Assembly (NCBI GenBank): GCA_002937585.1
Contig: PTKE01000005.1
Span: 1 to 62,024, forward strand
Reading direction: 5' to 3'
Length of the DNA stretch: 62,024 bases
Source: Alphaproteobacteria bacterium MarineAlpha9_Bin6
GTDB lineage: Bacteria > Pseudomonadota > Alphaproteobacteria > UBA7887
Part shown: piece after piece, positions 1 through 62,024 of the stretch
How the letters are laid out: each line of letters opens with the position of its first letter
How positions within the stretch are numbered: the first letter of the stretch is position 1
Notes under the pieces: generated by a model
The model's input: only the letters and a program-made list of their open reading frames with translations
Told to the model about the DNA's origin: nothing
Database searches by the model: none
Made by a program: the position numbers and the translations under genes

Positions 1-221
1 CCTCCACTCCCTGCTTCCTTATAATCTTGGGCGTTGTAGTAGATCTCACCGAGGTTTTGCTGGGCATTGACATACCCTTGTTAGGCAAGAGGCAACCATT
101 CACGCAGAGTAGTTGCGAAGTCCCCACTCTGGGCAGCCTCCAACCCTTTCTGGAAATCAGCACACGATGCTCCCGAAATGAACAGGAGAGAGAAGACAAT
201 GATAGAAAGCAGAAATCTCAT
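1..221 (-). pseudogene. Sel1/TPR-like secreted protein, interrupted and cut by the window edge
   Basis: Read on the minus strand from an ATG at 221, the sequence encodes a hydrophobic signal peptide of about 21 residues ending near SGASCA. It is followed by a helical repeat of Sel1 type (FQKGLEAAQSGDF, then REWLPLA, then QGYVNAQQNLGEIYY). A TAA at 81-83 interrupts the frame exactly where Sel1 repeats normally carry Glu in 'LAEQG', and the repeat pattern resumes in the same frame behind it. The gene therefore seems to have been inactivated by a point mutation, although a sequencing error is possible. The rest lies outside the window. Sel1 proteins are usually periplasmic scaffold or stress proteins; nothing more specific can be said. 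Confidence 0.6.
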
Positions 222-257
222 ATGGATATGCTATGCCCACACGAAAATTAGGGCATT

Positions 258-285
258 AAGGGGTAAACGCAGGGTTTTATCCCTT
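258..285. other. Strong hairpin, possible terminator or regulatory stem
   Basis: An inverted repeat has arms at 258-267 and 276-285 and an eight-base loop. All ten positions pair, with one G-T wobble. There is no T-run on either side, so it is not a textbook intrinsic terminator. It sits 37 bases upstream of the Sel1-like start on the minus strand and about 380 bases upstream of the lipoprotein gene, between two divergent genes. Confidence 0.4.
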
Positions 286-665
286 TAACAGGCCTGATTC
301 TGCACTTTCGGTCACTAATGATGGACTAAGCGGGCCGCATTACAGGAGCCAGAGAGATGCTTCGTAATCTGTTTCTATTCGTGTGCCGTCACTGTTGCCG
401 GTCAAAGTGGGTAGTGCTTTTGATATAGATGATTTGCCTCCGTGTGAGTGGTTCAGCCTATCCGTCAATATGTGGACCGGCTGTAAAGGAACTCATACGT
501 TGCCATTCTGTTAGTAAATCTGCTGGAAATCCGCCTTGTAGCACTTTAGGCCATTCTATAAGATTGACTACTGTAGATGGTGAAAGCATGTTTTTGCTGA
601 GCTTTCGTTTTCGCGGATTGTTTCGGCAAATTTCATTCCAAAGGATGAAAGGACAAGCGGAAACG
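286..665. other. Intergenic stretch without a convincing gene
   Basis: This 380-base gap precedes the lipoprotein gene. An open frame runs into that gene from 429, but its product shows no signal peptide or family pattern before the lipoprotein start at 666, so it is read as non-coding. It should contain the promoter of the lipoprotein gene. No clear -35/-10 pair or operator stood out. Confidence 0.4.
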
Positions 666-1877
666 ATGGCGAGGAAAACAAAGTTCTTTGCCGCGATCTG
701 TGTGGCGGTTTTGGTAGGCGGGTGTTCTTTTGTCCAGGACGGCTTATGGCCAATCCTGGGTGAGGATCCCGAGCCAGTTCGGACAGCTCGAGTACAAGTA
801 GGGGGTTCATTGCCTGCTCCTCGGTCCTCCGTTGTTGAGGAATTAGCCGTGGCCGCGCCTGGCGGAAATGCGGTTGTTCAGGCGGCACCTGGCGCACCTG
901 AGGTCGTTCCATTGCCTACACGCCCGTCCGAGAGCGGTCCTACCACGGGGACTTATGTTGGTGGCAAGATCACGACGCTAAAGGGTGAGTTGAATTTGCT
1001 CAAAGCGACTCTGGGCGCGCAGAACAATGAATTTCAACAACTGCTCAACAGTACGACGCAGAACTCCCAGCGTTATCATGCCGTGGTGGCCGCAATTAGT
1101 GCGCGCCTTCAGATTGGTACCACGCCAGGCAATCCAGTTTTGAATAGCCAATGGCAAAGTGCACAAACCGAGCTTGATCGGGTGTTTCAAGGTACGTCTA
1201 GGCTAAACGAGCTGTCGAATCGGATCGCTTCTAATTCGGCGCTTGCTAATTATCTGGTTGAGTCTACACGCGCAGCATACGGTATTCAGGGTGCGGTCGA
1301 CGAAGATCATCGTCAGCTCTCAGTGCTTGAGGACGACGTCAGTCGCACGGTGGTATCGATTGAGCGCCTTTTAAACGAGGTGAATGAGACAATTACCCGA
1401 CAAAATAACTACGCGACGGGAGAACGCCGTAGTCTCACTGCTCTCGCCTTGGCGATTAGTAATGGTGAAGCTTTTGGTCCAAACCTAAGCAGTTTCGCAT
1501 TCAGTGAGGCAGTTCGCCTTGCCCACGCTGATTCTGGTTCGAGTGTATCGCAGGCAACAGCAAGTCGGGTTGGGAGGCGTCCACCGTTGGTGGTTATCCG
1601 CTTTGACCGACCCGATGTTGATTATCAGCAGGCGCTGTATACTGCTGTTAGTCAGGCTATTGAACACCGGCCAACGGCTTTGTTTGAAGTTGTAGCCGTA
1701 ACTCCTAATCGGGGTGCTCCGAGCAACGTGGCGGTGAGTAGTGGCGGAGCAAAAAAGAGTGCGGAGAAAGTTCTACGCTCACTGATTGCTATGGGCCTTC
1801 CAGCAGCGCGGTTGAACCTCAGTTCATCAACTAGTGACAGCGCCTTCAGCAATGAGGTTCGTGTCTATATTCGGTAA
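666..1877 (+). CDS. Lipoprotein with coiled-coil centre and degenerate OmpA-like C-terminus
   Basis: The protein has about 403 residues from the ATG at 666. It begins with a positively charged, hydrophobic signal and a lipobox (VLVGGC) about 19 residues in, so it is predicted to be lipidated and anchored in a membrane. Residues about 100-250 are polar and helical, with many Gln, Asn and Leu, compatible with a coiled coil. The last 100 residues, starting near PLVVIRFDRP, resemble an OmpA-type alpha/beta domain: conserved-looking segments about repeated Ala/Ser helices (SGGAKKSAEKVLRSL) and a final NEVRVYIR strand. The canonical peptidoglycan-binding Asp and Arg are not obvious. An upstream in-frame ATG at 645 is possible, but 666 places the signal correctly. 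The role is probably envelope structure. Confidence 0.65.
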   Translation: MARKTKFFAAICVAVLVGGCSFVQDGLWPILGEDPEPVRTARVQVGGSLPAPRSSVVEELAVAAPGGNAVVQAAPGAPEVVPLPTRPSESGPTTGTYVGGKITTLKGELNLLKATLGAQNNEFQQLLNSTTQNSQRYHAVVAAISARLQIGTTPGNPVLNSQWQSAQTELDRVFQGTSRLNELSNRIASNSALANYLVESTRAAYGIQGAVDEDHRQLSVLEDDVSRTVVSIERLLNEVNETITRQNNYATGERRSLTALALAISNGEAFGPNLSSFAFSEAVRLAHADSGSSVSQATASRVGRRPPLVVIRFDRPDVDYQQALYTAVSQAIEHRPTALFEVVAVTPNRGAPSNVAVSSGGAKKSAEKVLRSLIAMGLPAARLNLSSSTSDSAFSNEVRVYIR

Positions 1878-1912
1878 GTTACCTTGAACTTTTGCAATTG
1901 CCTGTTAGGCGT

Positions 1913-2392
1913 ATGATCATTATTCGGCTTGCAGGGTCGCTAGCCGCGTGGCGCTGTGCCTCGGTATTGGCTGCGGCGTTGTTTTTGATTGGTGAGCATT
2001 TGGTTTCGGCAGTTTCGGCCGCTGACCCGATTAGCTTGGATGCAGGAGATGGGGTCGAGATTCGCGACATCATCGGGCGCCAGCTAGAGGCTTTCAGAAG
2101 CGATCAAGCAGAGCAAGCATTTTCTTATGCCTCTCCCGGGATTCGGGCAAAATTTGGCAACCCGATCCGTTTTATGTCTATGGTGAAGCAACATTATCCG
2201 GCGGTTTATCGGCCACGAGAGGTTGAGTTTCTCGATTTGGTGAATGTGAAGGGCACTTGGGTGCAAGAAATTTTGTTTGTTGATGCTGGTGGTGATATAT
2301 ACGTCGCCCAGTATCCGATGGAACGTCAGGCTGATGGCAATTGGCTCATCGATGGTTGCATGCTGACCCGACAAGGGGATAAAAGCATATAG
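1913..2392 (+). CDS. DUF4864 domain protein, exported
   Basis: The protein has about 159 residues from the ATG at 1913; a TTG 21 bases upstream is the alternative start. An N-terminal hydrophobic stretch ends near SAVSAA and looks like a signal peptide, so the mature protein should be periplasmic. The rest fits the DUF4864 family: an IRDIIGRQLEAFRSDQ helix, then AFSYASPGIRAKFG, FMSMVKQHYPAVYRPREVEF, and a C-terminal half-barrel with WLIDGCMLTR. The fold resembles the NTF2-like or SnoaL group. No catalytic function is known for the family. It lies 35 bases after the lipoprotein gene in the same direction and may be co-transcribed with it. Confidence 0.75.
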   Translation: MIIIRLAGSLAAWRCASVLAAALFLIGEHLVSAVSAADPISLDAGDGVEIRDIIGRQLEAFRSDQAEQAFSYASPGIRAKFGNPIRFMSMVKQHYPAVYRPREVEFLDLVNVKGTWVQEILFVDAGGDIYVAQYPMERQADGNWLIDGCMLTRQGDKSI

Positions 2393-2516
2393 GGTCCGCG
2401 TTTTTGCAGAGCTCTCTTGACTTTTGTCGTTTTTTTATAGCGCTAAATTTGCACAAACTTCAGGGTTAAAGCGCTGGCAGAATTCCTGTGCAGCAGAAAC
2501 GGTTCGGTGGCATGTG

Positions 2517-3371
2517 CTAAATCGCCGGCGGCATGACCGGCCAATTGTCTATCAATCGGGTTTTATTGACGGTTATAGCGGTTAATAGACGCGCAGGTGC
2601 GGTTAATTTCTCGACTGGGGCTAAGGTCTCCGCGTTGCAGAGTTCAATATATTCCGGGGGGGCACCAACTTTTTCAATTAGTTGGGTGTGTGCCTTAGCT
2701 AGCTCTTTAGGCGGCATGTGACCTGCCGTTAGCCGGGCTGCAGTAGTAGCGAGAATGACGTTGATTTGCGCGGCCCGGGCGCGTCCCTCTTCGTTTAAGT
2801 AAACATTTCTTGAAGAGATAGCTAGTCCGTCGGCTTCGCGCACTGTTGGCACCCCACATATTTCAATTGGTATATCGAGATCTTTCACCATGCGTCGGAT
2901 CACCTGAAGTTGCTGATAATCTTTTTCTCCGAATACGGCGACATCGGGAAGGCATTGGTTGAAAAATTTAGCGCATACAGTAGCGACGCCGCTGTAATGG
3001 CCGGGTCTTGCGATGGCGCATAAATTTTGGGTCAGGCTTGGTACGTCGATTGTCGTCGAAAAGTTGCTAGGATAAATTTCGCCGACTGGTGGCAAAAACG
3101 CCAGGTCCACTTGGTGGGCTGCGAGTATGGAAAGGTCATTTTGCTCATCGCGGGGGTATCGTTCGAAATCGTCATCGGGTCCAAATTGTTTTGGATTAAC
3201 AAAAATACTGACAACGCTTTTTGAGCAACTCTGACGGCCCGCTTCTATCAAAGCTATATGTGCGTTGTGCAAGTAGCCCATTGTGGGGACCAACGCTACT
3301 TTCTCATTTCGCCTGTGCCAGGCATCAACCCGTGCCCGTAGGTCGGTTGCAGTGCGGACAACTTCCGTCAT
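2517..3371 (-). CDS. panC: Pantoate-beta-alanine ligase (pantothenate synthetase)
   Basis: PanC joins pantoate to beta-alanine with ATP hydrolysis to AMP, the last step of pantothenate (vitamin B5 and CoA precursor) synthesis in the cytoplasm. The 284-residue length from the ATG at 3371 is typical. Visible family marks are VPTMGYLHNAH (nucleotide-binding HIGH-like motif, residues 29-38), SIFVNPKQF, RYPRDEQND, RPGHYSGVATV, FGEKDYQQLQ, and ISSRNVYL, the KMSKS-like region. The motif reads HNAH where most PanC proteins have HxGH, so the glycine is replaced by alanine. panB is not adjacent. The gene converges on the DUF4864 gene with a 124-base gap. Confidence 0.95.
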   Translation of the reverse strand: MTEVVRTATDLRARVDAWHRRNEKVALVPTMGYLHNAHIALIEAGRQSCSKSVVSIFVNPKQFGPDDDFERYPRDEQNDLSILAAHQVDLAFLPPVGEIYPSNFSTTIDVPSLTQNLCAIARPGHYSGVATVCAKFFNQCLPDVAVFGEKDYQQLQVIRRMVKDLDIPIEICGVPTVREADGLAISSRNVYLNEEGRARAAQINVILATTAARLTAGHMPPKELAKAHTQLIEKVGAPPEYIELCNAETLAPVEKLTAPARLLTAITVNKTRLIDNWPVMPPAI

Positions 3372-3578
3372 GCCAAACAATTAGATGACTTGTCAGGTTA
3401 CTTCCATCTCAATGTGCACAGTAATTCTGACCTAGTGATTGGTCAATCCAGCGCCATATGATTTACAATTTTTACTTCGAAAATTTCAGTGCCGATTGCA
3501 TTGCGGTTAATCTCGATTTACGTCAAAGACTCTCTAATATTAGCCTAGATTAGTTCCGACAGCGTGGGTGGTGCGAAG

Positions 3579-5351
3579 ATGATAAATGCTGCAATGGCCG
3601 TGTCGAGACCGAAGACCAAACACGTCGCATGTCTTGTATTATCTGGGTCGCTGTGGACTTGGATGGCTTTTGCAGCTGAAGGCGGGGCACCAGAATCTTC
3701 CGGTGGGCATATGCCACAGGGTCTGGTGAGGGAGGGGCAGGAATTGATTGCTGTGGCCAATCCTCACGCTGCAAACTTGGGTGCGGCCATCCTACGAGCC
3801 GGAGGCAGTGCGCTAGATGCAGCCATCACGGCTCAATTAGTGCTTAATCTGGTTGAGCCTCAGTCATCTGGGTTGGGTGGCGGAGCCTTCTTACTCTATT
3901 TTGATTCTGCCTCCGGAGAATTGACTAGCTACGACGGGCGCGAAACCGCCCCGGCTTCAGCAAAGCCTAATATGTTTCTCGAGCCAGACGGCGCCTCGCC
4001 CGGTTACCTCGCGGCCTTGGTGGGGGGGAACTCAGTCGGTACTCCCGGGTTATTGCGTATGCTGGCGCTTGCACACGGGGCCCATGGGCGTTTGTCTTGG
4101 GCCGAACTATTTGTGCCAGCAATAGATCTTGCAGAGAACGGGTTCGCTATCAGTCCACGCCTCCATGCGCTAGCTGGAAAGGTCCCTACCCTCACACAGT
4201 TTAATATGACAGCAGAATATTTCTTAGCGTCTGATGGGCGGCCAAAAGCAGTGGGTACGAAGCTTGTCAACGGGGCCTTTGCCCAAACGTTGCGGGAGCT
4301 CGCCGCGGGGGGCGCGGAATTGTTTTACCTTGGGCCAATTGCGCGTGAAATTGCCGAAACGGTCACTTTTGCGACAGTTAATCCGGGTGGGTTGACGGTT
4401 TCGGATATTGCTAATTATCGGCCAAGTATACGACCTCCGGTATGCGCTGATTACCGGGGCTTTCTCGTATGTGGTATGGGGCCACCGAGTTCTGGAGGGA
4501 TTGCAGTGTTGCAGATCCTTGGTTTGCTTGCACATTTTGATATGGGTTCCATGACTCCGTGGTCGGTGGATGCGGCGCATCTATTTTTAGAAGCAAGTCG
4601 CCTGGCTTTTGCTGATCGTGCGCGATATGTCGCGGATCCCGATTTCGTTAGTGTGCCGGTAAAGGGGTTATTAGACGGAATTTATCTTGACCAACGTGCC
4701 GCTCTCATCAACCCAATGATTGCCAACGGCGCGGCCACACCGGGCTTGCCGCCTGGGGCCCAAGCTAGCTTTTTTGCGGACGATGATTCAGCTGAGCTTC
4801 TGTCGACCACGCATATCAGCATCTTTGACCGATACGGTAACGTCGCTTCAATGACAAGTAGCATCGAGTTTGCGTTTGGTTCAGCCTTAATGGTGCGTGG
4901 TTTTTTGCTAAATAATCAGTTGACCGATTTTTCTTTTACTTCTGTACGTGATGGTTTCCCCGTCGCTAACCGGGTAGAACCCGGAAAACGACCACGTAGT
5001 TCAATGGCACCAACGGTGGTTTTTGACGGAAGTGGCCATCCATTGTTGGCGATCGGTTCTCCAGGCGGCTCGCGTATTATTTGCTACGTAGCAAAGGCTT
5101 TGATCGGTGTGATTGATTGGGGTCTGGATCTCGACCAAGCGGTTACACATGCGAACTTGTGCAATCGGAATGGTCCTTCAGAGCTTGAGGCGGGTAGTTC
5201 AATGCTTGATCTAGGAGCATCCTTGGAAGAGCGCGGCCATGAAGTCGTTATACGCGAAATGAACAGTGGCTTGCATGCGGTTATGGTGGCAGGTGATAGT
5301 TTGGTTGGGGCAGCGGATCCTCGTCGTGAGGGCGCAGTGCGAGGCCGCTGA
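3579..5351 (+). CDS. ggt: Gamma-glutamyltransferase (glutathione hydrolase), periplasmic
   Basis: This N-terminal nucleophile enzyme cleaves or transfers the gamma-glutamyl group of glutathione and related compounds. About 590 residues follow the ATG at 3579. The first 35 residues form a signal peptide ending near AFAAEG. The large-subunit region shows ANPHAANLGAAILRAGGSALDAA and SSGLGGGAFLLY. The proenzyme is expected to cut itself before the Thr of TTHISIFD (about residue 410), which becomes the catalytic nucleophile of the small subunit. SSIEFAFGS, RPRSSMAPTVV and IGSPGGSRI are typical small-subunit motifs. The gene stands alone. It probably salvages amino acids from periplasmic glutathione. 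Confidence 0.93.
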   Translation: MINAAMAVSRPKTKHVACLVLSGSLWTWMAFAAEGGAPESSGGHMPQGLVREGQELIAVANPHAANLGAAILRAGGSALDAAITAQLVLNLVEPQSSGLGGGAFLLYFDSASGELTSYDGRETAPASAKPNMFLEPDGASPGYLAALVGGNSVGTPGLLRMLALAHGAHGRLSWAELFVPAIDLAENGFAISPRLHALAGKVPTLTQFNMTAEYFLASDGRPKAVGTKLVNGAFAQTLRELAAGGAELFYLGPIAREIAETVTFATVNPGGLTVSDIANYRPSIRPPVCADYRGFLVCGMGPPSSGGIAVLQILGLLAHFDMGSMTPWSVDAAHLFLEASRLAFADRARYVADPDFVSVPVKGLLDGIYLDQRAALINPMIANGAATPGLPPGAQASFFADDDSAELLSTTHISIFDRYGNVASMTSSIEFAFGSALMVRGFLLNNQLTDFSFTSVRDGFPVANRVEPGKRPRSSMAPTVVFDGSGHPLLAIGSPGGSRIICYVAKALIGVIDWGLDLDQAVTHANLCNRNGPSELEAGSSMLDLGASLEERGHEVVIREMNSGLHAVMVAGDSLVGAADPRREGAVRGR

Positions 5352-5600
5352 GCACGATTCCTGTAGACCTGTATATTTAATTTTAGGCTTATATATCGTG
5401 TATGGGGCGATCGGAAATGTGTGGCGAGCTTAAAGACTATAGTGGCAGTTAGTCCTTGTTCCTGCTATGGGCGCCTATATTTCTTGCTCTATCGGGTTTT
5501 TTTGGTGCGGGTAGCTTGGACCGTTGCTTGAAAGTGCAGTGTTGGTTACTTAAGTCCAGGGCCAAGTAACTAAAGTCCATCGTTCAGACCCATCAAGACT

Positions 5601-5636
5601 GAGTCCCGTAAAAAGCGGGTTGCTCGTTTGGGGGCG
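5601..5636 (+). promoter_or_regulatory. Candidate thermosensor hairpin and ribosome binding site of hsp20
   Basis: Just before the hsp20 start the leader can fold GAG(5601-5603)/CTC plus CCCG/CGGG around an A-rich loop. A TTGCT element at 5620-5624 lies a few bases before the G-rich ribosome binding site at 5630-5634. ROSE-type RNA thermometers of alphaproteobacterial small heat-shock genes carry a U(U/C)GCU motif facing the Shine-Dalgarno sequence, so a similar switch is possible. Further upstream, CTTG at 5527 and CTTAA at 5549 loosely resemble a heat-shock sigma promoter. Both assignments rest on short motifs. Confidence 0.25.
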
Positions 5637-5641
5637 TTGTA

Positions 5642-6070
5642 ATGGCACGTTCATCTATATTTGGTAGTCCGATGTTGGTGGGATTTGAGCCGTTCGAGCG
5701 GATGCTTGAACAAATGTCTAAGGCTTCATCCGATGGCTATCCACCCTACAATATAGAGCAGCTCAACGAGCGTCAGTTCAGGATTTCTCTCGCTGTTGCG
5801 GGATTTGGGCCAGAGGAGTTGAGTGTAGTGGTCGATGATAGTCGACTAACAATTTCCGGACACCATCGTGAGGACGGACACCAAAGTTTTCTCCATCGCG
5901 GCATCGCGACCCGACAATTTCAGCGTAGCTTTTTGTTGGCTAACGGACTCGAAATTTCCGGATCTTGGTTGGATAACGGCATGCTCCATATCGACATCGT
6001 GCGTCTTGATCCGGGGACGCGTGTCCGACAAATCGAAATTAGAAGCTCGCCAAAGAACGGTTCGCAATAA
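5642..6070 (+). CDS. Small heat-shock protein, Hsp20 family (IbpA-like)
   Basis: This is a 142-residue ATP-independent holdase chaperone that binds unfolding proteins in the cytoplasm. The N-terminal arm (GFEPFERMLEQM, then GYPPYNIEQL) is typical of the IbpA/HspA class. The alpha-crystallin domain follows at about residues 35-125: FRISLAVAGFGPEELSV, LTISGHH, FLHRGIATRQFQRSFLLA, and NGMLHIDIVR. The usual C-terminal I-x-I anchor is seen only weakly, as IEIRSS. The ATG at 5642 has a G-rich ribosome binding site. The gene converges on the histidine kinase gene with only 20 bases between their ends. Confidence 0.92.
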   Translation: MARSSIFGSPMLVGFEPFERMLEQMSKASSDGYPPYNIEQLNERQFRISLAVAGFGPEELSVVVDDSRLTISGHHREDGHQSFLHRGIATRQFQRSFLLANGLEISGSWLDNGMLHIDIVRLDPGTRVRQIEIRSSPKNGSQ

Positions 6071-6090
6071 ATACATTAGGAGAAAATTAT

Positions 6091-7734
6091 TTATCCTGCA
6101 GCTAAGGGTATCCGGACGACGAAGCAGGCTCCGGACACCGTGGTTTTTTCGTTGTCCCTTGATGCTCGGTTTGAAGCCACTACACCTCCTCCATGTGCTT
6201 CCAAAATTTGTCTTGCGATGCTTAGCCCTAACCCTGAGTGATCGCCAAATTTCTCGCCCGCTGGCCGGTCACTGTAAAAACGCTTGAATACGCTATCGAT
6301 GCTTCCCAGCGGCAAGCCCGGACCTTCATCCTCAACGAGGATTTCGGCGAATTCGTCTCGGTTGTCCAGTGAGATGCTAACTTTCCCACCGTCCGGGCTA
6401 AAACTGATCGCATTGTCCAGAAGATTTCGAAAGGCTTGAGCAAGCTGGCTTTCAATTCCTTGCACCAAAACTGGTTTTCTCAATTCCGAGATGAACTCTA
6501 AGTGCACCTCCCGCAAATCAGCCCGCGCGCCGTAGACTTCAACCATGGCACTGAGCATGTTTTGTAATTGGACAGGCTCAGTGAGGCCTCTTGCAAGTTC
6601 AGCATCCAAACGGGAGGCTGCGGAAATATCTGTGATCAACCGGTCCATCCGGCGGATGTCGTCGTTCAATATTTTAAATAACCGGTCACGCTTATGTGGA
6701 TCATCAATGCTCTGGAGTGTCTCAGCGGCGCTACGCAGGCTGGATAAGGGATTTTTTAGCTCGTGCGCGACATCCGCGGCGAAACCCTCAACTGCGTCAA
6801 TGCGTTCCCATAGTGTCTCAGTCATGCGACGTAGGGCCACACTCAGTTCTCCGATCTCATCACGCCGCGCCGATAGATTTGGAATCTCTTGGGCCCGTCC
6901 TAGATCGCGGGCAACGCGGTCGGCACTAGCTGCAAGCCAACGTATCGGGCGTGCAACAGAGCGTGCTAAATAAGTGGATAGCAGGGCTGTGACCAAAAAT
7001 GCTAGCGCTGAAAGTAACAAGATTTGAATGCGCATAGACTGCACGCGCGCGTCTATACCGGTAGTGTCCGCGGTCAAAAGCAAAGCACCGACTACCTGTT
7101 TAAAACGCTGGACTGGTGCCGCGGCTAATAAAATTGCGCCCCCGTGCTCCAGTCGTTGGACACTAGCAGTCTTATCTCCGCTGAGTGCATTAGCTACTTC
7201 GAGATAATGGTTGGCAGTCTGGTCTGGGTATTCAATGTAGCGTTGCAAATTGGCACGTCCCCCGCGGTCCACCCAACGACTTAACTGGGAAAGCCATTGC
7301 TTTATAGCGCCAATCATAACTGGGGATGGTAATTCTTTAAGGCGCACTTCTGCGCCACCCACTGCGAGAAGGCGCGTATCCGCTATCAGTTGGCCGCTAG
7401 GATCGAACAACCTAGCGCGAAGCTTAATTGGTGGAACCAGCCGTCGAAGGACCTGCTGACTGCGTTTGGTGTCAATTTGTTGCGGCAGAATGGGGTCACG
7501 AGGGACGGCGCTTTCACCGAGGGCGGCAGCGAAAGCCTCCGCTTCGGTTTGTAGTGCGTCTAAGCGCTCGATCATTAAACCTCGCTGATATTGGGCAAGG
7601 TAAAGAATGCCTCCGGCTACAATTGCCAGCGCAACAATATTGATTGCAAGTAGCCGAAGAGTAAGCTTTGAAATCGCCGGTGACTTATAAACAGGCCGCA
7701 TCGCCATCGGGTGCGTTTCAACGGCGATACCCAT
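6091..7734 (-). CDS. chvG: ChvG-type sensor histidine kinase
   Basis: This is the membrane sensor kinase of a two-component system and partner of the response regulator just upstream. With the start at 7734 it has about 547 residues. The first membrane helix lies at 25-48, followed by a periplasmic stimulus-sensing domain of about 185 residues containing the family-typical RARLFDPSGQLIADTR. The second helix is at 234-257, then HAMP, the H-box DVAHELKNPLSSL with phospho-accepting His near 324, and a HATPase domain (NLLDNA, DEGPG, GLGLSIARQI). ChvG/ExoS/BvrS sensors control envelope and host-association genes in Rhizobiales. An in-frame ATG at 7791 would overlap chvI by 35 bases. The later start leaves a 22-base gap and places the first helix normally. 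Confidence 0.88.
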   Translation of the reverse strand: MGIAVETHPMAMRPVYKSPAISKLTLRLLAINIVALAIVAGGILYLAQYQRGLMIERLDALQTEAEAFAAALGESAVPRDPILPQQIDTKRSQQVLRRLVPPIKLRARLFDPSGQLIADTRLLAVGGAEVRLKELPSPVMIGAIKQWLSQLSRWVDRGGRANLQRYIEYPDQTANHYLEVANALSGDKTASVQRLEHGGAILLAAAPVQRFKQVVGALLLTADTTGIDARVQSMRIQILLLSALAFLVTALLSTYLARSVARPIRWLAASADRVARDLGRAQEIPNLSARRDEIGELSVALRRMTETLWERIDAVEGFAADVAHELKNPLSSLRSAAETLQSIDDPHKRDRLFKILNDDIRRMDRLITDISAASRLDAELARGLTEPVQLQNMLSAMVEVYGARADLREVHLEFISELRKPVLVQGIESQLAQAFRNLLDNAISFSPDGGKVSISLDNRDEFAEILVEDEGPGLPLGSIDSVFKRFYSDRPAGEKFGDHSGLGLSIARQILEAHGGGVVASNRASRDNEKTTVSGACFVVRIPLAAG

Positions 7735-7756
7735 ATCTGCCTGATTTTGCTCCGTG

Positions 7757-8464
7757 TTAGGTGTCTTCTTTATACCGGTATCCGATTCCATATAGCGTTT
7801 CGATCTTTGCAAAATTGGGGTCGATAATACGGAATTTTTTGCGAATCCGTTTGATATGGCTGTCAATAGTACGGTCATCAACATATGTCTGTTCATCATA
7901 TGCTGCGTCTAAAAGCTGGTCTCGGCTGCGTACGTGTCCTGGCCGTTTTGCAAGCGAGGAAAGAATCAGAAATTCGGTTACAGTCAGTGATACAGATTCG
8001 CCGCACCAAGTACACATGTGGCGAGCTGAATCCAGCATTAAGTCTCCGCGAGAGATGCTCTCTTTGGAGTTGTCAATTTCAGCACCCTCAGCCGTTAATA
8101 AGTCGATGCGTCTCAGTAGTGCCTTAATGCGTTCTATAAGCAAGCGGACCGAGAATGGTTTGGTGATATAATCGTCTGCTCCCATCTTAAGGCCGAGCAG
8201 TTCATCAATTTCATCGTCTTTCGAGGTAAGGAAGATAATGGGTAGAGACGACTTCTGTCGCAGTCGGGAAAGTAACTCCATGCCGTTCATGCGTGGCATC
8301 TTTATATCAAGCACGACCAGATCTACTGGATTTTCCCGAAGCCCACGCAATGCCTGCTCACCATCCTTGTACGTGTGCGCTTCAAATCCCTCATTTTCAA
8401 GAGCGATACCGATCGAAGTTAGTATGTTGTGATCGTCATCAACTACGGCAATTTTTGCTGGCAC
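7757..8464 (-). CDS. chvI: ChvI-type OmpR-family response regulator
   Basis: This 235-residue response regulator has a receiver domain (residues 3-118) with acidic pocket VVDDDH, phospho-acceptor Asp53 in [12 protein letters not shown], and a KPF switch lysine. It is followed by an OmpR/PhoB winged-helix DNA-binding domain. The C-terminal segment with [19 protein letters not shown] and [10 protein letters not shown] is strongly characteristic of ChvI orthologues. It is transcribed with the kinase gene. In many alphaproteobacteria this pair is followed by hprK and a PTS EIIA gene; here hsp20 converges instead, so that wider arrangement is not kept. Likely targets are envelope or acid-stress genes elsewhere. 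Confidence 0.92.
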
Positions 8465-8690
8465 GCGAATGTCTCTCTCAATGCCTTAATGGCAATACTC
8501 GTAACATGAATATGTCTCACAAAGGTAGGATATGGTTGCCTCACTGTAAAATTTAAGTCTTGGCACTCTTTGCTAGGATTGGCAATTTTGGTTGCTAGCT
8601 GCGGTTTGACCATTAGATTAACAGTGCCTATCGTTTTTACTGGATAATCGCAGTGTTAAGAACTCAGAATTCTTCACGACGAGTGCCAGG

Positions 8691-9422
8691 ATGAGTTTAT
8701 CGTCTCAATCAACTGTTGTTGCTGCTGGTGCGCGTGCTTTGGTTCGTCAATGTGATCGGGCGATACTATCTACGGCACAAGCTGATGAAGGTGGTTGGCC
8801 CTATGGATCCCTGGTCATGACTGCGTGTGACTACGAGGGAAAGCCGATTATGCTGCTTTCGGATCTTGCTGAGCACAGCAAAAATCTCAGTCAGGATGTG
8901 CGAGCTTCATTATTGTTTGATGCTACTGATGGCCTTGAGAATCCATTAACTGGTGCACGGGTCACTGTGATGGGACGTGCAGTTTTGACTAAAACACTAA
9001 CGGATAGGGAGCGTTACTTGGCAAGACATCCGTCTTCTGCCGTATACGTAGATTTTGCTGATTTTAAGTTTTACTCCGTGGAGGTGACACGGGTTCACCA
9101 GGTTGCAGGCTTCGGGCAGATTGATTGGATCTCAGCTGAAGCGTTCCTGTGCGAAACTAGTCGGATGACGGAATTCGCCGCAGTCGAAGCGCAGATTATT
9201 GAAAAGTTAAATCGGGAAAGTATGGATAAGGAGTCACTTTATGGGAGTGTTTCCTTGGTTTTAGCAGGCGACGATTGGAGTTTTACGGGGATCGACCCAG
9301 AAGGCTGTGATCTGCGAGCAGGTAGTCGAGTTAGGCGGATTCTTTTTGATAAGCCTGTGACCGATTTGGCAAGCACTCTAGATGCGCTTAAGGAATTAGC
9401 TGGGCGCACGACCACTGCCTAG
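8691..9422 (+). CDS. HugZ-like pyridoxamine-oxidase-fold protein with DUF2470-like tail
   Basis: The protein has 243 residues. Residues 10-150 form a split-barrel flavin- or heme-binding fold (PPOX class): ARALVRQCDRAILSTAQ, GWPYGSLVMTACDYEGKPIMLLSDLAEHSKNL, and DPLTG-like NPLTGARVTVMGR. The RYLARHPSSAVYVDFADFKFY segment matches the HugZ group. The last 80 residues correspond to DUF2470 but lack the usual His-containing 'MNADH' helix, reading KLNRESMDKES instead. HugZ proteins bind or degrade heme; without the tail histidines heme handling is uncertain, and a flavin or F420 role cannot be excluded. It is divergent from chvI. Confidence 0.8.
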   Translation: MSLSSQSTVVAAGARALVRQCDRAILSTAQADEGGWPYGSLVMTACDYEGKPIMLLSDLAEHSKNLSQDVRASLLFDATDGLENPLTGARVTVMGRAVLTKTLTDRERYLARHPSSAVYVDFADFKFYSVEVTRVHQVAGFGQIDWISAEAFLCETSRMTEFAAVEAQIIEKLNRESMDKESLYGSVSLVLAGDDWSFTGIDPEGCDLRAGSRVRRILFDKPVTDLASTLDALKELAGRTTTA

Positions 9423-9635
9423 TTCAGCTCAGTTGATGATGCGGCGATGATCCAAATGGCTGGCATCACGGATGGTGTCTAGTGGCACATTAATGACATG
9501 GCGCAGGGACGAAGGAAACCTGGTGTTAGTGCCAAGACTCAAACGATTCCCGTTTAAGGACTTCCAAAGCATGTTCTGTAAAGTGGGTCGAGTGATAAAT
9601 AATTCAAAAGTTATATGCCTCCAACGTCGTAACGG

Positions 9636-10613
9636 ATGATGAACGTGCCAACTCCTTCAGGCGATTTGTTGGCGCCGGTGCTCGCTGGTAAGGCGCGGGC
9701 GATTGCTCGTCTAATCAGTCGCGCTGAGATGGGCAGTCCGGAGTGTCTCCAGACGCTTGCAAAGATTTATCGTAGTGCGGGACACGCTCATGTGATTGGC
9801 ATCACTGGTGTGCCGGGTAGTGGAAAATCCACTTTGGTGCGATCCTTTGCTCAGGCGGTGCGTCGGGAAGGTCGTACGATCGCCGTGGTAGCAATTGATC
9901 CATCCAGCCCATTTTCGGGTGGTGCGATTCTGGGCGATCGTATACGAATGCTTGAAATTGCGCGTGATCCGGGTGTGTTCATTCGCAGTATGGCGACGCG
10001 AGGAGTACTCGGCGGGCTCGCCCGGGCGGCACTCGACGCGGTAGACATATTGGATGCAGCGGGCTTCGATCTCGTTGTAATAGAAACTGTTGGTGTTGGT
10101 CAGGATGAGGTCGATATCGTTCAGGCTGCGCATTCGACAGTGGTTGTCTCGGCTCCCGGACTTGGAGATGATGTGCAGGCAATCAAGGCGGGGATTTTAG
10201 AAATCGCGGACATCCATGTTGTAAGCAAGGCGGACCGGGCGGATGCTAACAAGACTGTCACTGATCTCACGCAGATGCTTGCCATGGGTCTCCCAGAAAT
10301 ATCTGATAAAGTTTGGGTAACACCCGTTCTTTCTATCAGTGCTCTGAACGATGATGGTGTAACGGGTCTTTTAGTGTCTCTTGATAAGCATCGCGCTTTT
10401 CTCCATGAGTCGGGTAACATAAGCAAGAGATCTCGCCGGATCGCCGCTCATCGGATCTTAATGATTGCTGAAGAGGTTATTCGGGAACGCTTGGCTGTGG
10501 ACCAGAGTCAGGTGATGCAAGCTCTTCTGGATCGCGTGTTGGCGCGCGAGGTGGATCCGCATAGTGCAGCAGTCGAATTTTTGGCAAGGGTGAATGAGAA
10601 CGCTTCGAAATGA
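9636..10613 (+). CDS. meaB: MeaB/ArgK-type G3E GTPase, B12 mutase chaperone
   Basis: The protein has 325 residues. The G3E P-loop GTPase pattern is clear: Walker A ITGVPGSGKST (about residues 52-62), then VVAIDPSSPFSGGAILGDRIRM, SMATRGVLGG, VVIETVGVGQDEVDI, and a guanine-specificity SKAD. MeaB proteins load or protect adenosylcobalamin in acyl-CoA mutases by GTP hydrolysis. The stop codon overlaps the start of the mutase gene (ATGA at 10610), so the two are translationally coupled and this chaperone most likely serves that mutase. In systems built on 2-hydroxyisobutyryl-CoA mutase the equivalent chaperone has been called MeaH. Confidence 0.93.
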   Translation: MMNVPTPSGDLLAPVLAGKARAIARLISRAEMGSPECLQTLAKIYRSAGHAHVIGITGVPGSGKSTLVRSFAQAVRREGRTIAVVAIDPSSPFSGGAILGDRIRMLEIARDPGVFIRSMATRGVLGGLARAALDAVDILDAAGFDLVVIETVGVGQDEVDIVQAAHSTVVVSAPGLGDDVQAIKAGILEIADIHVVSKADRADANKTVTDLTQMLAMGLPEISDKVWVTPVLSISALNDDGVTGLLVSLDKHRAFLHESGNISKRSRRIAAHRILMIAEEVIRERLAVDQSQVMQALLDRVLAREVDPHSAAVEFLARVNENASK

Positions 10614-12328
10614 GTAAGAGGACCGTGACTAAAGTTGGAGAAGTTGCAAAGGACATGCGGCTCGAGCAGCTACAGCAAAGCTTCGCAGATTGGGAAAAAA
10701 ATGAACTAGCGAACTTCTTAAGCCGGACCCCTGAGTCCAAACAAGATTACCGAACAGCCTCAGGAACAAAGCTCAAGCGCATATACAGTGCTCTGGACGT
10801 CGCGGATACACCGATCGAGGATATCGGGTTGCCGGGACGTTATCCATTTACACGCGGACCATACCCGACAATGTATCGAGGTCGGAACTGGACCATGCGC
10901 CAAATTGCTGGATTTGGTACTGGTTCAGACACCAATCAAAGGTACAAGTTTCTGCTCAAAAGCGGCCAGACAGGGCTATCTACTGATTTCGATATGCCAA
11001 CGCTGATGGGTTACGACTCCGATCATCCAATGGCACATGGAGAAGTTGGTCGAGAGGGCGTTGCAATTGATACTCTGGATGATATGGAAGCCTTATTTAA
11101 GGGTATTGATCTTACTGCGATTTCAGTATCGATGACGATCAATCCCTCGGCTTGGGTTTTGTACTCGATGTATATCGCCCTTGCCGAGAGCAGAGGATAC
11201 GATTTAAACAAATTATCCGGTACCATCCAAGCCGATATTCTCAAGGAATATATTGCTCAAAAGGAATGGATTTTTCCGATCCGGCCCTCGGTGCGATTGG
11301 CACGTGATTGCATTGCATATGGGGCCAGGAACATGAGGCGTTATAATCCAATCAACATTTCCGGCTACCACATATCCGAGGCAGGTGCGACTGCAGTTCA
11401 GGAAGCTGCCTTCACGATGGCAAATACCATTGCTTATGTAGAAGAGGTGACAAAGGCTGGGGTCGATGTTGACGAGTTTGCACCAAGGCTGTCGTTTTTT
11501 TTCGTTAGCCAGGCAGATTTTTTTGAGGAGATAGCCAAGTTTAGGGCTCTACGTAGAGTGTACGCGAAAATTATGAGGCATCGTTTCGGAGCAAAGAATC
11601 CGGAGTCGATGCGGCTTCGGTTCCACACTCAAACCGCTGCTGCCACGCTCACCAAACCACAATATATGGTTAATGTTGTGCGCACTGCCTTTCAGGCGTT
11701 GGCAGCCGTGCTAGGTGGGACCCAAAGTTTACATACAAATGGCATGGATGAGGCATTCACAATTCCTAGCGAGGAAGCAATGCGTCTATCCCTTCGAACT
11801 CAGCAGGTGATTGCTGACGAAACCAATATAACCTCAGTGGTCGACCCTCTAGGTGGTTCCTATATGGTCGAAACTCTGACCACTCAGATGGAGCGGGACA
11901 TTTTCACTATTCTTGATACGGTCGATTCCATGGGAGGAACGATTAAGGCGATAGAGGACGGTTGGTTTCAGCGTAAGATTGCGGAGTCGTCTTATGATTT
12001 TGCTATTCGCAAAGCGAGCGGCGAAAATCCGGTGATAGGAGTTAATAAATATATCGAGGATAATGAAAGCGAACCTCAGATTGGACTGCACCCCTATGAT
12101 CCGGAAACAGAGGCGCGTCAGGTAGCAAATTTGACCCACACTCGAACAAATCGTGATGAAGGGAAGGTACAAGCTTTGTTGAAGGAATTGATAATTCACG
12201 CAAGGGAGGAGTCGAAAAATTTGATGCCTATTACTATTGAGTTGGTCAAGGCGCGTGCCTCAATGGGCGAAATTGTTGAAACACTAAAAAGCCTTTGGGG
12301 TACCTATCGCGAAAATCCGGTAATCTGA
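10610..12328 (+). CDS. Adenosylcobalamin-dependent acyl-CoA mutase large subunit, 2-hydroxyisobutyryl-CoA mutase-like
   Basis: The protein has 572 residues: a TIM-barrel acyl-CoA mutase large subunit without the C-terminal B12-binding domain. Seen motifs are RGPYPTMYRGRNWTMRQIAGFGTG, GQTGLSTDFDMPTLMGYDSDHP (split here into recognisable halves), NISGYHISEAG, RLRFHTQTAAATLTKPQ and DPLGGSYMVE. Methylmalonyl-CoA mutases have Tyr in 'RQYAGF' and Ala in 'SVAFD'. This protein has Ile99 and Asp126, spaced 27 apart exactly like Ile90 and Asp117, which define 2-hydroxyisobutyryl-CoA mutase HcmA. The likely reaction is interconversion of 2-hydroxyisobutyryl-CoA and 3-hydroxybutyryl-CoA, or a close relative. 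The small B12-binding subunit is not in this window. Confidence 0.88.
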   Translation: MSKRTVTKVGEVAKDMRLEQLQQSFADWEKNELANFLSRTPESKQDYRTASGTKLKRIYSALDVADTPIEDIGLPGRYPFTRGPYPTMYRGRNWTMRQIAGFGTGSDTNQRYKFLLKSGQTGLSTDFDMPTLMGYDSDHPMAHGEVGREGVAIDTLDDMEALFKGIDLTAISVSMTINPSAWVLYSMYIALAESRGYDLNKLSGTIQADILKEYIAQKEWIFPIRPSVRLARDCIAYGARNMRRYNPINISGYHISEAGATAVQEAAFTMANTIAYVEEVTKAGVDVDEFAPRLSFFFVSQADFFEEIAKFRALRRVYAKIMRHRFGAKNPESMRLRFHTQTAAATLTKPQYMVNVVRTAFQALAAVLGGTQSLHTNGMDEAFTIPSEEAMRLSLRTQQVIADETNITSVVDPLGGSYMVETLTTQMERDIFTILDTVDSMGGTIKAIEDGWFQRKIAESSYDFAIRKASGENPVIGVNKYIEDNESEPQIGLHPYDPETEARQVANLTHTRTNRDEGKVQALLKELIIHAREESKNLMPITIELVKARASMGEIVETLKSLWGTYRENPVI

Positions 12329-12337
12329 GCAAATCCG

Positions 12338-13432
12338 ATGAGTACTGTCGCGACACCCGTGGTTGTTACGTTCAAAGGTACTGCGCCAAATTGGGGTGCG
12401 GCCGATTTCGGGTTAGGAGCGGCGGTAATCGGGCGGGCTAGCCTGGGTAAGGATGTCTCGTTGGGTCCTTGGGCAACATTGCGTGGTGACGGCAATTTTC
12501 TCGAAGTTGGAGACGGTTGTCGGTTCCTTGATAGGGCCACTGTGCATATAGCGGATGGCATTTACCCTACTCGAATGGGTCGCAATATTACTGTTGGTCG
12601 TTTTGCATTAGTCCACGCTTGTACTATTGCCGATGACTGCATTCTAGGGGACGCAGCCGTGGTGATGGATAATTCTTCCGTTGGCGCTGGCACAGTGATC
12701 GCTGCCGGTGCGTTGGTCCCTCCAGGTAAAAAACTTGACGGTGGATGGCTTTATGACGGAAATCCAGCGCAGCCCGTGCGCGAGGTGTCGTTGGATGAGC
12801 GTGAGCAATTGCGTTCCATTCTGCTGGCCGGCGAGAACAGTGACATCGTGCGTGATTCAAACCTGCCGCCTCTTGATATGAAGCCATTTATACCGACGGG
12901 TAGTGGTGAGGGGCCACTCTACCCCCTTGGGGGTGCTAAACCCCTGATTGATGCGAGAGGCTATGTCGCGCCCACAGCAGTTGTTGTAGGTGATGTGGTG
13001 GCGGCTGAGGGCACCAGCATCTGGTTTTCCACCGTCATGCGGGGAGACGGAGCGCCGATCATCCTTGGTGAACGCAGTAATGTTCAGGACAACTCAATTC
13101 TGAGTACCGATGCGCGTCGTGGACCTATAACCATCGGTGCGGATGTTACCATTGGCCACAACGTTAGAATGGGAGCCTGCACTCTCGGCGACGAATGTTT
13201 AATCGGTATGGGTGCGCAACTTAGTGATGGTGTAGTAGTAGAGAACGGTGCACTAGTGGGAGCCCGCGCTTATGTTGAACCAGAGACCTTAGTCAAGGCC
13301 GGGTATATTTGGGCGGGTCGTCCGGCTGTTGAGTTCCGACCAGTGAAGCCTGAGGAACATGAGTTTTTTCAGCGCGGCAAGGAAGTTTATGTTGGTTACA
13401 CCGACACATACCTTGCGGAACAGGCGGCGTGA
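12338..13432 (+). CDS. Tandem gamma-carbonic-anhydrase-like hexapeptide protein
   Basis: The 364-residue protein contains two left-handed beta-helix domains, about residues 20-145 and 195-335, each of the gamma-carbonic-anhydrase type. Compared with the archaeal enzyme Cam (His81, His117, His122), domain 1 has His70 and His93 but Arg88 in the middle position. Domain 2 has Ser256, His274 and Gly279. Each half is incomplete, but together they hold one full ligand set. Both keep an RGD motif (49-51 and 235-237); only domain 2 keeps the Gln of NVQD. The gene starts nine bases after the mutase gene and is surely in its operon. Function could be carbonic anhydrase, CoA-related binding, or acyl transfer. 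Confidence 0.8.
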   Translation: MSTVATPVVVTFKGTAPNWGAADFGLGAAVIGRASLGKDVSLGPWATLRGDGNFLEVGDGCRFLDRATVHIADGIYPTRMGRNITVGRFALVHACTIADDCILGDAAVVMDNSSVGAGTVIAAGALVPPGKKLDGGWLYDGNPAQPVREVSLDEREQLRSILLAGENSDIVRDSNLPPLDMKPFIPTGSGEGPLYPLGGAKPLIDARGYVAPTAVVVGDVVAAEGTSIWFSTVMRGDGAPIILGERSNVQDNSILSTDARRGPITIGADVTIGHNVRMGACTLGDECLIGMGAQLSDGVVVENGALVGARAYVEPETLVKAGYIWAGRPAVEFRPVKPEEHEFFQRGKEVYVGYTDTYLAEQAA

Positions 13433-13441
13433 AATCAGCCA

Positions 13442-13460
13442 TGAACGTTACGCGCGTTCA
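13442..13460. terminator. Short hairpin between convergent genes
   Basis: TGAACG at 13442-13447 pairs with CGTTCA at 13455-13460 around a seven-base loop. It lies between the ends of the mutase-operon gene and the cupin gene and includes the cupin stop codon. There is no T-run, so it would be a weak bidirectional terminator at best. Confidence 0.25.
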
Positions 13461-13763
13461 ATCGTAGCCGAAAAACCATCGGGTTATGCCGTTGTTAGAG
13501 TTCTTAACCGAATGAACGGCCCCTTTAGGAATAAAGACCTCGTCGCCGGGATCGACCATGAGGCGTTGACTGGCAACTGTCATTTCGAGCCGACCTTCCG
13601 CCACGGTTACGAGCTCGTTGGTCTGGTGGACAAAGTTATTCCATTCTTGGCCCGGCGGATCGACGAATGGTCGGCAGTCATAGCCACGTGCCTTCCAGTC
13701 ACGCATCACTTCGTCACAAACTATTGGCGGAGAAAATTTATTGCGTGTAACGAGACAGACCAT
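13458..13763 (-). CDS. Small single-domain cupin
   Basis: This 101-residue cupin barrel shows HQTNELVTVAEGRLEMTV (first cupin motif) and VDPGDEVFIPKGAVHSVKN (second motif), ending with RWFFGYD. His and Glu residues that could bind a metal are present (H47-type in 'FVHQTNE' and the His of 'GAVHS'). Proteins of this kind are common in alphaproteobacteria; they may act as small metal-dependent isomerases or ligand sensors, but the substrate is unknown. It converges on the tandem hexapeptide gene. No strong ribosome binding site precedes the ATG at 13763. Confidence 0.8.
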   Translation of the reverse strand: MVCLVTRNKFSPPIVCDEVMRDWKARGYDCRPFVDPPGQEWNNFVHQTNELVTVAEGRLEMTVASQRLMVDPGDEVFIPKGAVHSVKNSNNGITRWFFGYD

Positions 13764-13819
13764 GGAGGGGATCTTTTCAGTGCTTGCAGTGCTCTATTGA
13801 TTGCAGCCTATCAAAGATC

Positions 13820-14352
13820 ATGGCGGTCGGGGAGACGAAAAACGCCTATGCTGGGCTGATCAAATCTCAGCGCTGGCTATATGCGGCGCACCTGGGACGT
13901 CCAGTGCTTCGGAGGTTTATGCGCGGTTTTTCTGGATATAAGAAGCGGCTTAAGTTCAGGGATTTGCAGAATTTTGGCTTATTGATCGACATAGGTTACT
14001 GACTGTTATGGATTTTTCTTTACTGGGCGGCGTTCCAGTTGGAGCATGTTCGAGAACGCTGGCGTGAAAATTTCAACGCGACACTCGACTTTGCGTGTGA
14101 GAATTCAGAGACTTTTTTTGCGCCGTTTATTTGCTGTATCAGAGAGCCGCTACCTTCTGAATGACTTATTTCTATTCGGCTTTGGTGCCATAGAGAAAGA
14201 TCGGTTTAGTGCCTTCGAGTATCGGTTTGGGCGAGGCAGTCGGAATTGGGTACCAACTTATCGAAACCAAGGATTATACGTTGGAAGTCGAGGTGGGTCC
14301 GGGTGTCCGCCAATCCCAATTACGTGATACAGATGACTTTGAGGCCAAGTAA
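13820..14352 (+). pseudogene. Decayed DUF481 outer-membrane protein gene
   Basis: No intact frame spans this region, but pieces of one protein are visible in different frames. Near 14045-14110 one frame gives RWRENFNATLDFACENSETFF. Around 14150-14230 another gives SRYLLNDLFLFGFG and EKDRFSAFEYRFG. From about 14235 to the stop at 14350 a third gives VGIGYQLIETKDYTLEVEVG, PGVRQSQLRDTDDFEAK. The last two blocks match the DUF481 (YdiY-like) beta-barrel pattern and would be continuous after a one-base shift near 14235. Further stops occur at 14000 and 14162. The signal-peptide region is not recognisable, so the upstream border is uncertain. Confidence 0.55.
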
Positions 14353-14491
14353 ATTGGACGCCTAGTAGGGGTGGTCCCATCAGGCAGTGCACGACCTGCA
14401 TAAAGTTTATTGGTTTACTCCCACGCAAAACCATTCTTAGGAGATCTTTCTGGAGAGATTTGGCGCCACCTCGTGTGTACGATTGTCGTAA

Positions 14492-15472
14492 TTATTCGCC
14501 CCAGACCTTAGCTAAAATCGTGAGCCAGTTCTCCCCCATCACCTTTCTGATTTGTTTTTCGGTCCAGCCCCGCGTAATCATGGCTGTGGTAAGATTGGGA
14601 AACTCGCCTAATCGTTGAAAGCCGGGCGGGTTTTTGATTTCACCGAAATCGGTAAGTTTGCGCCCCGTACCTTTGTCGTGGGTGATCCAATCAAAGAATG
14701 GTTCACCATAGTCTTGCGTCATGTCAGTTCCTATACCCACTTGGTTTTCCCCAGCGACATTGATCACGTGCTCTATGGCGTCCAGATAATCTTCGAGGCT
14801 CGAGTTTGCTCCTTTGGGCAAAAATGGTGGAAACATTGTCACGCCGACAAAGCCGCCTTGCTCGGCAATAAACCTGAGTTCCTCATCTGTTTTGTTGCGT
14901 GGGTGTTCCCGCAGTGCTTTGGGGCATATGTGGGAGTAGCAAACCGGTGCCTTTGAATGACGGATCGCATCGGCACTGGTTTTTGAACCTACATGCGACA
15001 AATCTACCAGCATGCCGAGCTGGTTCATTTCATCAATCACATCCCGTCCAAAATCAGATAATCCGCCATCTTCGCTTTCGTAGCAGCCGCTTCCGACCAA
15101 GTTCTGTGTGTTGTAAGTAAGTTGCACCACGCCCACGCCGAGGTTTTTGAAAAGACCTAGGAAATCCAGTCGGTCCTCAATTGGGCTGGCATTCTGCCAC
15201 CCTAGGACGATCCCGACTTTTCCTTCGGCTTTGGCTCGCTGAATGTCAGACACGGCCCTAACCTGAATTAAAAGATCGTCGCAACTCTTAAACCAATTAT
15301 GCCACTGCGCGATATTCTCCATCGTGCCACGAAAGCCTTCCCATACCGCGCATGTACAGTTAGCTGCGGTGACCCCACCTCGCTTCATGTCCTCAAATAC
15401 TGCGCGACTCCAGTTTGAGACGATCAGGCCATCAAATACGACCATGCTATCATGGAGATTTTGGGTGTTCAC
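14492..15472 (-). CDS. M19 (membrane dipeptidase) family protein with altered metal site
   Basis: The 326-residue protein has the TIM-barrel fold of renal dipeptidase-like enzymes. Family segments include GVGVVQLTYNTQNLVGSGC, DFGRDVIDEMNQLGMLVDLSHVG, PVCYSHICPKALREHPRN and HVINVAGENQVGIGTDM. The two C-terminal metal histidines are present (LSHVG and YSHIC). The N-terminal HxD pair normally following the first strand is replaced by residues 16-20 (LIVSN), and the bridging Glu region reads GWQNASP. It is therefore probably not a standard binuclear zinc dipeptidase. A related subfamily with this N-terminus occurs in alphaproteobacteria. Start is GTG at 15472; an ATG at 15445 is the alternative. 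It is divergent from the DpgC-like gene. Confidence 0.82.
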   Translation of the reverse strand: MNTQNLHDSMVVFDGLIVSNWSRAVFEDMKRGGVTAANCTCAVWEGFRGTMENIAQWHNWFKSCDDLLIQVRAVSDIQRAKAEGKVGIVLGWQNASPIEDRLDFLGLFKNLGVGVVQLTYNTQNLVGSGCYESEDGGLSDFGRDVIDEMNQLGMLVDLSHVGSKTSADAIRHSKAPVCYSHICPKALREHPRNKTDEELRFIAEQGGFVGVTMFPPFLPKGANSSLEDYLDAIEHVINVAGENQVGIGTDMTQDYGEPFFDWITHDKGTGRKLTDFGEIKNPPGFQRLGEFPNLTTAMITRGWTEKQIRKVMGENWLTILAKVWGE

Positions 15473-15615
15473 CGGAGTGGGGTCCGCAGCACGTTTATGA
15501 GTGGCATCAGTTGCTCGTCATTCCTCCGAACAACCTCATGTTGCGACATGGGAATAGACAGGTCAAGATGGCTCGGTTGGGTGGAGCGAGAACTAACCGC
15601 ATAGAGAACTGCATT

Positions 15616-17016
15616 ATGAGAGCCAAACCTGCGGCAGAAACTGTACAGTCCGCATCAAGTGGAGATGATTATCAATCCTGGCTGACCCGCGAACCGTCCT
15701 TTGTCACGACGGGTGGTGGCTTGGATTCGGATGTGGCGGCTCTCAAACAGTTTAGCGATGCGGGCGATGGTTTGCTCCAGCTTTCTACCGGGGGTAAAGG
15801 CCTTGATCACAAAAATTTAGACCTAACGCGTCTAATTAAGGACAAAATCCATGATGTCCGCGCTGCTTTCCTGCGTGTTCATGCGGAGGCAGTGTACTCC
15901 TCATTAACTGACACTTTTGCCCAGCCGGTTCGGATTCAATCCTTGGTGGACACAGCTGTCCGCCGCTACCCAGGTTTATTGCCGAGTGCCTCCAAAATCA
16001 CGGAAGATGCCACCCGAAGTTTAAAGGAGAAAGAAGGCCACGAACGAGCCATCGGGTTATTGTTATCGCATATTTTTGCGAATCCTCGGGCAGGCATTCA
16101 TTTGCTCCAAAGTATGTTGCGGCCGCTACCCGATTCGGTTGAAGAAACGGCTAAGTTCAGCCGTGACGGCGTACTTGATTTGGGAGCTGCCGTGCTCCGC
16201 CGTACTGGAAAAGCGGCCGAGTTGTTGATGTACAACCCAGAGTACCTGAACGCCGAGGACGCGAGCACTATCGGGCCCATGGAGCAGGCGGTGGATGTCG
16301 CAATACTCGATCCAATCACAGAGGTATGCGTGTTGCGTGGTACACCAGCACAGCACCCGCGTTATGCGGGCCGCAACATTTTTTGCAGCGGCCTCAACCT
16401 GACTCATCTTTATGAAGGAAAAATACCGTATCTTTGGTATCTCACACGCGATCTCGGTTTTGTGAACAAAATCGCGCACGGATTGTTGGATGATCCGGAC
16501 GCAATAGATGATCCTATGCCTACGGTTGAAAAGCCATGGATTGCTGCGGTAGAGACCTTTGCGATCGGTGGCGGATGTCAATACCTACTGGTAATGGATT
16601 ACACCCTCGCTGAAAAAAGCGCTTATTTGACTTTGCCGGCCCGCAAGGAAGGCATTATTCCCGGCTTAACTAACATGCGTTTGCCAAGGTTCGTCGGAGA
16701 TCGAATTACCCGACAGGCAATATTGTTTGATCGTCGGCTTGAAGCGGATAGCCCTGAAGGGCGAATGATTGTTGATCAAATTGTGCCAGACGGTGAGATG
16801 AGCTCAGCAGTGGAAGCAACTGTGCAAAAATTAACTAGTTCCGGCAGTGTCAGCACCGTTGGTAACCGCAAAGCGCTGAGAGTGTGTCAGGAAAGTTTGG
16901 ATGATGTGCGAAGGTATATGGCAAGCTACGCCCGTGAGCAGGTAAAATGCCATCTGAGTCCGGCTTTAGTTCGAAATTTAGAGGACAACTGGCTTAAGCC
17001 AAAGGGCAAGCTGTAG
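15616..17016 (+). CDS. DpgC-like crotonase-fold oxygenase
   Basis: About 466 residues follow the ATG at 15616; a start at 15568 is possible. The N-terminal 200 residues are a helical domain with RAAFLRVHAEAVYSSLTD and SLKEKEGHERAIGLLLSHI. The C-terminal 250 residues are a crotonase fold with LNAEDASTIGPMEQAVD, HPRYAGRNIFCSGLNLTHL (about 246-264), EKPWIAAVETFAIGGGCQ (to 322) and ARKEGIIPGLTNMRLPRF. This two-part layout is that of DpgC, the cofactor-free dioxygenase that converts 3,5-dihydroxyphenylacetyl-CoA to the glyoxylate in glycopeptide antibiotic producers. The partners DpgA, DpgB and DpgD are absent, so the natural substrate is probably another arylacetyl-CoA or acyl-CoA. Confidence 0.85.
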   Translation: MRAKPAAETVQSASSGDDYQSWLTREPSFVTTGGGLDSDVAALKQFSDAGDGLLQLSTGGKGLDHKNLDLTRLIKDKIHDVRAAFLRVHAEAVYSSLTDTFAQPVRIQSLVDTAVRRYPGLLPSASKITEDATRSLKEKEGHERAIGLLLSHIFANPRAGIHLLQSMLRPLPDSVEETAKFSRDGVLDLGAAVLRRTGKAAELLMYNPEYLNAEDASTIGPMEQAVDVAILDPITEVCVLRGTPAQHPRYAGRNIFCSGLNLTHLYEGKIPYLWYLTRDLGFVNKIAHGLLDDPDAIDDPMPTVEKPWIAAVETFAIGGGCQYLLVMDYTLAEKSAYLTLPARKEGIIPGLTNMRLPRFVGDRITRQAILFDRRLEADSPEGRMIVDQIVPDGEMSSAVEATVQKLTSSGSVSTVGNRKALRVCQESLDDVRRYMASYAREQVKCHLSPALVRNLEDNWLKPKGKL

Positions 17017-17232
17017 CCAGCCTCATGCCCACCACTCGTGAAGCCATGATCTTTCGCATGTATGGTTTATCCGGATTGCAATGTCACCGACGGTCCTGTC
17101 GGTGCTCGGTGTCATGAACATAAGGTACCAGCAGCGGTTGCTATCGCGCCCGAAACGGGCTTGGCTGCTACACCTAAGCGGTCATTTCAAGGGTATCCAG
17201 GCCGGCGGAACCCTAGGATAACCCGTAGAAGA

Positions 17233-18027
17233 TTAACGGCCATGGAAAACTGGGTTTCGTTTCTCAACGAATGCTCGCACTGCTTCTTTGTGGTCTTCGG
17301 TCATGCCACAGCGTGTATGGTGCCAGGCTTCGAGGTCGAAGATTTCAGCTAGTGTACCGGTTTCCGCAGCGTTAAGGTTCTTCTTCATATACCCGAGAGC
17401 GATTTGCGGCCCGCCGGCCATTTGTTTCGCTAGCTCATGAGTTTCGGCCTCGAGATCTCCGTCAGAGACAATCCGATTGACCATTCCCAGTTTGAGGGCA
17501 CCTTCGGCGTCAATTAGGGCCGAAGTGAAGTACAGCTCTCGGGCTTTGGCAGTGCCGACCAGTCGGGTCAGAAAATAACTTCCGCCGAAGTCTCCTGAAT
17601 AACCTACCCGACCAAAAGCAGTGGTAAACTTTGCGCTTTCACCGGCAATTCGAAGATCGCAAGCCAGCGCTATTGAAAGCCCTGCTCCGGCAGCGGCTCC
17701 TGGAACCATCGCAATAGTTGGCTTGGACATGTTATGCAACCAGTGTGATACGTCCATACTGGTGCGTAAGGCGCGTGCTTTTGCTTCAAGCGTTTGTTCC
17801 TTAAACTCTTTACCCTCGGCCATTGCTTTGACGTCCCCCCCGGCACAAAAAGCTTTCCCAGCCCCGGTTAGTACAACTACGCCAACGCGTTCGTCCTCGG
17901 CTAAGCGTGGCAAGGCTTCGAGCAGACCATCAAGCATTTCTCCAGACAGCGCGTTGCGGCGTTCTGGGCGGTTCATTGTTAATGTCGCCACGCCATCGGC
18001 CGCGGTTTCAAGCAACACGTCGGTCAT
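17233..18027 (-). CDS. Enoyl-CoA hydratase/isomerase (PaaG-like)
   Basis: The 264-residue crotonase family protein starts at the ATG at 18027, preceded by AAAGGAA. Seen are ATLTMNRPERRNALS, VVVLTGAGKAFCAGGDVKAM (first oxyanion loop), MVPGAAAGAGLSIALACDLRIA (second) and VGYSGDFGGSYFLTRLVG. In the last motif Asp replaces the second catalytic Glu of hydratases, as in the phenylacetate isomerase PaaG, so isomerisation or hydrolysis may be likelier than hydration. The upstream in-frame extension to 18171 lacks family similarity. The gene is divergent from the first LLM oxidoreductase gene and shares its promoter region of about 160 bases. Confidence 0.88.
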   Translation of the reverse strand: MTDVLLETAADGVATLTMNRPERRNALSGEMLDGLLEALPRLAEDERVGVVVLTGAGKAFCAGGDVKAMAEGKEFKEQTLEAKARALRTSMDVSHWLHNMSKPTIAMVPGAAAGAGLSIALACDLRIAGESAKFTTAFGRVGYSGDFGGSYFLTRLVGTAKARELYFTSALIDAEGALKLGMVNRIVSDGDLEAETHELAKQMAGGPQIALGYMKKNLNAAETGTLAEIFDLEAWHHTRCGMTEDHKEAVRAFVEKRNPVFHGR

Positions 18028-18188
18028 TTTATCTGTTCCTTTGGTAGGGCATTCTTGTTGAGACAGCATTAGATCAAGTTGATCTGAGACCTGCAATTCT
18101 CCATTCATATTTTCCAGGAAGTGCGAAAAGATTGCTGCCACCACCCTTAACACGCTAACTAGGGTTCTCACTAACTGGAGGGATGGAT

Positions 18189-19139
18189 ATGAAATTTGGC
18201 TTCAATGTTCCAGTGCGCGGTCCCGGCGCTGATCCCGCAGGAATGACGGAGATAGCTCGCCGTGCCGAGTCACTAGGCTATGACTATATTTCGGTAACGG
18301 ACCATATCGCTGTGCCCCGCAATATCGATTCCCGTTATCCCTATACAGAAGATGGAATGTTTCCGGGGCGCGCTGGCGAATATTTGGAGCCGTTAACTTT
18401 GATGGGTTTCCTTGCCGGGATTACCGATCGGGTGCAATTGTTAACCTCAATTTTAGTTGTCCCCCACCGTCCCGCAGTGCTGGCAGCGAAGATGATTTCC
18501 AGCCTGGACGTGATGTCCAAGGGTCGGGTCATATTGGGAATTGGGGCAGGTTGGATGAGAGAAGAGTTTGAGGCGATAGACGCTCCAGATTTTGATGCGC
18601 GTGGGCGGGTGACGGATGAATACCTTCAGGCATTTCGGATATTGTGGACAGAACAAAACCCGACTTTTCATGGTGAACACGTCACTTTTAATGATTTAAT
18701 TTTCGAGCCTAAACCCGTGCAGCCGCGCGGTCCGAGGATATGGGCGGGGGGCGAAAGCAAGGCTGCTAAGCGACGGGCTTCCACACTGGCAGATGGCTGG
18801 TTTCCGGTAGGGAACAACCCGAAATTCCCGTTGGACACTATGGAGCGTTATTCTGCGGCTCAGGATGAAGTCAAGGATTTGTCACAAAACGCTGACCGGG
18901 ATCCTGCAGCTCTTGATTTTGCATATTGGGCTATTTGGCCCTGGACCGGTGGGGCAGAAACTACAACGGATGGTGAGCGCCGGTTGTTGACTGGTACCGC
19001 CGAAGATCTGAAGGGTGATGTCAAACGGTTCGAGGATCGCGGTGTGCGCAACTTATCAATTATGTTGCTTGGAGGGAGCTTAGATAAAACTTTGGATAAT
19101 ATGGATCGATTTGCCGATCAAATAATGTCCAAGATCTAA
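18189..19139 (+). CDS. LLM-class oxidoreductase, probable F420-dependent (TIGR03619-like)
   Basis: The 316-residue luciferase-like TIM barrel starts at the ATG at 18189, preceded by GGAGGG. Features include MKFGFNVPV, RAESLGYDYISVTDHIAVP, QLLTSILVVPHRPAVLAAK, GRVILGIGAGWMREEFEA, FEPKPVQPRGPRIWAGGES and ADGWFPVG. Members of this group use reduced F420 or FMN to oxidise or reduce organic substrates. The adjacent F420 biosynthesis genes make F420 the likely cofactor. It is a clear paralogue of the gene at 26934-27887. It begins a co-directional run that continues through the SDR and second LLM into fbiC. The substrate is unknown. Confidence 0.88.
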   Translation: MKFGFNVPVRGPGADPAGMTEIARRAESLGYDYISVTDHIAVPRNIDSRYPYTEDGMFPGRAGEYLEPLTLMGFLAGITDRVQLLTSILVVPHRPAVLAAKMISSLDVMSKGRVILGIGAGWMREEFEAIDAPDFDARGRVTDEYLQAFRILWTEQNPTFHGEHVTFNDLIFEPKPVQPRGPRIWAGGESKAAKRRASTLADGWFPVGNNPKFPLDTMERYSAAQDEVKDLSQNADRDPAALDFAYWAIWPWTGGAETTTDGERRLLTGTAEDLKGDVKRFEDRGVRNLSIMLLGGSLDKTLDNMDRFADQIMSKI

Positions 19140-19178
19140 ACGTAGATCTTTGTTCAATTGTGAATGAATGGAATGATT

Positions 19179-20093
19179 ATGGTGGAATTGGTTAAGGATA
19201 AGGTAGTGGTGGTGACTGGCTCTGGACGTGGCATTGGGCGCGAGATGGCGCTCCTGATGGCTGCTTATGGAGCCAAGGTAGTGGTCAATGACATTGGCGG
19301 CACTGAACGTGGTGATGGCGCCAATCAGGTGCCTGCGATGGAAGTGGTGGCAGAGATCAATGACTCTGGCGGCCAAGCCGTTGCACATTTTGGTAGTGTC
19401 TCAGAATTTGAATCAGCCCAGAGTATTGTAGATACGGCGCTCGAAAAATTCGGCCGGCTCGACGTTGTCATTAACAATGCTGGTATTTTGCGCGACGTGA
19501 TTTTTCATAAAATGACAGAAGAAGACTGGGACGCAGTCATTAACGTTCATTTGAAGGGCAGCTTCAATGTTAGTCGAGCCGCTGCGACAGTGTTCCGTGA
19601 GCAACAGTCAGGTTGCTTCGTTCATATGACCTCCACTTCCGGACTGATCGGAAACTTTGGTCAGGCCAACTATGCTGCTGCTAAGTTGGGGATAGTTGGT
19701 TTGGCTAAGTCGATTGCACTTGATATGGCGCGTTTCAATGTTCGTTCAAACTGTATTTCTCCGTTCGCCTGGACGCGGATGATTGGGACCATTCCAATTC
19801 ACGACGAGGCGCAAGCCCAGCGAATGGAAAAACTTAAGGAAATGAATCCGGCGAAGATAGCGCCACTGGCAGTGTATTTGGCGAGTGATGCTGCCACGGA
19901 TGTGTCAGGGCAAATTTTCGCGGTGCGTAACAACGAGATATTCCTGATGGGTCAATCGCGACCCTTACGGTCGGTGCAGCGTACCGAAGGATGGTGCCCT
20001 GAAACGATAGCTGCTCATGCGATTCCGGCGTTGGCAAAGCATTTTTACCCGTTGGACCGGTCCCAGGACGTGTTTGATTGGGATCCTGTATGA
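19179..20093 (+). CDS. SDR-family dehydrogenase
   Basis: The 304-residue short-chain dehydrogenase has an N-terminal Rossmann motif (VVVTGSGRGIGREMA), VNDIGG, NNAGILRD, and catalytic Ser, Tyr and Lys in HMTSTSGL and NYAAAKLGIVGLAKS. The C-terminal extension of about 50 residues (SVQRTEGWCPETIAAHAIP) resembles the 3-hydroxyacyl-CoA dehydrogenase unit of multifunctional beta-oxidation (HSD17B4-like) proteins. It probably oxidises a hydroxyacyl-CoA or steroid-like alcohol with NAD(P). It follows the first LLM gene by 39 bases. Three in-frame ATGs occur at 19164, 19173 and 19179; the last gives the usual 'ELVKDKVVVVTG' start. Confidence 0.88.
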   Translation: MVELVKDKVVVVTGSGRGIGREMALLMAAYGAKVVVNDIGGTERGDGANQVPAMEVVAEINDSGGQAVAHFGSVSEFESAQSIVDTALEKFGRLDVVINNAGILRDVIFHKMTEEDWDAVINVHLKGSFNVSRAAATVFREQQSGCFVHMTSTSGLIGNFGQANYAAAKLGIVGLAKSIALDMARFNVRSNCISPFAWTRMIGTIPIHDEAQAQRMEKLKEMNPAKIAPLAVYLASDAATDVSGQIFAVRNNEIFLMGQSRPLRSVQRTEGWCPETIAAHAIPALAKHFYPLDRSQDVFDWDPV

Positions 20094-20259
20094 CCGAATT
20101 TATACAGCGCATTATATAATGGGAAGTGACTATATTGTGGTCTCTTGCAACTTGCCGGACGCTTGCCACAATTTTAAAACAAGTTTAACGCAAGTACGCT
20201 GGCATGAGCAACGCGTTGAGCGGCGATTGCCGTAAGGCATTAAGTAGAAAGGGAGCGCG

Positions 20260-21300
20260 ATGCGACTGGGTTTACAACTGAGTTTGGCTGGGCCGAATTT
20301 TGCGATTGACATGGACTTGGTCCGTGAGGCGGAAACGCTTGGTTTTGACTCGGTCTGGACTGGCGAAGCCTATGGCTCGGATTCGGTGACACCTATCACG
20401 TGGGTTCTGGCCCAGACCGCTCGCATTAAGGCTGGCACCGCGATCATGCAAATGCCTGGCCGCACCCCCGCAATGGCAGCAATGACAGCAATGACATTGC
20501 AGGCCTTATCAGGCGGACGCTTTATCCTGGGCATCGGGCCGTCCGGACCCCAAGTTGTCGAAGGTTGGCATGGTGTGCCTTATGGAAAGCCTCTTACGCG
20601 GACTAGAGAATACATTTCGATCATACGCAAGATCCTGGCGCGGGAGAGTGCAGTAGAGTTTAAGGGGGAATATTACGAGCTTCCCTACACTGGCCCAGGA
20701 GCTACAGGGCTCGGAAAACCGTTACGCAGTATTATCAAGGGTGATCCGTCGCTCAAAATATATACCGCCGCAATTAGTCCCAATGGTGTTCGCACTAGCG
20801 CTGAGGTAGCGGACGGTGTATTTCCTTTCTTCACTGATCCCGAAAATTTCGAGGTTTTTGCAGGACCGATTGAAGAAGGATTTTCAAAAGCTAGAACCGG
20901 GAAAAGCCTAGAAAACTTTGAGGTGTTGCCGCTGGTCCAAGTTACTATCGGTGACGACCTCGAAGCCTGCCGACTTCCTACAAAGCAATTCCTTGCTCTT
21001 TACGGTGGTGGTATGGGCGCGCGTGGGAAAAACTTCTATAACGATCATATTAAGCGTTTGGGCTACGAAGAAGCAGCGGTCAAGATTCAGGATCTTTATT
21101 TAGGTGGCCAGAAACGTGCGGCTATTGGATCGGTGCCTGACGAATTGGTCGACAAGGTGGCATTGGTTGGCTCTAAAGATCGCATCCGCGACCGCTTAGG
21201 TGCATGGAAGGATGCAGCTGCGCAGCGCCACGTGGGGACTATGGTTGTCCCGGCGTCTGACGTAGACACCCTTCGGTTCCTTGCCGAGGAGTTACTCTAA
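20260..21300 (+). CDS. LLM-class F420-dependent oxidoreductase (TIGR03559/Rv3520c-like)
   Basis: The 346-residue luciferase-like protein has MRLGLQLSLAGPNF, ETLGFDSVWTGEAYGSDSVTPI, GTAIMQMPGRTPAMAAMTAMTL and GRFILGIGPSGPQVVEGW. It also has KPLTRTREYISIIRKIL, the PLPYTGPGATGLGK-like loop, and a GGMGARGKNFYNDH segment. This pattern is that of the mycobacterial Rv3520c group, which is predicted to use F420. The gene has an AAAGGGAG-type ribosome binding site and lies 57 bases upstream of fbiC. It may be the main consumer of the cofactor made by the genes behind it. The 166-base gap before it may hold a promoter. Confidence 0.9.
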   Translation: MRLGLQLSLAGPNFAIDMDLVREAETLGFDSVWTGEAYGSDSVTPITWVLAQTARIKAGTAIMQMPGRTPAMAAMTAMTLQALSGGRFILGIGPSGPQVVEGWHGVPYGKPLTRTREYISIIRKILARESAVEFKGEYYELPYTGPGATGLGKPLRSIIKGDPSLKIYTAAISPNGVRTSAEVADGVFPFFTDPENFEVFAGPIEEGFSKARTGKSLENFEVLPLVQVTIGDDLEACRLPTKQFLALYGGGMGARGKNFYNDHIKRLGYEEAAVKIQDLYLGGQKRAAIGSVPDELVDKVALVGSKDRIRDRLGAWKDAAAQRHVGTMVVPASDVDTLRFLAEELL

Positions 21301-21357
21301 GCATGCGGGCAGAAATTAACCATATGCTGGCTAGCATGGATTGGTGCAGGACTTCCG

Positions 21358-23814
21358 ATGGTGGATGAAGTTTCTTTACATCAACACCCCTCGAATGAGG
21401 GGACGGTCATGTCAGCTGATGCGCTGCGTCACCTAGCGCGTGAGCTGGACCTTTCTGAATTGATTGTCCGAGCGAGTGTTCTTCGCGATCAAGGTCACGG
21501 AACAATCCAGACTTTTTCACCTAAGGTTTTTATCCCTCTCACCCATCTCTGCCGAGATGTATGCCATTACTGCACGTTTGCGAAGCCACCACGGCAGGGG
21601 GAAGCCGCGTATTTGACTCCTGATGAGGTATTGTCAATTGCCCGCGAAGGGGCCCTCGCGGGCTGCCATGAAGCTTTATTCACTCTCGGCGATAAGCCCG
21701 AGTTGCGATATCAGGTCGCTCGTGAGCAACTTGCCTTGCTCGGTCATGAGAACACAATTTCCTACCTGGTCGAGATGTGCGAGTTGGTCCTCAAGGAGAC
21801 TGGCTTGTTGCCGCACGCCAACCCTGGCGTGCTGGCGGCAGATGAAATTGCTGCGCTGCGTCGGGTTACCACGTCTCAAGGGATAATGTTGGAAAGTGCA
21901 GCTAAGCGATTATGCCAGCACGGCGGTCCGCATTTTGGCTCTCCTGATAAGGAGCCCGCTGTGCGCCTTGAAACCATCCGATCGGCCGGTGAACAGGCAG
22001 TACCAATTACGTCTGGAATTCTGATAGGGATCGGGGAAACGCGAGAGGAACGCATTGATGCATTGCTTGCTTTACGCTCCCTTCATCTTGAGCACGACCA
22101 TATCCAGGAAATCATTATCCAAAATTTCCGCGCTAAGCCCGATACTAAAATGGCTGATGCACCGGAGCCTGACCTAAATGAATTGATGTGGACGATTGCG
22201 ATCGCACGCATCGCATTTGGCTCGACGATGAATATACAGGCACCACCAAATCTCAGCCCGAATGTGTTTGGTCGCCTCATAGAAGCTGGGATCAATGATT
22301 GGGGTGGCGTTTCGCCGGTGACACTCGATCATGTCAACCCGGAAGCGCCGTGGCCTGAGGTGGGAATGCTTGCAGAAGCAACCAAGGAAGCCGGGAAGAC
22401 ACTAGTTCCAAGGCTCGCTATTTATCCTGAATACGTGAAAAATTTAGAGCGATGGCAAGATGATGGAGTGGCGTGCCATGTGCGCCACGTCGCAGACGCG
22501 GATGGTTTTGCGCGGCCCGAAGCATGGTCTCCGGGCTCATTAAACCCGGTACCTTCTAACAACGTAACTGACGGGCCGTTTGTTGCGGAATCATATGGCC
22601 AGATCGAATCCATTCTTAACCGCGCCTGTGATGGAATACGCCTCGAAGAAGGAGATATTGCACGAATGTTTCGTGCCCGAGGGGAAGAGGTTGATTTAAT
22701 TAGTCAGACTGCTGACGATTTACGTCGCGCGACTGTAGGTAACGTGGTCCGTTACGTCGTTAATCGAAATATTAATTATACAAATGTGTGTTACTTCCGT
22801 TGCCAATTCTGCGCTTTTTCGAAAGGAAAACTTAGCGAAAATTTACGTGGTGCACCGTACGATCTAGCGCTGGACGAAGTGACGCGAAGAGTCCAGGAGG
22901 CTTGGGAGCGCGGAGCCACGGAAGTATGTATGCAAGGTGGCATCCACCCAGATTACACAGGTGATACCTATCTCGAGATATGCAGAGCGGTGCGAGCGAC
23001 GGTACCGGATATGCACATTCACGCTTTTTCGCCGCTCGAGGTATATCAGGGTGCAGAGACATTGGGTATGCCAGTGAGTGATTTCCTGGAGAGTTTGCGG
23101 GAGGCTGGTCTTGACACACTCCCTGGCACCGCGGCAGAGATTTTGGATGACTCGGTGCGTGCAACTCTTTGTCCGGACAAGCTCAATACCGCGAGTTGGT
23201 TAGAGGTGATGGAGGCGGCACACCGGTGCGGTTTCCGCACCACTGCGACGATTATGTTTGGGCATATAGATGGTCCTGAAAATTGGGCTCGCCATCTGCT
23301 CAGAATCCGCGACCTACAGGCTAAGACTGGGGGATTTACTGAATTTGTGCCCCTTCCATTCGTTCACATGGAAGCCCCAATTTATCTAAAAGGTAAAGCA
23401 CGTCGAGGTCCAACTTGGCGAGAAACAATCCTTATGCATGCTATTGCGCGTCTGTCCCTGCATCCCCTAATCCCCAATATACAAGTATCGTGGGTCAAAT
23501 TGGGGCCGTGCGGCGCGAGCGCGTGCTTACAAACTGGTGCGAATGACCTTGGCGGTACATTAATGAACGAAAGTATTTCGCGTGCCGCTGGCAATGAGCA
23601 TGGCCAGGAAATGGGGCCGGCAAAAATGGAACATTTGATCAAGGCGATTGACCGTACACCCGAACAACGCACTACGCTCTATCAGGTAGCGCCAGCTGGT
23701 CAGCGCGAAAGATCATTTGGTGCGTCCCCCTTAGCCCCGATGGTTCAAACGCCGGCTGGGAAGTATGCTCGCACTGGCACTTCTTCGGACGTGACAGTTG
23801 GTGCTGCAGGTTGA
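21358..23814 (+). CDS. fbiC: FO synthase, fused CofG-CofH (FbiC)
   Basis: The 818-residue bifunctional radical SAM enzyme makes 7,8-didemethyl-8-hydroxy-5-deazariboflavin (FO), the chromophore of F420, from tyrosine and 5-amino-6-ribitylamino-uracil. Two CX3CX2C iron-sulfur motifs are visible: Cys65, Cys69 and Cys72 in the N-terminal CofG half, and Cys478, Cys482 and Cys485 in the C-terminal CofH half. Other marks are LFTLGDKPE, NPGVLA, IQNFRAKPDT, QAPPNLSP (CofG) and CMQGGIHPDYTGD, GTAAEILDD, ASCLQTG-like ACLQTGANDLGGTLMNE (CofH). The fusion order equals actinobacterial FbiC; archaea use two genes. The ATG at 21358 has an AGGA site seven bases before it. It leads the biosynthetic run. Confidence 0.96.
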   Translation: MVDEVSLHQHPSNEGTVMSADALRHLARELDLSELIVRASVLRDQGHGTIQTFSPKVFIPLTHLCRDVCHYCTFAKPPRQGEAAYLTPDEVLSIAREGALAGCHEALFTLGDKPELRYQVAREQLALLGHENTISYLVEMCELVLKETGLLPHANPGVLAADEIAALRRVTTSQGIMLESAAKRLCQHGGPHFGSPDKEPAVRLETIRSAGEQAVPITSGILIGIGETREERIDALLALRSLHLEHDHIQEIIIQNFRAKPDTKMADAPEPDLNELMWTIAIARIAFGSTMNIQAPPNLSPNVFGRLIEAGINDWGGVSPVTLDHVNPEAPWPEVGMLAEATKEAGKTLVPRLAIYPEYVKNLERWQDDGVACHVRHVADADGFARPEAWSPGSLNPVPSNNVTDGPFVAESYGQIESILNRACDGIRLEEGDIARMFRARGEEVDLISQTADDLRRATVGNVVRYVVNRNINYTNVCYFRCQFCAFSKGKLSENLRGAPYDLALDEVTRRVQEAWERGATEVCMQGGIHPDYTGDTYLEICRAVRATVPDMHIHAFSPLEVYQGAETLGMPVSDFLESLREAGLDTLPGTAAEILDDSVRATLCPDKLNTASWLEVMEAAHRCGFRTTATIMFGHIDGPENWARHLLRIRDLQAKTGGFTEFVPLPFVHMEAPIYLKGKARRGPTWRETILMHAIARLSLHPLIPNIQVSWVKLGPCGASACLQTGANDLGGTLMNESISRAAGNEHGQEMGPAKMEHLIKAIDRTPEQRTTLYQVAPAGQRERSFGASPLAPMVQTPAGKYARTGTSSDVTVGAAG

Positions 23815-23824
23815 GGCGATACAC

Positions 23825-24514
23825 GTGTCTTGCGACAAATTGCGAAAGCTGGCGGTCTTGGGGGGAACGGGTGATCAGGGGAGCGCGTTAGCGTTGCGGT
23901 GGGCGCTCGCCGGGCATCAAGTGACGCTGGGCTCCCGGTTGGCCGAACGGGCATGCAAGGTGGCTGACCAACTAAACAAACAGCACGACGGCGCCAAACT
24001 GCAAGGAGCGGGCAATAGAGACGCTGCTTCTGCCGCGGACGTTGTTATTCTTACCGTTCCCTTCAGCGCGCAGAGTGCCACAGTGGAGGAAGTGCGTGAG
24101 GTGCTTGATGGTAAAATATTAATTGATGTAACTGTTCCACTCGTGCCACCGAAGGTTGCTCGTGTGCAATTGCCAGATGGTGGATCGGCCGTTGTGAACA
24201 TCCAGAAGCTATTAGGAAATTCAGTTCGGGTAGTCTCTGCTTTCCAGAACGTGTCCGCCCAACACCTGAAGAACATCGATGGGCCGATCGATTGTGATGT
24301 CCTGGTGTGCGGGGACGATGTGGAAGCTCGAGAAGTGGCAATCGAGTTGGCGAATGCTGGAAGAATGCGAGGAATTCACGGTGGGCCGTTGGTAAATTCG
24401 GTGGTTGCGGAGGCTCTTACGTCTGTGCTTATCGGCATCAATAAGCGTTACAAGGTGCCTGGCGCAGGTATCTCAATCACCGGACTTTCGGACCAGACGA
24501 ACGGCCTTCGCTGA
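23825..24514 (+). CDS. npdG: F420:NADPH oxidoreductase
   Basis: The roughly 229-residue enzyme transfers hydride between NADPH and F420 and supplies F420H2 to the dependent oxidoreductases. The Rossmann nucleotide site KLAVLGGTGDQGSALALRWA and the NADP-selective LGSR at the second strand are visible. GNRDAASAADVVILTVPF, IDVTVPLVPP, VSAFQNVSAQHL and GDDVEAREVAIELA are all typical of Fno/NpdG. The start is set at GTG 23825, eight bases behind GAGG and 10 bases after the fbiC stop. TTG or GTG starts at 23798 and 23801 would overlap fbiC. It is placed between biosynthesis genes, consistent with one transcript. Confidence 0.92.
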   Translation: MSCDKLRKLAVLGGTGDQGSALALRWALAGHQVTLGSRLAERACKVADQLNKQHDGAKLQGAGNRDAASAADVVILTVPFSAQSATVEEVREVLDGKILIDVTVPLVPPKVARVQLPDGGSAVVNIQKLLGNSVRVVSAFQNVSAQHLKNIDGPIDCDVLVCGDDVEAREVAIELANAGRMRGIHGGPLVNSVVAEALTSVLIGINKRYKVPGAGISITGLSDQTNGLR

Positions 24515-24537
24515 GTTACCAGCTATATTGTGCGACC

Positions 24538-25335
24538 ATGCCTCACTCAGCGTCTGTTAAGTCCTCTCAACTAGTGTTTACCGCACTCACCGGCCTGCCG
24601 TTGATCCGTGCCGGCGACGACCTGGTTGCATTAATTTTGGGTGAGTGCTCCGCAGCTGGTGAGAAACTGTGTGACGGTGATATTTTGGTTCTAGCTCAAA
24701 AAATTGTCTCGAAAGCAGAAGGGCGAGTGGTGGATTTAGCTAGTGTCACTCCTTCGGCGGCAGCTTTGGCGTTGGCCCAATCATCAAACAAGGATCCCCG
24801 TCTGGTTGAGGTGATTCTCACCGAATCAAACGAAGTAATTCGCCAAAGGGAGGGTGCACTCATCGTCGAGAACCGGCTCGGAGTTGTGCTGGCAAATGCT
24901 GGGGTCGATATGTCCAACGTGGATCAAGATGGTGGTGATGCCGTACTGCTTTTACCCGAAGATCCGGATCGAAGTTGTGCTCTCCTGAGGGAGGGAATAA
25001 AGCAACGTGCCGAGGTTGATGTTGGTGTCATGATTAACGATAGCCTTGGTCGTGCTTTTCGTAATGGCACCGCGGGGGCCGCGTTAGGGGTTGCAGGAGT
25101 GCCGACGTTGGTAGATCTGTCCGGAACACCTGACCTATTCGGACGGCCACTCAGAGTTACGCAGGTTGCTATTGCTGATGAGCTCGCCGCAGCGGCGTCT
25201 CTCTTGATGGGGCAGGCAAACGAGGGCCGACCAGTAGTTCTGGTGCGTGGATTCCAATGTCATGCGGCACCAGGAAAGGGGCAGGATTTAATCCGGGTTA
25301 AGGAGCAGGACTTGTTTCGTGAGCCTATACGATGA
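24538..25335 (+). CDS. cofE: F420-0:gamma-glutamyl ligase
   Basis: The 265-residue enzyme adds gamma-linked glutamates to F420-0 using GTP. Family marks are LTGLPLIRAGDDL, GDILVLAQKIVSKAEGRVVDL, VEVILTESNEVIRQ, GVVLANAGVDMSNVD, NDSLGRAFRNGTAGAALGVAG and VTQVAIADELAAAASLLMGQA. The length is that of stand-alone CofE. The C-terminal nitroreductase-like domain found in mycobacterial FbiB, which reduces dehydro-F420, is missing. The stop overlaps the cofD start (ATGA at 25332), so the two are translationally coupled. Confidence 0.94.
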   Translation: MPHSASVKSSQLVFTALTGLPLIRAGDDLVALILGECSAAGEKLCDGDILVLAQKIVSKAEGRVVDLASVTPSAAALALAQSSNKDPRLVEVILTESNEVIRQREGALIVENRLGVVLANAGVDMSNVDQDGGDAVLLLPEDPDRSCALLREGIKQRAEVDVGVMINDSLGRAFRNGTAGAALGVAGVPTLVDLSGTPDLFGRPLRVTQVAIADELAAAASLLMGQANEGRPVVLVRGFQCHAAPGKGQDLIRVKEQDLFREPIR

Positions 25336-26300
25336 TTCTTGCTTTGGCCGGGGGTGTAGGCGGTGCAAAGTTGGCAAATGGCTTCGCAAAAATCCTCGAT
25401 CCCGATCAATTGCTTGTCGTGGTTAATACCGGCGATGATTTTGAGCATTTCGGGTTTCCGATTTCGCCGGACCTCGACACAGTAACCTACACCTTGGCGG
25501 GAATGAACAATGCTGAGGCTGGATGGGGTCTCGCCGGTGAGAGCTGGGAATTTATGAATGCGCTTGAGCGTCTGGGTGGGGAAGGGTGGTTTCGCCTAGG
25601 GGACCAGGACCTTGCCACCCACGTAATGCGCGCTAAATTTCTTAATGAGGGACAAAATTTATCTGATGTAACCGCAAGGATCGCACGTCGGTTTGGAATT
25701 TTACATCCAATTGTGCCGATGAGTGATCAACGAGTTCGGACCGTTGTTGAAACTGAAACAGGCAAAATGCCGTTCCAAATTTATTTTGTCCGTGAGCGGT
25801 GTGTCCCAGTGACTAAACACATACATTATGAAGGCGCAAACGAAGCTGTTCCATCGGAAAAATTTGCGGCGGCTTTGGATCGCGACGATCTTAGTTCAAT
25901 TATAATTTGTCCTTCTAACCCGTTATTGAGTGTTGCTCCGATCTTGGCGTTGCCAGAAGTAAGGGGGCGGTTGATTTCACATAATGCTCCGGTGATTGCT
26001 GTATCCCCAATCATAGGTGGGGAAACAGTGAAAGGGCCTGCGGCTAAAATTTTCAGAGAACTTGATCTTGAGGTGTCGGCGCTCGGTGTTGCCCGGTATT
26101 ACGGAGATCTGCTTGATGGCATAGTAATTGATTCTAAGGATGCTGCTTTAGCGTCTAGCATATCTGAAGTCGGGCCCCAGACGTTGGCCACCCGAATTTT
26201 GATGCAGTCGTCGAGTGACCAGATTCAGCTAGCGCGCGAAGTTATGGAGTTTTCCAAACTCCTTTCACGGCGAGATGACCGCGGCGTCGGTGAAACATGA
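25332..26300 (+). CDS. cofD: LPPG:FO phospholactate transferase
   Basis: The 322-residue enzyme transfers the phospho-acid moiety from a GDP-activated intermediate onto FO, forming F420-0 (or its dehydro or glycerate form). Visible are ILALAGGVGGAKLANGF at the N-terminus, VVNTGDDFEHFGFPISPDLDTV, WGLAGESW, WFRLGDQDLATHVMR, PMSDQRVRTVV, ICPSNPLLSVAPIL, VIAVSPIIGGETVKGPAAKI and VARYYGDLLDGIVID. All are typical of CofD/FbiA. Overlaps on both sides (ATGA at 25332 and at 26297) tie it to cofE and cofC. Confidence 0.95.
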   Translation: MILALAGGVGGAKLANGFAKILDPDQLLVVVNTGDDFEHFGFPISPDLDTVTYTLAGMNNAEAGWGLAGESWEFMNALERLGGEGWFRLGDQDLATHVMRAKFLNEGQNLSDVTARIARRFGILHPIVPMSDQRVRTVVETETGKMPFQIYFVRERCVPVTKHIHYEGANEAVPSEKFAAALDRDDLSSIIICPSNPLLSVAPILALPEVRGRLISHNAPVIAVSPIIGGETVKGPAAKIFRELDLEVSALGVARYYGDLLDGIVIDSKDAALASSISEVGPQTLATRILMQSSSDQIQLAREVMEFSKLLSRRDDRGVGET

Positions 26301-26932
26301 GCGTGGTTGCGATTATTCCCGTGCGTTCGTTAATCGATGGAAAGACCCGGCTTGCACCGGTGCTCGATGGGGCGGAGCGTTACAAATTCAGTGCGCGTTT
26401 ACTAGCTCATACTCTGCGTACGACCGCAGCCTTAGCTGTTAATACCATGGTGGTTAGCCGGTGCCTGGAGGCACGCGAGATGGCCCATGCGTCCGGTGCA
26501 CACAATTTGTTTGAGGTAACTCGCGGTGGTCTGAATCCCGCTCTGAACAGGGCCTCTAAAGTAGCCCGCGCGCGCGGAGCGGCGCGGATTTTGGTTCTGC
26601 CGGCAGATTTACCATTTGTTTGTCTTGATGACCTTCATACTTTGATTTGGCATGCCGGGCGGGCAGGTGCTGCTATTGCGCCGGACCAACTTCGGGATGG
26701 AACAAACGCATTGTGCATACCGGCGGGGCATTCGTTCCGCTTTCGGTTTGGCGTAGGAAGCTTTTTTAGGCACCAACGTGAAGCAGGGAAGGTTGGTTTG
26801 GATATGGCAGTGGTTTGTCGTCCGTCGCTCGCTTTCGATGTTGACTGGCCCAATGACTTTTCCCAACTAAAAGCGTTGGAGGAACGCAATCGTGGCACCC
26901 ATTTCACAGCAGGTTTACAGAACACGACGTAG
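26297..26932 (+). CDS. cofC: Phospholactate (or analogue) guanylyltransferase
   Basis: The 211-residue nucleotidyltransferase activates 2-phospholactate, phosphoenolpyruvate or 3-phosphoglycerate with GTP for CofD. Seen are AIIPVRSLIDGKTRLAPVLD (nucleotide-binding loop with Lys and Arg), ARILVLPADLPFVCLDDLHTL with its metal-binding Asp, DGTNALCIPA, FRFGVGSFFRHQREA, and the closing FDVDWPNDFSQLKAL. This pattern is CofC/FbiD. Which C3 acid is used cannot be read from the sequence here. It is the last gene of the run; a convergent LLM gene ends one base beyond it. The C-terminal 20 residues are not conserved. Confidence 0.93.
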   Translation: MSVVAIIPVRSLIDGKTRLAPVLDGAERYKFSARLLAHTLRTTAALAVNTMVVSRCLEAREMAHASGAHNLFEVTRGGLNPALNRASKVARARGAARILVLPADLPFVCLDDLHTLIWHAGRAGAAIAPDQLRDGTNALCIPAGHSFRFRFGVGSFFRHQREAGKVGLDMAVVCRPSLAFDVDWPNDFSQLKALEERNRGTHFTAGLQNTT

Positions 26933-26933
26933 C

Positions 26934-27887
26934 TCAGTTCCCAATTTTGGGCATTACCTCGCTGGCAAAATGGTCCATCCTTTCCTTCGTCTCTGATACG
27001 GTTGCGCCAAAACAGTTAACTAAAATCATTTTAACACCGCTGTTTTTTAACCAACCAATGTCACCGGCAACATCCTCCGCATTGCCAGTAAAGGCGCGTC
27101 GCGTGCCGTCACGAGTTTCGGGTTCCTCCCGATACCAGTTCGTGAAGTAAGCGAGCTCTACGGCTGCTGGATCGCGGTTGGCCTCGGCAAGATATGTTCG
27201 GAGTTTGGTCAGCGCGGCGGAAAAGCGTTCCTGGGTATCGAGAGGGTAACGAGGATTTGAACCGATGGGAAACCACCCGTCGGCGAGTCGTGCCGCGCGG
27301 CGCAGTGCAGCGTCACTTTCGCCGCCGATCCAAATTGGGGGATGAGGTTTTTGCACCGGCTTGGGTTCGAAAATGATGCTTGAAAAGCGATTATATGCGC
27401 CATCAAATTCCGGTGTATCTTTGGTCCAGAGTTCACGGAAAACGTCAATAAATTCATCCGTGACCTTGCCGCGTTCTTTGAATGGAGGTGCGCCAATTGC
27501 TTCAAACTCCTCTCGCATCCAGCCAGTACCGCAACCTACTGTAAGGCGCCCATTTGAGAGGACATCAATCGAAGCAAGTATCTTGGCAGTTAACACTGCG
27601 CTTCGGTGCGGTACGACCATGACCGAAGTAAGTAGTCGAGCCTTGTCCGTAACCGCGGCGATGAAGGTCAGAGTCGTCAGTTGATCGAGCCAACCATTGT
27701 GTGCACGCAGTGGGAACTCGCCAGTCTGGCTATAAGGGTAGGTGGATTCAATATCTTCCGGAATTATGATGTGGTCCGGCGCTGATAAATAATTGCACCC
27801 CTTGGTCTCTCCATATTGCGCGAGAGCTGTGATGTCGGCCTTGTTAGCCATTGGGCCTAAAGACGGCATGACAAATCCGAATTCCAT
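26934..27887 (-). CDS. LLM-class oxidoreductase, probable F420-dependent (TIGR03619-like)
   Basis: The 317-residue luciferase-like protein is paralogous to the one at 18189-19139. Shared blocks include YLSAPDHIIIPEDI, YPYSQTGEFP, LLTSVMVVPHRSAVLTAKI, VGCGTGWMREEFEAIGAPPF, IIFEPKPVQ, WIGGESDAALRRAARLADGWFPIGSNPRYPLDT and RDPAAVELAY. The start ATG at 27887 follows a perfect AAGGAG at good spacing. It converges on cofC and shares an upstream region with the PPOX gene. The two paralogues differ most in the C-terminal third, which suggests different substrates. F420 is inferred from the neighbourhood. Confidence 0.88.
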   Translation of the reverse strand: MEFGFVMPSLGPMANKADITALAQYGETKGCNYLSAPDHIIIPEDIESTYPYSQTGEFPLRAHNGWLDQLTTLTFIAAVTDKARLLTSVMVVPHRSAVLTAKILASIDVLSNGRLTVGCGTGWMREEFEAIGAPPFKERGKVTDEFIDVFRELWTKDTPEFDGAYNRFSSIIFEPKPVQKPHPPIWIGGESDAALRRAARLADGWFPIGSNPRYPLDTQERFSAALTKLRTYLAEANRDPAAVELAYFTNWYREEPETRDGTRRAFTGNAEDVAGDIGWLKNSGVKMILVNCFGATVSETKERMDHFASEVMPKIGN

Positions 27888-28011
27888 TAAAATCTCCTTT
27901 TAAGAGCTAACCGGGCGAGCCCTACCGTATGAAAACTCAAGTACTACGTTCAATGTATCAATATTTCCTGAAGGAAAATCTTGCACCTAAATTACCGTGC
28001 TACGATGCTGG

Positions 28012-28029
28012 GTATTGCAACAGCAATAC
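28012..28029. promoter_or_regulatory. Perfect inverted repeat between divergent F420-linked genes
   Basis: GTATTGC at 28012-28018 and GCAATAC at 28023-28029 form a perfect seven-base repeat around AACA. It lies in the 184-base gap between the divergent LLM and PPOX genes, 43 bases before the PPOX start. A second small repeat (TTTCC/GGAAA, 27964-27977) is nearby. It could be an operator for a dimeric repressor controlling both genes, or a leader hairpin; there is no direct proof. Confidence 0.35.
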
Positions 28030-28071
28030 GTGGTTTCCAATTCTATGAATTAGGATCTACTTTGGCCGATC

Positions 28072-28497
28072 ATGTTTACCTCCGTGGAGCGAAAATTTGT
28101 TGAGCGCCTCCGAGTGGGCCGCCTGGCGACTGCTGATGCAGGCGGTGCCCCCCATGTGGTGCCAGTTTGTTTCGCATCCGAAGGCAACAACATATATATC
28201 ACGATTGACGAAAAACCGAAGGGAGCTTCGCCTAAGGGGCTCAAGCGGTTGCGTAACATCAGAGAAAACCCGCAAGTCGCGATCGTTATCGACGAGTATG
28301 AGGAAGACTGGTCGCGCTTGGCCTGGGTGCTTTTCCGAGGTTATGCAGAGATTCTTGAAAATGGTGATGAACACGCGTGGGCCCAAGATCTGCTTCGTGG
28401 TCGTTACCCGCAAATGCGTGGGATGACCCTAGAATCCCTGCCCGTAATAGCAGTGCGACTGAGCAAAGTAACGAGTTGGGGCGATTTAAACGCGTAA
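28072..28497 (+). CDS. PPOX-class F420-dependent oxidoreductase (TIGR03668/Rv0121-like)
   Basis: The 141-residue split-barrel protein has FVERLRVGRLATADAGGAPHVVPVCFA at the start, NNIYITIDEKPKG, LKRLRNIRENPQVAIVIDEYEEDWSRLAWVLFRGYAEIL, and LLRGRYPQMRGM. The sequence fits the Rv0121 subgroup of flavin/deazaflavin oxidoreductases, which bind F420. Such proteins often reduce ring systems or alkenes, but this one's substrate is unknown. It lies about 1.1 kb beyond cofC, divergent from the LLM gene, and supports F420 use in this cell. The VOC gene follows it by 81 bases. Confidence 0.9.
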   Translation: MFTSVERKFVERLRVGRLATADAGGAPHVVPVCFASEGNNIYITIDEKPKGASPKGLKRLRNIRENPQVAIVIDEYEEDWSRLAWVLFRGYAEILENGDEHAWAQDLLRGRYPQMRGMTLESLPVIAVRLSKVTSWGDLNA

Positions 28498-28578
28498 CCT
28501 CTGAACCCGTGCTTGCGGAGTGATTGATTTTCAGAAAAGATTGACCTTCACTACTAATTTTTTTGGCGGAGGAAAGCC

Positions 28579-29010
28579 ATGCCGCTCGAGGTGATGGAAC
28601 ACTTTAACATCCGAGCTTCCAACATGGAGGCTACCAAAGATTTTTACTGCGATGTGCTGGGCATGCGCGTTGGCGAACGACCGCCTTTCGATTTCCCGGG
28701 GTACTGGATTTATTTAGGTGAGACAGCTTGTGTCCATTTAATTACTGCTGACTCTAACCCGGCTATGGAAAGCTATATTGGTGCGAAGGAAGGGACCTTA
28801 GAGGGGTCGGGCGCTATAGACCACGTTGCCTTTCGAGGTAGTGATGTGGGAGCGTTTGTTGCTAAGGCCAAGGCCCATAATGCGGAAATGATTCATCGTA
28901 AAGTCCCGGAATTTGGTATCCACCAGATATTTATCAAAGACCCAGACGGGATCACAATTGAACTTAACTTTCGTGGCGAAGATGCAAAGAACTTCGATCC
29001 TGACGCCTGA
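28579..29010 (+). CDS. VOC-family (glyoxalase-like) protein
   Basis: The 143-residue protein has two beta-alpha-beta-beta-beta modules of the vicinal oxygen chelate fold. Seen are EHFNIRASNMEATKDFYCDVLGMRVGERP at the start, a metal-ligand type His in 'ACVHLI', AIDHVAFRGSDV, and a C-terminal IHQIFIKDPDGITIELNF with the usual final Glu. Members act as metal-dependent isomerases, dioxygenases or lyases, or as resistance proteins; the reaction is not determined. A GGAGG ribosome binding site precedes the ATG at 28579. It may be co-transcribed with the PPOX gene. Confidence 0.85.
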   Translation: MPLEVMEHFNIRASNMEATKDFYCDVLGMRVGERPPFDFPGYWIYLGETACVHLITADSNPAMESYIGAKEGTLEGSGAIDHVAFRGSDVGAFVAKAKAHNAEMIHRKVPEFGIHQIFIKDPDGITIELNFRGEDAKNFDPDA

Positions 29011-29344
29011 TTACTGCTCGGCTTCGTCAGTGACTCTGTTCATCAGGATTCTCGGTGCTCTGGGCACACGGGCGTATGGCAAAGTCGAGCGTGCTGAGTT
29101 TCTTTATCTTTAGGCGACAGAGATAAAGTAATGGGCTGTTCCAACGTACAGATCGACTTCGAGCCAAATATGGTTTAAGTCCGGCCGATCCAGAGGTTCG
29201 CTTGGGTCTTAATCCTGCGTGTACGCACGATTGAATTTAGGTCCGTTCGTACAGTACAAAGTTGGCAATGATTCCTTTAAATTCCGTCTTAGGTGGGAGT
29301 GCTGCAATATACTGGGGTCATCGTACTTATGGTTCGGCTTAGGC
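29011..29344. other. Intergenic stretch with one hairpin
   Basis: This 334-base gap separates the VOC gene from the convergent MORN gene. CTTTATCT at 29102-29109 and AGATAAAG at 29121-29128 form a perfect eight-base stem with an 11-base loop, 92 bases after the VOC stop. It lacks a T-run, so it is at most a weak terminator. No coding pattern was recognised in the rest. Confidence 0.4.
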
Positions 29345-30004
29345 TTAGCGGTTCGACCGTGGTGTGAGCTCTGGTGGTGCTTCCCCAGGGGCATATTGGT
29401 CTCCATTAACCCATGCGCCTTGCTGAAATTGCCCGGACCAAATTCTTCCGTCGGTAAATGTGACAACTCCATACCCGTCCATTTTATCGTATTTCCATTC
29501 GCCAACATACGTCCTTCCGTTTGACCATGTGTAAGTGCCATGACCATGGGATAAGCCGGCAAGAAACTCACCAACGTATTGATGGCCGTCTGGCCATATG
29601 TGGGTACCGTAACCTTCCGGTTTGCCGAATTTAAATCCACCAACGTATATTTGCCCGTCTGTCCAAGTCCAAGTCCCCTCACCGTGCGGGTGATCATTTG
29701 TAAATTGGCCTACATATTTTAGGCCGTCGGGCCGCGTATGAGTCCCCCGGCCATGCCGTCTATCGTCCTTCCACGTACCAACATACTTTTGTCCGTTAGG
29801 CCACGTTAGGGTTCCTTGGCCGTGCCTCTTATCATTTTTCCATTCGCCAGAGTATTCACCCCCATCTGGGCCTGTCCATATGGCCTGGCAGTTGTGCCAT
29901 ACGTTTTCATGGGATGAATCGCATGGAGAAAGGCTCCAAGCATCTGGTGTTCCTGAGAAGGCGAAGATGAATGAAATGAGGGCTAAAAATGGAGCGCGGA
30001 TCAT
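29345..30004 (-). CDS. Secreted MORN-repeat protein
   Basis: About 219 residues follow the ATG at 30004. The N-terminus is a signal peptide (ALISFIFAFSGTPDAWS), so the protein is exported. Residues 50-200 contain about seven MORN repeats of 23 residues with the pattern Y-x-G-x-W/F-x-x-x-x-x-x-G-x-G-T/V, for example YSGEWKNDKRHGQGTLTW and YVGTWKDDRRHGRGTH. MORN sheets in bacteria are usually structural; the C-terminal 20 residues are Pro-rich and not repeat-like. A cysteine pair near residues 28 and 40 could form a disulfide. It is divergent from the TRAP transporter genes. Confidence 0.88.
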   Translation of the reverse strand: MIRAPFLALISFIFAFSGTPDAWSLSPCDSSHENVWHNCQAIWTGPDGGEYSGEWKNDKRHGQGTLTWPNGQKYVGTWKDDRRHGRGTHTRPDGLKYVGQFTNDHPHGEGTWTWTDGQIYVGGFKFGKPEGYGTHIWPDGHQYVGEFLAGLSHGHGTYTWSNGRTYVGEWKYDKMDGYGVVTFTDGRIWSGQFQQGAWVNGDQYAPGEAPPELTPRSNR

Positions 30005-30108
30005 CAATCAAGTTGAACACGTTGATGTTCGAAAATCAAACGGCGTAACTGATGGAATAGGTTATGCTATTGAGGCACAACTCTACAGATAAACGAACAG
30101 GACTATTA

Positions 30109-31104
30109 ATGACTCGCTACTCAATACTCAACGCTATCAGTCTTATTTTTGTCCTATTTTCCGCTGTGACAGCGCCGATCCGGGGAGCTGAGCTTACGGT
30201 CGAGCCAACACATGTGACGGTTACGGCCGGCTCAATCGGCGGTAGCTACTTTGTCATGAATACGGCGATGTTCGATATCTTCTCGAAGCACATAGAAGGA
30301 TTGGCATACGCAATTGTACCCGGCGGTTCGGTCGCCAATCCAATTGCTATCAACAAGGGTGATGCTCAATTTGGTCTTTCTTTTACGAATGATCTGAAGT
30401 CTGCCGTTATTGGACAAGCGCCATATTCCGAACCACTTACTGAAATACGCGCTATTGCCAATGTCGGTTTTGAGGCGCGGTTGCATGTTTTTGTAGCAAC
30501 GGAGCTCGGGGTGCAATCTATGGAGGAACTAGTTACAGAAAAACCAAAACTCAGGGTGGATACTGGTCCTCGCGGGACGGGCTCGGAGTTAGCGGCAAAA
30601 CGGGTGCTTGAATTACATGGTTACAGCTATGAGGATATTAGAAATCGCGGGGGACGGGTGATTCATTCGCAATTCCGCGAGATGGTTGATCGCTTGAAGG
30701 ACGGCCACTTAAACGCGTTAATGTACAATGATTTACTTGGCGCACCGCTGTTTGCTGATTTAGTGTCGTCTCGAGATGTTAAGTTGTTATCACTGGAGGA
30801 GCGTGTCATTGGAATTCTTGCCGGAGATTTTGGCTACACACCGGGGATCATTCCCGCCGGTACGTATAAGGGTCAAAATAGTGATATCGCCACTATCAAA
30901 CGCCACACGATCTTCATCTGTCACAAGGATATGGCAGAGGACCTAGTCTACGTGATGACGAAGTTAATGTTTGAGTATCGAGATGATTTGGCATTGGCGT
31001 ACCGCGCATTTAATATTGAAGAGGATAAGGCAGCGGCTGACCTTCCTCTGCAACTTCATCCTGGCTCGGAGCGCTATTATCGTGAGCGTGGTTTGATCCA
31101 GTAG
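30109..31104 (+). CDS. TAXI-type TRAP transporter substrate-binding protein
   Basis: About 331 residues follow the ATG at 30109, preceded by ACAGGA. A signal peptide ends near PIRGAE. The mature protein starts the TAXI fold with VTVTAGSIGGSYFVMNTAMFDIF (the T-A-x-I type opening), then VPGGSVANPIAINKGDAQFGLSFTNDL, RAIANVGFEARLHVFVA, VDTGPRGTGSELAAKRVLEL and FREMVDRLKDGHLNAL. It captures a periplasmic solute for the fused permease that follows 193 bases later. TAXI binding proteins take glutamate, 2-oxoglutarate or other organic acids; the ligand here is unknown. Confidence 0.9.
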   Translation: MTRYSILNAISLIFVLFSAVTAPIRGAELTVEPTHVTVTAGSIGGSYFVMNTAMFDIFSKHIEGLAYAIVPGGSVANPIAINKGDAQFGLSFTNDLKSAVIGQAPYSEPLTEIRAIANVGFEARLHVFVATELGVQSMEELVTEKPKLRVDTGPRGTGSELAAKRVLELHGYSYEDIRNRGGRVIHSQFREMVDRLKDGHLNALMYNDLLGAPLFADLVSSRDVKLLSLEERVIGILAGDFGYTPGIIPAGTYKGQNSDIATIKRHTIFICHKDMAEDLVYVMTKLMFEYRDDLALAYRAFNIEEDKAAADLPLQLHPGSERYYRERGLIQ

Positions 31105-31297
31105 GGGTGCCATCTCCGTTTTGAGTGGAGCGCCTTTACGGAATCCAACATCTGCTATTTTTAGGGCAGTGATGTCTGGTTCGATTCTGTTTTCTCATGA
31201 AAGGTCGATGTAAGTCGAGAATTGTTATTTGGGTCGAATTAGATTTTTGAATCGGCAGGAGGCTTCTGTTGTGAGGTCGTCTGGGTTGAAGGTTCTA

Positions 31298-33643
31298 ATG
31301 GGACCGAAAATGTTAGACACCGGCCACACAGCACACATTCAAACGAATTTTGATCAAAAGGAGGACGGGTTTACTGTGCTGATACGGTGGTGTGGCGTCG
31401 CAATAATCCTAGCCCACTTGTTTGCCGGTAGATTTGGTGGATTAGTGACGCAGTCCGTCCATCCAACAATCATTGCTATATACTTATTCATCTTGTTTTT
31501 GGCGTTCGGGTTGCCGGCGCTTGAAAAGACGGGGCGGGGGCGTTTAATCGAATTGAGCAAATTGGTTACTGCCAGTTTGCCAGTTTTCTACGTCTACTAT
31601 CGGCCTACTCTCCTCATCGGGGAATTTCCTTATCTTAATCCGCTCACGTCTTTTGATTGGATACTTGCCACGATAGCAATGGTAGGCATCGTGTTGGCGT
31701 CCTTACCATTAGCCCGCGGTTTTTTGAGTACTGCGTTCGCCCCACCAGGAGAGCCCGTGCAGGTTGGTGGTCAACGGGCACTTGTTGGGCGGCTTGGTGC
31801 GCTGCTTCGTTGGTTCGCTGTGGCGGTTATTCTCTATCACCTGGTGGCAGCGGCTGTTGGAGCTCCCGAAGTAATGAAGTTCCGTCCCACGCATGTGGCC
31901 ATGTACGTTTCCATGATCTTCTTGGTCTATGGGATCACAAAAGACCGACAAACAGACCATATCCCTTGGTATGACTGGGCATTGTTCATGCTGTCTTGGA
32001 TCCCCGTCCTCTACATTTATGGGAATTATAATTATGTAGTCGAACGCTATCCCTACATCACTGACCTGACCCCCATCGATTGGGTAGTTGCGATAATCGC
32101 AATTACGTTAGCAATGGAGTCGTGCCGACGTGCAATCGGCATCACCCTTGTCGCATTATTAGCCATTTTTTTGGTCCATGGTCTATTTGGGCCATATTTC
32201 CCTGGACCTCTCAACCAAGCCGCAGTCAGTCCGATGCGGTTTGTTGATCACTTGTTTCTTACGACACAAGGACTTTACGGCTCGATCACCGGGATTTCGG
32301 CGACTTATGTGCTGATGTTTGTACTTCTTGGTGCCGTGCTTGAACAAGCGCGCGGGGGAGATCTGTTTATGAACCTTGCTGCCGGACTGATGGGGAAGCA
32401 GCCGGGAGGGCCTGGCAAGGCTGCAGTCTTGGCGAGCGGATTATTTGGGTCTATCTCCGGCGCTGCGGTCGCAAACGTATACGCCACTGGTACATTTACA
32501 ATTCCTCTGATGATCAAGACCGGATTTAAGCCACGCTTTGCTGCGGCCGTAGAAGCGGTTGCTTCCGCAAGTGGTCAATTAGTGCCTCCGATCATGGGTT
32601 CTGCGGCTTTCCTCATCGCAGATTTCACGGGTACTCCGTATATAGAAGTGGCGAAAGCAGCGGCTCTACCCGCCTTTTTATACTTGTTCGCCGTGTATTT
32701 CATGGTTCATTTGGAAACCAAAAAATTTGGTTTGCCCTCAATGGAACTAGATCTTGTGCGGAAAGCACGTAGGGAAGTTCGTTTAGATATTCATATGATG
32801 TTGGTTTTGGTCATCGTTGTTATTCTGCTTGTTGACCGAACGACCCCGTTTTATGCGGCATTTGCTGGGGTTATTTGTACAGTATTGGTTTCATTTTTAC
32901 GATCGCGTACGCAACTTACCCTGCATGGTGTGCTGGATGCTTTCGAGGTTGGCGCGCGGCGCATCGCACCGATCGCTGCCGCACTCTTTATTGCTGCACT
33001 GGTGGTTGGCACGATCGAACTGAGCGGCCTTGGTCTCAGATTTACTTCAATACTGATAAATATTACCGGTGGAAATTTGTTGCTGACGTTGCTCTTAGTG
33101 ATGGTCAGCTGCATCATTTTGGGTATGGGGTTGCCCACTTCAGCGGCCTACATGATCGTTGCTATTTTTGGGGCACCAGCTCTCATCAAACTTGGGATCG
33201 AACCGTTAGCGGCACATTTCTTTGTTTTCTACTACGCGATCATATCGGCCATCACGCCACCGGTAGCGGTAGCCGCTTATGCTGCTGCGACGATCGCTGG
33301 TACGCCATTGCAGAAAACAGGGTTGACCGCGATGAAGCTTGGAGCAGCTGTCTACTTGGTTCCATTTGTGATGGTTTACAGTCCGGCCTTGTTGTCGGTT
33401 GGTGGGGTGGGAGAAATCATCCAAGCATTTGTTACGGGAGTGGTGGGCGTAGTCGCTTTAGCGACAGCGGTGCAAGGGTTTCTAATTATTAGTTTGACGA
33501 TACCCGAGCGGGTTTTGGCAGCTCTTGCCGCTGCATCTTTGTTACACGGTGATTGGCGTACCGATACTGTTGGCGCCGCAATTTTAGCGCTCATAGTTAT
33601 TACGCAAATGTATCGATCGAAGCACGATCGTTCAGTTGGCTAA
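31298..33643 (+). CDS. TRAP transporter fused permease (4TM/12TM, TAXI type)
   Basis: About 781 residues follow the ATG at 31298; an in-frame TTG at 31229 is the alternative. The protein carries many hydrophobic segments. The N-terminal 300 residues include repeated helices of the small-subunit (DctQ-like) and membrane-extension parts. The C-terminal 450 residues are the DctM-like large subunit with LGAVLEQARGGDLFMNLAAGLMGKQPGGPGKAAVLASGLFGSISGAAVANVYATGT (pieces), GSAAFLIADFTG, GMGLPTSAAYMI, FFVFYYAIISAITPPVA and AAYAAATIAGTP. It is an ion-gradient-driven importer working with the binding protein upstream. A GAAGG ribosome binding site fits the 31298 start. Confidence 0.92.
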   Translation: MGPKMLDTGHTAHIQTNFDQKEDGFTVLIRWCGVAIILAHLFAGRFGGLVTQSVHPTIIAIYLFILFLAFGLPALEKTGRGRLIELSKLVTASLPVFYVYYRPTLLIGEFPYLNPLTSFDWILATIAMVGIVLASLPLARGFLSTAFAPPGEPVQVGGQRALVGRLGALLRWFAVAVILYHLVAAAVGAPEVMKFRPTHVAMYVSMIFLVYGITKDRQTDHIPWYDWALFMLSWIPVLYIYGNYNYVVERYPYITDLTPIDWVVAIIAITLAMESCRRAIGITLVALLAIFLVHGLFGPYFPGPLNQAAVSPMRFVDHLFLTTQGLYGSITGISATYVLMFVLLGAVLEQARGGDLFMNLAAGLMGKQPGGPGKAAVLASGLFGSISGAAVANVYATGTFTIPLMIKTGFKPRFAAAVEAVASASGQLVPPIMGSAAFLIADFTGTPYIEVAKAAALPAFLYLFAVYFMVHLETKKFGLPSMELDLVRKARREVRLDIHMMLVLVIVVILLVDRTTPFYAAFAGVICTVLVSFLRSRTQLTLHGVLDAFEVGARRIAPIAAALFIAALVVGTIELSGLGLRFTSILINITGGNLLLTLLLVMVSCIILGMGLPTSAAYMIVAIFGAPALIKLGIEPLAAHFFVFYYAIISAITPPVAVAAYAAATIAGTPLQKTGLTAMKLGAAVYLVPFVMVYSPALLSVGGVGEIIQAFVTGVVGVVALATAVQGFLIISLTIPERVLAALAAASLLHGDWRTDTVGAAILALIVITQMYRSKHDRSVG

Positions 33644-33762
33644 ACCACAACAATAAAACGATTTGCGCCTTAGCTGAGGACGACCACCTATTATGGGTAT
33701 TCTGCGTTATTCACGGCAGTGCCTTTTGTCCACACGCGCGGGAATATCGTATGATCCGACGT

Positions 33763-34413
33763 TTATTCGGCGTCTGGCTGGTTTTCCGGTGCGGCAGTGC
33801 GGAAGGTGTCCAATTCAAGACATTTTTTATTGATGCGAAGAATGGTTGGGTAGGTTGTAAGATCACAGTTAAATCGGCTGGCGTTAAATATTTGCGGTAC
33901 CAAGCATGCATCTGCTAGGCCGGGAATATCGCCATGGCAAAATGAGCCAGTGTCTGGGTGGTCTACAAGCATTGCTTCTAACGCGCTTAGCCCAGTCGAG
34001 ATCCAGTGCCTATACCAGTCCATCCGAGCGCTATCTTCCACGCCTAAAGTGTCGCTCAAATACTTCAATACCCGTAGGTTATTTAGAGGGTGGATATCGC
34101 AAGCGACCGATAAAGCGAGTGCTCGCACGCGAGCCCGAGCTTTCCGGCTTTTGGGGAGAAGCGGCGTTTCTGGATAGGATTCTTCGAGATATTCTATAAT
34201 CGCGAGCGATTGAGTGATGTAGGTTGGGCCGTCCTGTAAGGTGGGAACCAAAGCCTGGGGGTTGATTGAGCGGTATGCGGTTCCAAATTGTTTGCCACCA
34301 TCTCGGGTTAGGTGAACAGATTCAGACTCCCAGTCGAGCCTCTTAAGTTTTAGTGCGATACGGACGCGATACGCGGCTGAGGAACGAAAATAGCCGAAGA
34401 GTTTTAATGGCAT
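33763..34413 (-). CDS. maiA: Maleylacetoacetate isomerase (zeta-class GST)
   Basis: The 216-residue protein has a thioredoxin-like N-terminal domain with the zeta-class signature (YFRSSAAYRVRIALKLKRL), in which the Ser pair and Arg bind glutathione. INPQALVPTL and ITQSLAIIEYLEESYPETPLLP follow, then an all-helical C-terminal domain (VACDIHPLNNLRVLKYL). MaiA isomerises maleylacetoacetate to fumarylacetoacetate in tyrosine and phenylalanine degradation. fahA and hmgA are not adjacent. The C-terminus (residues 195-216) is ordinary. It is transcribed away from the broken crotonase gene. Confidence 0.92.
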   Translation of the reverse strand: MPLKLFGYFRSSAAYRVRIALKLKRLDWESESVHLTRDGGKQFGTAYRSINPQALVPTLQDGPTYITQSLAIIEYLEESYPETPLLPKSRKARARVRALALSVACDIHPLNNLRVLKYLSDTLGVEDSARMDWYRHWISTGLSALEAMLVDHPDTGSFCHGDIPGLADACLVPQIFNASRFNCDLTTYPTILRINKKCLELDTFRTAAPENQPDAE

Positions 34414-34696
34414 TGTTTTGCTCTTAGTTGGGCGTTATTTCGCGCGGCATTTAACCCTGTTCTCATTTATAAAACTGATTAGGGCTATACAAACCGCCGG
34501 TATGCCGCGCAGTAAAATGCCGACCCCATTCCCAGCTTCCCAAAACACCAACACTATAGCTCGTGAACTGCAGGTGAATTGTACGGTAGCTACTTGATGA
34601 TTTTTCTCTTATAGGCGTCCAAGTCAAACATTTTGGTATTTTGATAGATACCCAAACGGACCAGCAATCGTTTGTAATTTGGAAGGAAAAATTTAT

Positions 34697-35493
34697 ATGG
34701 CCGATCTTGAGGTAAACATGGATGGTGGGATTGCAACATTGACCATGAACAGACCGGAGGTGCGTAACGCCCTATCGATGGAAATGCGGCAATCATTAGA
34801 TGAAAACCCTACACCAACTTGAATTGGACGATAACGTACGATGTGTTGTGCTTACTGGTGCGGGCGATCATTTCATGGCTGGGGGAGATGTGCGGCAAAT
34901 GCATGATTACATTAGCAGTCATGAAGGTAAAGAAATCCAGAGGTATTTTCTTCACCGTATTCATGATCTGCATCCGATCATGTTTTCTATGCGGCGGATG
35001 TAAAAGCCGATCGTTGCGAAGGTTCGGGGGGCAGCCGCAGGTGCGGGTGTTTTTCTTGCCTCAGTATGTGATCTAGTAATTGCTGAAGAGGATTTTTTTT
35101 ACGTTGGCCTACTGTCATATCGGAACTACTCCAGATGGCCCCTCTTCTTTTCATTTGCCAAGAGCTATTGGCATAAAGCGAACCCTTGAAATGACGCTTC
35201 TCGGTGACCGCTACACCGCACGTCAAATGTCGGATATGGGGCTGGTAAATTTTGTTGTAGCGCCAGGGGATCTAGAGCAGGAAAGTGATAATCTTGTTCA
35301 ACGTCTGCCCCATGGGGCTACCCATGTATACGGGATGGCCAAAAAATTAATGTATCGGAGTTTAGAGAACGAGTTTGAGTCTCAATTACAACTTGAGAGT
35401 GAATGTTTCGCTGATTGCGCTGGTCGCGATGATTACCGTGAGGGGGTGGCTGCGTTTGTTGAGAAGCGTAAAGCGAGCTTCACCGGGGAATGA
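34697..35493 (+). pseudogene. Enoyl-CoA hydratase gene with two frameshifts and a stop
   Basis: The ATG at 34697 has a GGAAGG ribosome binding site and encodes a normal start (GGIATLTMNRPEVRNALSMEMRQ). The frame shifts near 34800 into the next piece (LELDDNVRCVVLTGAGDHFMAGGDV). An in-frame TAA at 35001-35003 interrupts MRRM-KPIVAKVRGAAAGAGV, and the frame shifts again inside a run of eight T at 35093-35100. Downstream the sequence continues as LAYCHIGTTPDGPSS to the normal end at VEKRKASFTG. The protein would have about 265 residues. Three separate lesions make real inactivation likely, although the T-run shift alone could be a sequencing error. Confidence 0.85.
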
Positions 35494-35730
35494 TCGAACA
35501 GCAGGTGTGCGGCGGACGGCTACTCCGATGCATTCATGGCATCCTAAGTCTTGCCATACGTGGAAATATAAAGGCTAGTCCAATAAAAATGCTGTATCGC
35601 TAGCAGATTAGGCAAGAGTCTAGGATCCTATGATATGACGTTTGCCGTTGTGTTTGGCCAAGTGGGGGATATTTGTTTGCACTCCAATTCGACTTCCTAT
35701 CGGAAGTCTTCGGTGTGAGGAGCTGAGGCT

Positions 35731-36753
35731 ATGACGAGCGATGAAAATCATCAGTGGAGACTGGCACGCAGACCTATCGGAAACATCCAGGACGGGGATC
35801 TCGTTTGGGACCAAGAATCTATCCCAAGCCCAAACGATGGAGAGGTGCTTGTTCGTACGATTTATCTCTCTCTAGATCCGACCAACCGCATCTGGATGAG
35901 TGATATGGATCAATACATGCCACCTGTCAAAATAGGTGAAGTCATGCGGGGTGGCGCCATGGGGGAGGTCCTCGAAACGAAGCATCCGGGTTACAAAGTG
36001 GGTGATATTGTGACTGGGTTATTGGGTTGGCAGACATATTCAACGGTGCATGGGGATAATATCCGTATGTCTATCCCTCACCAGAAAGGTACTCCGCTGC
36101 CAGCCTGGATGAGTGTATTGGGACTTACCGGAGTAACGGCCTATTTTGGGATGCTTGACATCTGCGAACCCAGACGAGGAGAAACGCTTGTCGTCACCGG
36201 TGCAGCTGGGGCCGTTGGCTCCATTGCTGGACAGATAGGTAAAATAAAGGGACTACGTGTGGTTGGGATTTCGGGCACGGACGCCAAATGTTTGTGGCTT
36301 AAAGAAAAGTGTGGATTTGACGCTACGATAAATTACAGATCTGCTGATGTTAGTGCTGCTCTGCGTACGAGCTGCCCAGACGGGATAGACTGTGTCTTCG
36401 AGAATGTTGGTGGCTCTGTCTTCGATGAAATACTTAGCCAAATTAACCTAAGGGCTCGGGTCGCGCTGTGTGGGCTGATCGGGCAATACAATGCGACTGA
36501 GGCGGTGCCGGGTCCCTATAGATTTGCTAATGTCTTGATGAAGCGCGCACGCATAGAGGGCTTTATAGTCAGCGATTTTGCGAAACGTTGGGGTGAAGCG
36601 ATTAAGGAGCTTTCTACCTGGTTGGCAGACGGAAAATTGACGTATAAGGTCGACATCGTAGACGGTCTCCAGAATGCCCCGACTGCCGTTAAAAAACTAT
36701 TCGACGGTTCGAATGACGGCAAACTGTTAGTACGTGTTGCAGCCGAACCCTAA
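35731..36753 (+). CDS. NADP-dependent MDR-family reductase (CurA / leukotriene B4 dehydrogenase type)
   Basis: The 340-residue zinc-independent medium-chain dehydrogenase has the N-terminal LARRPIGNIQDGDLVW and LSLDPTNRIWMSD, with VGEVMRGGAMGEVLE-like and GLLGWQTY segments. The Rossmann motif TGAAGAVGSIAGQIGKIKG is followed by VVGISGTDAKCLWL and FENVGGSVFDEIL. A C-terminal GFIVSDFAKRWGEA closes the protein. Members reduce enones or 2-alkenals with NADPH. The gene has a GAGG ribosome binding site. It stands alone between the broken crotonase and fabI. Confidence 0.9.
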   Translation: MTSDENHQWRLARRPIGNIQDGDLVWDQESIPSPNDGEVLVRTIYLSLDPTNRIWMSDMDQYMPPVKIGEVMRGGAMGEVLETKHPGYKVGDIVTGLLGWQTYSTVHGDNIRMSIPHQKGTPLPAWMSVLGLTGVTAYFGMLDICEPRRGETLVVTGAAGAVGSIAGQIGKIKGLRVVGISGTDAKCLWLKEKCGFDATINYRSADVSAALRTSCPDGIDCVFENVGGSVFDEILSQINLRARVALCGLIGQYNATEAVPGPYRFANVLMKRARIEGFIVSDFAKRWGEAIKELSTWLADGKLTYKVDIVDGLQNAPTAVKKLFDGSNDGKLLVRVAAEP

Positions 36754-36899
36754 GTAAGGCTATTTGTTGGGGGCAAGGCGTGTCTAAAAGGCTGAATCTG
36801 GTTAACTTCCACCCCTTCTCTCCTTGGTGTAGGATGCGGTCCGCTACCCCTTCTGGATGGTTTTACTGGAGTGCTAAGATTTCGTATGAGGGGCGATAG

Positions 36900-37736
36900 A
36901 TGAGTGAACCAAGACCCAAGATCGTGCCCACGGCAGAGCCGTTAATGGCGGGCAAAAGGGGACTGATCATGGGAGTTGCGAACGATCGTTCTCTTGCCTG
37001 GGGTATCGCGCGTTCGGTCGCTGAGCACGGCGCAGAACTTGCATTTACATACCAGGGTGAGGCGTTGGCCCGTCGTGTCGGGCCACTCGCTGAATCACTT
37101 GGCTCGAATGTTGTGTTGCCATGTGACGTCAACGATGATGAGGCGCTGGATACAGTATTCGATGACATTGCCGGGCGTTGGGATGGTTTGGATTTTTTGG
37201 TCCACGCGATCGCTTTTTCCGACAAAGAAGAGCTGAAAGGTCGTTACGTTGATACTAGTCCCGGAAATTTTGCGCAGACAATGCAAGTTTCGTGTTACTC
37301 GTTTACAGCGATTTGTCGGCGTGCAGCTGCATTGATGCGGGAGGGTAGCAGTTTGTTGACTCTGACCTATTATGGAGCTGAGAGAGTTATCCCGCATTAC
37401 AATGTGATGGGAGTAGCTAAGGCTGCGCTGGAGGCAAGTGTGCGTTATTTGGCGGCAGATTTGGGTGGGGACGGTATTCGCGTAAATGCGATTTCGGCTG
37501 GACCAATTAAAACACTGGCGGCAAGCGGGGTCGGGGATTTTCGTTACATTCTGAAATGGAATGAGTTGAATTCACCGCTGCAGCGCAACGTCACAATCGA
37601 GGACGTGGGGGGAGCAGCTTTGTACTTGTTAAGTGATCTGAGTTCCGGGGTGACCGGTGAAGTGCACCACGTTGATTCAGGCTATCATGTGGTTGGCATG
37701 AAGAGACCCGACGCGCCCGACATTTCTACGGTGTAG
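36900..37736 (+). CDS. fabI: Enoyl-ACP reductase FabI
   Basis: The 278-residue NADH-dependent enzyme performs the last reduction in each fatty-acid elongation cycle. Seen are [23 protein letters not shown] (the SDR-variant nucleotide site), [55 protein letters not shown] with the FabI catalytic Tyr and Lys, [13 protein letters not shown], and the C-terminal [25 protein letters not shown]. The N-terminus carries about 18 extra residues, common in alphaproteobacteria. It is followed by aroC after seven bases, a familiar alphaproteobacterial pair. Confidence 0.95.
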
Positions 37737-37743
37737 TGGGCGA

Positions 37744-38826
37744 ATGCCAGGCAATAGCTTTGGACAGGCCTTTCGATTCACTACCTGGGGTGAAAGCCAT
37801 GGACCCGAAATAGGTTGTGTCATTGATGGAGTGCCACCTCGTCTTACACTCTCTGAAACAGACATTCAACATTGGCTAGACCGTCGCCGGCCAGGCCAAT
37901 CTCGATTTACTACACAACGACGCGAAGCCGACGTGGTCCAAATTGTTTCGGGTGTTTTTGATGGCGTGACGACCGGGACACCCATCGGGCTTGTCATTGA
38001 AAATACGGACCAGCGGCCGCGTGACTATAGTGAAATCGCGGAGAAATTCCGTCCGTCCCATGCTGATTACACCTACTCGAAAAAATATGGTGTGCGCGAT
38101 TATCGAGGTGGTGGTAGGGCGAGTGCGCGTGAAACGGCAATGCGTGTTGCTGCTGGTGCGGTCGCCCGCAAAGTGATCGGAGATGACGTAACGGTTCGGG
38201 GGGCATTGATTCAAATTGGCGAACAGCCGATCGACCGATCAGAATGGGATTGGGCGGAGGTTGAACGGAACCCATTCTGGTGCCCAGATGTGAAGACTTT
38301 AGCGAAATGGGAGACAACGCTTGAAGCGGTCCGCAAAGACGGGCTTTCGCTTGGTGCAGTGATCGAGATCGTAGCGAGTGGTGTTCCGGTGGGACTTGGC
38401 GAGCCAGTCTACGACAAATTGGATGGAGATCTTGCGAGGGGCATGATGACGATAAACGCGGTCAAAGGGGTAGAAATAGGGGCGGGCTTTGCAACTGCTG
38501 CTATGACCGGGGAACAAAATGCCGACGAAATGCGTGCGGGTACAGATGGTAAGCCGCGGTTTCTCAGTAACAATGCGGGCGGTGTGCTTGGTGGTTTGAG
38601 TACAGGTCAGGATGTAGTAGTGCGGTTTGCAGTCAAGCCAACGAGTTCAATTTTAAGGCCTATGCGTACAATAGACGATCGTGGCCGGGATACTGAAATT
38701 GTGACCCGGGGCCGCCATGATCCTTGTGTTGGCATCCGTGCTGTGCCAGTAGGAGAGGCCATGATGGCGTGTGTTCTCGCTGACCATATGATTCGCCATC
38801 GAGGCCAGATCGGCGCTTTCTCCTAA
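37744..38826 (+). CDS. aroC: Chorismate synthase
   Basis: The 360-residue FMN-dependent lyase converts 5-enolpyruvylshikimate 3-phosphate to chorismate, the branch point of aromatic amino acid synthesis. Family signatures are [19 protein letters not shown] (N-terminal), [75 protein letters not shown] (pieces) and [31 protein letters not shown] and a [18 protein letters not shown] end follow. The length is standard. It is directly behind fabI and probably in one transcript. Confidence 0.97.
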
Positions 38827-38974
38827 TGTCGGTCTAGTTCAGACTCATTGACTATGGAAAGTTAATTCTCTGCGTGGAACGTCGTTCAGCACTTTCGACG
38901 CGCTTTATTGCTTAGTGAATGTTTCTCTTTGCACGTCAATAAGTACGGTTCCGTGAAATGAAACTGATGGGCGT

Positions 38975-39739
38975 TTAGCGTCGAATAACCCAGTTATAAA
39001 AGCCTGAAAAAACTAATATCAGCAACGCCAAGGCAGCACCATCCATCAGATAAGGTCCCCAGACCCCCAAAATGCGCCCGCTATGAAGATCGAGGATAAC
39101 CCTTTCCCATGGCAGGCCGCGACCTCGGTATGCCCGCAACACATCATCTCCGATTGCTTTAGGTGTTGCGATCGTTTCTGTCCAATTAGGCACTCGATCG
39201 GCTTGTCGCCAGATTAAAAAGTCGGGATCGGTCGAAAAGATGCCCCTAGGAGTATCGATATAGGTGCTGCTCTCACGCCAACCTAGACGAAGAATTTTAG
39301 CCGGAAGGTTAACAATTTGTTCAATCAATCTTCCATTCGGGTCGAAGAGGTACAGGATGTCCTCGGTTGCGACGGCAAATATCCCCTGTGTCTGAAGTGC
39401 GCCCCTCACGAAGCCCGTGCGTTCGAAAATAAGTGTGCTGTTCAGAAAAAGGTGTCCATCCAGTTCGGTTATCCAATGCGTGCCAACCCGATAGCTTACT
39501 GGGGCGTTTTTTGGGGCAATGCCATACCAATCGAGCAGCCATTCGGTAGCGATATATCGTTGGTCGAGAGCCAATCGCTCCGCATGGTTTAGCGCTATGC
39601 CGGTGACCAGAAGTATCAAGAACAAGAGAGCAGCGGCAACGCCCAAACGGCCGTGCCAACGAAGAACGGAATACGCAAGTTGAATGCGTCGCCGATTAAA
39701 CATTCTTCCCTTGCGATTAGTCTGGGCTAATTTGCTCAT
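38975..39739 (-). CDS. PepSY-associated membrane protein
   Basis: The 254-residue protein has a membrane helix at about 30-52 (GVAAALLFLILLVTGIALNHA) and a second at 230-250 (GAALALLILVFSGFYNWVI). A periplasmic part between them shows beta-propeller-like phrases (TEDILYLFDPNGRLIEQ) and VILDLHSGRILGVWGPYLMD, the PepSY-TM signature. PepSY membrane proteins often carry electrons across the inner membrane to periplasmic flavoproteins. The gene overlaps the end of the FMN-binding gene by 23 bases, and the porin gene lies behind that, so the three form one operon. Conserved transmembrane histidines are limited to those near residues 28 and 52. Confidence 0.75.
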   Translation of the reverse strand: MSKLAQTNRKGRMFNRRRIQLAYSVLRWHGRLGVAAALLFLILLVTGIALNHAERLALDQRYIATEWLLDWYGIAPKNAPVSYRVGTHWITELDGHLFLNSTLIFERTGFVRGALQTQGIFAVATEDILYLFDPNGRLIEQIVNLPAKILRLGWRESSTYIDTPRGIFSTDPDFLIWRQADRVPNWTETIATPKAIGDDVLRAYRGRGLPWERVILDLHSGRILGVWGPYLMDGAALALLILVFSGFYNWVIRR

Positions 39740-40253
39740 GAAGATACAGCGCCAGGCGCGATAGCCGAGTCAGAGCACTTACCGATAAGGTGGCGCCTGA
39801 AATGCCGTCGATTGAACGGCTGAGTCGGTGATTTTCGACTAGCCGCGCTCCTATAAATTGGTCTGTAAAAAATGAATGCCGCACTTCCCAACCGCGACTT
39901 TCACGGTAGATTAGCACGGTGACGCGTTCAATGTGCCCATCGTTGATGACGATACCTGTCGTTATAGGCTTGACCTTCCCGATTTCTTCCAGGATCCATG
40001 CGCTCCGAGTGCTTTGGGTCCAGTAACGTATACGCCTGGGGCCTTTACTGTGGGTCATTATTGCACGGGTATCTGCCCGGAGGCCTTTTGTGATCCACAA
40101 TACTTTTGGTTCGGGGACAGCGTTGGCAAATACCTCCACAAGGAAATCCTGTGGTGCCAAGTAAACTTGATCAGCCACCGTCGATGTGGGCCAGACACAT
40201 AACATGGTTAATAGGGTGAGCGAATGAAGATAAATTTTGTAACGAGCTATCAT
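39717..40253 (-). CDS. FMN-binding domain protein (covalent flavin carrier)
   Basis: About 178 residues follow the ATG at 40253. An N-terminal signal segment ends near STVADQ. The FMN_bind domain occupies about residues 80-175, with TTGIVINDGHIERVTVLIYRESRGWEV and the flavinylation motif DGISGATLS, whose Thr155 would be linked to FMN by an ApbE-type transferase. Such proteins shuttle electrons outside the cytoplasmic membrane, as NqrC and RnfG do. Together with the overlapping PepSY membrane protein and the porin it suggests a periplasmic reductase module. No apbE was seen here. Confidence 0.8.
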   Translation of the reverse strand: MIARYKIYLHSLTLLTMLCVWPTSTVADQVYLAPQDFLVEVFANAVPEPKVLWITKGLRADTRAIMTHSKGPRRIRYWTQSTRSAWILEEIGKVKPITTGIVINDGHIERVTVLIYRESRGWEVRHSFFTDQFIGARLVENHRLSRSIDGISGATLSVSALTRLSRLALYLHEQISPD

Positions 40254-40323
40254 GTCCAATGGCCGAGAATAAGGACAGGCCAGAAAGGGCCCTTCCTATG
40301 ATCCATTATCTACTGTCGGAAAT

Positions 40324-41574
40324 TTAGAACTGCCAACCGAGACCAACATTTAGGCGATCGTCCCCAGAATCTTCCTGAAGGCTGACCTGATTGTAGTCGG
40401 CCTTGATTACAACATCAGGATGTATCCAATAATTGAATCCAATATCAAATTCTTGTTCCTCGCTGTCGGTGTTATCACCAGCTTGACTATCGAATTTTCC
40501 ATAGCGTGTGAATATGCCGAGCACCGCATCGCCGTTGGCGCCCATACCGGGAAGTGTGAACCGATAGGATGGTTCAATGTAGTAACCCCATTGATTGTCA
40601 CGGCCAAAAGACGCAGGTCCAACGCTCGTTGCACCGCCGTCCATGTCCCATGCCGCATATAGGGCCCTCAGACCCCAGCTACCCATACGGATGTCGGCAT
40701 TGACCGTATACAACCAGGCGTCGATGTCTGCCCTAGTATCGTCTCCCGCGATGTCTGTGTTCTGTGTAAGATCAGACTGGTATTGTAAGGAGGCGGCCAG
40801 GCTGACACCTGGCATGCCATTCCATTTAATACGGCCCGTCACAGCGGGGTCTGTCGCGACCGCTTCAGCCACCTTTTGGCGGCCGCTCCGAACGCGGAAG
40901 GCGTTGTTGCCGGTGACAGGTGTTTGCAGTCCAGAGTGAACGAACAAGTCGTAGCCCAGTCCGTTACCTATTGCTCCATTTGCTCCGACGCCTGCTTCCC
41001 ACCAGGTGCTGGGGATAATCTCAGCCTCAACACGGTTGCGCTCGACACCGAAGAATGTCGGTGGTTCATGAGTCTCGTTTAGTAATCCTACTGGAACTAG
41101 ATGAACACCACCATAAATGCGCTGTTCTTTGCCAACATCCCATTCGATAAAGGCTTGCTCCAATTCGATGTCCCCCGGTTGTCCTTCACCGGCGAGAGCA
41201 TGTTCAAGTTCGAGCTCCGATTGGAGACGAAGTTTGTCGTTGAATTCGTATTCCGTAAAGAAAACAAACCGATGAACATCAATTTGCTGAGTATCGCCGG
41301 CATTGTAATGAAGTTCACCATAACCGCCCCAGTGCAATCGGTCATCGCCGCCTTTACCAGCGGCTTGTTCGATCATTTCTCCGGCGGCTTCCACCTTTTG
41401 GTCGGTCTCACTGATTTTTGCCTGAAGTGCTTCAATCGTCGCCTGTTGTTCCTGAATGATCTTCCACATTTCCTCAGCACTTGGTGTTTGGGCACTTGCC
41501 TGACTGACAGCAATTACACTGCCTAAGAAAGATGCCATAAGTGCCGGTCGTAAAGTTTCTGGCGATGCACCCAT
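40324..41574 (-). CDS. Outer-membrane porin with coiled-coil N-terminus
   Basis: The 416-residue protein has a signal peptide ending near SQASAQ and a coiled coil at about 30-70 (EEMWKIIQEQQATIEALQAKI). A long beta-rich barrel follows with alternating hydrophobic strands (LHWGGYGELHYN, HRFVFFTEYEFNDKLRLQSELELEH, WGLRALYAAWDMD). It ends in RLNVGLGWQF, where the final Phe is the outer-membrane assembly signal. It resembles phosphate- or carboxylate-selective porins of the OprP/OprB or DcaP type. The solute is unknown. The gene is first of the operon and is followed by the FMN-binding and PepSY genes. Confidence 0.85.
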   Translation of the reverse strand: MGASPETLRPALMASFLGSVIAVSQASAQTPSAEEMWKIIQEQQATIEALQAKISETDQKVEAAGEMIEQAAGKGGDDRLHWGGYGELHYNAGDTQQIDVHRFVFFTEYEFNDKLRLQSELELEHALAGEGQPGDIELEQAFIEWDVGKEQRIYGGVHLVPVGLLNETHEPPTFFGVERNRVEAEIIPSTWWEAGVGANGAIGNGLGYDLFVHSGLQTPVTGNNAFRVRSGRQKVAEAVATDPAVTGRIKWNGMPGVSLAASLQYQSDLTQNTDIAGDDTRADIDAWLYTVNADIRMGSWGLRALYAAWDMDGGATSVGPASFGRDNQWGYYIEPSYRFTLPGMGANGDAVLGIFTRYGKFDSQAGDNTDSEEQEFDIGFNYWIHPDVVIKADYNQVSLQEDSGDDRLNVGLGWQF

Positions 41575-41925
41575 TTTCTGTTTTTCTTTCTATGGCCGGG
41601 GCTTTGATGGTGGTTTTTGGGGCCGGAGCGACTCATGCAGCGAAGCTTAGTTTTAGAAATGAATATTAGCGTTACTAATAATGCGAGGCACCCGCAATGA
41701 GAATCAGTCCTGTTTTCAGTGGGAATGCGTCTTAACCGCATAATTTCAGCGAGATGTGTTAAATTTACCACGGAATGTTCGGCAGGCACCTTTGTCCACA
41801 CACTAGCTGCGCAGAGAGCGGAAAACCCTGTCTACTGGAGGAACTGTTCTATCACCGTGGTATAGGATTTTGCTGTTGTGTTAACGGACGTGGGTTGGTG
41901 TACCACTATTGGATAACTAGCACGA
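41575..41925. other. Upstream region of the porin operon
   Basis: The 351 bases between the porin start and the end of tlyA hold no recognised gene. They should carry the porin promoter and any operator. An AT-rich part at 41650-41690 contains the inverted repeat listed separately. Confidence 0.4.
41664..41680. promoter_or_regulatory. Perfect inverted repeat upstream of the porin
   Basis: TATTAG and CTAATA (six-base arms, five-base spacer CGTTA) lie 90 bases upstream of the porin ATG. The position suits a transcription-factor operator. It resembles neither the classic Fur box nor a known operator closely enough to name the regulator, though iron or oxidative control would suit the redox genes behind it. 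Confidence 0.3.
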
Positions 41926-42723
41926 TTATCTTTTGGGGCATCTGGTTTCGTCGGGCATGTCGAAGGGTGGTACATGGGACGAAAGCTGTGCAGCGATAAG
42001 GAATTCGACATTCCCTCGCGGGCCGGTTATTGGGCTCCTTTCTATTCCCAAGACAGTCCACTCCCGTTGCGTACCCAACCATGCCTCGATTTTTTGACAG
42101 ACGATGGTGTGGACCGCTGGGTCCCGCACTACACCACCTTTCCCGACTTGGTGTCGTTCTGCCTCAAACTGCGGTTTGATTAACGCTATCAATTTAGCTC
42201 CAGGCTGGGCGCGCTGAAGGGGGGCTGGTAAAACCTTGGTCAAGCTAATGAAACTAGCATCGCAGGTAATCAACCCTACTCGTTCCGGTACTTGGTTGGG
42301 ATCTAAATAACGGGCATTAACGCGCTCGCGAACTATTACCCGAGGATCATTGCGGAGTCGCCAATCAAGCTGACCGTACCCGCTGTCGACTGCATAAACT
42401 TTGATTGCACCGCGTGTTAACAACACATCCGTAAAGCCGCCGGCGGATGCGCCAATATCGAGGCATATTGCGCCTCGGGGTACGATTTTGAAATGATCGA
42501 GAGCGTGCGCGAGCTTTATTCCACCGCGTGATGCCCATGGGTGCGGTCGACCGCGGATTATGAGGTTTATATTAGATTCTACTCGTTGGCCTGGCTTGTC
42601 GAGCCGTGTTTCCCCCCGAAACACTAACCCGGCCATAATTGATGCTCTTGCCTGAGACCGACTGGTCGCGAAGCCGCGGGTGACCAAAAGGTCATCAAGG
42701 CGAGGTTTGTCACGATTTGCCAT
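41926..42723 (-). CDS. tlyA: TlyA-type rRNA 2'-O-methyltransferase (hemolysin A family)
   Basis: The 265-residue enzyme has an S4 RNA-binding domain at residues 8-65 (RLDDLLVTRGFATSRSQARASIMAG) and a Rossmann-like methyltransferase domain with WASRGGIKLAHALDHF, CLDIGASAGGFTDVLLTRGA (SAM site) and VYAVDSGYGQLDW. It likely methylates cytidine ribose in 16S and/or 23S rRNA. It follows ispA by 63 bases; in many alphaproteobacteria dxs sits between them, but not here. Confidence 0.93.
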   Translation of the reverse strand: MANRDKPRLDDLLVTRGFATSRSQARASIMAGLVFRGETRLDKPGQRVESNINLIIRGRPHPWASRGGIKLAHALDHFKIVPRGAICLDIGASAGGFTDVLLTRGAIKVYAVDSGYGQLDWRLRNDPRVIVRERVNARYLDPNQVPERVGLITCDASFISLTKVLPAPLQRAQPGAKLIALIKPQFEAERHQVGKGGVVRDPAVHTIVCQKIEAWLGTQREWTVLGIERSPITGPRGNVEFLIAAQLSSHVPPFDMPDETRCPKR

Positions 42724-42786
42724 CTTTGCTTGTCTATCCGTGTGGCAGTCTCCATAGAACTCAAATTTTTGCTGTCGATACCAAGT

Positions 42787-43674
42787 TTAATGACTGCGAG
42801 AAACAACGAATTGCGCAACATCTCGTAGCATCTCGGCGCGGCCATTAAAGTGTGCGAGGCAGGCAATTGACTGCTCAATTAAGGTCTGAGCCTTGGAGCG
42901 AGCCTCCGCGACACCAAGCAATGATACAAAAGTAGCTTTACCAGCATCATCATCTTTTCGGACACTCTTGCCAATTTTGTCTTGGTTTCCCTCAACATCA
43001 AGTAAATCGTCTGTTATTTGGAAGGCTAGGCCGAGCGCCTGGGCATACCCTGCTAAAGCCGCTCGGTCTTTTGAGGTTGCCGACCCCAGGATTGTTCCTG
43101 CTTCCACACAAAATCCAAATAATGATCCGGTCTTGAGTTGTTGAAGTCGGGTAATTTCAGAAAGGTTGAGGGAGTGATTTTCGGCATGCAGATCGATCGC
43201 TTGGCCACCAATCATCCCAGCCATGCCCGCAGCTTGTGCAAGTCCATGACTTAGTTGAGAACGAATTTCAGAGTCAATTTTAGTGTCCGGCCGGTTCAAT
43301 ATCTCGAAGGCAAGTGTAAGCAAACCATCACCTGCAAGGATCGCTGTAGCCTCCCCGAAGATCTTATGGTTAGTCGGCTCACCGCGCCTCAGGTCGTCAT
43401 TATCCATTGCTGGCAAATCGTCATGTACTAAAGAATAACAATGGATTAACTCGACGGCTGCCGCTACTCGCACCGACTGCCTCGTGGGTACGTTAAACAT
43501 AGCCGCGCTTTCCATCAAAAGAAACGGCCGCAAGCGTTTCCCCCCGCCGAGGGCTGAATATTGCATGGAGTCTGATAAAGTTGAAAGCGCTCCCTGATCG
43601 ACTGGTATCAGCACGGTCAGTTCTTTTTGGACGGTTTTAGCAACCGCTACCATCTTTTCATCGAGTTTCCTCAA
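42787..43674 (-). CDS. ispA: Farnesyl/geranyl diphosphate synthase (polyprenyl synthetase)
   Basis: The 295-residue enzyme condenses isopentenyl and dimethylallyl diphosphates to the C15 diphosphate in isoprenoid synthesis. The two Asp-rich motifs are present: SLVHDDLPAMDNDDLRRG (first) and FQITDDLLDVEG (second). GGGKRLRPFLLMES, TNHKIFGEATAILAGDGLL and HSLNLSE loops are also visible. The stop codon of xseB overlaps its start (ATGA at 43671-43674), so the two are translationally coupled. Confidence 0.93.
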   Translation of the reverse strand: MRKLDEKMVAVAKTVQKELTVLIPVDQGALSTLSDSMQYSALGGGKRLRPFLLMESAAMFNVPTRQSVRVAAAVELIHCYSLVHDDLPAMDNDDLRRGEPTNHKIFGEATAILAGDGLLTLAFEILNRPDTKIDSEIRSQLSHGLAQAAGMAGMIGGQAIDLHAENHSLNLSEITRLQQLKTGSLFGFCVEAGTILGSATSKDRAALAGYAQALGLAFQITDDLLDVEGNQDKIGKSVRKDDDAGKATFVSLLGVAEARSKAQTLIEQSIACLAHFNGRAEMLRDVAQFVVSRSH

Positions 43675-43937
43675 AACGGTGGATCATTCTCGGTCCCGAC
43701 GGATTCTTCGGTAACGGCACCGTCCGCGCCCAGCTTAATTTTGCTGACTTTCTCCTGAGCTTCACGCAGTTTTGTATCGCAGTGCTGCTTGAGTGCTGCG
43801 CCGCGTTCATACGCTTGGATCGCACCATCGAGGTCAATTTCTCCACTTTCGATTCGACGTACGATTTCCTCAAGCTCACCGAGTGCTTCTTCAAAAGTCA
43901 TCTTGGAAATTTTAGAGGCTGTGTCCTTTTGAGCCAT
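43671..43937 (-). CDS. xseB: Exodeoxyribonuclease VII small subunit
   Basis: About 88 residues follow the ATG at 43937; an in-frame extension to 43973 is not conserved-looking. The core MTFEEALGELEEIVRRIESGEIDLDGAIQAYERGAALKQHC (read in pieces) is the two-helix XseB domain. It binds XseA to form the nuclease that trims single-stranded DNA. It lies before ispA with overlapping stop and start, the usual alphaproteobacterial order. Confidence 0.93.
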   Translation of the reverse strand: MAQKDTASKISKMTFEEALGELEEIVRRIESGEIDLDGAIQAYERGAALKQHCDTKLREAQEKVSKIKLGADGAVTEESVGTENDPPF

Positions 43938-44055
43938 GATCCATCTTCCGTCCCGATGCTTCGTCGAGTGCAATGACCAAGTGTACGGATGTGAGAACCT
44001 TCAGACAAGCCAGCACAAATTCATCGGCTGTTTCTGTTATGAACACTGCCTCTCG

Positions 44056-44835
44056 CTATTCCACTGTCCAATTAGGTGCACGTTTTTCAGCGAATGCCTT
44101 TGGCCCTTCTACGAAGTCGGCGCTGTCGTACAGTGACTGCACGGCCGGGTAAACAGAGTCTATTGCATCTTTAAGTAATGGTTTGTCCAGGCCTCGGTAC
44201 ACGGCCTGTTTAGAGGCACGTAGCGACATGGGGGAGCACTCCAATATCATTTCTGCCCACTGCTTAGATGTGGCCATAAGACCCGCCTGGGTAGTTACTT
44301 CGTTTACGAAACCTAATTCCTTTCCTTCTTTTGCTGTGACCCGACGTCCGGTCAAAATCATTCCTAGTGCCTGTTTTTGGGGGATCATGCGAGGCAGGCG
44401 ATGCAGACCGCCGGCTAAGGCCGCTAGACCCACTCGCGGCTCGGGTAGAGCGAAGACCGCATTGTCGGAAGCGATAATCAGATCACAGGCGAGTGCAATC
44501 TCAAATCCACCGCCCATAGCGTAACCATTGACCGCTGCTATCACCGGCTTTTCTAGATCAAAGCGTTGCGTCAAGCCGCCGAAACCGCTTGCTGGCCGTT
44601 CGCGTGATCCCCCTGCAGCTTGGTATTTGAGGTCGTTACCTGCGCTAAACGCTTTGTCGCCTGCACCAGTGATAATGGCGACCCATTGTTTTGGATCGGC
44701 TGCGAAATCGTTAAACACCGAGTCGAATTCGAAATGCGCGGGCGGATGTAGTGCGTTGTATACGGCCGGGCGGTTGATGGTGATGACGGTCAGTTTTGCT
44801 TCCCGTTCAACTGTCAGAAATTCATAGTCTGGCAT
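44056..44835 (-). CDS. Enoyl-CoA hydratase/isomerase (CaiD-like)
   Basis: The 259-residue crotonase has LTVITINRPAVYNALHPPAH, AIITGAGDKAFSAGNDLKY (first oxyanion loop), AAVNGYAMGGGFEIALACDLIIA (second) and FALPEPRVGLAALAGGLHRLPR. NDLKY with Asn in place of the usual Ala, together with the PEPRVGLA pattern, is close to carnitinyl-CoA dehydratase and similar hydratases. The catalytic Glu of the PEPR loop is present. The gene stands alone, with a short leader. Confidence 0.88.
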   Translation of the reverse strand: MPDYEFLTVEREAKLTVITINRPAVYNALHPPAHFEFDSVFNDFAADPKQWVAIITGAGDKAFSAGNDLKYQAAGGSRERPASGFGGLTQRFDLEKPVIAAVNGYAMGGGFEIALACDLIIASDNAVFALPEPRVGLAALAGGLHRLPRMIPQKQALGMILTGRRVTAKEGKELGFVNEVTTQAGLMATSKQWAEMILECSPMSLRASKQAVYRGLDKPLLKDAIDSVYPAVQSLYDSADFVEGPKAFAEKRAPNWTVE

Positions 44836-45020
44836 AATGTTCTCTCTGGATAGATAAAGGCCAATGTTCGAAACAGTATTCGGTTTTCAGGGCAGGTCTT
44901 CCGATATGACACTCGACTGAAGTTTCTATATAACGAAGTAAGATCTGCGTTTGATTTCCACTTTGTGTACTATTTTACGTGGAATACGCACCGAAAAAAA
45001 AGATGGGATGACGGCATCAT

Positions 45021-45860
45021 TCAATCGAAAAAAAGCATTGACCTAATTTCAATGCTCTCACGCGGTACTGCTTCGGCCGAAGTGTCTGGGTATTTAAATG
45101 AGCCGTGAGCAGTCCATCGAGCTGTCCCATCGGTAAGGGAATCATAACATTTCAGCAGTACAATCTCATCGCACATTAGCTTAGGGAAAAAATACCAGCG
45201 TTGGGTCGGGTTAAAGGCAAGATTGTAGATACGGCCAATGCGTTTATTTGGATAGTGCCGTTCCGCTACGATTAGATCATCGTCTCGAATAGCAGCGTAT
45301 TCGCAAATTGCGAGTGGCGCAGTTTGCACTGGTTCGCGAATTGCGCGCCATACATTAACCGATCCAAAACGCTTTTTTAGCCGTGCTTTTGCTTCTTTGG
45401 CTGGCAATAGATCCCGCACTCTCTGTTCGGCAGAAGCGATGGTGAAGTCATTGTGGACAATCGCTGCCGGAGGGCGGGCATTTTTTTTTGTAAGTGCATT
45501 GTTATCGTCAATCCGACGAGTGTGATCGAAGATTAATGCTTTGGCAGCGCCGGTAACTTTTTTTAGCAAGTTCTCCATCTCTGGGTAATAGATCTGTTGA
45601 ACCTCATCGTCGTTATAAAAGTCGGATACCTCCGTGCCTTGTCGCATGAGTGCAAAGCCTTCGCGGTCTAGATCGAACCGATTAGCTTGCAACCGTCCAT
45701 TGCGAATGAAGACGTCTCGACGCACAAAGTTGCCGGTTCGTTTATCTAGTCCCTCACCAATGGAATTGACTAGGGCGACCGGCGCAGTGTTATTGTCGCG
45801 ACAAAACTCAAGTTCAGCATTTACACCTGCTATGTTATTTTCAGCTGCCACGTTTTGCAT
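45021..45860 (-). CDS. CmcJ/NvfI-family oxidoreductase
   Basis: The 279-residue protein matches the CmcJ/AsaB/NvfI family: VRRDVFIRNGRLQANRFDLDREGFALM, VQQIYYPEMENLLKKVTGAAKALIFDHTRR, PAAIVHNDFTIASAEQRVRDLLP, VNVWRAIREPVQTAPLAICEYAAIRDDDL and FPKLMCDEIVLLKCYDS. His and Asp of VHNDFT and a distal His in TAHGSFKYPD followed by PRESIEIR are candidate non-heme iron ligands and a 2-oxoglutarate or substrate Arg. Family members act in fungal and bacterial secondary metabolism (cephamycin, novofumigatonin). No biosynthetic cluster is seen around it here. Confidence 0.82.
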   Translation of the reverse strand: MQNVAAENNIAGVNAELEFCRDNNTAPVALVNSIGEGLDKRTGNFVRRDVFIRNGRLQANRFDLDREGFALMRQGTEVSDFYNDDEVQQIYYPEMENLLKKVTGAAKALIFDHTRRIDDNNALTKKNARPPAAIVHNDFTIASAEQRVRDLLPAKEAKARLKKRFGSVNVWRAIREPVQTAPLAICEYAAIRDDDLIVAERHYPNKRIGRIYNLAFNPTQRWYFFPKLMCDEIVLLKCYDSLTDGTARWTAHGSFKYPDTSAEAVPRESIEIRSMLFFD

Positions 45861-46247
45861 GTGTATATCCTTGTGAATGTTCCAGCGCCGGCTCGAGAAT
45901 TCTTTATAAGCTATTTACACTTCCGTGGTATTTTTTGTGATAAGTCACTAGGTGCGCTAAACGGCCGTTGTGTGGTCTCTATTTTGGGCTGGCGCGGAGT
46001 TATGCGCGCACAATCCATTATGCACAAAGCTAGCCCGCGAACAGCAACGCAAGCGCAATAGATATCGTATTTTCTGGCAATAACGGCTCTTGCTGACACA
46101 TTTAACAGGCCCAAATCCGGCTGTTCTCGATCATATATCCTGGAGTTTTTGGTAACAGCTTGCTTGGTTGGCAGGAAGCGACTAAGGCTCCTCTATGGAT
46201 GGACACTGATTACAAAAGGCGGTCCGCGGACTGGGATAGGAGAGCCT
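45861..46247. other. Intergenic stretch, divergent promoters
   Basis: This 387-base gap lies between the divergent CmcJ-like and mmsA genes. No gene, RNA or repeat was recognised. The mmsA ribosome binding site (AGGAG) begins near 46238. An open frame runs from 46149 into mmsA, but its leader has no family similarity. Confidence 0.4.
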
Positions 46248-47744
46248 ATGGCTAATATGCTGCATCACTGGATTAACGGTCAGAAGGTTAAAGCTGCTAA
46301 CGGCAATCTCGGGCAAATTTTTAATCCAGCGACCGGTGAGGTCGCGTCTCAGGTTCCGTTTGCTAGCACTAAACAGGTTGGGGACGCGATTGCTTCTGCT
46401 CAGGCGGCGCTACCTGCATGGTCCGCCACTCCACCGATTCAGCGCGCGCGCGTAATGTTTCGATTTAAGGCCTTGCTCGAGGAGAATATTGATGAAATTG
46501 CTACTTTGGTTTCATCCGAACATGGCAAAATTCTCGATGATGCGCGTGGGTCAACCACGCGCGGCCTTGAGGTGGTGGAATTTGCATGTGGCATACCACA
46601 CCTCCTCAAAGGCGAGTTCACCGAGCAAGTTGGGACTAATGTTGACTCATACTCTATCCGCCAGCCCGTAGGGGTATGTGTTGGTATTACACCATTCAAT
46701 TTTCCGGCCATGATCCCGTTGTGGATGTTTCCGCTTGCAGTTGCTTGCGGAAACACCTTTGTACTCAAACCATCCGAAAAGGATCCGTCATGTCCGCTGC
46801 GCCTCGCAGAATTGTTTAAGGAGGCGGGAGGGCCGGATGGGGTTCTGAACGTCATCAATGGCGATAAACTAGCGGTTGATGCTTTGCTCACGGACCCTCG
46901 GGTTGATGCGGTAAGCTTCGTTGGCTCGACGCCTATTGCAGAATATGTATATGCGACAGCAGCAGCGAACGGTAAGCGGGTACAGGCCCTGGGTGGCGCA
47001 AAAAATCATATGGTTGTTATGCCTGATGCTGATTTCGATCAGGCTACAGATGCTTTGATGGGCGCGGCGTACGGATCCGCCGGGGAACGTTGTATGGCAG
47101 TGTCGGTAGCTGTTGCGGTCGGTGAATCAGCACTACCATTGATCAAAAAATTAACACCCCGGGTCCAAAGCCTTAAAATTGGGCCCTATACAGATCCTGA
47201 TGCAGAAATGGGCCCAGTAGTGAGTGCACAAGCACTTGAACGGATTAAGGGGCTCGTTGACTCTGGGGTTTCGCAGGGCGCTGAGTTAGTTGTTGACGGT
47301 CGCGAAACAACTTTGCAGGGCTATGAAGAAGGGTTTTTCCTCGGTGGCTGTCTCTTTGATAAAGTAACGCCCGAGATGGATATTTATCGTGAGGAAATCT
47401 TTGGCCCGGTTTTGTCTGTCGTGCGTGTGCCGGATTATGAGAGTGCTTTGCAACTTGTGTGTGACAATCCCTATGGAAATGGCGCTGCGATATTCACTCG
47501 TGATGGTGATGCCGCACGAGATTTCACTAAGCGTTCCAATATAGGTATGGTTGGGGTTAATGTTCCGATTCCTGTGCCCGTCGCTTACCACAGTTTCGGT
47601 GGGTGGAAGCGATCCATGTTTGGAAGTTCAAACACTCACGGGATGGATGGCGTTCGTTTTTACACTCGGATTAAAACCGTTACGGCTAGGTGGCCATCCG
47701 GAATTCGTCAAGGTGCGGATTTTTCAATTCCGACATTAAAATAA
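46248..47744 (+). CDS. mmsA: Methylmalonate-semialdehyde dehydrogenase (CoA-acylating)
   Basis: The 498-residue aldehyde dehydrogenase family enzyme forms propionyl-CoA or acetyl-CoA from methylmalonate or malonate semialdehyde, in valine, beta-alanine and inositol degradation. It starts at the ATG at 46248 behind AGGAG. Marks are WINGQKVKAANG, ITPFNFPAMIPLWMFPLAVACGN, KPSEKDPSCPLRLAELFKEAG, VGSTPIAEYVYATAAANGKRVQALGGAKNH and GSAGERCMA with catalytic Cys282. A YHSFGGWKRSMFG-type end confirms the class. It could feed acyl-CoA to the mutase, but that gene is 35 kb away. Confidence 0.95.
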   Translation: MANMLHHWINGQKVKAANGNLGQIFNPATGEVASQVPFASTKQVGDAIASAQAALPAWSATPPIQRARVMFRFKALLEENIDEIATLVSSEHGKILDDARGSTTRGLEVVEFACGIPHLLKGEFTEQVGTNVDSYSIRQPVGVCVGITPFNFPAMIPLWMFPLAVACGNTFVLKPSEKDPSCPLRLAELFKEAGGPDGVLNVINGDKLAVDALLTDPRVDAVSFVGSTPIAEYVYATAAANGKRVQALGGAKNHMVVMPDADFDQATDALMGAAYGSAGERCMAVSVAVAVGESALPLIKKLTPRVQSLKIGPYTDPDAEMGPVVSAQALERIKGLVDSGVSQGAELVVDGRETTLQGYEEGFFLGGCLFDKVTPEMDIYREEIFGPVLSVVRVPDYESALQLVCDNPYGNGAAIFTRDGDAARDFTKRSNIGMVGVNVPIPVPVAYHSFGGWKRSMFGSSNTHGMDGVRFYTRIKTVTARWPSGIRQGADFSIPTLK

Positions 47745-47887
47745 GGCTGCCGTAACACGGCCGTGTTGTATTGCTCGGATTTGCCAAAATGACCGATGGG
47801 CCAGTTGCCATTTATCAAGGGTAGATCCGGACAGGTGTGCTCCGACCGGATCCAGTATAGGAGCTGGCTGCCTAAAGGTTCCAAATT

Positions 47888-48913
47888 TTGTATGAAAGCC
47901 TCCGAGGTTATCGCCTGTCTGGAAAGCCACGATTTTCACTTCTCGCTCGAGTGGGGCTCAAACGGGGTGTGCCAGTGCCCAAGGGTATTTATCTGTTTGG
48001 TGGTGTTGGGCGGGGTAAGACCGGGTCAATGGATCTGTTCTACGCGGCAGCGCTAGCCAGCCCGAAACGTCGGGCTCATTTTCAAGTGTTCATGCTCGAA
48101 ATGCATCGGTGGATTGACTATTGGCGTAAAAATGGTGGAACCAAAGACGGCGAAGCTGACCCAATTTTCTCGCTGGTGGCAAATTTGGCGTCCAAAGCTT
48201 TTCTTTTGTGTTTCGACGAATTCGAAGTTCGTGATGTGGGGGATGTCCTGATTATGCGTTATTTGTCTTCCGCTCTTTGGGGTCACAACGTGCTGGTCGT
48301 GATGACATTTAATTGGTCTCCAGATGACATTTATCTTAATTGATTGTAACGAGAATTGTTCTTTCCCTTCATAGATATACTTGAAGATCGAATTGATCTT
48401 ATTGAATTGGGTTTGGGACTCGACTGTCGAGTGCGCAGTTGGCGGCAAATACAAGTCTATTTTATGCCGCTTTAGGGTTCGGCAAACTTTTTCATGAGCG
48501 ATGGTGTTCACGAACTGATTGGTGACGTCGACGTAATTACTGAAACGCTCATTGTGGATGGTCGAACACTTAAAGTTCTTGGGATTAATCAGGGTGTGCT
48601 TTGGTTTACTTTCGGAGGGATGTGCGATCAGTCGCTGGGGGCCGCAGACTACCTTGCACTTGCTGTGCGATATCACACCTTATTATTGTCCAACATTCCC
48701 GTAATGACGCTAGAACAACGGAATGAGGCTAAACGTTTTGCGACTCTGATAGATATTCTTTACGAGCACAATGTTAAGTTCGTGTGCAATGCCGCAGCAG
48801 TTCCCAAAGCACTTTATCCTTCTGGGAATGTCGCCCTTGAGTTCACTCGAACTGCGTCGCGACTACGCAAAATGTACACCGCGCAGTATTTAACTCGCAC
48901 CCAAGTGGCATAA
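47888..48913 (+). pseudogene. zapE: zapE (AFG1-like ATPase) gene in pieces
   Basis: Two fragments of the cell-division ATPase ZapE are visible. The first (47888-48343) has Walker A GGVGRGKTGSMDLF, Walker B LCFDEFEVRDVGD and PDDIYLN, then ends. The expected continuation PFIDILEDRIDLIEL appears in another frame from 48372. A TAG at 48473-48475 breaks it before the sensor part. The final piece keeps CDQSLGAADYLALAVRYHTLLLSNIPVMTL and RFATLIDILYEHNVKFVCNA, then LEFTRTASRLRKM, close to the ZapE end. The normal N-terminal 80 residues cannot be recognised. The position before mdh is the normal alphaproteobacterial place for zapE, so this is a decayed orthologue. Confidence 0.85.
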
Positions 48914-48997
48914 TAGAACCCACGTGCGGACCTTGCCGGGTCTCAACAATTTGTCTACCTAGCAACAATTAACAACTGCACGCCCTTGGGAGGGTAG

Positions 48998-49972
<975 letters not shown>

Positions 49973-50008
49973 CGATCGTGCGGATGGGTCAGTTAAGCGA
50001 AAGTTGAG

Positions 50009-51178
50009 ATGAATATTCACGAATATCAAGCGAAGGCCATTCTAAGGAAATTCGGCGTTGCCGTGCCGCGAGGCCGTGTTGCCTATACTACAGTAGAGGC
50101 GGAAGAGGTAGCTCAGGAACTCGGGGGTCCTGCATGGGTGGTCAAGGCTCAAATCCACGCTGGGGGCCGTGGCAAGGGTGGCGGCGTCAAGCTTTGCACA
50201 ACAGTTCAAGAGGTTGTTGATGCGGCTAAGGCAATGATAGGGATGAACTTAGTAACCCATCAGACGGGGGCTGATGGCAAAGAAGTCAAACGGGTTTACA
50301 TAGAGGACGGATGTGAAATTGCGCGCGAGCTATACCTTGGTGTGTTGCTTGATCGTGCGAATAGTCGCTTGGCGGTTATAGGTTCAGCGGAAGGTGGAAT
50401 GGACATTGAGGAAGTGGTGGGCACCGCCCCCGAAAAGATTCTTCGCGCAACCATAGACCCCGCAACCGGGCTGCTTCCTCATCATGCGCGCAATCTGGCA
50501 TTTGGGTTGGGTCTAAATGGAAAACAGGCCCTTGATGCCGTCAAATTTATTGGCGGAGTTTATGACGCATTCACTGCTACTGACGCGAACCTAGTTGAAA
50601 TTAACCCAATGGTAGTAACGAGAAGTAATGAGTTGTTAGCGCTCGACGCGAAAATGAACTTTGATGACAATGCCCTCTTCCGTCATCCTGAACTTGCCGA
50701 GTTGCGTGATGAGAATGAAGAGGATCCGCGTGAGCGGGAGGCCCGGCGTTATGATCTCAGCTATATCAAGCTCGATGGTAACATAGGCTGCATGGTCAAT
50801 GGTGCTGGTTTAGCCATGGCGACGATGGACATTATAAAACTCTACGGCGGAAAACCCGCTAATTTTCTTGACGTTGGAGGGGGCGCTACTGGGGAAAGGG
50901 TGACCAAGGCGTTTAAGATCATCCTTTCAGACCCTGATGTTGAAGGGGTGCTGGTGAATATTTTTGGAGGCATAATGCGTTGTGATGTGATTGCCGAGGG
51001 TATTGTCGCAGCAGCGCGTGAAGTTAGTGTTCGCGTCCCTTTGGTGGTCAGGTTGGAAGGCACTAATGTGGACTTAGGTAAGAACATACTTGCCAAATCA
51101 GGTTTATCGCTCGTGACTGCAGACCATCTAGCTGATGCCGCGAAAAAAGTGGTAAAGGCGGTTATGGTGGGACTCTGA
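50009..51178 (+). CDS. sucC: Succinyl-CoA synthetase beta subunit
   Basis: The 389-residue protein has an N-terminal ATP-grasp domain ([48 protein letters not shown]-like VEINPMVVT) and a C-terminal CoA-ligase domain ([48 protein letters not shown]). It pairs with SucD to make ATP or GTP from succinyl-CoA. Its stop overlaps the sucD start (ATG at 51178). Confidence 0.97.
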
Positions 51179-52053
51179 TGGCCGCGCTTGTTGATTCGTC
51201 AACCACAGTAATTTGCCAGGGTTTTACTGGACGCCAGGGAACATTTCATTGTGACCAGGCAATTGCATATGGCACCAAAATGGTTGGTGGTGTGACACCA
51301 GGTAAGGGAGGTAGCACGCATCTTGATTTGCCGATTTTTAATACCGTTCATGAAGCGGTCGTGAGGACGGGTGCAAATGCCACAGTGATCTATGTTCCGC
51401 CTGCTTACGCGGCTGATGCAATTTTGGAGGCAATCGATTCCGGGATCGAATTGGCGGTCTGCATTACTGAGGGTATTCCTGTCGCCGATATGATTAGGGT
51501 CAAGCGGGTTCTGTATGGCTCCAAGACTCGACTGATTGGGCCAAATTGCCCTGGTATCATTACGCCTGATCAGTGCAAGATCGGTATTATGCCGGGGCAT
51601 ATTCATGCTGCTGGAAAAATAGGCATTATTTCGCGCTCAGGTACACTGACTTATGAGGCTGTAGCGCAGACTACCGCGGCGGGACTTGGGCAGAGCACTT
51701 GTATTGGCATAGGAGGTGACCCCGTTAACGGCACTAATTTCGTAGATTGCATGGAGCTATTTATTAGCGATCCGGAGACGGAAGGTATCATCATGATTGG
51801 TGAAATTGGAGGCACGGCCGAGGAGGAGGCGGGAGAATTTTTGATCCGGTCAGGTAATGTCAAGCCGGTTGTCAGTTTTATAGCGGGTGTTAGTGCCCCC
51901 CCGGGTCGCCAAATGGGCCATGCTGGAGCCATTGTTTCGGGTGGAACGGGTGGTGCTGCCGAAAAGATTGAGGCGCTACGAAGCGCCAATGTTGTAGTCG
52001 TGACATCTCCCGCTGATATCGGGTCCACAATGGCCAGGGTTTTGCAAGGCTGA
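51178..52053 (+). CDS. sucD: Succinyl-CoA synthetase alpha subunit
   Basis: The 291-residue protein has the N-terminal CoA-binding Rossmann fold ([30 protein letters not shown]) and the active-site part [14 protein letters not shown]-like [46 protein letters not shown], and the phosphorylated His in [13 protein letters not shown]. The usual sucA, sucB and lpd genes do not follow; the next gene runs the other way. Confidence 0.97.
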
Positions 52054-52189
52054 TTTGAGGGTTCTCCCGATCCATCTTATGAGGATACCTTGTGTGTCAG
52101 CCTGTATATTTGCGGCGGTTGAGTAAATCCAGGATCTTTTCGTTCAAACAAGGCGTGCAACCGCTTAGATAGGAAAGGTTTGGGTCACT

Positions 52190-52303
52190 ATGGCGTTGAC
52201 TGTGCAGTATCTTGCCCAAAATAGTGTGCTGGACTTAGTTATATCAAGCGGTGAGAATAGCTCGCTTTTGGCTCTGGCTTGCGCTGACAATCTAACAACT
52301 TAA
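52190..52303 (+). CDS. Possible 37-residue open reading frame
   Basis: An ATG at 52190 follows GGAAAGG at good distance and opens a 37-codon frame ending at 52303, two bases from the convergent xerC end. The product has a small hydrophobic tail and no recognised family. It lies where sucA would be expected after sucD, but no resemblance to SucA was convincing. The surrounding 250 bases hold nothing else. Confidence 0.2.
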   Translation: MALTVQYLAQNSVLDLVISSGENSSLLALACADNLTT

Positions 52304-52304
52304 T

Positions 52305-53234
52305 TTACTCCTTGGCGCGTGGATGAGCGGCTTGATACACTAATTTTAGTTGCGTGTCGTCGACCTCCGTATAACGTTGAGTTGTGGAAAGGCTTGAGTG
52401 TCCAAGCAGTTCTTGGATCATGCGTAAGTCACCACCACGAGATAATAGGTGGGTTGCAAAGCTATGGCGGAGTGCGTGCGGCGTTACGCTGTCTGGTAGA
52501 TCAAGCTCAAAGCGTAATCTCCGCATAATTCGCTGGGCCATGCCCGCATTGAGTGGCCGCCCGCGGACACCGAGGAATAAGGCATTATCTGAGTTGATAG
52601 GATATGGGCATGCGGTCCGGTAAGTTTCCACCGCCACTAACACACATGGTAAGAGGGGGACCAACCGTTGCTTGCGACCTTTGCCTGTGATTGTAAGGGT
52701 TTCAGGTTGACCCGACAAATCTCCCCCAGTTAATGCGAGAGCCTCACTGATTCGCAATCCTGTGCCGTATAGAAGTATGAATAATGCCTGGTCGCGTAGC
52801 GAGAGCCACGCTAATCGTTGGCTGGTCAGACGGCCGGCAGCTGCAATTGTTTCTTTCGCATCCACTGGACTCAACGGGTGTGGCACTAATCGGTCGCTTT
52901 TGGGGGTTTGAAGTACGGCGAGCGCAGGGTTCTGTCCTAGCCCTATCTTGTCCATGTATCTGTATAGCCCACGGACCGCAGATAGTGCACGCGCGCGGGA
53001 GCGGGCTGACAGGCCCCGTCGACTCAATCCGGTGAGCCACGCTCTGAAATCGCGGATGCTGAGAGACATGAGTGCAGTAAGGTCCGGTGGATGACCTAAA
53101 TGCTCAGTCATGAAGGCTAAAAAACTGCCGACATCTCGTTTGTACGCTGTGGCGGTGTTTGCCGCCATTCGTCTTTCAGCCAAAAGACATCGCTGCCAGT
53201 CGCCAATTACGCGTTCCAAACTAACCGGGATCAT
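52305..53234 (-). CDS. xerC: Tyrosine recombinase XerC
   Basis: The 309-residue site-specific recombinase resolves chromosome dimers together with XerD at dif. The N-terminal SAM-like core-binding domain covers residues 1-95 (RCLLAERRMAANTATAYKRDV, FRAWLTGLSRRGLSARSRARALSAVRGLY). The catalytic domain has LLYGTGLRISEALALTGGDL (first Arg), TGKGRKQRLVPL (Lys), HALRHSFATHLLSRGGDLRMIQELLGHSSLSTTQRYTEV (His, Arg, His, Tyr). The canonical residue set is complete. A perfect DnaA-box-like 9-mer lies three bases upstream of the start, at 53237-53245. Confidence 0.93.
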   Translation of the reverse strand: MIPVSLERVIGDWQRCLLAERRMAANTATAYKRDVGSFLAFMTEHLGHPPDLTALMSLSIRDFRAWLTGLSRRGLSARSRARALSAVRGLYRYMDKIGLGQNPALAVLQTPKSDRLVPHPLSPVDAKETIAAAGRLTSQRLAWLSLRDQALFILLYGTGLRISEALALTGGDLSGQPETLTITGKGRKQRLVPLLPCVLVAVETYRTACPYPINSDNALFLGVRGRPLNAGMAQRIMRRLRFELDLPDSVTPHALRHSFATHLLSRGGDLRMIQELLGHSSLSTTQRYTEVDDTQLKLVYQAAHPRAKE

Positions 53235-53503
53235 CCTGTGGATAAGTCTTGATTTGGTCTCATCTTACAAAATATGGACCAAAAAGAGTCTCAGGAACAC
53301 TAAATTTAGACAAACGGGTGTTTTCATCAGCAGTGGATGTAGACGGTGTTGAGGGGGCTTGCTCTGTCGTTCCGTCATTTGTCCGGCGATTTTTGCGTAA
53401 ACTTGTGCTCAAACCCAAAATCCGGTGTGAGGGCTTAGTGGGCTGGATGGCTGCAATATTAAATTAGGCTTCGGGGTGGGTCGTCTAGCTTCTGCAGATC
53501 TTG

Positions 53504-54133
53504 TTAAGACTCAGCGGCTTCTTTAATTTTAATGTTCAAGTCTTCGAGTCTTCCAATCAGTGCGTCGACCCCTTCTCGCGCAACGACGGAAGTAAATTCA
53601 GAGCGTTTAGTAGTCAACATGCTCACGCCCTCAGCGACGACATCTATCACTTTTAAACCATGGTTGGTTTCTCGAACCCGCCAATCTAAGCGTAGTGGGA
53701 TCTCTCCGTCCCGCAGTATCAAGGTATATATCACGGTATCTTTCTTTGATAACGGTGCGGATTTTTCTATTTCGATGGTCTCGCCTTGATAAAGCCCGAG
53801 CTGGGAGGTGTATACCTGCAGCAAGTGAGTCTTGAAAACTCGCGCAAATCTGGATTTTTGCCGAGGAGTTGCTGTCCGCCAGTGGCGCCCCAATACTAGC
53901 CGGACGATCGTTGGCATATCGAAATTTTGATTTAAAAGGGCACGAAAACCCGCTTCACGCTGTGCCCTTTCTTCGACAGGTAATTCCAAAAATTTGATCG
54001 CTTTGTCGATCAGTTCGCCGACAAATTGTTCCTGGGGTGGTGTTGCCTGAGACGCAATTGATGCTGAAAATCCGAGCATAATTGCTGTGGCCGCTGCGGT
54101 GACAGAGGTCATACAGAGACGCCTGATCATCAT
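53504..54133 (-). CDS. mlaC: MlaC-type phospholipid-binding ABC transporter component
   Basis: The 209-residue periplasmic protein has an N-terminal signal (TAAATAIMLGFSASIASQA) and the Ttg2D/MlaC fold. Seen are FVGELIDKAIKFLEL, FRALLNQNFDMPTIVRLVLGRHWRTATPRQKSRFARVFKTHLLQVY, LILRDGEIPLRLDWRVRETNHGLKVIDVVAEGVSM and the SEFTSVVAREGVDALIGRL end. MlaC carries phospholipids between the outer-membrane MlaA and the inner-membrane MlaFEDB complex. It follows mlaA by three bases, in one operon. Confidence 0.93.
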   Translation of the reverse strand: MMIRRLCMTSVTAAATAIMLGFSASIASQATPPQEQFVGELIDKAIKFLELPVEERAQREAGFRALLNQNFDMPTIVRLVLGRHWRTATPRQKSRFARVFKTHLLQVYTSQLGLYQGETIEIEKSAPLSKKDTVIYTLILRDGEIPLRLDWRVRETNHGLKVIDVVAEGVSMLTTKRSEFTSVVAREGVDALIGRLEDLNIKIKEAAES

Positions 54134-54136
54134 CGA

Positions 54137-54967
54137 TTAATTCACGTAGGATAGTTCGCTGTCATCTGGGAAGTCTTCGGAATGTCCTAAGAATGGATCA
54201 ACTCCGGACGGATCGCCATTTTTTATCAAATCCGCACGACGTTGTCGATAAAGACTGCGAATGGCCGCATAGAAATCGACAGAACTGCGTTCGATTTCAT
54301 CAAGCACCTCAATATTACGCGAGCGCTGGTCAATCCCGTTGACCGCAGTCATGGTCCACCCAACCCACTCAAGACCCGCGTTGTCTAAGGCGTAGTTCAG
54401 AGGATTTAGGAAAAAGTCTACGCCTTGACCTAGACCATCTCGGAATGAAGAGGGCCCCAATACTGGTAGGACTAAATATGCGATTTCGCCACTACCCCAG
54501 ACGGCTAACGTCTGACCAAAATCTTCATCAATCGGTTTGAGTCCTATCGTATCTGCCACGTCGATCAGTCCAGCAATGCCTAACGTCGAGTTTACTAGGA
54601 GCCGTCCGGCTGCAGTGCTCGCGCGGTCAAAGTTACCTTGCATAACTGCGTTCGCAAAATTCAGTGGCTCGCTGAGATTATCTAAGACGTTTTCGATTGC
54701 ATCACGCAGAAAACCAGGAAACACCCACCGGTAGCCTATGGCTATCGGCCGGATCAGTGCGCGATCAAGTGCTAGGTTGACTTCAAATATTCCGCGGTTA
54801 AATGGCTCTAAGGGATCGTTGGTTGCTTGCCATTCTGCGATCGCTTCGGGGTCATTGGCGGGTGGTGTCGCGCATGCCCCTAGGATTGCTATGCAGCACC
54901 CCGCCACAAACAAACGGAACCTAGAACCTGTAAACCATGTTTTTGATATGGCGTTATTTCTGGGCAA
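54137..54967 (-). CDS. mlaA: MlaA/VacJ-family lipoprotein
   Basis: The outer-membrane lipoprotein removes mislocated phospholipids from the outer leaflet. The lipobox LGAC is followed by TNDPLEPFNRGIFEVNLALDRALIRPIAIGYRWVFP, VLDNLSEPLNFANAVMQGNFDRASTAAGRLLVNSTLGIAGLIDVAD (pieces), FGQTLAVWGSGEIAYLVLPVLGPSSFRDG and a RQRRADLI end, all typical. The longest frame starts at 55105, but that would put about 75 residues before the lipobox. A TTG at 54967, behind AGGA, gives a normal 32-residue lipoprotein signal and is preferred. Length is then about 276 residues. Confidence 0.88.
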   Translation of the reverse strand: MPRNNAISKTWFTGSRFRLFVAGCCIAILGACATPPANDPEAIAEWQATNDPLEPFNRGIFEVNLALDRALIRPIAIGYRWVFPGFLRDAIENVLDNLSEPLNFANAVMQGNFDRASTAAGRLLVNSTLGIAGLIDVADTIGLKPIDEDFGQTLAVWGSGEIAYLVLPVLGPSSFRDGLGQGVDFFLNPLNYALDNAGLEWVGWTMTAVNGIDQRSRNIEVLDEIERSSVDFYAAIRSLYRQRRADLIKNGDPSGVDPFLGHSEDFPDDSELSYVN

Positions 54968-55105
54968 GCATCTGAATCCTTTTTTGTCCTTATCGCCAAA
55001 ACGCTTCTTTGCAATAGCCGATGTGCGAAAGGCAAAAATGTTAAGGACCATCGACATATACCAACCCAGACGGATACTTGGTTCCAAGTGCCTCCGTGAG
55101 GGCAC

Positions 55106-55519
55106 CCGTGGAACTCATCTTATCAAGTGACCTAATAGTACTCTCAACCGTTAAATTCGGTATCACAAGATACTATGAAACGCCAGTGTCCGTAATGTAG
55201 TCAGTTGCATCATGGCAAAGATGTTGCAAATTTGTCTCGGTCTTTGAAAACGTCAAAACAGGCAACCACGGTGGTGGGGGGACGCGGGGAACCGGTGTAA
55301 AGGTGTGTGCGATACAGCTTCCTTCTCCCTTAACTCTTCGTACTTCAGTTGGTTGGAGCTCAGGGCAGTGAATTTTGGGGTGACCAAACTTCAAATTACA
55401 CGTGTGGGCATCCTACTATAAATCAATTCACAAACAGTATCTGCTATAGTAATTTATTGTAACATTAAAACATATTTATATACGCACATATCTGTGTAAG
55501 ACAATCCCAAGAGGTGGGG
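55106..55519. other. Intergenic region upstream of the methionine operon
   Basis: The 414 bases between mlaA and the ArsR-methyltransferase gene contain an AT-rich part at 55400-55510 that probably holds the operon promoter. A 73-codon frame on the minus strand (55173-55394, TTG start, Pro-rich product) shows no ribosome binding site or known family, so it was not called a gene. No SAM or cobalamin riboswitch pattern was recognised. Confidence 0.4.
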
Positions 55520-56485
55520 ATGCTAAATTTTGTTCTGCAAGGATTACGGGCTGCGGCCGAGCCGACACGGCTCCGTTTGCTTGCGCTTTGTGCCGATAGT
55601 GAACTGACAGTTACGGAATTGACAGAGATTTTGGGGCAAAGCCAACCGCGGGTGTCGCAACATTTGCGACAGCTTTGTGATACGGGGTTGCTTGAGCGGC
55701 GGCAGGAGGGGACTTGGGCTTTTTACCGCATGATATCTGATGGCGCTGGTCGAGAGTTAGCTCAAACATTATTGACTCTGCTCCCTGAAAAAGACGAGGC
55801 GCTAACGTTGGACCGCGAGCGACTTAGTAAGGTCAAACGGGCACGTGCCGTGGAGGCCCAGAGGTTATTTGCGGAAAACGCGCCGTGTTGGGATGAATTG
55901 CGTAAACTCTATGTTTCCGAACGCGAGGTCGAGTCTGCGCTTAAAGGCGTGTTTTCTAACATGCAGGTCGGGGACTTTCTTGATATCGGCACGGGTACCG
56001 GGCGGATCCTGGACCTGATGGCTGACCAAATTGACCGAGGTATTGGTATCGATCTGTCGCGTGCCATGTTGGCGGTAGCTCGTGTCAATTTACAACGCCC
56101 GGGAGCAAGTAACTGTCAGGTGCGACATGGGGACATGTACAAAATGCCCTTCGCAACGGAATCATTTGATGCAGTATCAATTCACATGGTGTTGCATTAC
56201 TCGGATGATCCGTCGAGCGTGCTAGTTGAGGCGGGCCGCGTACTGCGTCCTGGAGGGCGTATGGCGGTGGTTGATTTTGATCGCCATGATCTAGAATTTT
56301 TGCGTACAGAGCATGCCCATAGACGTCTCGGCTTTACTGATACAGAAATCCGCGATTGGTTCCGAGGTGCTGGTCTTGAGTGTGAGACTGCGCTGCGACT
56401 AGAGGGCGAAGAATTGACAGTTGTGTTGTGGGGAGCTCGGCGTCTGATAGACGCCATGGACTACGCCGGACCACCTTTGTCGTGA
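55520..56485 (+). CDS. ArsR-family regulator fused to a SAM-dependent methyltransferase
   Basis: The 321-residue protein starts at the ATG at 55520; a GTG six bases upstream is possible. Residues 1-90 are an ArsR winged helix (RAAAEPTRLRLLALCADSELTVTELTEILGQSQPRVSQHLRQLCDTGLL in pieces) without the Cys metal site of arsenic sensors. Residues 140-300 are a class I methyltransferase (FLDIGTGTGRILDLMADQ, GIDLSRAMLAVARVNL, GDMYKMPFATESFDAVSIHMVLHY, VLRPGGRMAVVDF). Such fusions regularly precede metF and metH in alphaproteobacteria and may sense SAM or SAH to control methionine synthesis. The end overlaps metF. Confidence 0.9.
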   Translation: MLNFVLQGLRAAAEPTRLRLLALCADSELTVTELTEILGQSQPRVSQHLRQLCDTGLLERRQEGTWAFYRMISDGAGRELAQTLLTLLPEKDEALTLDRERLSKVKRARAVEAQRLFAENAPCWDELRKLYVSEREVESALKGVFSNMQVGDFLDIGTGTGRILDLMADQIDRGIGIDLSRAMLAVARVNLQRPGASNCQVRHGDMYKMPFATESFDAVSIHMVLHYSDDPSSVLVEAGRVLRPGGRMAVVDFDRHDLEFLRTEHAHRRLGFTDTEIRDWFRGAGLECETALRLEGEELTVVLWGARRLIDAMDYAGPPLS

Positions 56486-57402
56486 GTGGTGCAGGCGTGA
56501 AGAGTCTCCGTAAGTTGGGACATAAGGACCGGGCCGCATTGGAGGTGTCCTTTGAGTTTTTTCCCCCAAAGACGGAGAAAACGGTAGAGAGGCTTTGGCG
56601 TTCGGTTGATCGCCTAGCGCCCTTAAGGCCACGATTTGTGTCCGTGACCTATGGGGCGGGCGGCAGCACTCGCGACCGCACACATGCCATAGTTGCCCAC
56701 CTTCGCCGCAACACAGATCTCGAGCCCGCCGCCCATTTAACCTGTGTTGGGGCAAGCGTTGAGGAAGTCAACGCAGTTGTTCGTGATTATTACGCAGCAG
56801 GTGTTCGACATATAGTGGCGTTGCGCGGCGATCCTCCTGAAGGAGAATCGAAATTTACCCCCCATCCGGAGGGTTATGATGGTTCGGTTGAGTTGATCTC
56901 AGGACTCAAGACCATCGCCGATTTCGAAATCAGTGTTGGAGCTTATCCGGAGCCTCACCCAGACTCACGCGGGATGCAAAGTGAACTCGACTATTTGAAA
57001 CGAAAATTGGACGCTGGTGCAACACGTTTCATCACACAGTTTTTTTTCGACAACGATTGTTTCTTACGTTTTCTCGACAAGGTTCGCGGTGCGGGGATCG
57101 AAGCACCGATAGTGCCTGGTATCCTACCGGTCACCAATTTTCAGCAGGTTGCGCGTTTTAGTTCTATGTGTGGTGCTTCCATACCCGACTGGTTTGGGAG
57201 TCGATTTGATGGACTGGACGATGATCCAAGTACTCGCCAGCTCGTCGCAGCTCACACCGCGGCTGATCAATGTTTTGGACTGCTGGAATCGGGAATTAAT
57301 GAGTTTCACTTTTATACTTTAAATCGTGCGGATCTCGTGTTCGCCATCTGTCATATGTTGGGCGTGCGCGCAGGGCCAACCGATGCCACTGGCGCGGACT
57401 GA
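56482..57402 (+). CDS. metF: Methylenetetrahydrofolate reductase
   Basis: The 306-residue FAD-dependent TIM barrel reduces 5,10-methylene-THF to 5-methyl-THF, the methyl donor of MetH. Seen are [92 protein letters not shown] and [11 protein letters not shown]. Starts at GTG 56482 (overlapping the previous stop) or GTG 56497 are both possible. The N-terminal extension from 56428 is not family-like. Two bases separate it from the next gene. Confidence 0.95.
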
Positions 57403-57404
57403 CT

Positions 57405-58457
57405 ATGACAGCTCTAAATGAACGCTCGATCGCGGCGGTAGCGCGTGAGCGTATCTTGGTGATGGATGGTGCCATGGGAACCATGATCCAAGGCTATCAG
57501 TTGAGTGACGCCGACTATCGCGGGAAACGCTTTGCTGATTATCCGTCTGATCTTAAAGGCGCTAATGACCTTCTTAATATTACTCAAAGCCGGGTTATCA
57601 AAGAAATCCACACTTCGTATTTGGAGGCTGGGGCCGACATTCTAACCACGAACACGTTTAATGCGAATTCGATCTCGATGTCGGACTATAAACTCGAAAG
57701 AATTGTTCAAGAACTCAATTTCGAGGGAGCACGTATTGCCAGAGAGGCAGCAGACGAGGCGTCGACGCCGGAAAGGCCACGATTTGTCGCGGGTGCGCTT
57801 GGGCCAACCAATCGGACCGCGTCAATGTCTCCGGATGTCTCTGACCCCGGCTATCGCGCGATCACTTATGATGAAATACGAACCACATATCGTGAGGCCG
57901 CATCTGCGCTCATTGAAGGCGGTGTAGACTTGCTGCTACTAGAGACCGTATTTGATACCTTGAACGCGAAAGCGGCGTTATTCGCCTTTGAGGAATTGTT
58001 TGAGGAGCGCGGTTCTCGTTTGCCGGTAATGGTCTCAGGTACGATCACTGATCGTTCGGGACGTACTCTCACCGGACAGACTATCGAGGCTTTCTGGTAT
58101 TCAGTCCGTCACGGACGTCCCATCAGCATCGGTCTTAATTGCTCATTTGGTGCTGCACAGTTGAGACCTTATATAGCAGAACTCGCAGCCATAGCTGATT
58201 GCATGATCAGTGCATATCCGAATGCTGGCTTGCCGAACGAATTTGCTGAATATGATGAGCTACCGGAAGAGACCGCAAGCCATATACAAACCTGGGCCGA
58301 AGACGGTCTTGTAAATTTTGTAGGTGGCTGCTGCGGAACTACGCCGGACCATATTCAGTCTATTGCAGAGGCGGTTGCGGGGTTTCCACCTCGTGAGCCA
58401 CCAATATTACAACAATGCTTGCGACTGTCAGGTCTCGAAGCGATTGAGGTGGTTTGA
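57405..58457 (+). CDS. metH: Methionine synthase, homocysteine-binding module as a separate protein
   Basis: The 350-residue protein equals the N-terminal domain of cobalamin-dependent methionine synthase. [16 protein letters not shown] begins it, then [41 protein letters not shown] and [14 protein letters not shown]. The zinc-binding cysteines are Cys246 (GLNCSFGA) and Cys309 and Cys310 (GGCCGTTP). It activates homocysteine for methyl transfer. The stop overlaps the start of the next gene (ATGA at 58454), so the two halves are made together from one mRNA. Confidence 0.93.
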
Positions 58458-61129
58458 TGATGACGCCACGATTTATCAATATCGGCGAGCGCACCAATGT
58501 TGCTGGATCTGCTAAGTTTCGCAAACTTATTATTTCGGAGGATTATGAGGGTGCACTCCAAATTGCTCGCCAGCAGGCGACAAACGGTGCACAAATTTTA
58601 GACATAAATATGGACGAGGGCATGCTGGATGGTGAGGCTGCTATGGTCCGGTTTTTACGAATGATTGCTGCTGAGCCGGACATTAGTAGGATCCCAGTAA
58701 TGATTGACTCGTCGAAATGGTCCGTAATCGAAGCAGGTTTAAAAAATGTCCAGGGGAAGGGCATCGCTAATTCAATAAGCCTTAAAGAAGGTGAAGCTCC
58801 ATTCGTCGAGCAGGCCGAGTTGATTCGTCGTTACGGGGCAGCTGTGGTGGTCATGGCCTTCGATGAGAATGGGCAGGCTGAGACTGCTGCACGGAAAGTA
58901 GAAATATGTACTCGGGGCTATTGTTTGTTAACCGACCAAGTCGGTTTTCCACCTGAAGATATCATTTTTGATCCCAATATCTTCGCAGTCGCCACTGGTA
59001 TCGAAGAACACAATGATTATGCCGTGGCGTTCATAGAGGCAACTCGTCGAATTAAATCTGAATTGCCCTACGCTCATGTCTCTGGTGGAGTTTCGAACGT
59101 ATCTTTCTCGTTTCGCGGCAACGACAATGTGCGATCAGCGATGCATTCTGCATTCCTCTACCATGCCATTCAAGCTGGTATGGATATGGGCATCGTCAAT
59201 GCGGGACAAGTTCCTATATACGAGGAAATCCCGATCGATCTTAAAAACCGGATCGAGGACGTATTATTTAATCGAGGTAACGATGCTACGGAGAGGCTGC
59301 TGGAGGTCGCGCAGCAGCATAAAGGTCATTTCTCTAAACCAACGGAAGATAATGATGCATCGTGGCGTGAGACTGATGTGGCTGGGCGGCTTCAATACGC
59401 ATTGGTGCGCGGTATAAACGATTTTGTCGTCCAGGACACAGAAGAAGCGCGACAGGCTGCTGATCGTCCAATATCTGTCATCGAAGGCCCATTGATGGCT
59501 GGGATGAGCGAGGTAGGAGACTTATTCGGCGCAGGGAAAATGTTTCTGCCTCAAGTGGTTAAGAGCGCACGCGTGATGAAACAGGCTGTTGCCCATCTGA
59601 TTCCCTTCATGGAGAAGGAAAAGGGTTCCAGAAACGGTGTCGGAAACAAAGCCGGCAGGATCGTCTTGGCAACTGTCAAGGGTGATGTCCATGACATTGG
59701 CAAGAACATTGTAAGCGTGGTGCTCCAGTGCAACAACTACGAGGTTATCGATCTTGGCGTCATGGTGCCGTGCCTAGATATTATCGAGACAGCAAAGAGT
59801 GAAGGCGCGAACCTGATAGGTTTGTCGGGATTAATAACTCCTAGCCTAGAAGAAATGCGCGTTATTGCTAGGGAAATGACACGGGCTGATATTAAAGTGC
59901 CATTACTAATCGGAGGTGCTACGACGAGTCGAGTTCACACTGCGGTGAAGATCGCTACAAATTATACTGGGGCGACCGTTCATGTTTCTGACGCCTCCAA
60001 GGCTGTGGGGGTCGTGGGAAGCCTCTTATCGGTTGATCGGTGTGATAAATTCCTTGCCGAAGTCGCGGACGAATATGAAGAAATTCGTGACAGGCATGCT
60101 AAGGGTGACCGAAGGAGCACGAGACAGACGCTCGCAGGAGCGCGCGCGAATAAATTTAAGATTAATTGGTCAGATTATAAACCGCCCAAGCCGAACTATT
60201 CTGGTTTGCGCGTTTTCGAGAATTATGACCTCTCAATGTTGGAGCGGTATATCGATTGGAACCCATTTTTCCAGGCGTGGGAGTTGGCTGGAAAGTTTCC
60301 CAGGATCCTCGATGATGAGGTGGTTGGGGAAGCAGCGCGTGAGCTGCATCGTGATGCTCAGGTCATGCTTTCACGAATTATAGATGAGGGTTGGTTTAAT
60401 GCCCGGGCAGTGATTGGGTTGTGGCCTGCAAACGTGATCGGAAACGAGGACATTGTCGTTTTCAGCGATCATAGTCGGAAAGTGGTGCTCGCCACATTGC
60501 ACACACTTCGCCAGCAAATGGCACGTGATCGACGGCGTGCTAATCACGCACTCGCCGACTTTATTGCACCGCTTGAAAGTGGAGTGGCAGATTACGTAGG
60601 TGCGTTTGTAGTTACCACGGGTCATGGTTGTGACGAGGCTGCTAATCGTTTTGAGGTTGCTCATGACGATTACAATGCAATTATGGTTAAATCCCTTTCG
60701 GATCGTCTGGCCGAGGCCTTTGCTGAGCATATGCACGAGCGTGTTCGCAAAGAATTATGGGGTTACGCTACTGCTGAATCTCTCGACAGCGAGTCACTGA
60801 TACTCGAACAATATCAAGGCATTAGACCTGCTCCAGGTTACCCGGCTTGTCCCGATCATACAGAGAAAAAAACCCTATTTTCGTTGCTGGAAGCTGAATT
60901 CAATACTGGTGTTACCTTAACGGATAATTTCGCTATGTGGCCCAGTGCTTCCGTATGCGGAATATATTTCAGTCACCCAGAAAGTCGTTATTTTGGTGTT
61001 GGGAAGATAGAACGAGATCAGGTTGAGGATTATGCGAAGCGGAAGGGCATAGCAGTCGCTGATGTCGAGCGGTGGCTGGCTTCAACGCTGAATTATGATC
61101 GAGATCAATCTGCTGAAAAAGCAGCATGA
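58454..61129 (+). CDS. metH: Methionine synthase, folate/cobalamin/reactivation modules
   Basis: The 891-residue protein holds the remaining MetH domains. The pterin-binding barrel covers about 1-290 ([67 protein letters not shown] in pieces). A helical cap follows, then the cobalamin domain with [11 protein letters not shown], whose His413 is the lower cobalt ligand, plus VIDLGVMVP and [12 protein letters not shown]. The C-terminal SAM-dependent reactivation domain has [14 protein letters not shown] and [15 protein letters not shown]. It completes the split enzyme; both genes together equal one normal MetH of about 1,240 residues. Confidence 0.95.
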
Positions 61130-61334
61130 CTGCACTACTGGATACTGGAAGGTTTTATTTTTAGGCAACAAAATTTGTGACGTAATTTGGTGTCAAAGGG
61201 TTGCCCATACCGATTTTTAAAATGGCTAATGCAGGTACCTCGTTGCCGGGTGAAGAAGTGAAACTGGTCTAGCGTGTTGGGACGGGAACTTCAGTGGAAT
61301 AATCGTAAAAACCGCATCTTGACTCGTGGCCTAA
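61130..61334. other. Intergenic stretch
   Basis: The 205 bases after metH and before the end of the broken dehydrogenase gene contain no recognised gene. A terminator for the methionine operon would be expected, but no clear hairpin with T-run was found. Confidence 0.35.
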
Positions 61335-62024
61335 TCAACCGGCCTCAACGTATTTAACCAATAAGGGACAGGGCCGGTATTTGCTATCTGCTAATCCGTC
61401 GTGAAGGATCTGCGTGACTGCAAGGCACACGTCAAGGCCAATGAAATCAGCCAGTTGCAGAGGGTCCATAGGATGATTTGCGCCAAGACGCATGGCGGTA
61501 TCGATGGATTCAACCGATCCCACACCCTCATACAAGGTGTAAACTGCCTCGTTAATCATCGGTAATAATACCCGATTGACAGTAAACGCCGGGAAATCTT
61601 ACGCACTTATCGGAGTTTTCCCAAGCCGTGCTGTGAGCACACGAATTTGCTTGAAGGTTGCAGAATCAGTGGCTATGCCGCGAATGAGCTCGACAAGCAG
61701 CATCGCTGGCACTGGGTTCATAAAATGCATACCCATAAATTGGCCGGGCCGATCTGATGCAGCGGCGAGACGTGTGATGGAGATGGACGAAGCGTTGGTG
61801 GCGATCAACGCTGCCTACTTAAGGATCCCAGTTAACTTCTTAAAACTTTCCCTCTTAACTTCCTCTTTCTCACTGACCTCCTCAATTACCAAATCTACAT
61901 CAGTTAGTATGTGTAGCGGAATTGAGGTTTGGATTCGCGCGAGCGCACTATCTTTATCTGACACCGATATCTTGCCACGGGCAATCTGGTGATCGAGGAT
62001 TCCATTAATTGTCTCGATGCCATG
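61335..62024 (-). pseudogene. 3-hydroxyacyl-CoA dehydrogenase gene with stop and frameshift, cut by the window edge
   Basis: Read from the right edge on the minus strand, one frame gives ILDHQIARGKISVSDKDSALARI, TDVDLVIEEVSEKEEVKR, then FKKLTGILK. A TAG at 61815-61817 sits where the family has a sense codon. The same frame continues as ALIATNASSISITRLAAASDRPGQFMGMHFMNPVPAM to LGKTPISA. A frameshift near 61600 follows, and the next frame resumes with [18 protein letters not shown] and ends normally at 61335. This is the HBD (3-hydroxybutyryl-CoA dehydrogenase) family; the N-terminal NAD-binding part lies outside the window. Two lesions in one gene favour true decay. Confidence 0.85.

Follow-up and report, generated by a model that had tools for sequence, protein, structure and literature searches.

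The gamma-carbonic anhydrases (gCAs) Cam, CamH, YrdA and gamma-CaCA (9QEV) are single-domain homotrimers with a left-handed beta-helix fold, in which each subunit carries the complete set of eight hallmark residues and the trimer has three active sites. Each site of Cam takes His81 and His122 from one subunit, while the adjacent subunit provides His117 (PMC4519908), and the same ligand arrangement is found in CA_D, with His81/His122 and His117 provided by neighbouring subunits (PMC7199487). An asymmetric gCA ring is known from plant mitochondrial complex I, where a gCA/gCAL heterotrimer has one conserved active site (PMC7567890). That site is formed between two intact gCA subunits, while gCAL simply lacks two of the histidines; the subunits are encoded by separate genes and the losses are not complementary. 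Another related system is PaaY, a zinc-dependent single-domain homotrimer with the gCA fold that belongs to a CoA-thioester catabolic operon (PMC11110157, PMC467105). The protein described here resembles Cam, CamH, YrdA and gamma-CaCA in its fold, in the eight hallmark residues that it carries over its whole chain and in the interface site that would be expected from them, but it consists of two fused domains that hold half of the residues each.

The gene lies in a 62,024-nucleotide stretch of the MarineAlpha9_Bin6 genome, hereafter the window, as an intact open reading frame (ORF) for 364 residues with an ATG start, separated by 9 bases from the preceding ORF (Table 1). The NCBIfam gamma-CA model NF050158 matches the product in two stretches with 203 bits, which is below its curated cut-off of 250. 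Domain 1 (D1) and domain 2 (D2) align with each other over 129 residues without a gap and with a score of 154, compared to 33 ± 6 and a maximum of 52 for shuffled sequences, and in this alignment H70, R88 and H93 have S256, H274 and G279 as their exact counterparts. The protein is a tandem fusion of two gCA domains. Its AlphaFold2 monomer model, made with 13 sequences, is of medium confidence (pLDDT 73.6, pTM 0.74), with pLDDT values mostly of 77–98 in D1 and mostly of 53–84 in D2. In a Foldseek search with the model the top matches are gCAs, with TM-scores by target of 0.73–0.88 for the best ten over ~160 residues, and at the level of this predicted structure the search confirms that the left-handed beta-helix gCA fold is present.

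We used 46 single-domain gCAs as a control set for the hallmark positions. Arg59, Asp61, Asn73, Gln75, Asp76, His81, His117 and His122 (Cam numbering) are essentially invariant in this set, the sole deviation being one Asp76 that is replaced by Glu. The fused family was represented by an alignment of 28 full-length homologues, 31–72% identical to the window protein, from relatives of the window's genome, GTDB genomes, class, phylum and family samples, and plasmids. All 28 retain R49, D51, H70 and H93 in D1 (Cam Arg59, Asp61, His81 and His122) and N248, Q250, D251 and H274 in D2 (Cam Asn73, Gln75, Asp76 and His117). The counterparts of these residues in the opposite domain are mostly lost or drifting, with at least five different residues at each. 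Position 256, the counterpart of H70, has nine different residues among the homologues (Ser in the window protein) and position 279, the counterpart of H93, has seven (Gly in the window protein), while position 88, at the place of Cam His117 in D1, is usually Arg (23 of 28) and otherwise Ala, His, Lys or Pro. D65, R235 and D237 are leftovers of the window protein itself at positions that vary across the 28 sequences. No hallmark position has disappeared from D1 and D2 alike, nor is any of the eight strictly retained in both; over the whole polypeptide all eight residues are present, each of them in one domain of every homologue. Neither domain has the three His ligands on its own, as D1 lacks the equivalent of His117 and D2 those of His81 and His122. 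The exception to the strict split is L040, which has a His at the R88 position and in which D1 alone therefore carries the full triad. L040 and L041 are near-identical fused genes from bins named Alphaproteobacteria and Vicinamibacteria, and they are probably one contig that has been misbinned.

The first-pass annotation of this DNA had listed H70, R88, H93, S256, H274 and G279 and had suggested that the metal triad is divided in a complementary way between the two halves. The residues are confirmed in the ORF translation, and with the exception of L040 the complementarity extends to the family, since H70, H93 and H274 are each found in 28 of 28 homologues and their counterparts vary. Free variation of the triad positions in orthologues, which would speak against the suggestion, is not what the alignment contains. 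Five further positions that the annotation had not mentioned, R49 and D51 in D1 and N248, Q250 and D251 in D2, obey the same split. Conservation in 28 of 28 sequences at 31–72% identity rules out chance similarity or a broken pseudogene. By eye, the table of 28 homologues has no consistent acidic residue at 256 or 279 with which R88 could pair in D2. Y351 in D2 may also belong to the active site, as Tyr159 of gamma-CaCA, a possible analogue, is a zinc ligand (PMC12648627).

Table 1 Features of the tandem gCA gene and its upstream neighbours (positions in the window)
Feature	Position	Strand	Evidence or conservation in fused homologues
meaB / meaH GTPase gene	9636..10613	+	PF03308 291 bits, TIGR00750 327 bits; 55% identical to Methylibium PM1 operon protein
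2-hydroxyisobutyryl-CoA mutase large subunit gene (hcmA-like)	10610..12328	+	best PDB match 4R3U; 69% identical to Methylibium PM1 HcmA
Tandem gamma-carbonic-anhydrase (gCA) gene, 364 aa	12338..13432	+	NCBIfam gamma-CA model and Foldseek
D1 and linker start, residues 1-185; face-b half of site retained	12338..12892	+	R49, D51, H70, H93 28/28
Codons R49 (Cam Arg59) to D51 (Cam Asp61)	12482..12490	+	28/28 in D1; counterparts R235, D237 variable
Codon H70 (Cam His81)	12545..12547	+	28/28; counterpart S256 variable
Codon R88, replacing Cam His117	12599..12601	+	R 23/28, otherwise A, H, K, P
Codon H93 (Cam His122)	12614..12616	+	28/28; counterpart G279 variable
Linker end and D2, residues 186-364; face-a half of site retained	12893..13429	+	N248, Q250, D251, H274 28/28; Y351 27/27
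Codons N248, Q250, D251 (Cam Asn73, Gln75, Asp76)	13079..13090	+	28/28 in D2; counterparts R62, L64, D65 variable
Codon H274 (Cam His117)	13157..13159	+	28/28 in D2
Codon Y351, C-terminal helix of D2	13388..13390	+	27/27 with letters

According to the hexapeptide register of the beta-helix, H70 and H93 belong to face b; face a, which precedes it, holds R88/H274 and L64/Q250. The register-based assignment agrees with the ligand arrangement in Cam (PMC4519908) and CA_D (PMC7199487). Charge served as a check of the faces: in the single-domain gCAs the outward positions are charged in 4% of cases on face a and 3% on face b, compared to 40% on face c. By the register, the retained sets are on opposite interface faces, face b in D1 and face a in D2, and Arg59/Asp61 are predicted to lie opposite Asn73/Gln75/Asp76 across the interface. 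Subtracting the mean entropy of D2 from that of D1 gives +0.75 for face a, –1.04 for face b and +0.03 for face c, and the values are +0.55, –0.83 and +0.03 when the eight active-site residues are left out. Face b of D1 and face a of D2 are conserved as wholes, beyond these residues, and conservation on the solvent face (c) has no bias towards D1 or D2. A block permutation with the eight residues left out gives a p-value of ~5e-5, the lowest that 20,000 permutations can yield, under the assumption of exchangeable hexads and with phylogeny unmodelled; since D1 and D2 are within the same chains, shared ancestry is matched in each entropy comparison. We also ranked all 129 homologous position pairs by entropy, with no preselection of sites. 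The D1 end of this ranking consists of R49, A72, H70, D51, G52 and H93, and at the D2 end R62/N248 and D65/D251 are within the top three. In a tree calculated without the eight active-site columns, and in which single-domain gCAs are included, the D1 sequences form one clade (support 100/99) and the D2 sequences another (97/88), which fits a fusion that arose once and anciently. An AU test on the sister relation of D1 and D2 gives p 0.28, so that either a tandem duplication or a fusion of two gCAs may lie behind the gene.

Split conservation in a family of single origin and the face-by-face asymmetry are as expected for an active site that is formed between D1 and D2 only. Complementary degeneration has most likely split the gCA active site across the two fused domains, so that metal would be bound only at the D1–D2 contact, and one putative metal site per D1–D2 interface is strongly supported by the conservation pattern. 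D1 would supply face b with R49, D51, H70 and H93, and D2 the opposing face a with N248, Q250, D251 and H274. A metal ion, zinc by analogy, would bind only at the contact of these two faces and would activate a water molecule for attack; the packing, metal binding and catalysis we infer from the retained residues. The ring would have to be asymmetric: three chains could for example form the trimers D1D1D2 and D1D2D2 with one site in each, or alternatively D1 and D2 could pair inside one chain. Strict alternation of D1 and D2 is impossible in a ring of three, and some interfaces would therefore have no D1–D2 site. The idea in the first-pass annotation that only D1–D2 interfaces carry metal is thus supported by the family-wide conservation and the face asymmetry, with the restriction that not every interface can be of the D1–D2 kind.

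The protein could also be a non-catalytic scaffold in which D1 and D2 form separate homotrimers, their sites dead and the residues retained for packing. Subunits of the gCA type that lack some ligands do exist, as in gCAL of plant complex I (PMC7567890), and 22% of the outward positions on face a of D1 are charged, compared to 4% in the single-domain proteins, which suggests that a tight interface may be gone from this face. In homotrimers, however, the invariant H274, Q250 and N248 of D2 would have only a degenerate face b opposite them, and H70 and H93 of D1 are likewise invariant in homologues where R88 has become Ala or Pro. The scaffold leaves the invariance on both sides unexplained and is unlikely. 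Less probable still is that a third polypeptide completes the site and that the split within the chain is incidental: a trimer does require a third domain, and plant gCA heterotrimers are built of separate subunits (PMC7567890), but the retained halves are exactly complementary within one chain and the window's genome, which is 98.6% complete, contains no other gCA at an E-value of 1e-3, making a separate partner subunit unlikely. A ring of the plant type has separate subunits and an intact gCA:gCA interface, whereas the window's genome encodes one fused chain and no further gCA. The nearest precedent is this plant heterotrimer of complex I, asymmetric but not complementary (PMC7567890), and an obligately asymmetric gCA made by complementary degeneration, as proposed here, is a new form of a known type of protein. 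In the open-access literature we found neither a tandem gCA nor a link between gCAs and 2-hydroxyisobutyryl-CoA mutase (HCM).

In the window the order of genes is meaB, the hcmA-like gene and the tandem gCA gene, and the first two overlap by 4 bases. The hcmA-like product matches the HCM structure 4R3U with 893 bits, compared to 439 bits for methylmalonyl-CoA mutase, and has the segments RQIAGF and STDFDM in common with 4R3U, where methylmalonyl-CoA mutases differ. The residues that set the specificity of HcmA, Ile90 and Asp117, lie in these segments. Genes for HcmB (69% identical to the PM1 protein) and the CoA ligase (63%) are on another contig, C91, and the HCM cluster genes hcmA, hcmB, CoA ligase and meaB/meaH are all present in the genome. 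A published account of the HCM operon lists hcl, hcmAB, meaH and a GntR regulator but no gCA gene, and the word "anhydrase" does not occur in that paper (PMC7176365). Methylibium PM1, Xanthobacter Py2 and Agrobacterium deltaense also have the fused gene within this cluster. The gene adjoins hcmA in L031, L033, L034, L035, L043 and G791, and is unlinked to hcmA, within the stretch compared, in L032, L036–L042, L044–L046 and L087; in G006 hcmA is on another contig. A close hcmA is absent from the sampled f73 genomes and from most sampled f70 genomes. Strict dependence of the fusion on HCM was rejected: some genomes with a fused gene have only methylmalonyl-CoA-mutase-like matches, and in G005 hcmA is present but the fusion is not.

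Other genes around the fusion were also recorded. In L032 the tandem gCA gene is immediately preceded by genes for a small heat-shock protein, a histidine kinase and a response regulator, and the stretch compared contains no match to meaB or hcmA, whereas in the window (5642–12328) meaB and hcmA lie in between. The tandem gCA genes of L044 and L045 are preceded, as judged by eye, by ORFs of the phytanoyl-CoA-dioxygenase type and the Gfo/Idh oxidoreductase type. Elsewhere in the window we noted by eye a set of F420-biosynthesis-like ORFs at 21358–26300 (fused CofG/CofH-like, NpdG-, CofE- and CofD-like) with LLM-type oxidoreductase ORFs near it (18183, 20260 and 26934), and a methionine-synthase-like protein that is apparently split over two overlapping ORFs at 57405–61129. 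An ORF at 15415–17016 resembles DpgC, a (3,5-dihydroxyphenyl)acetyl-CoA dioxygenase, with 387 bits, under the curated cut-off of 530.

The reaction is the least secure part of the proposal. We lean slightly towards CO2 hydration over thioester hydrolysis, although even CO2 hydration falls a little short of an even chance. The full set of hallmark residues across the chain is in its favour. In addition, the window's genome, G003, G004 and G007 (86–99% complete) contain no beta-CA, alpha-CA or other gCA, which makes the fused gene their sole CA candidate within the alpha, beta and gamma classes covered by the search; G005, from the same family, has no fusion and does have a beta-CA. The same split site could instead catalyze PaaY-like hydrolysis of acyl-CoA thioesters, for CoA salvage in an operon with a CoA ligase, and this is a serious possibility. 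In several lineages, three of them with the gene on a plasmid, the fused gene is recurrently linked to genes for 2-hydroxyisobutyryl-CoA mutase, MeaB and a CoA ligase, and PaaY combines a gCA active site with zinc-dependent thioesterase activity (PMC11110157, PMC467105). Against a thioesterase are the fused genes that lie away from hcmA or in genomes with no close hcmA, and the role of the fused gene as sole CA candidate of the three classes in the four genomes above. The fused protein differs from PaaY in not being a single-domain homotrimer, and it matches the PaaY equivalog TIGR02287 with 151 bits, below the cut-off of 319.6. A reaction that is neither of these two is rather unlikely. More tentatively, the fusion family may be obligately heterotypic, with one productive interface per chain, between face b of D1 and face a of D2; the remaining faces would then be freed for another role, for example binding of a partner enzyme or a CoA thioester in B12-mutase operons.

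The proposed split amounts to a symmetric enzyme turned asymmetric by an unusual route. In homo-oligomeric enzymes with interfacial active sites, complementary loss can in principle give heteromers. Here the loss can be read at the level of both residues and faces, in a family of single origin and against an invariant single-domain control, so that the tandem gCAs are a clean case that can be tested in culturable strains such as Methylibium petroleiphilum PM1 and Xanthobacter Py2. The fused gene is also a candidate component of several operons for 2-hydroxyisobutyryl-CoA mutase, the route taken by 2-hydroxyisobutyrate, a product of fuel oxygenates.
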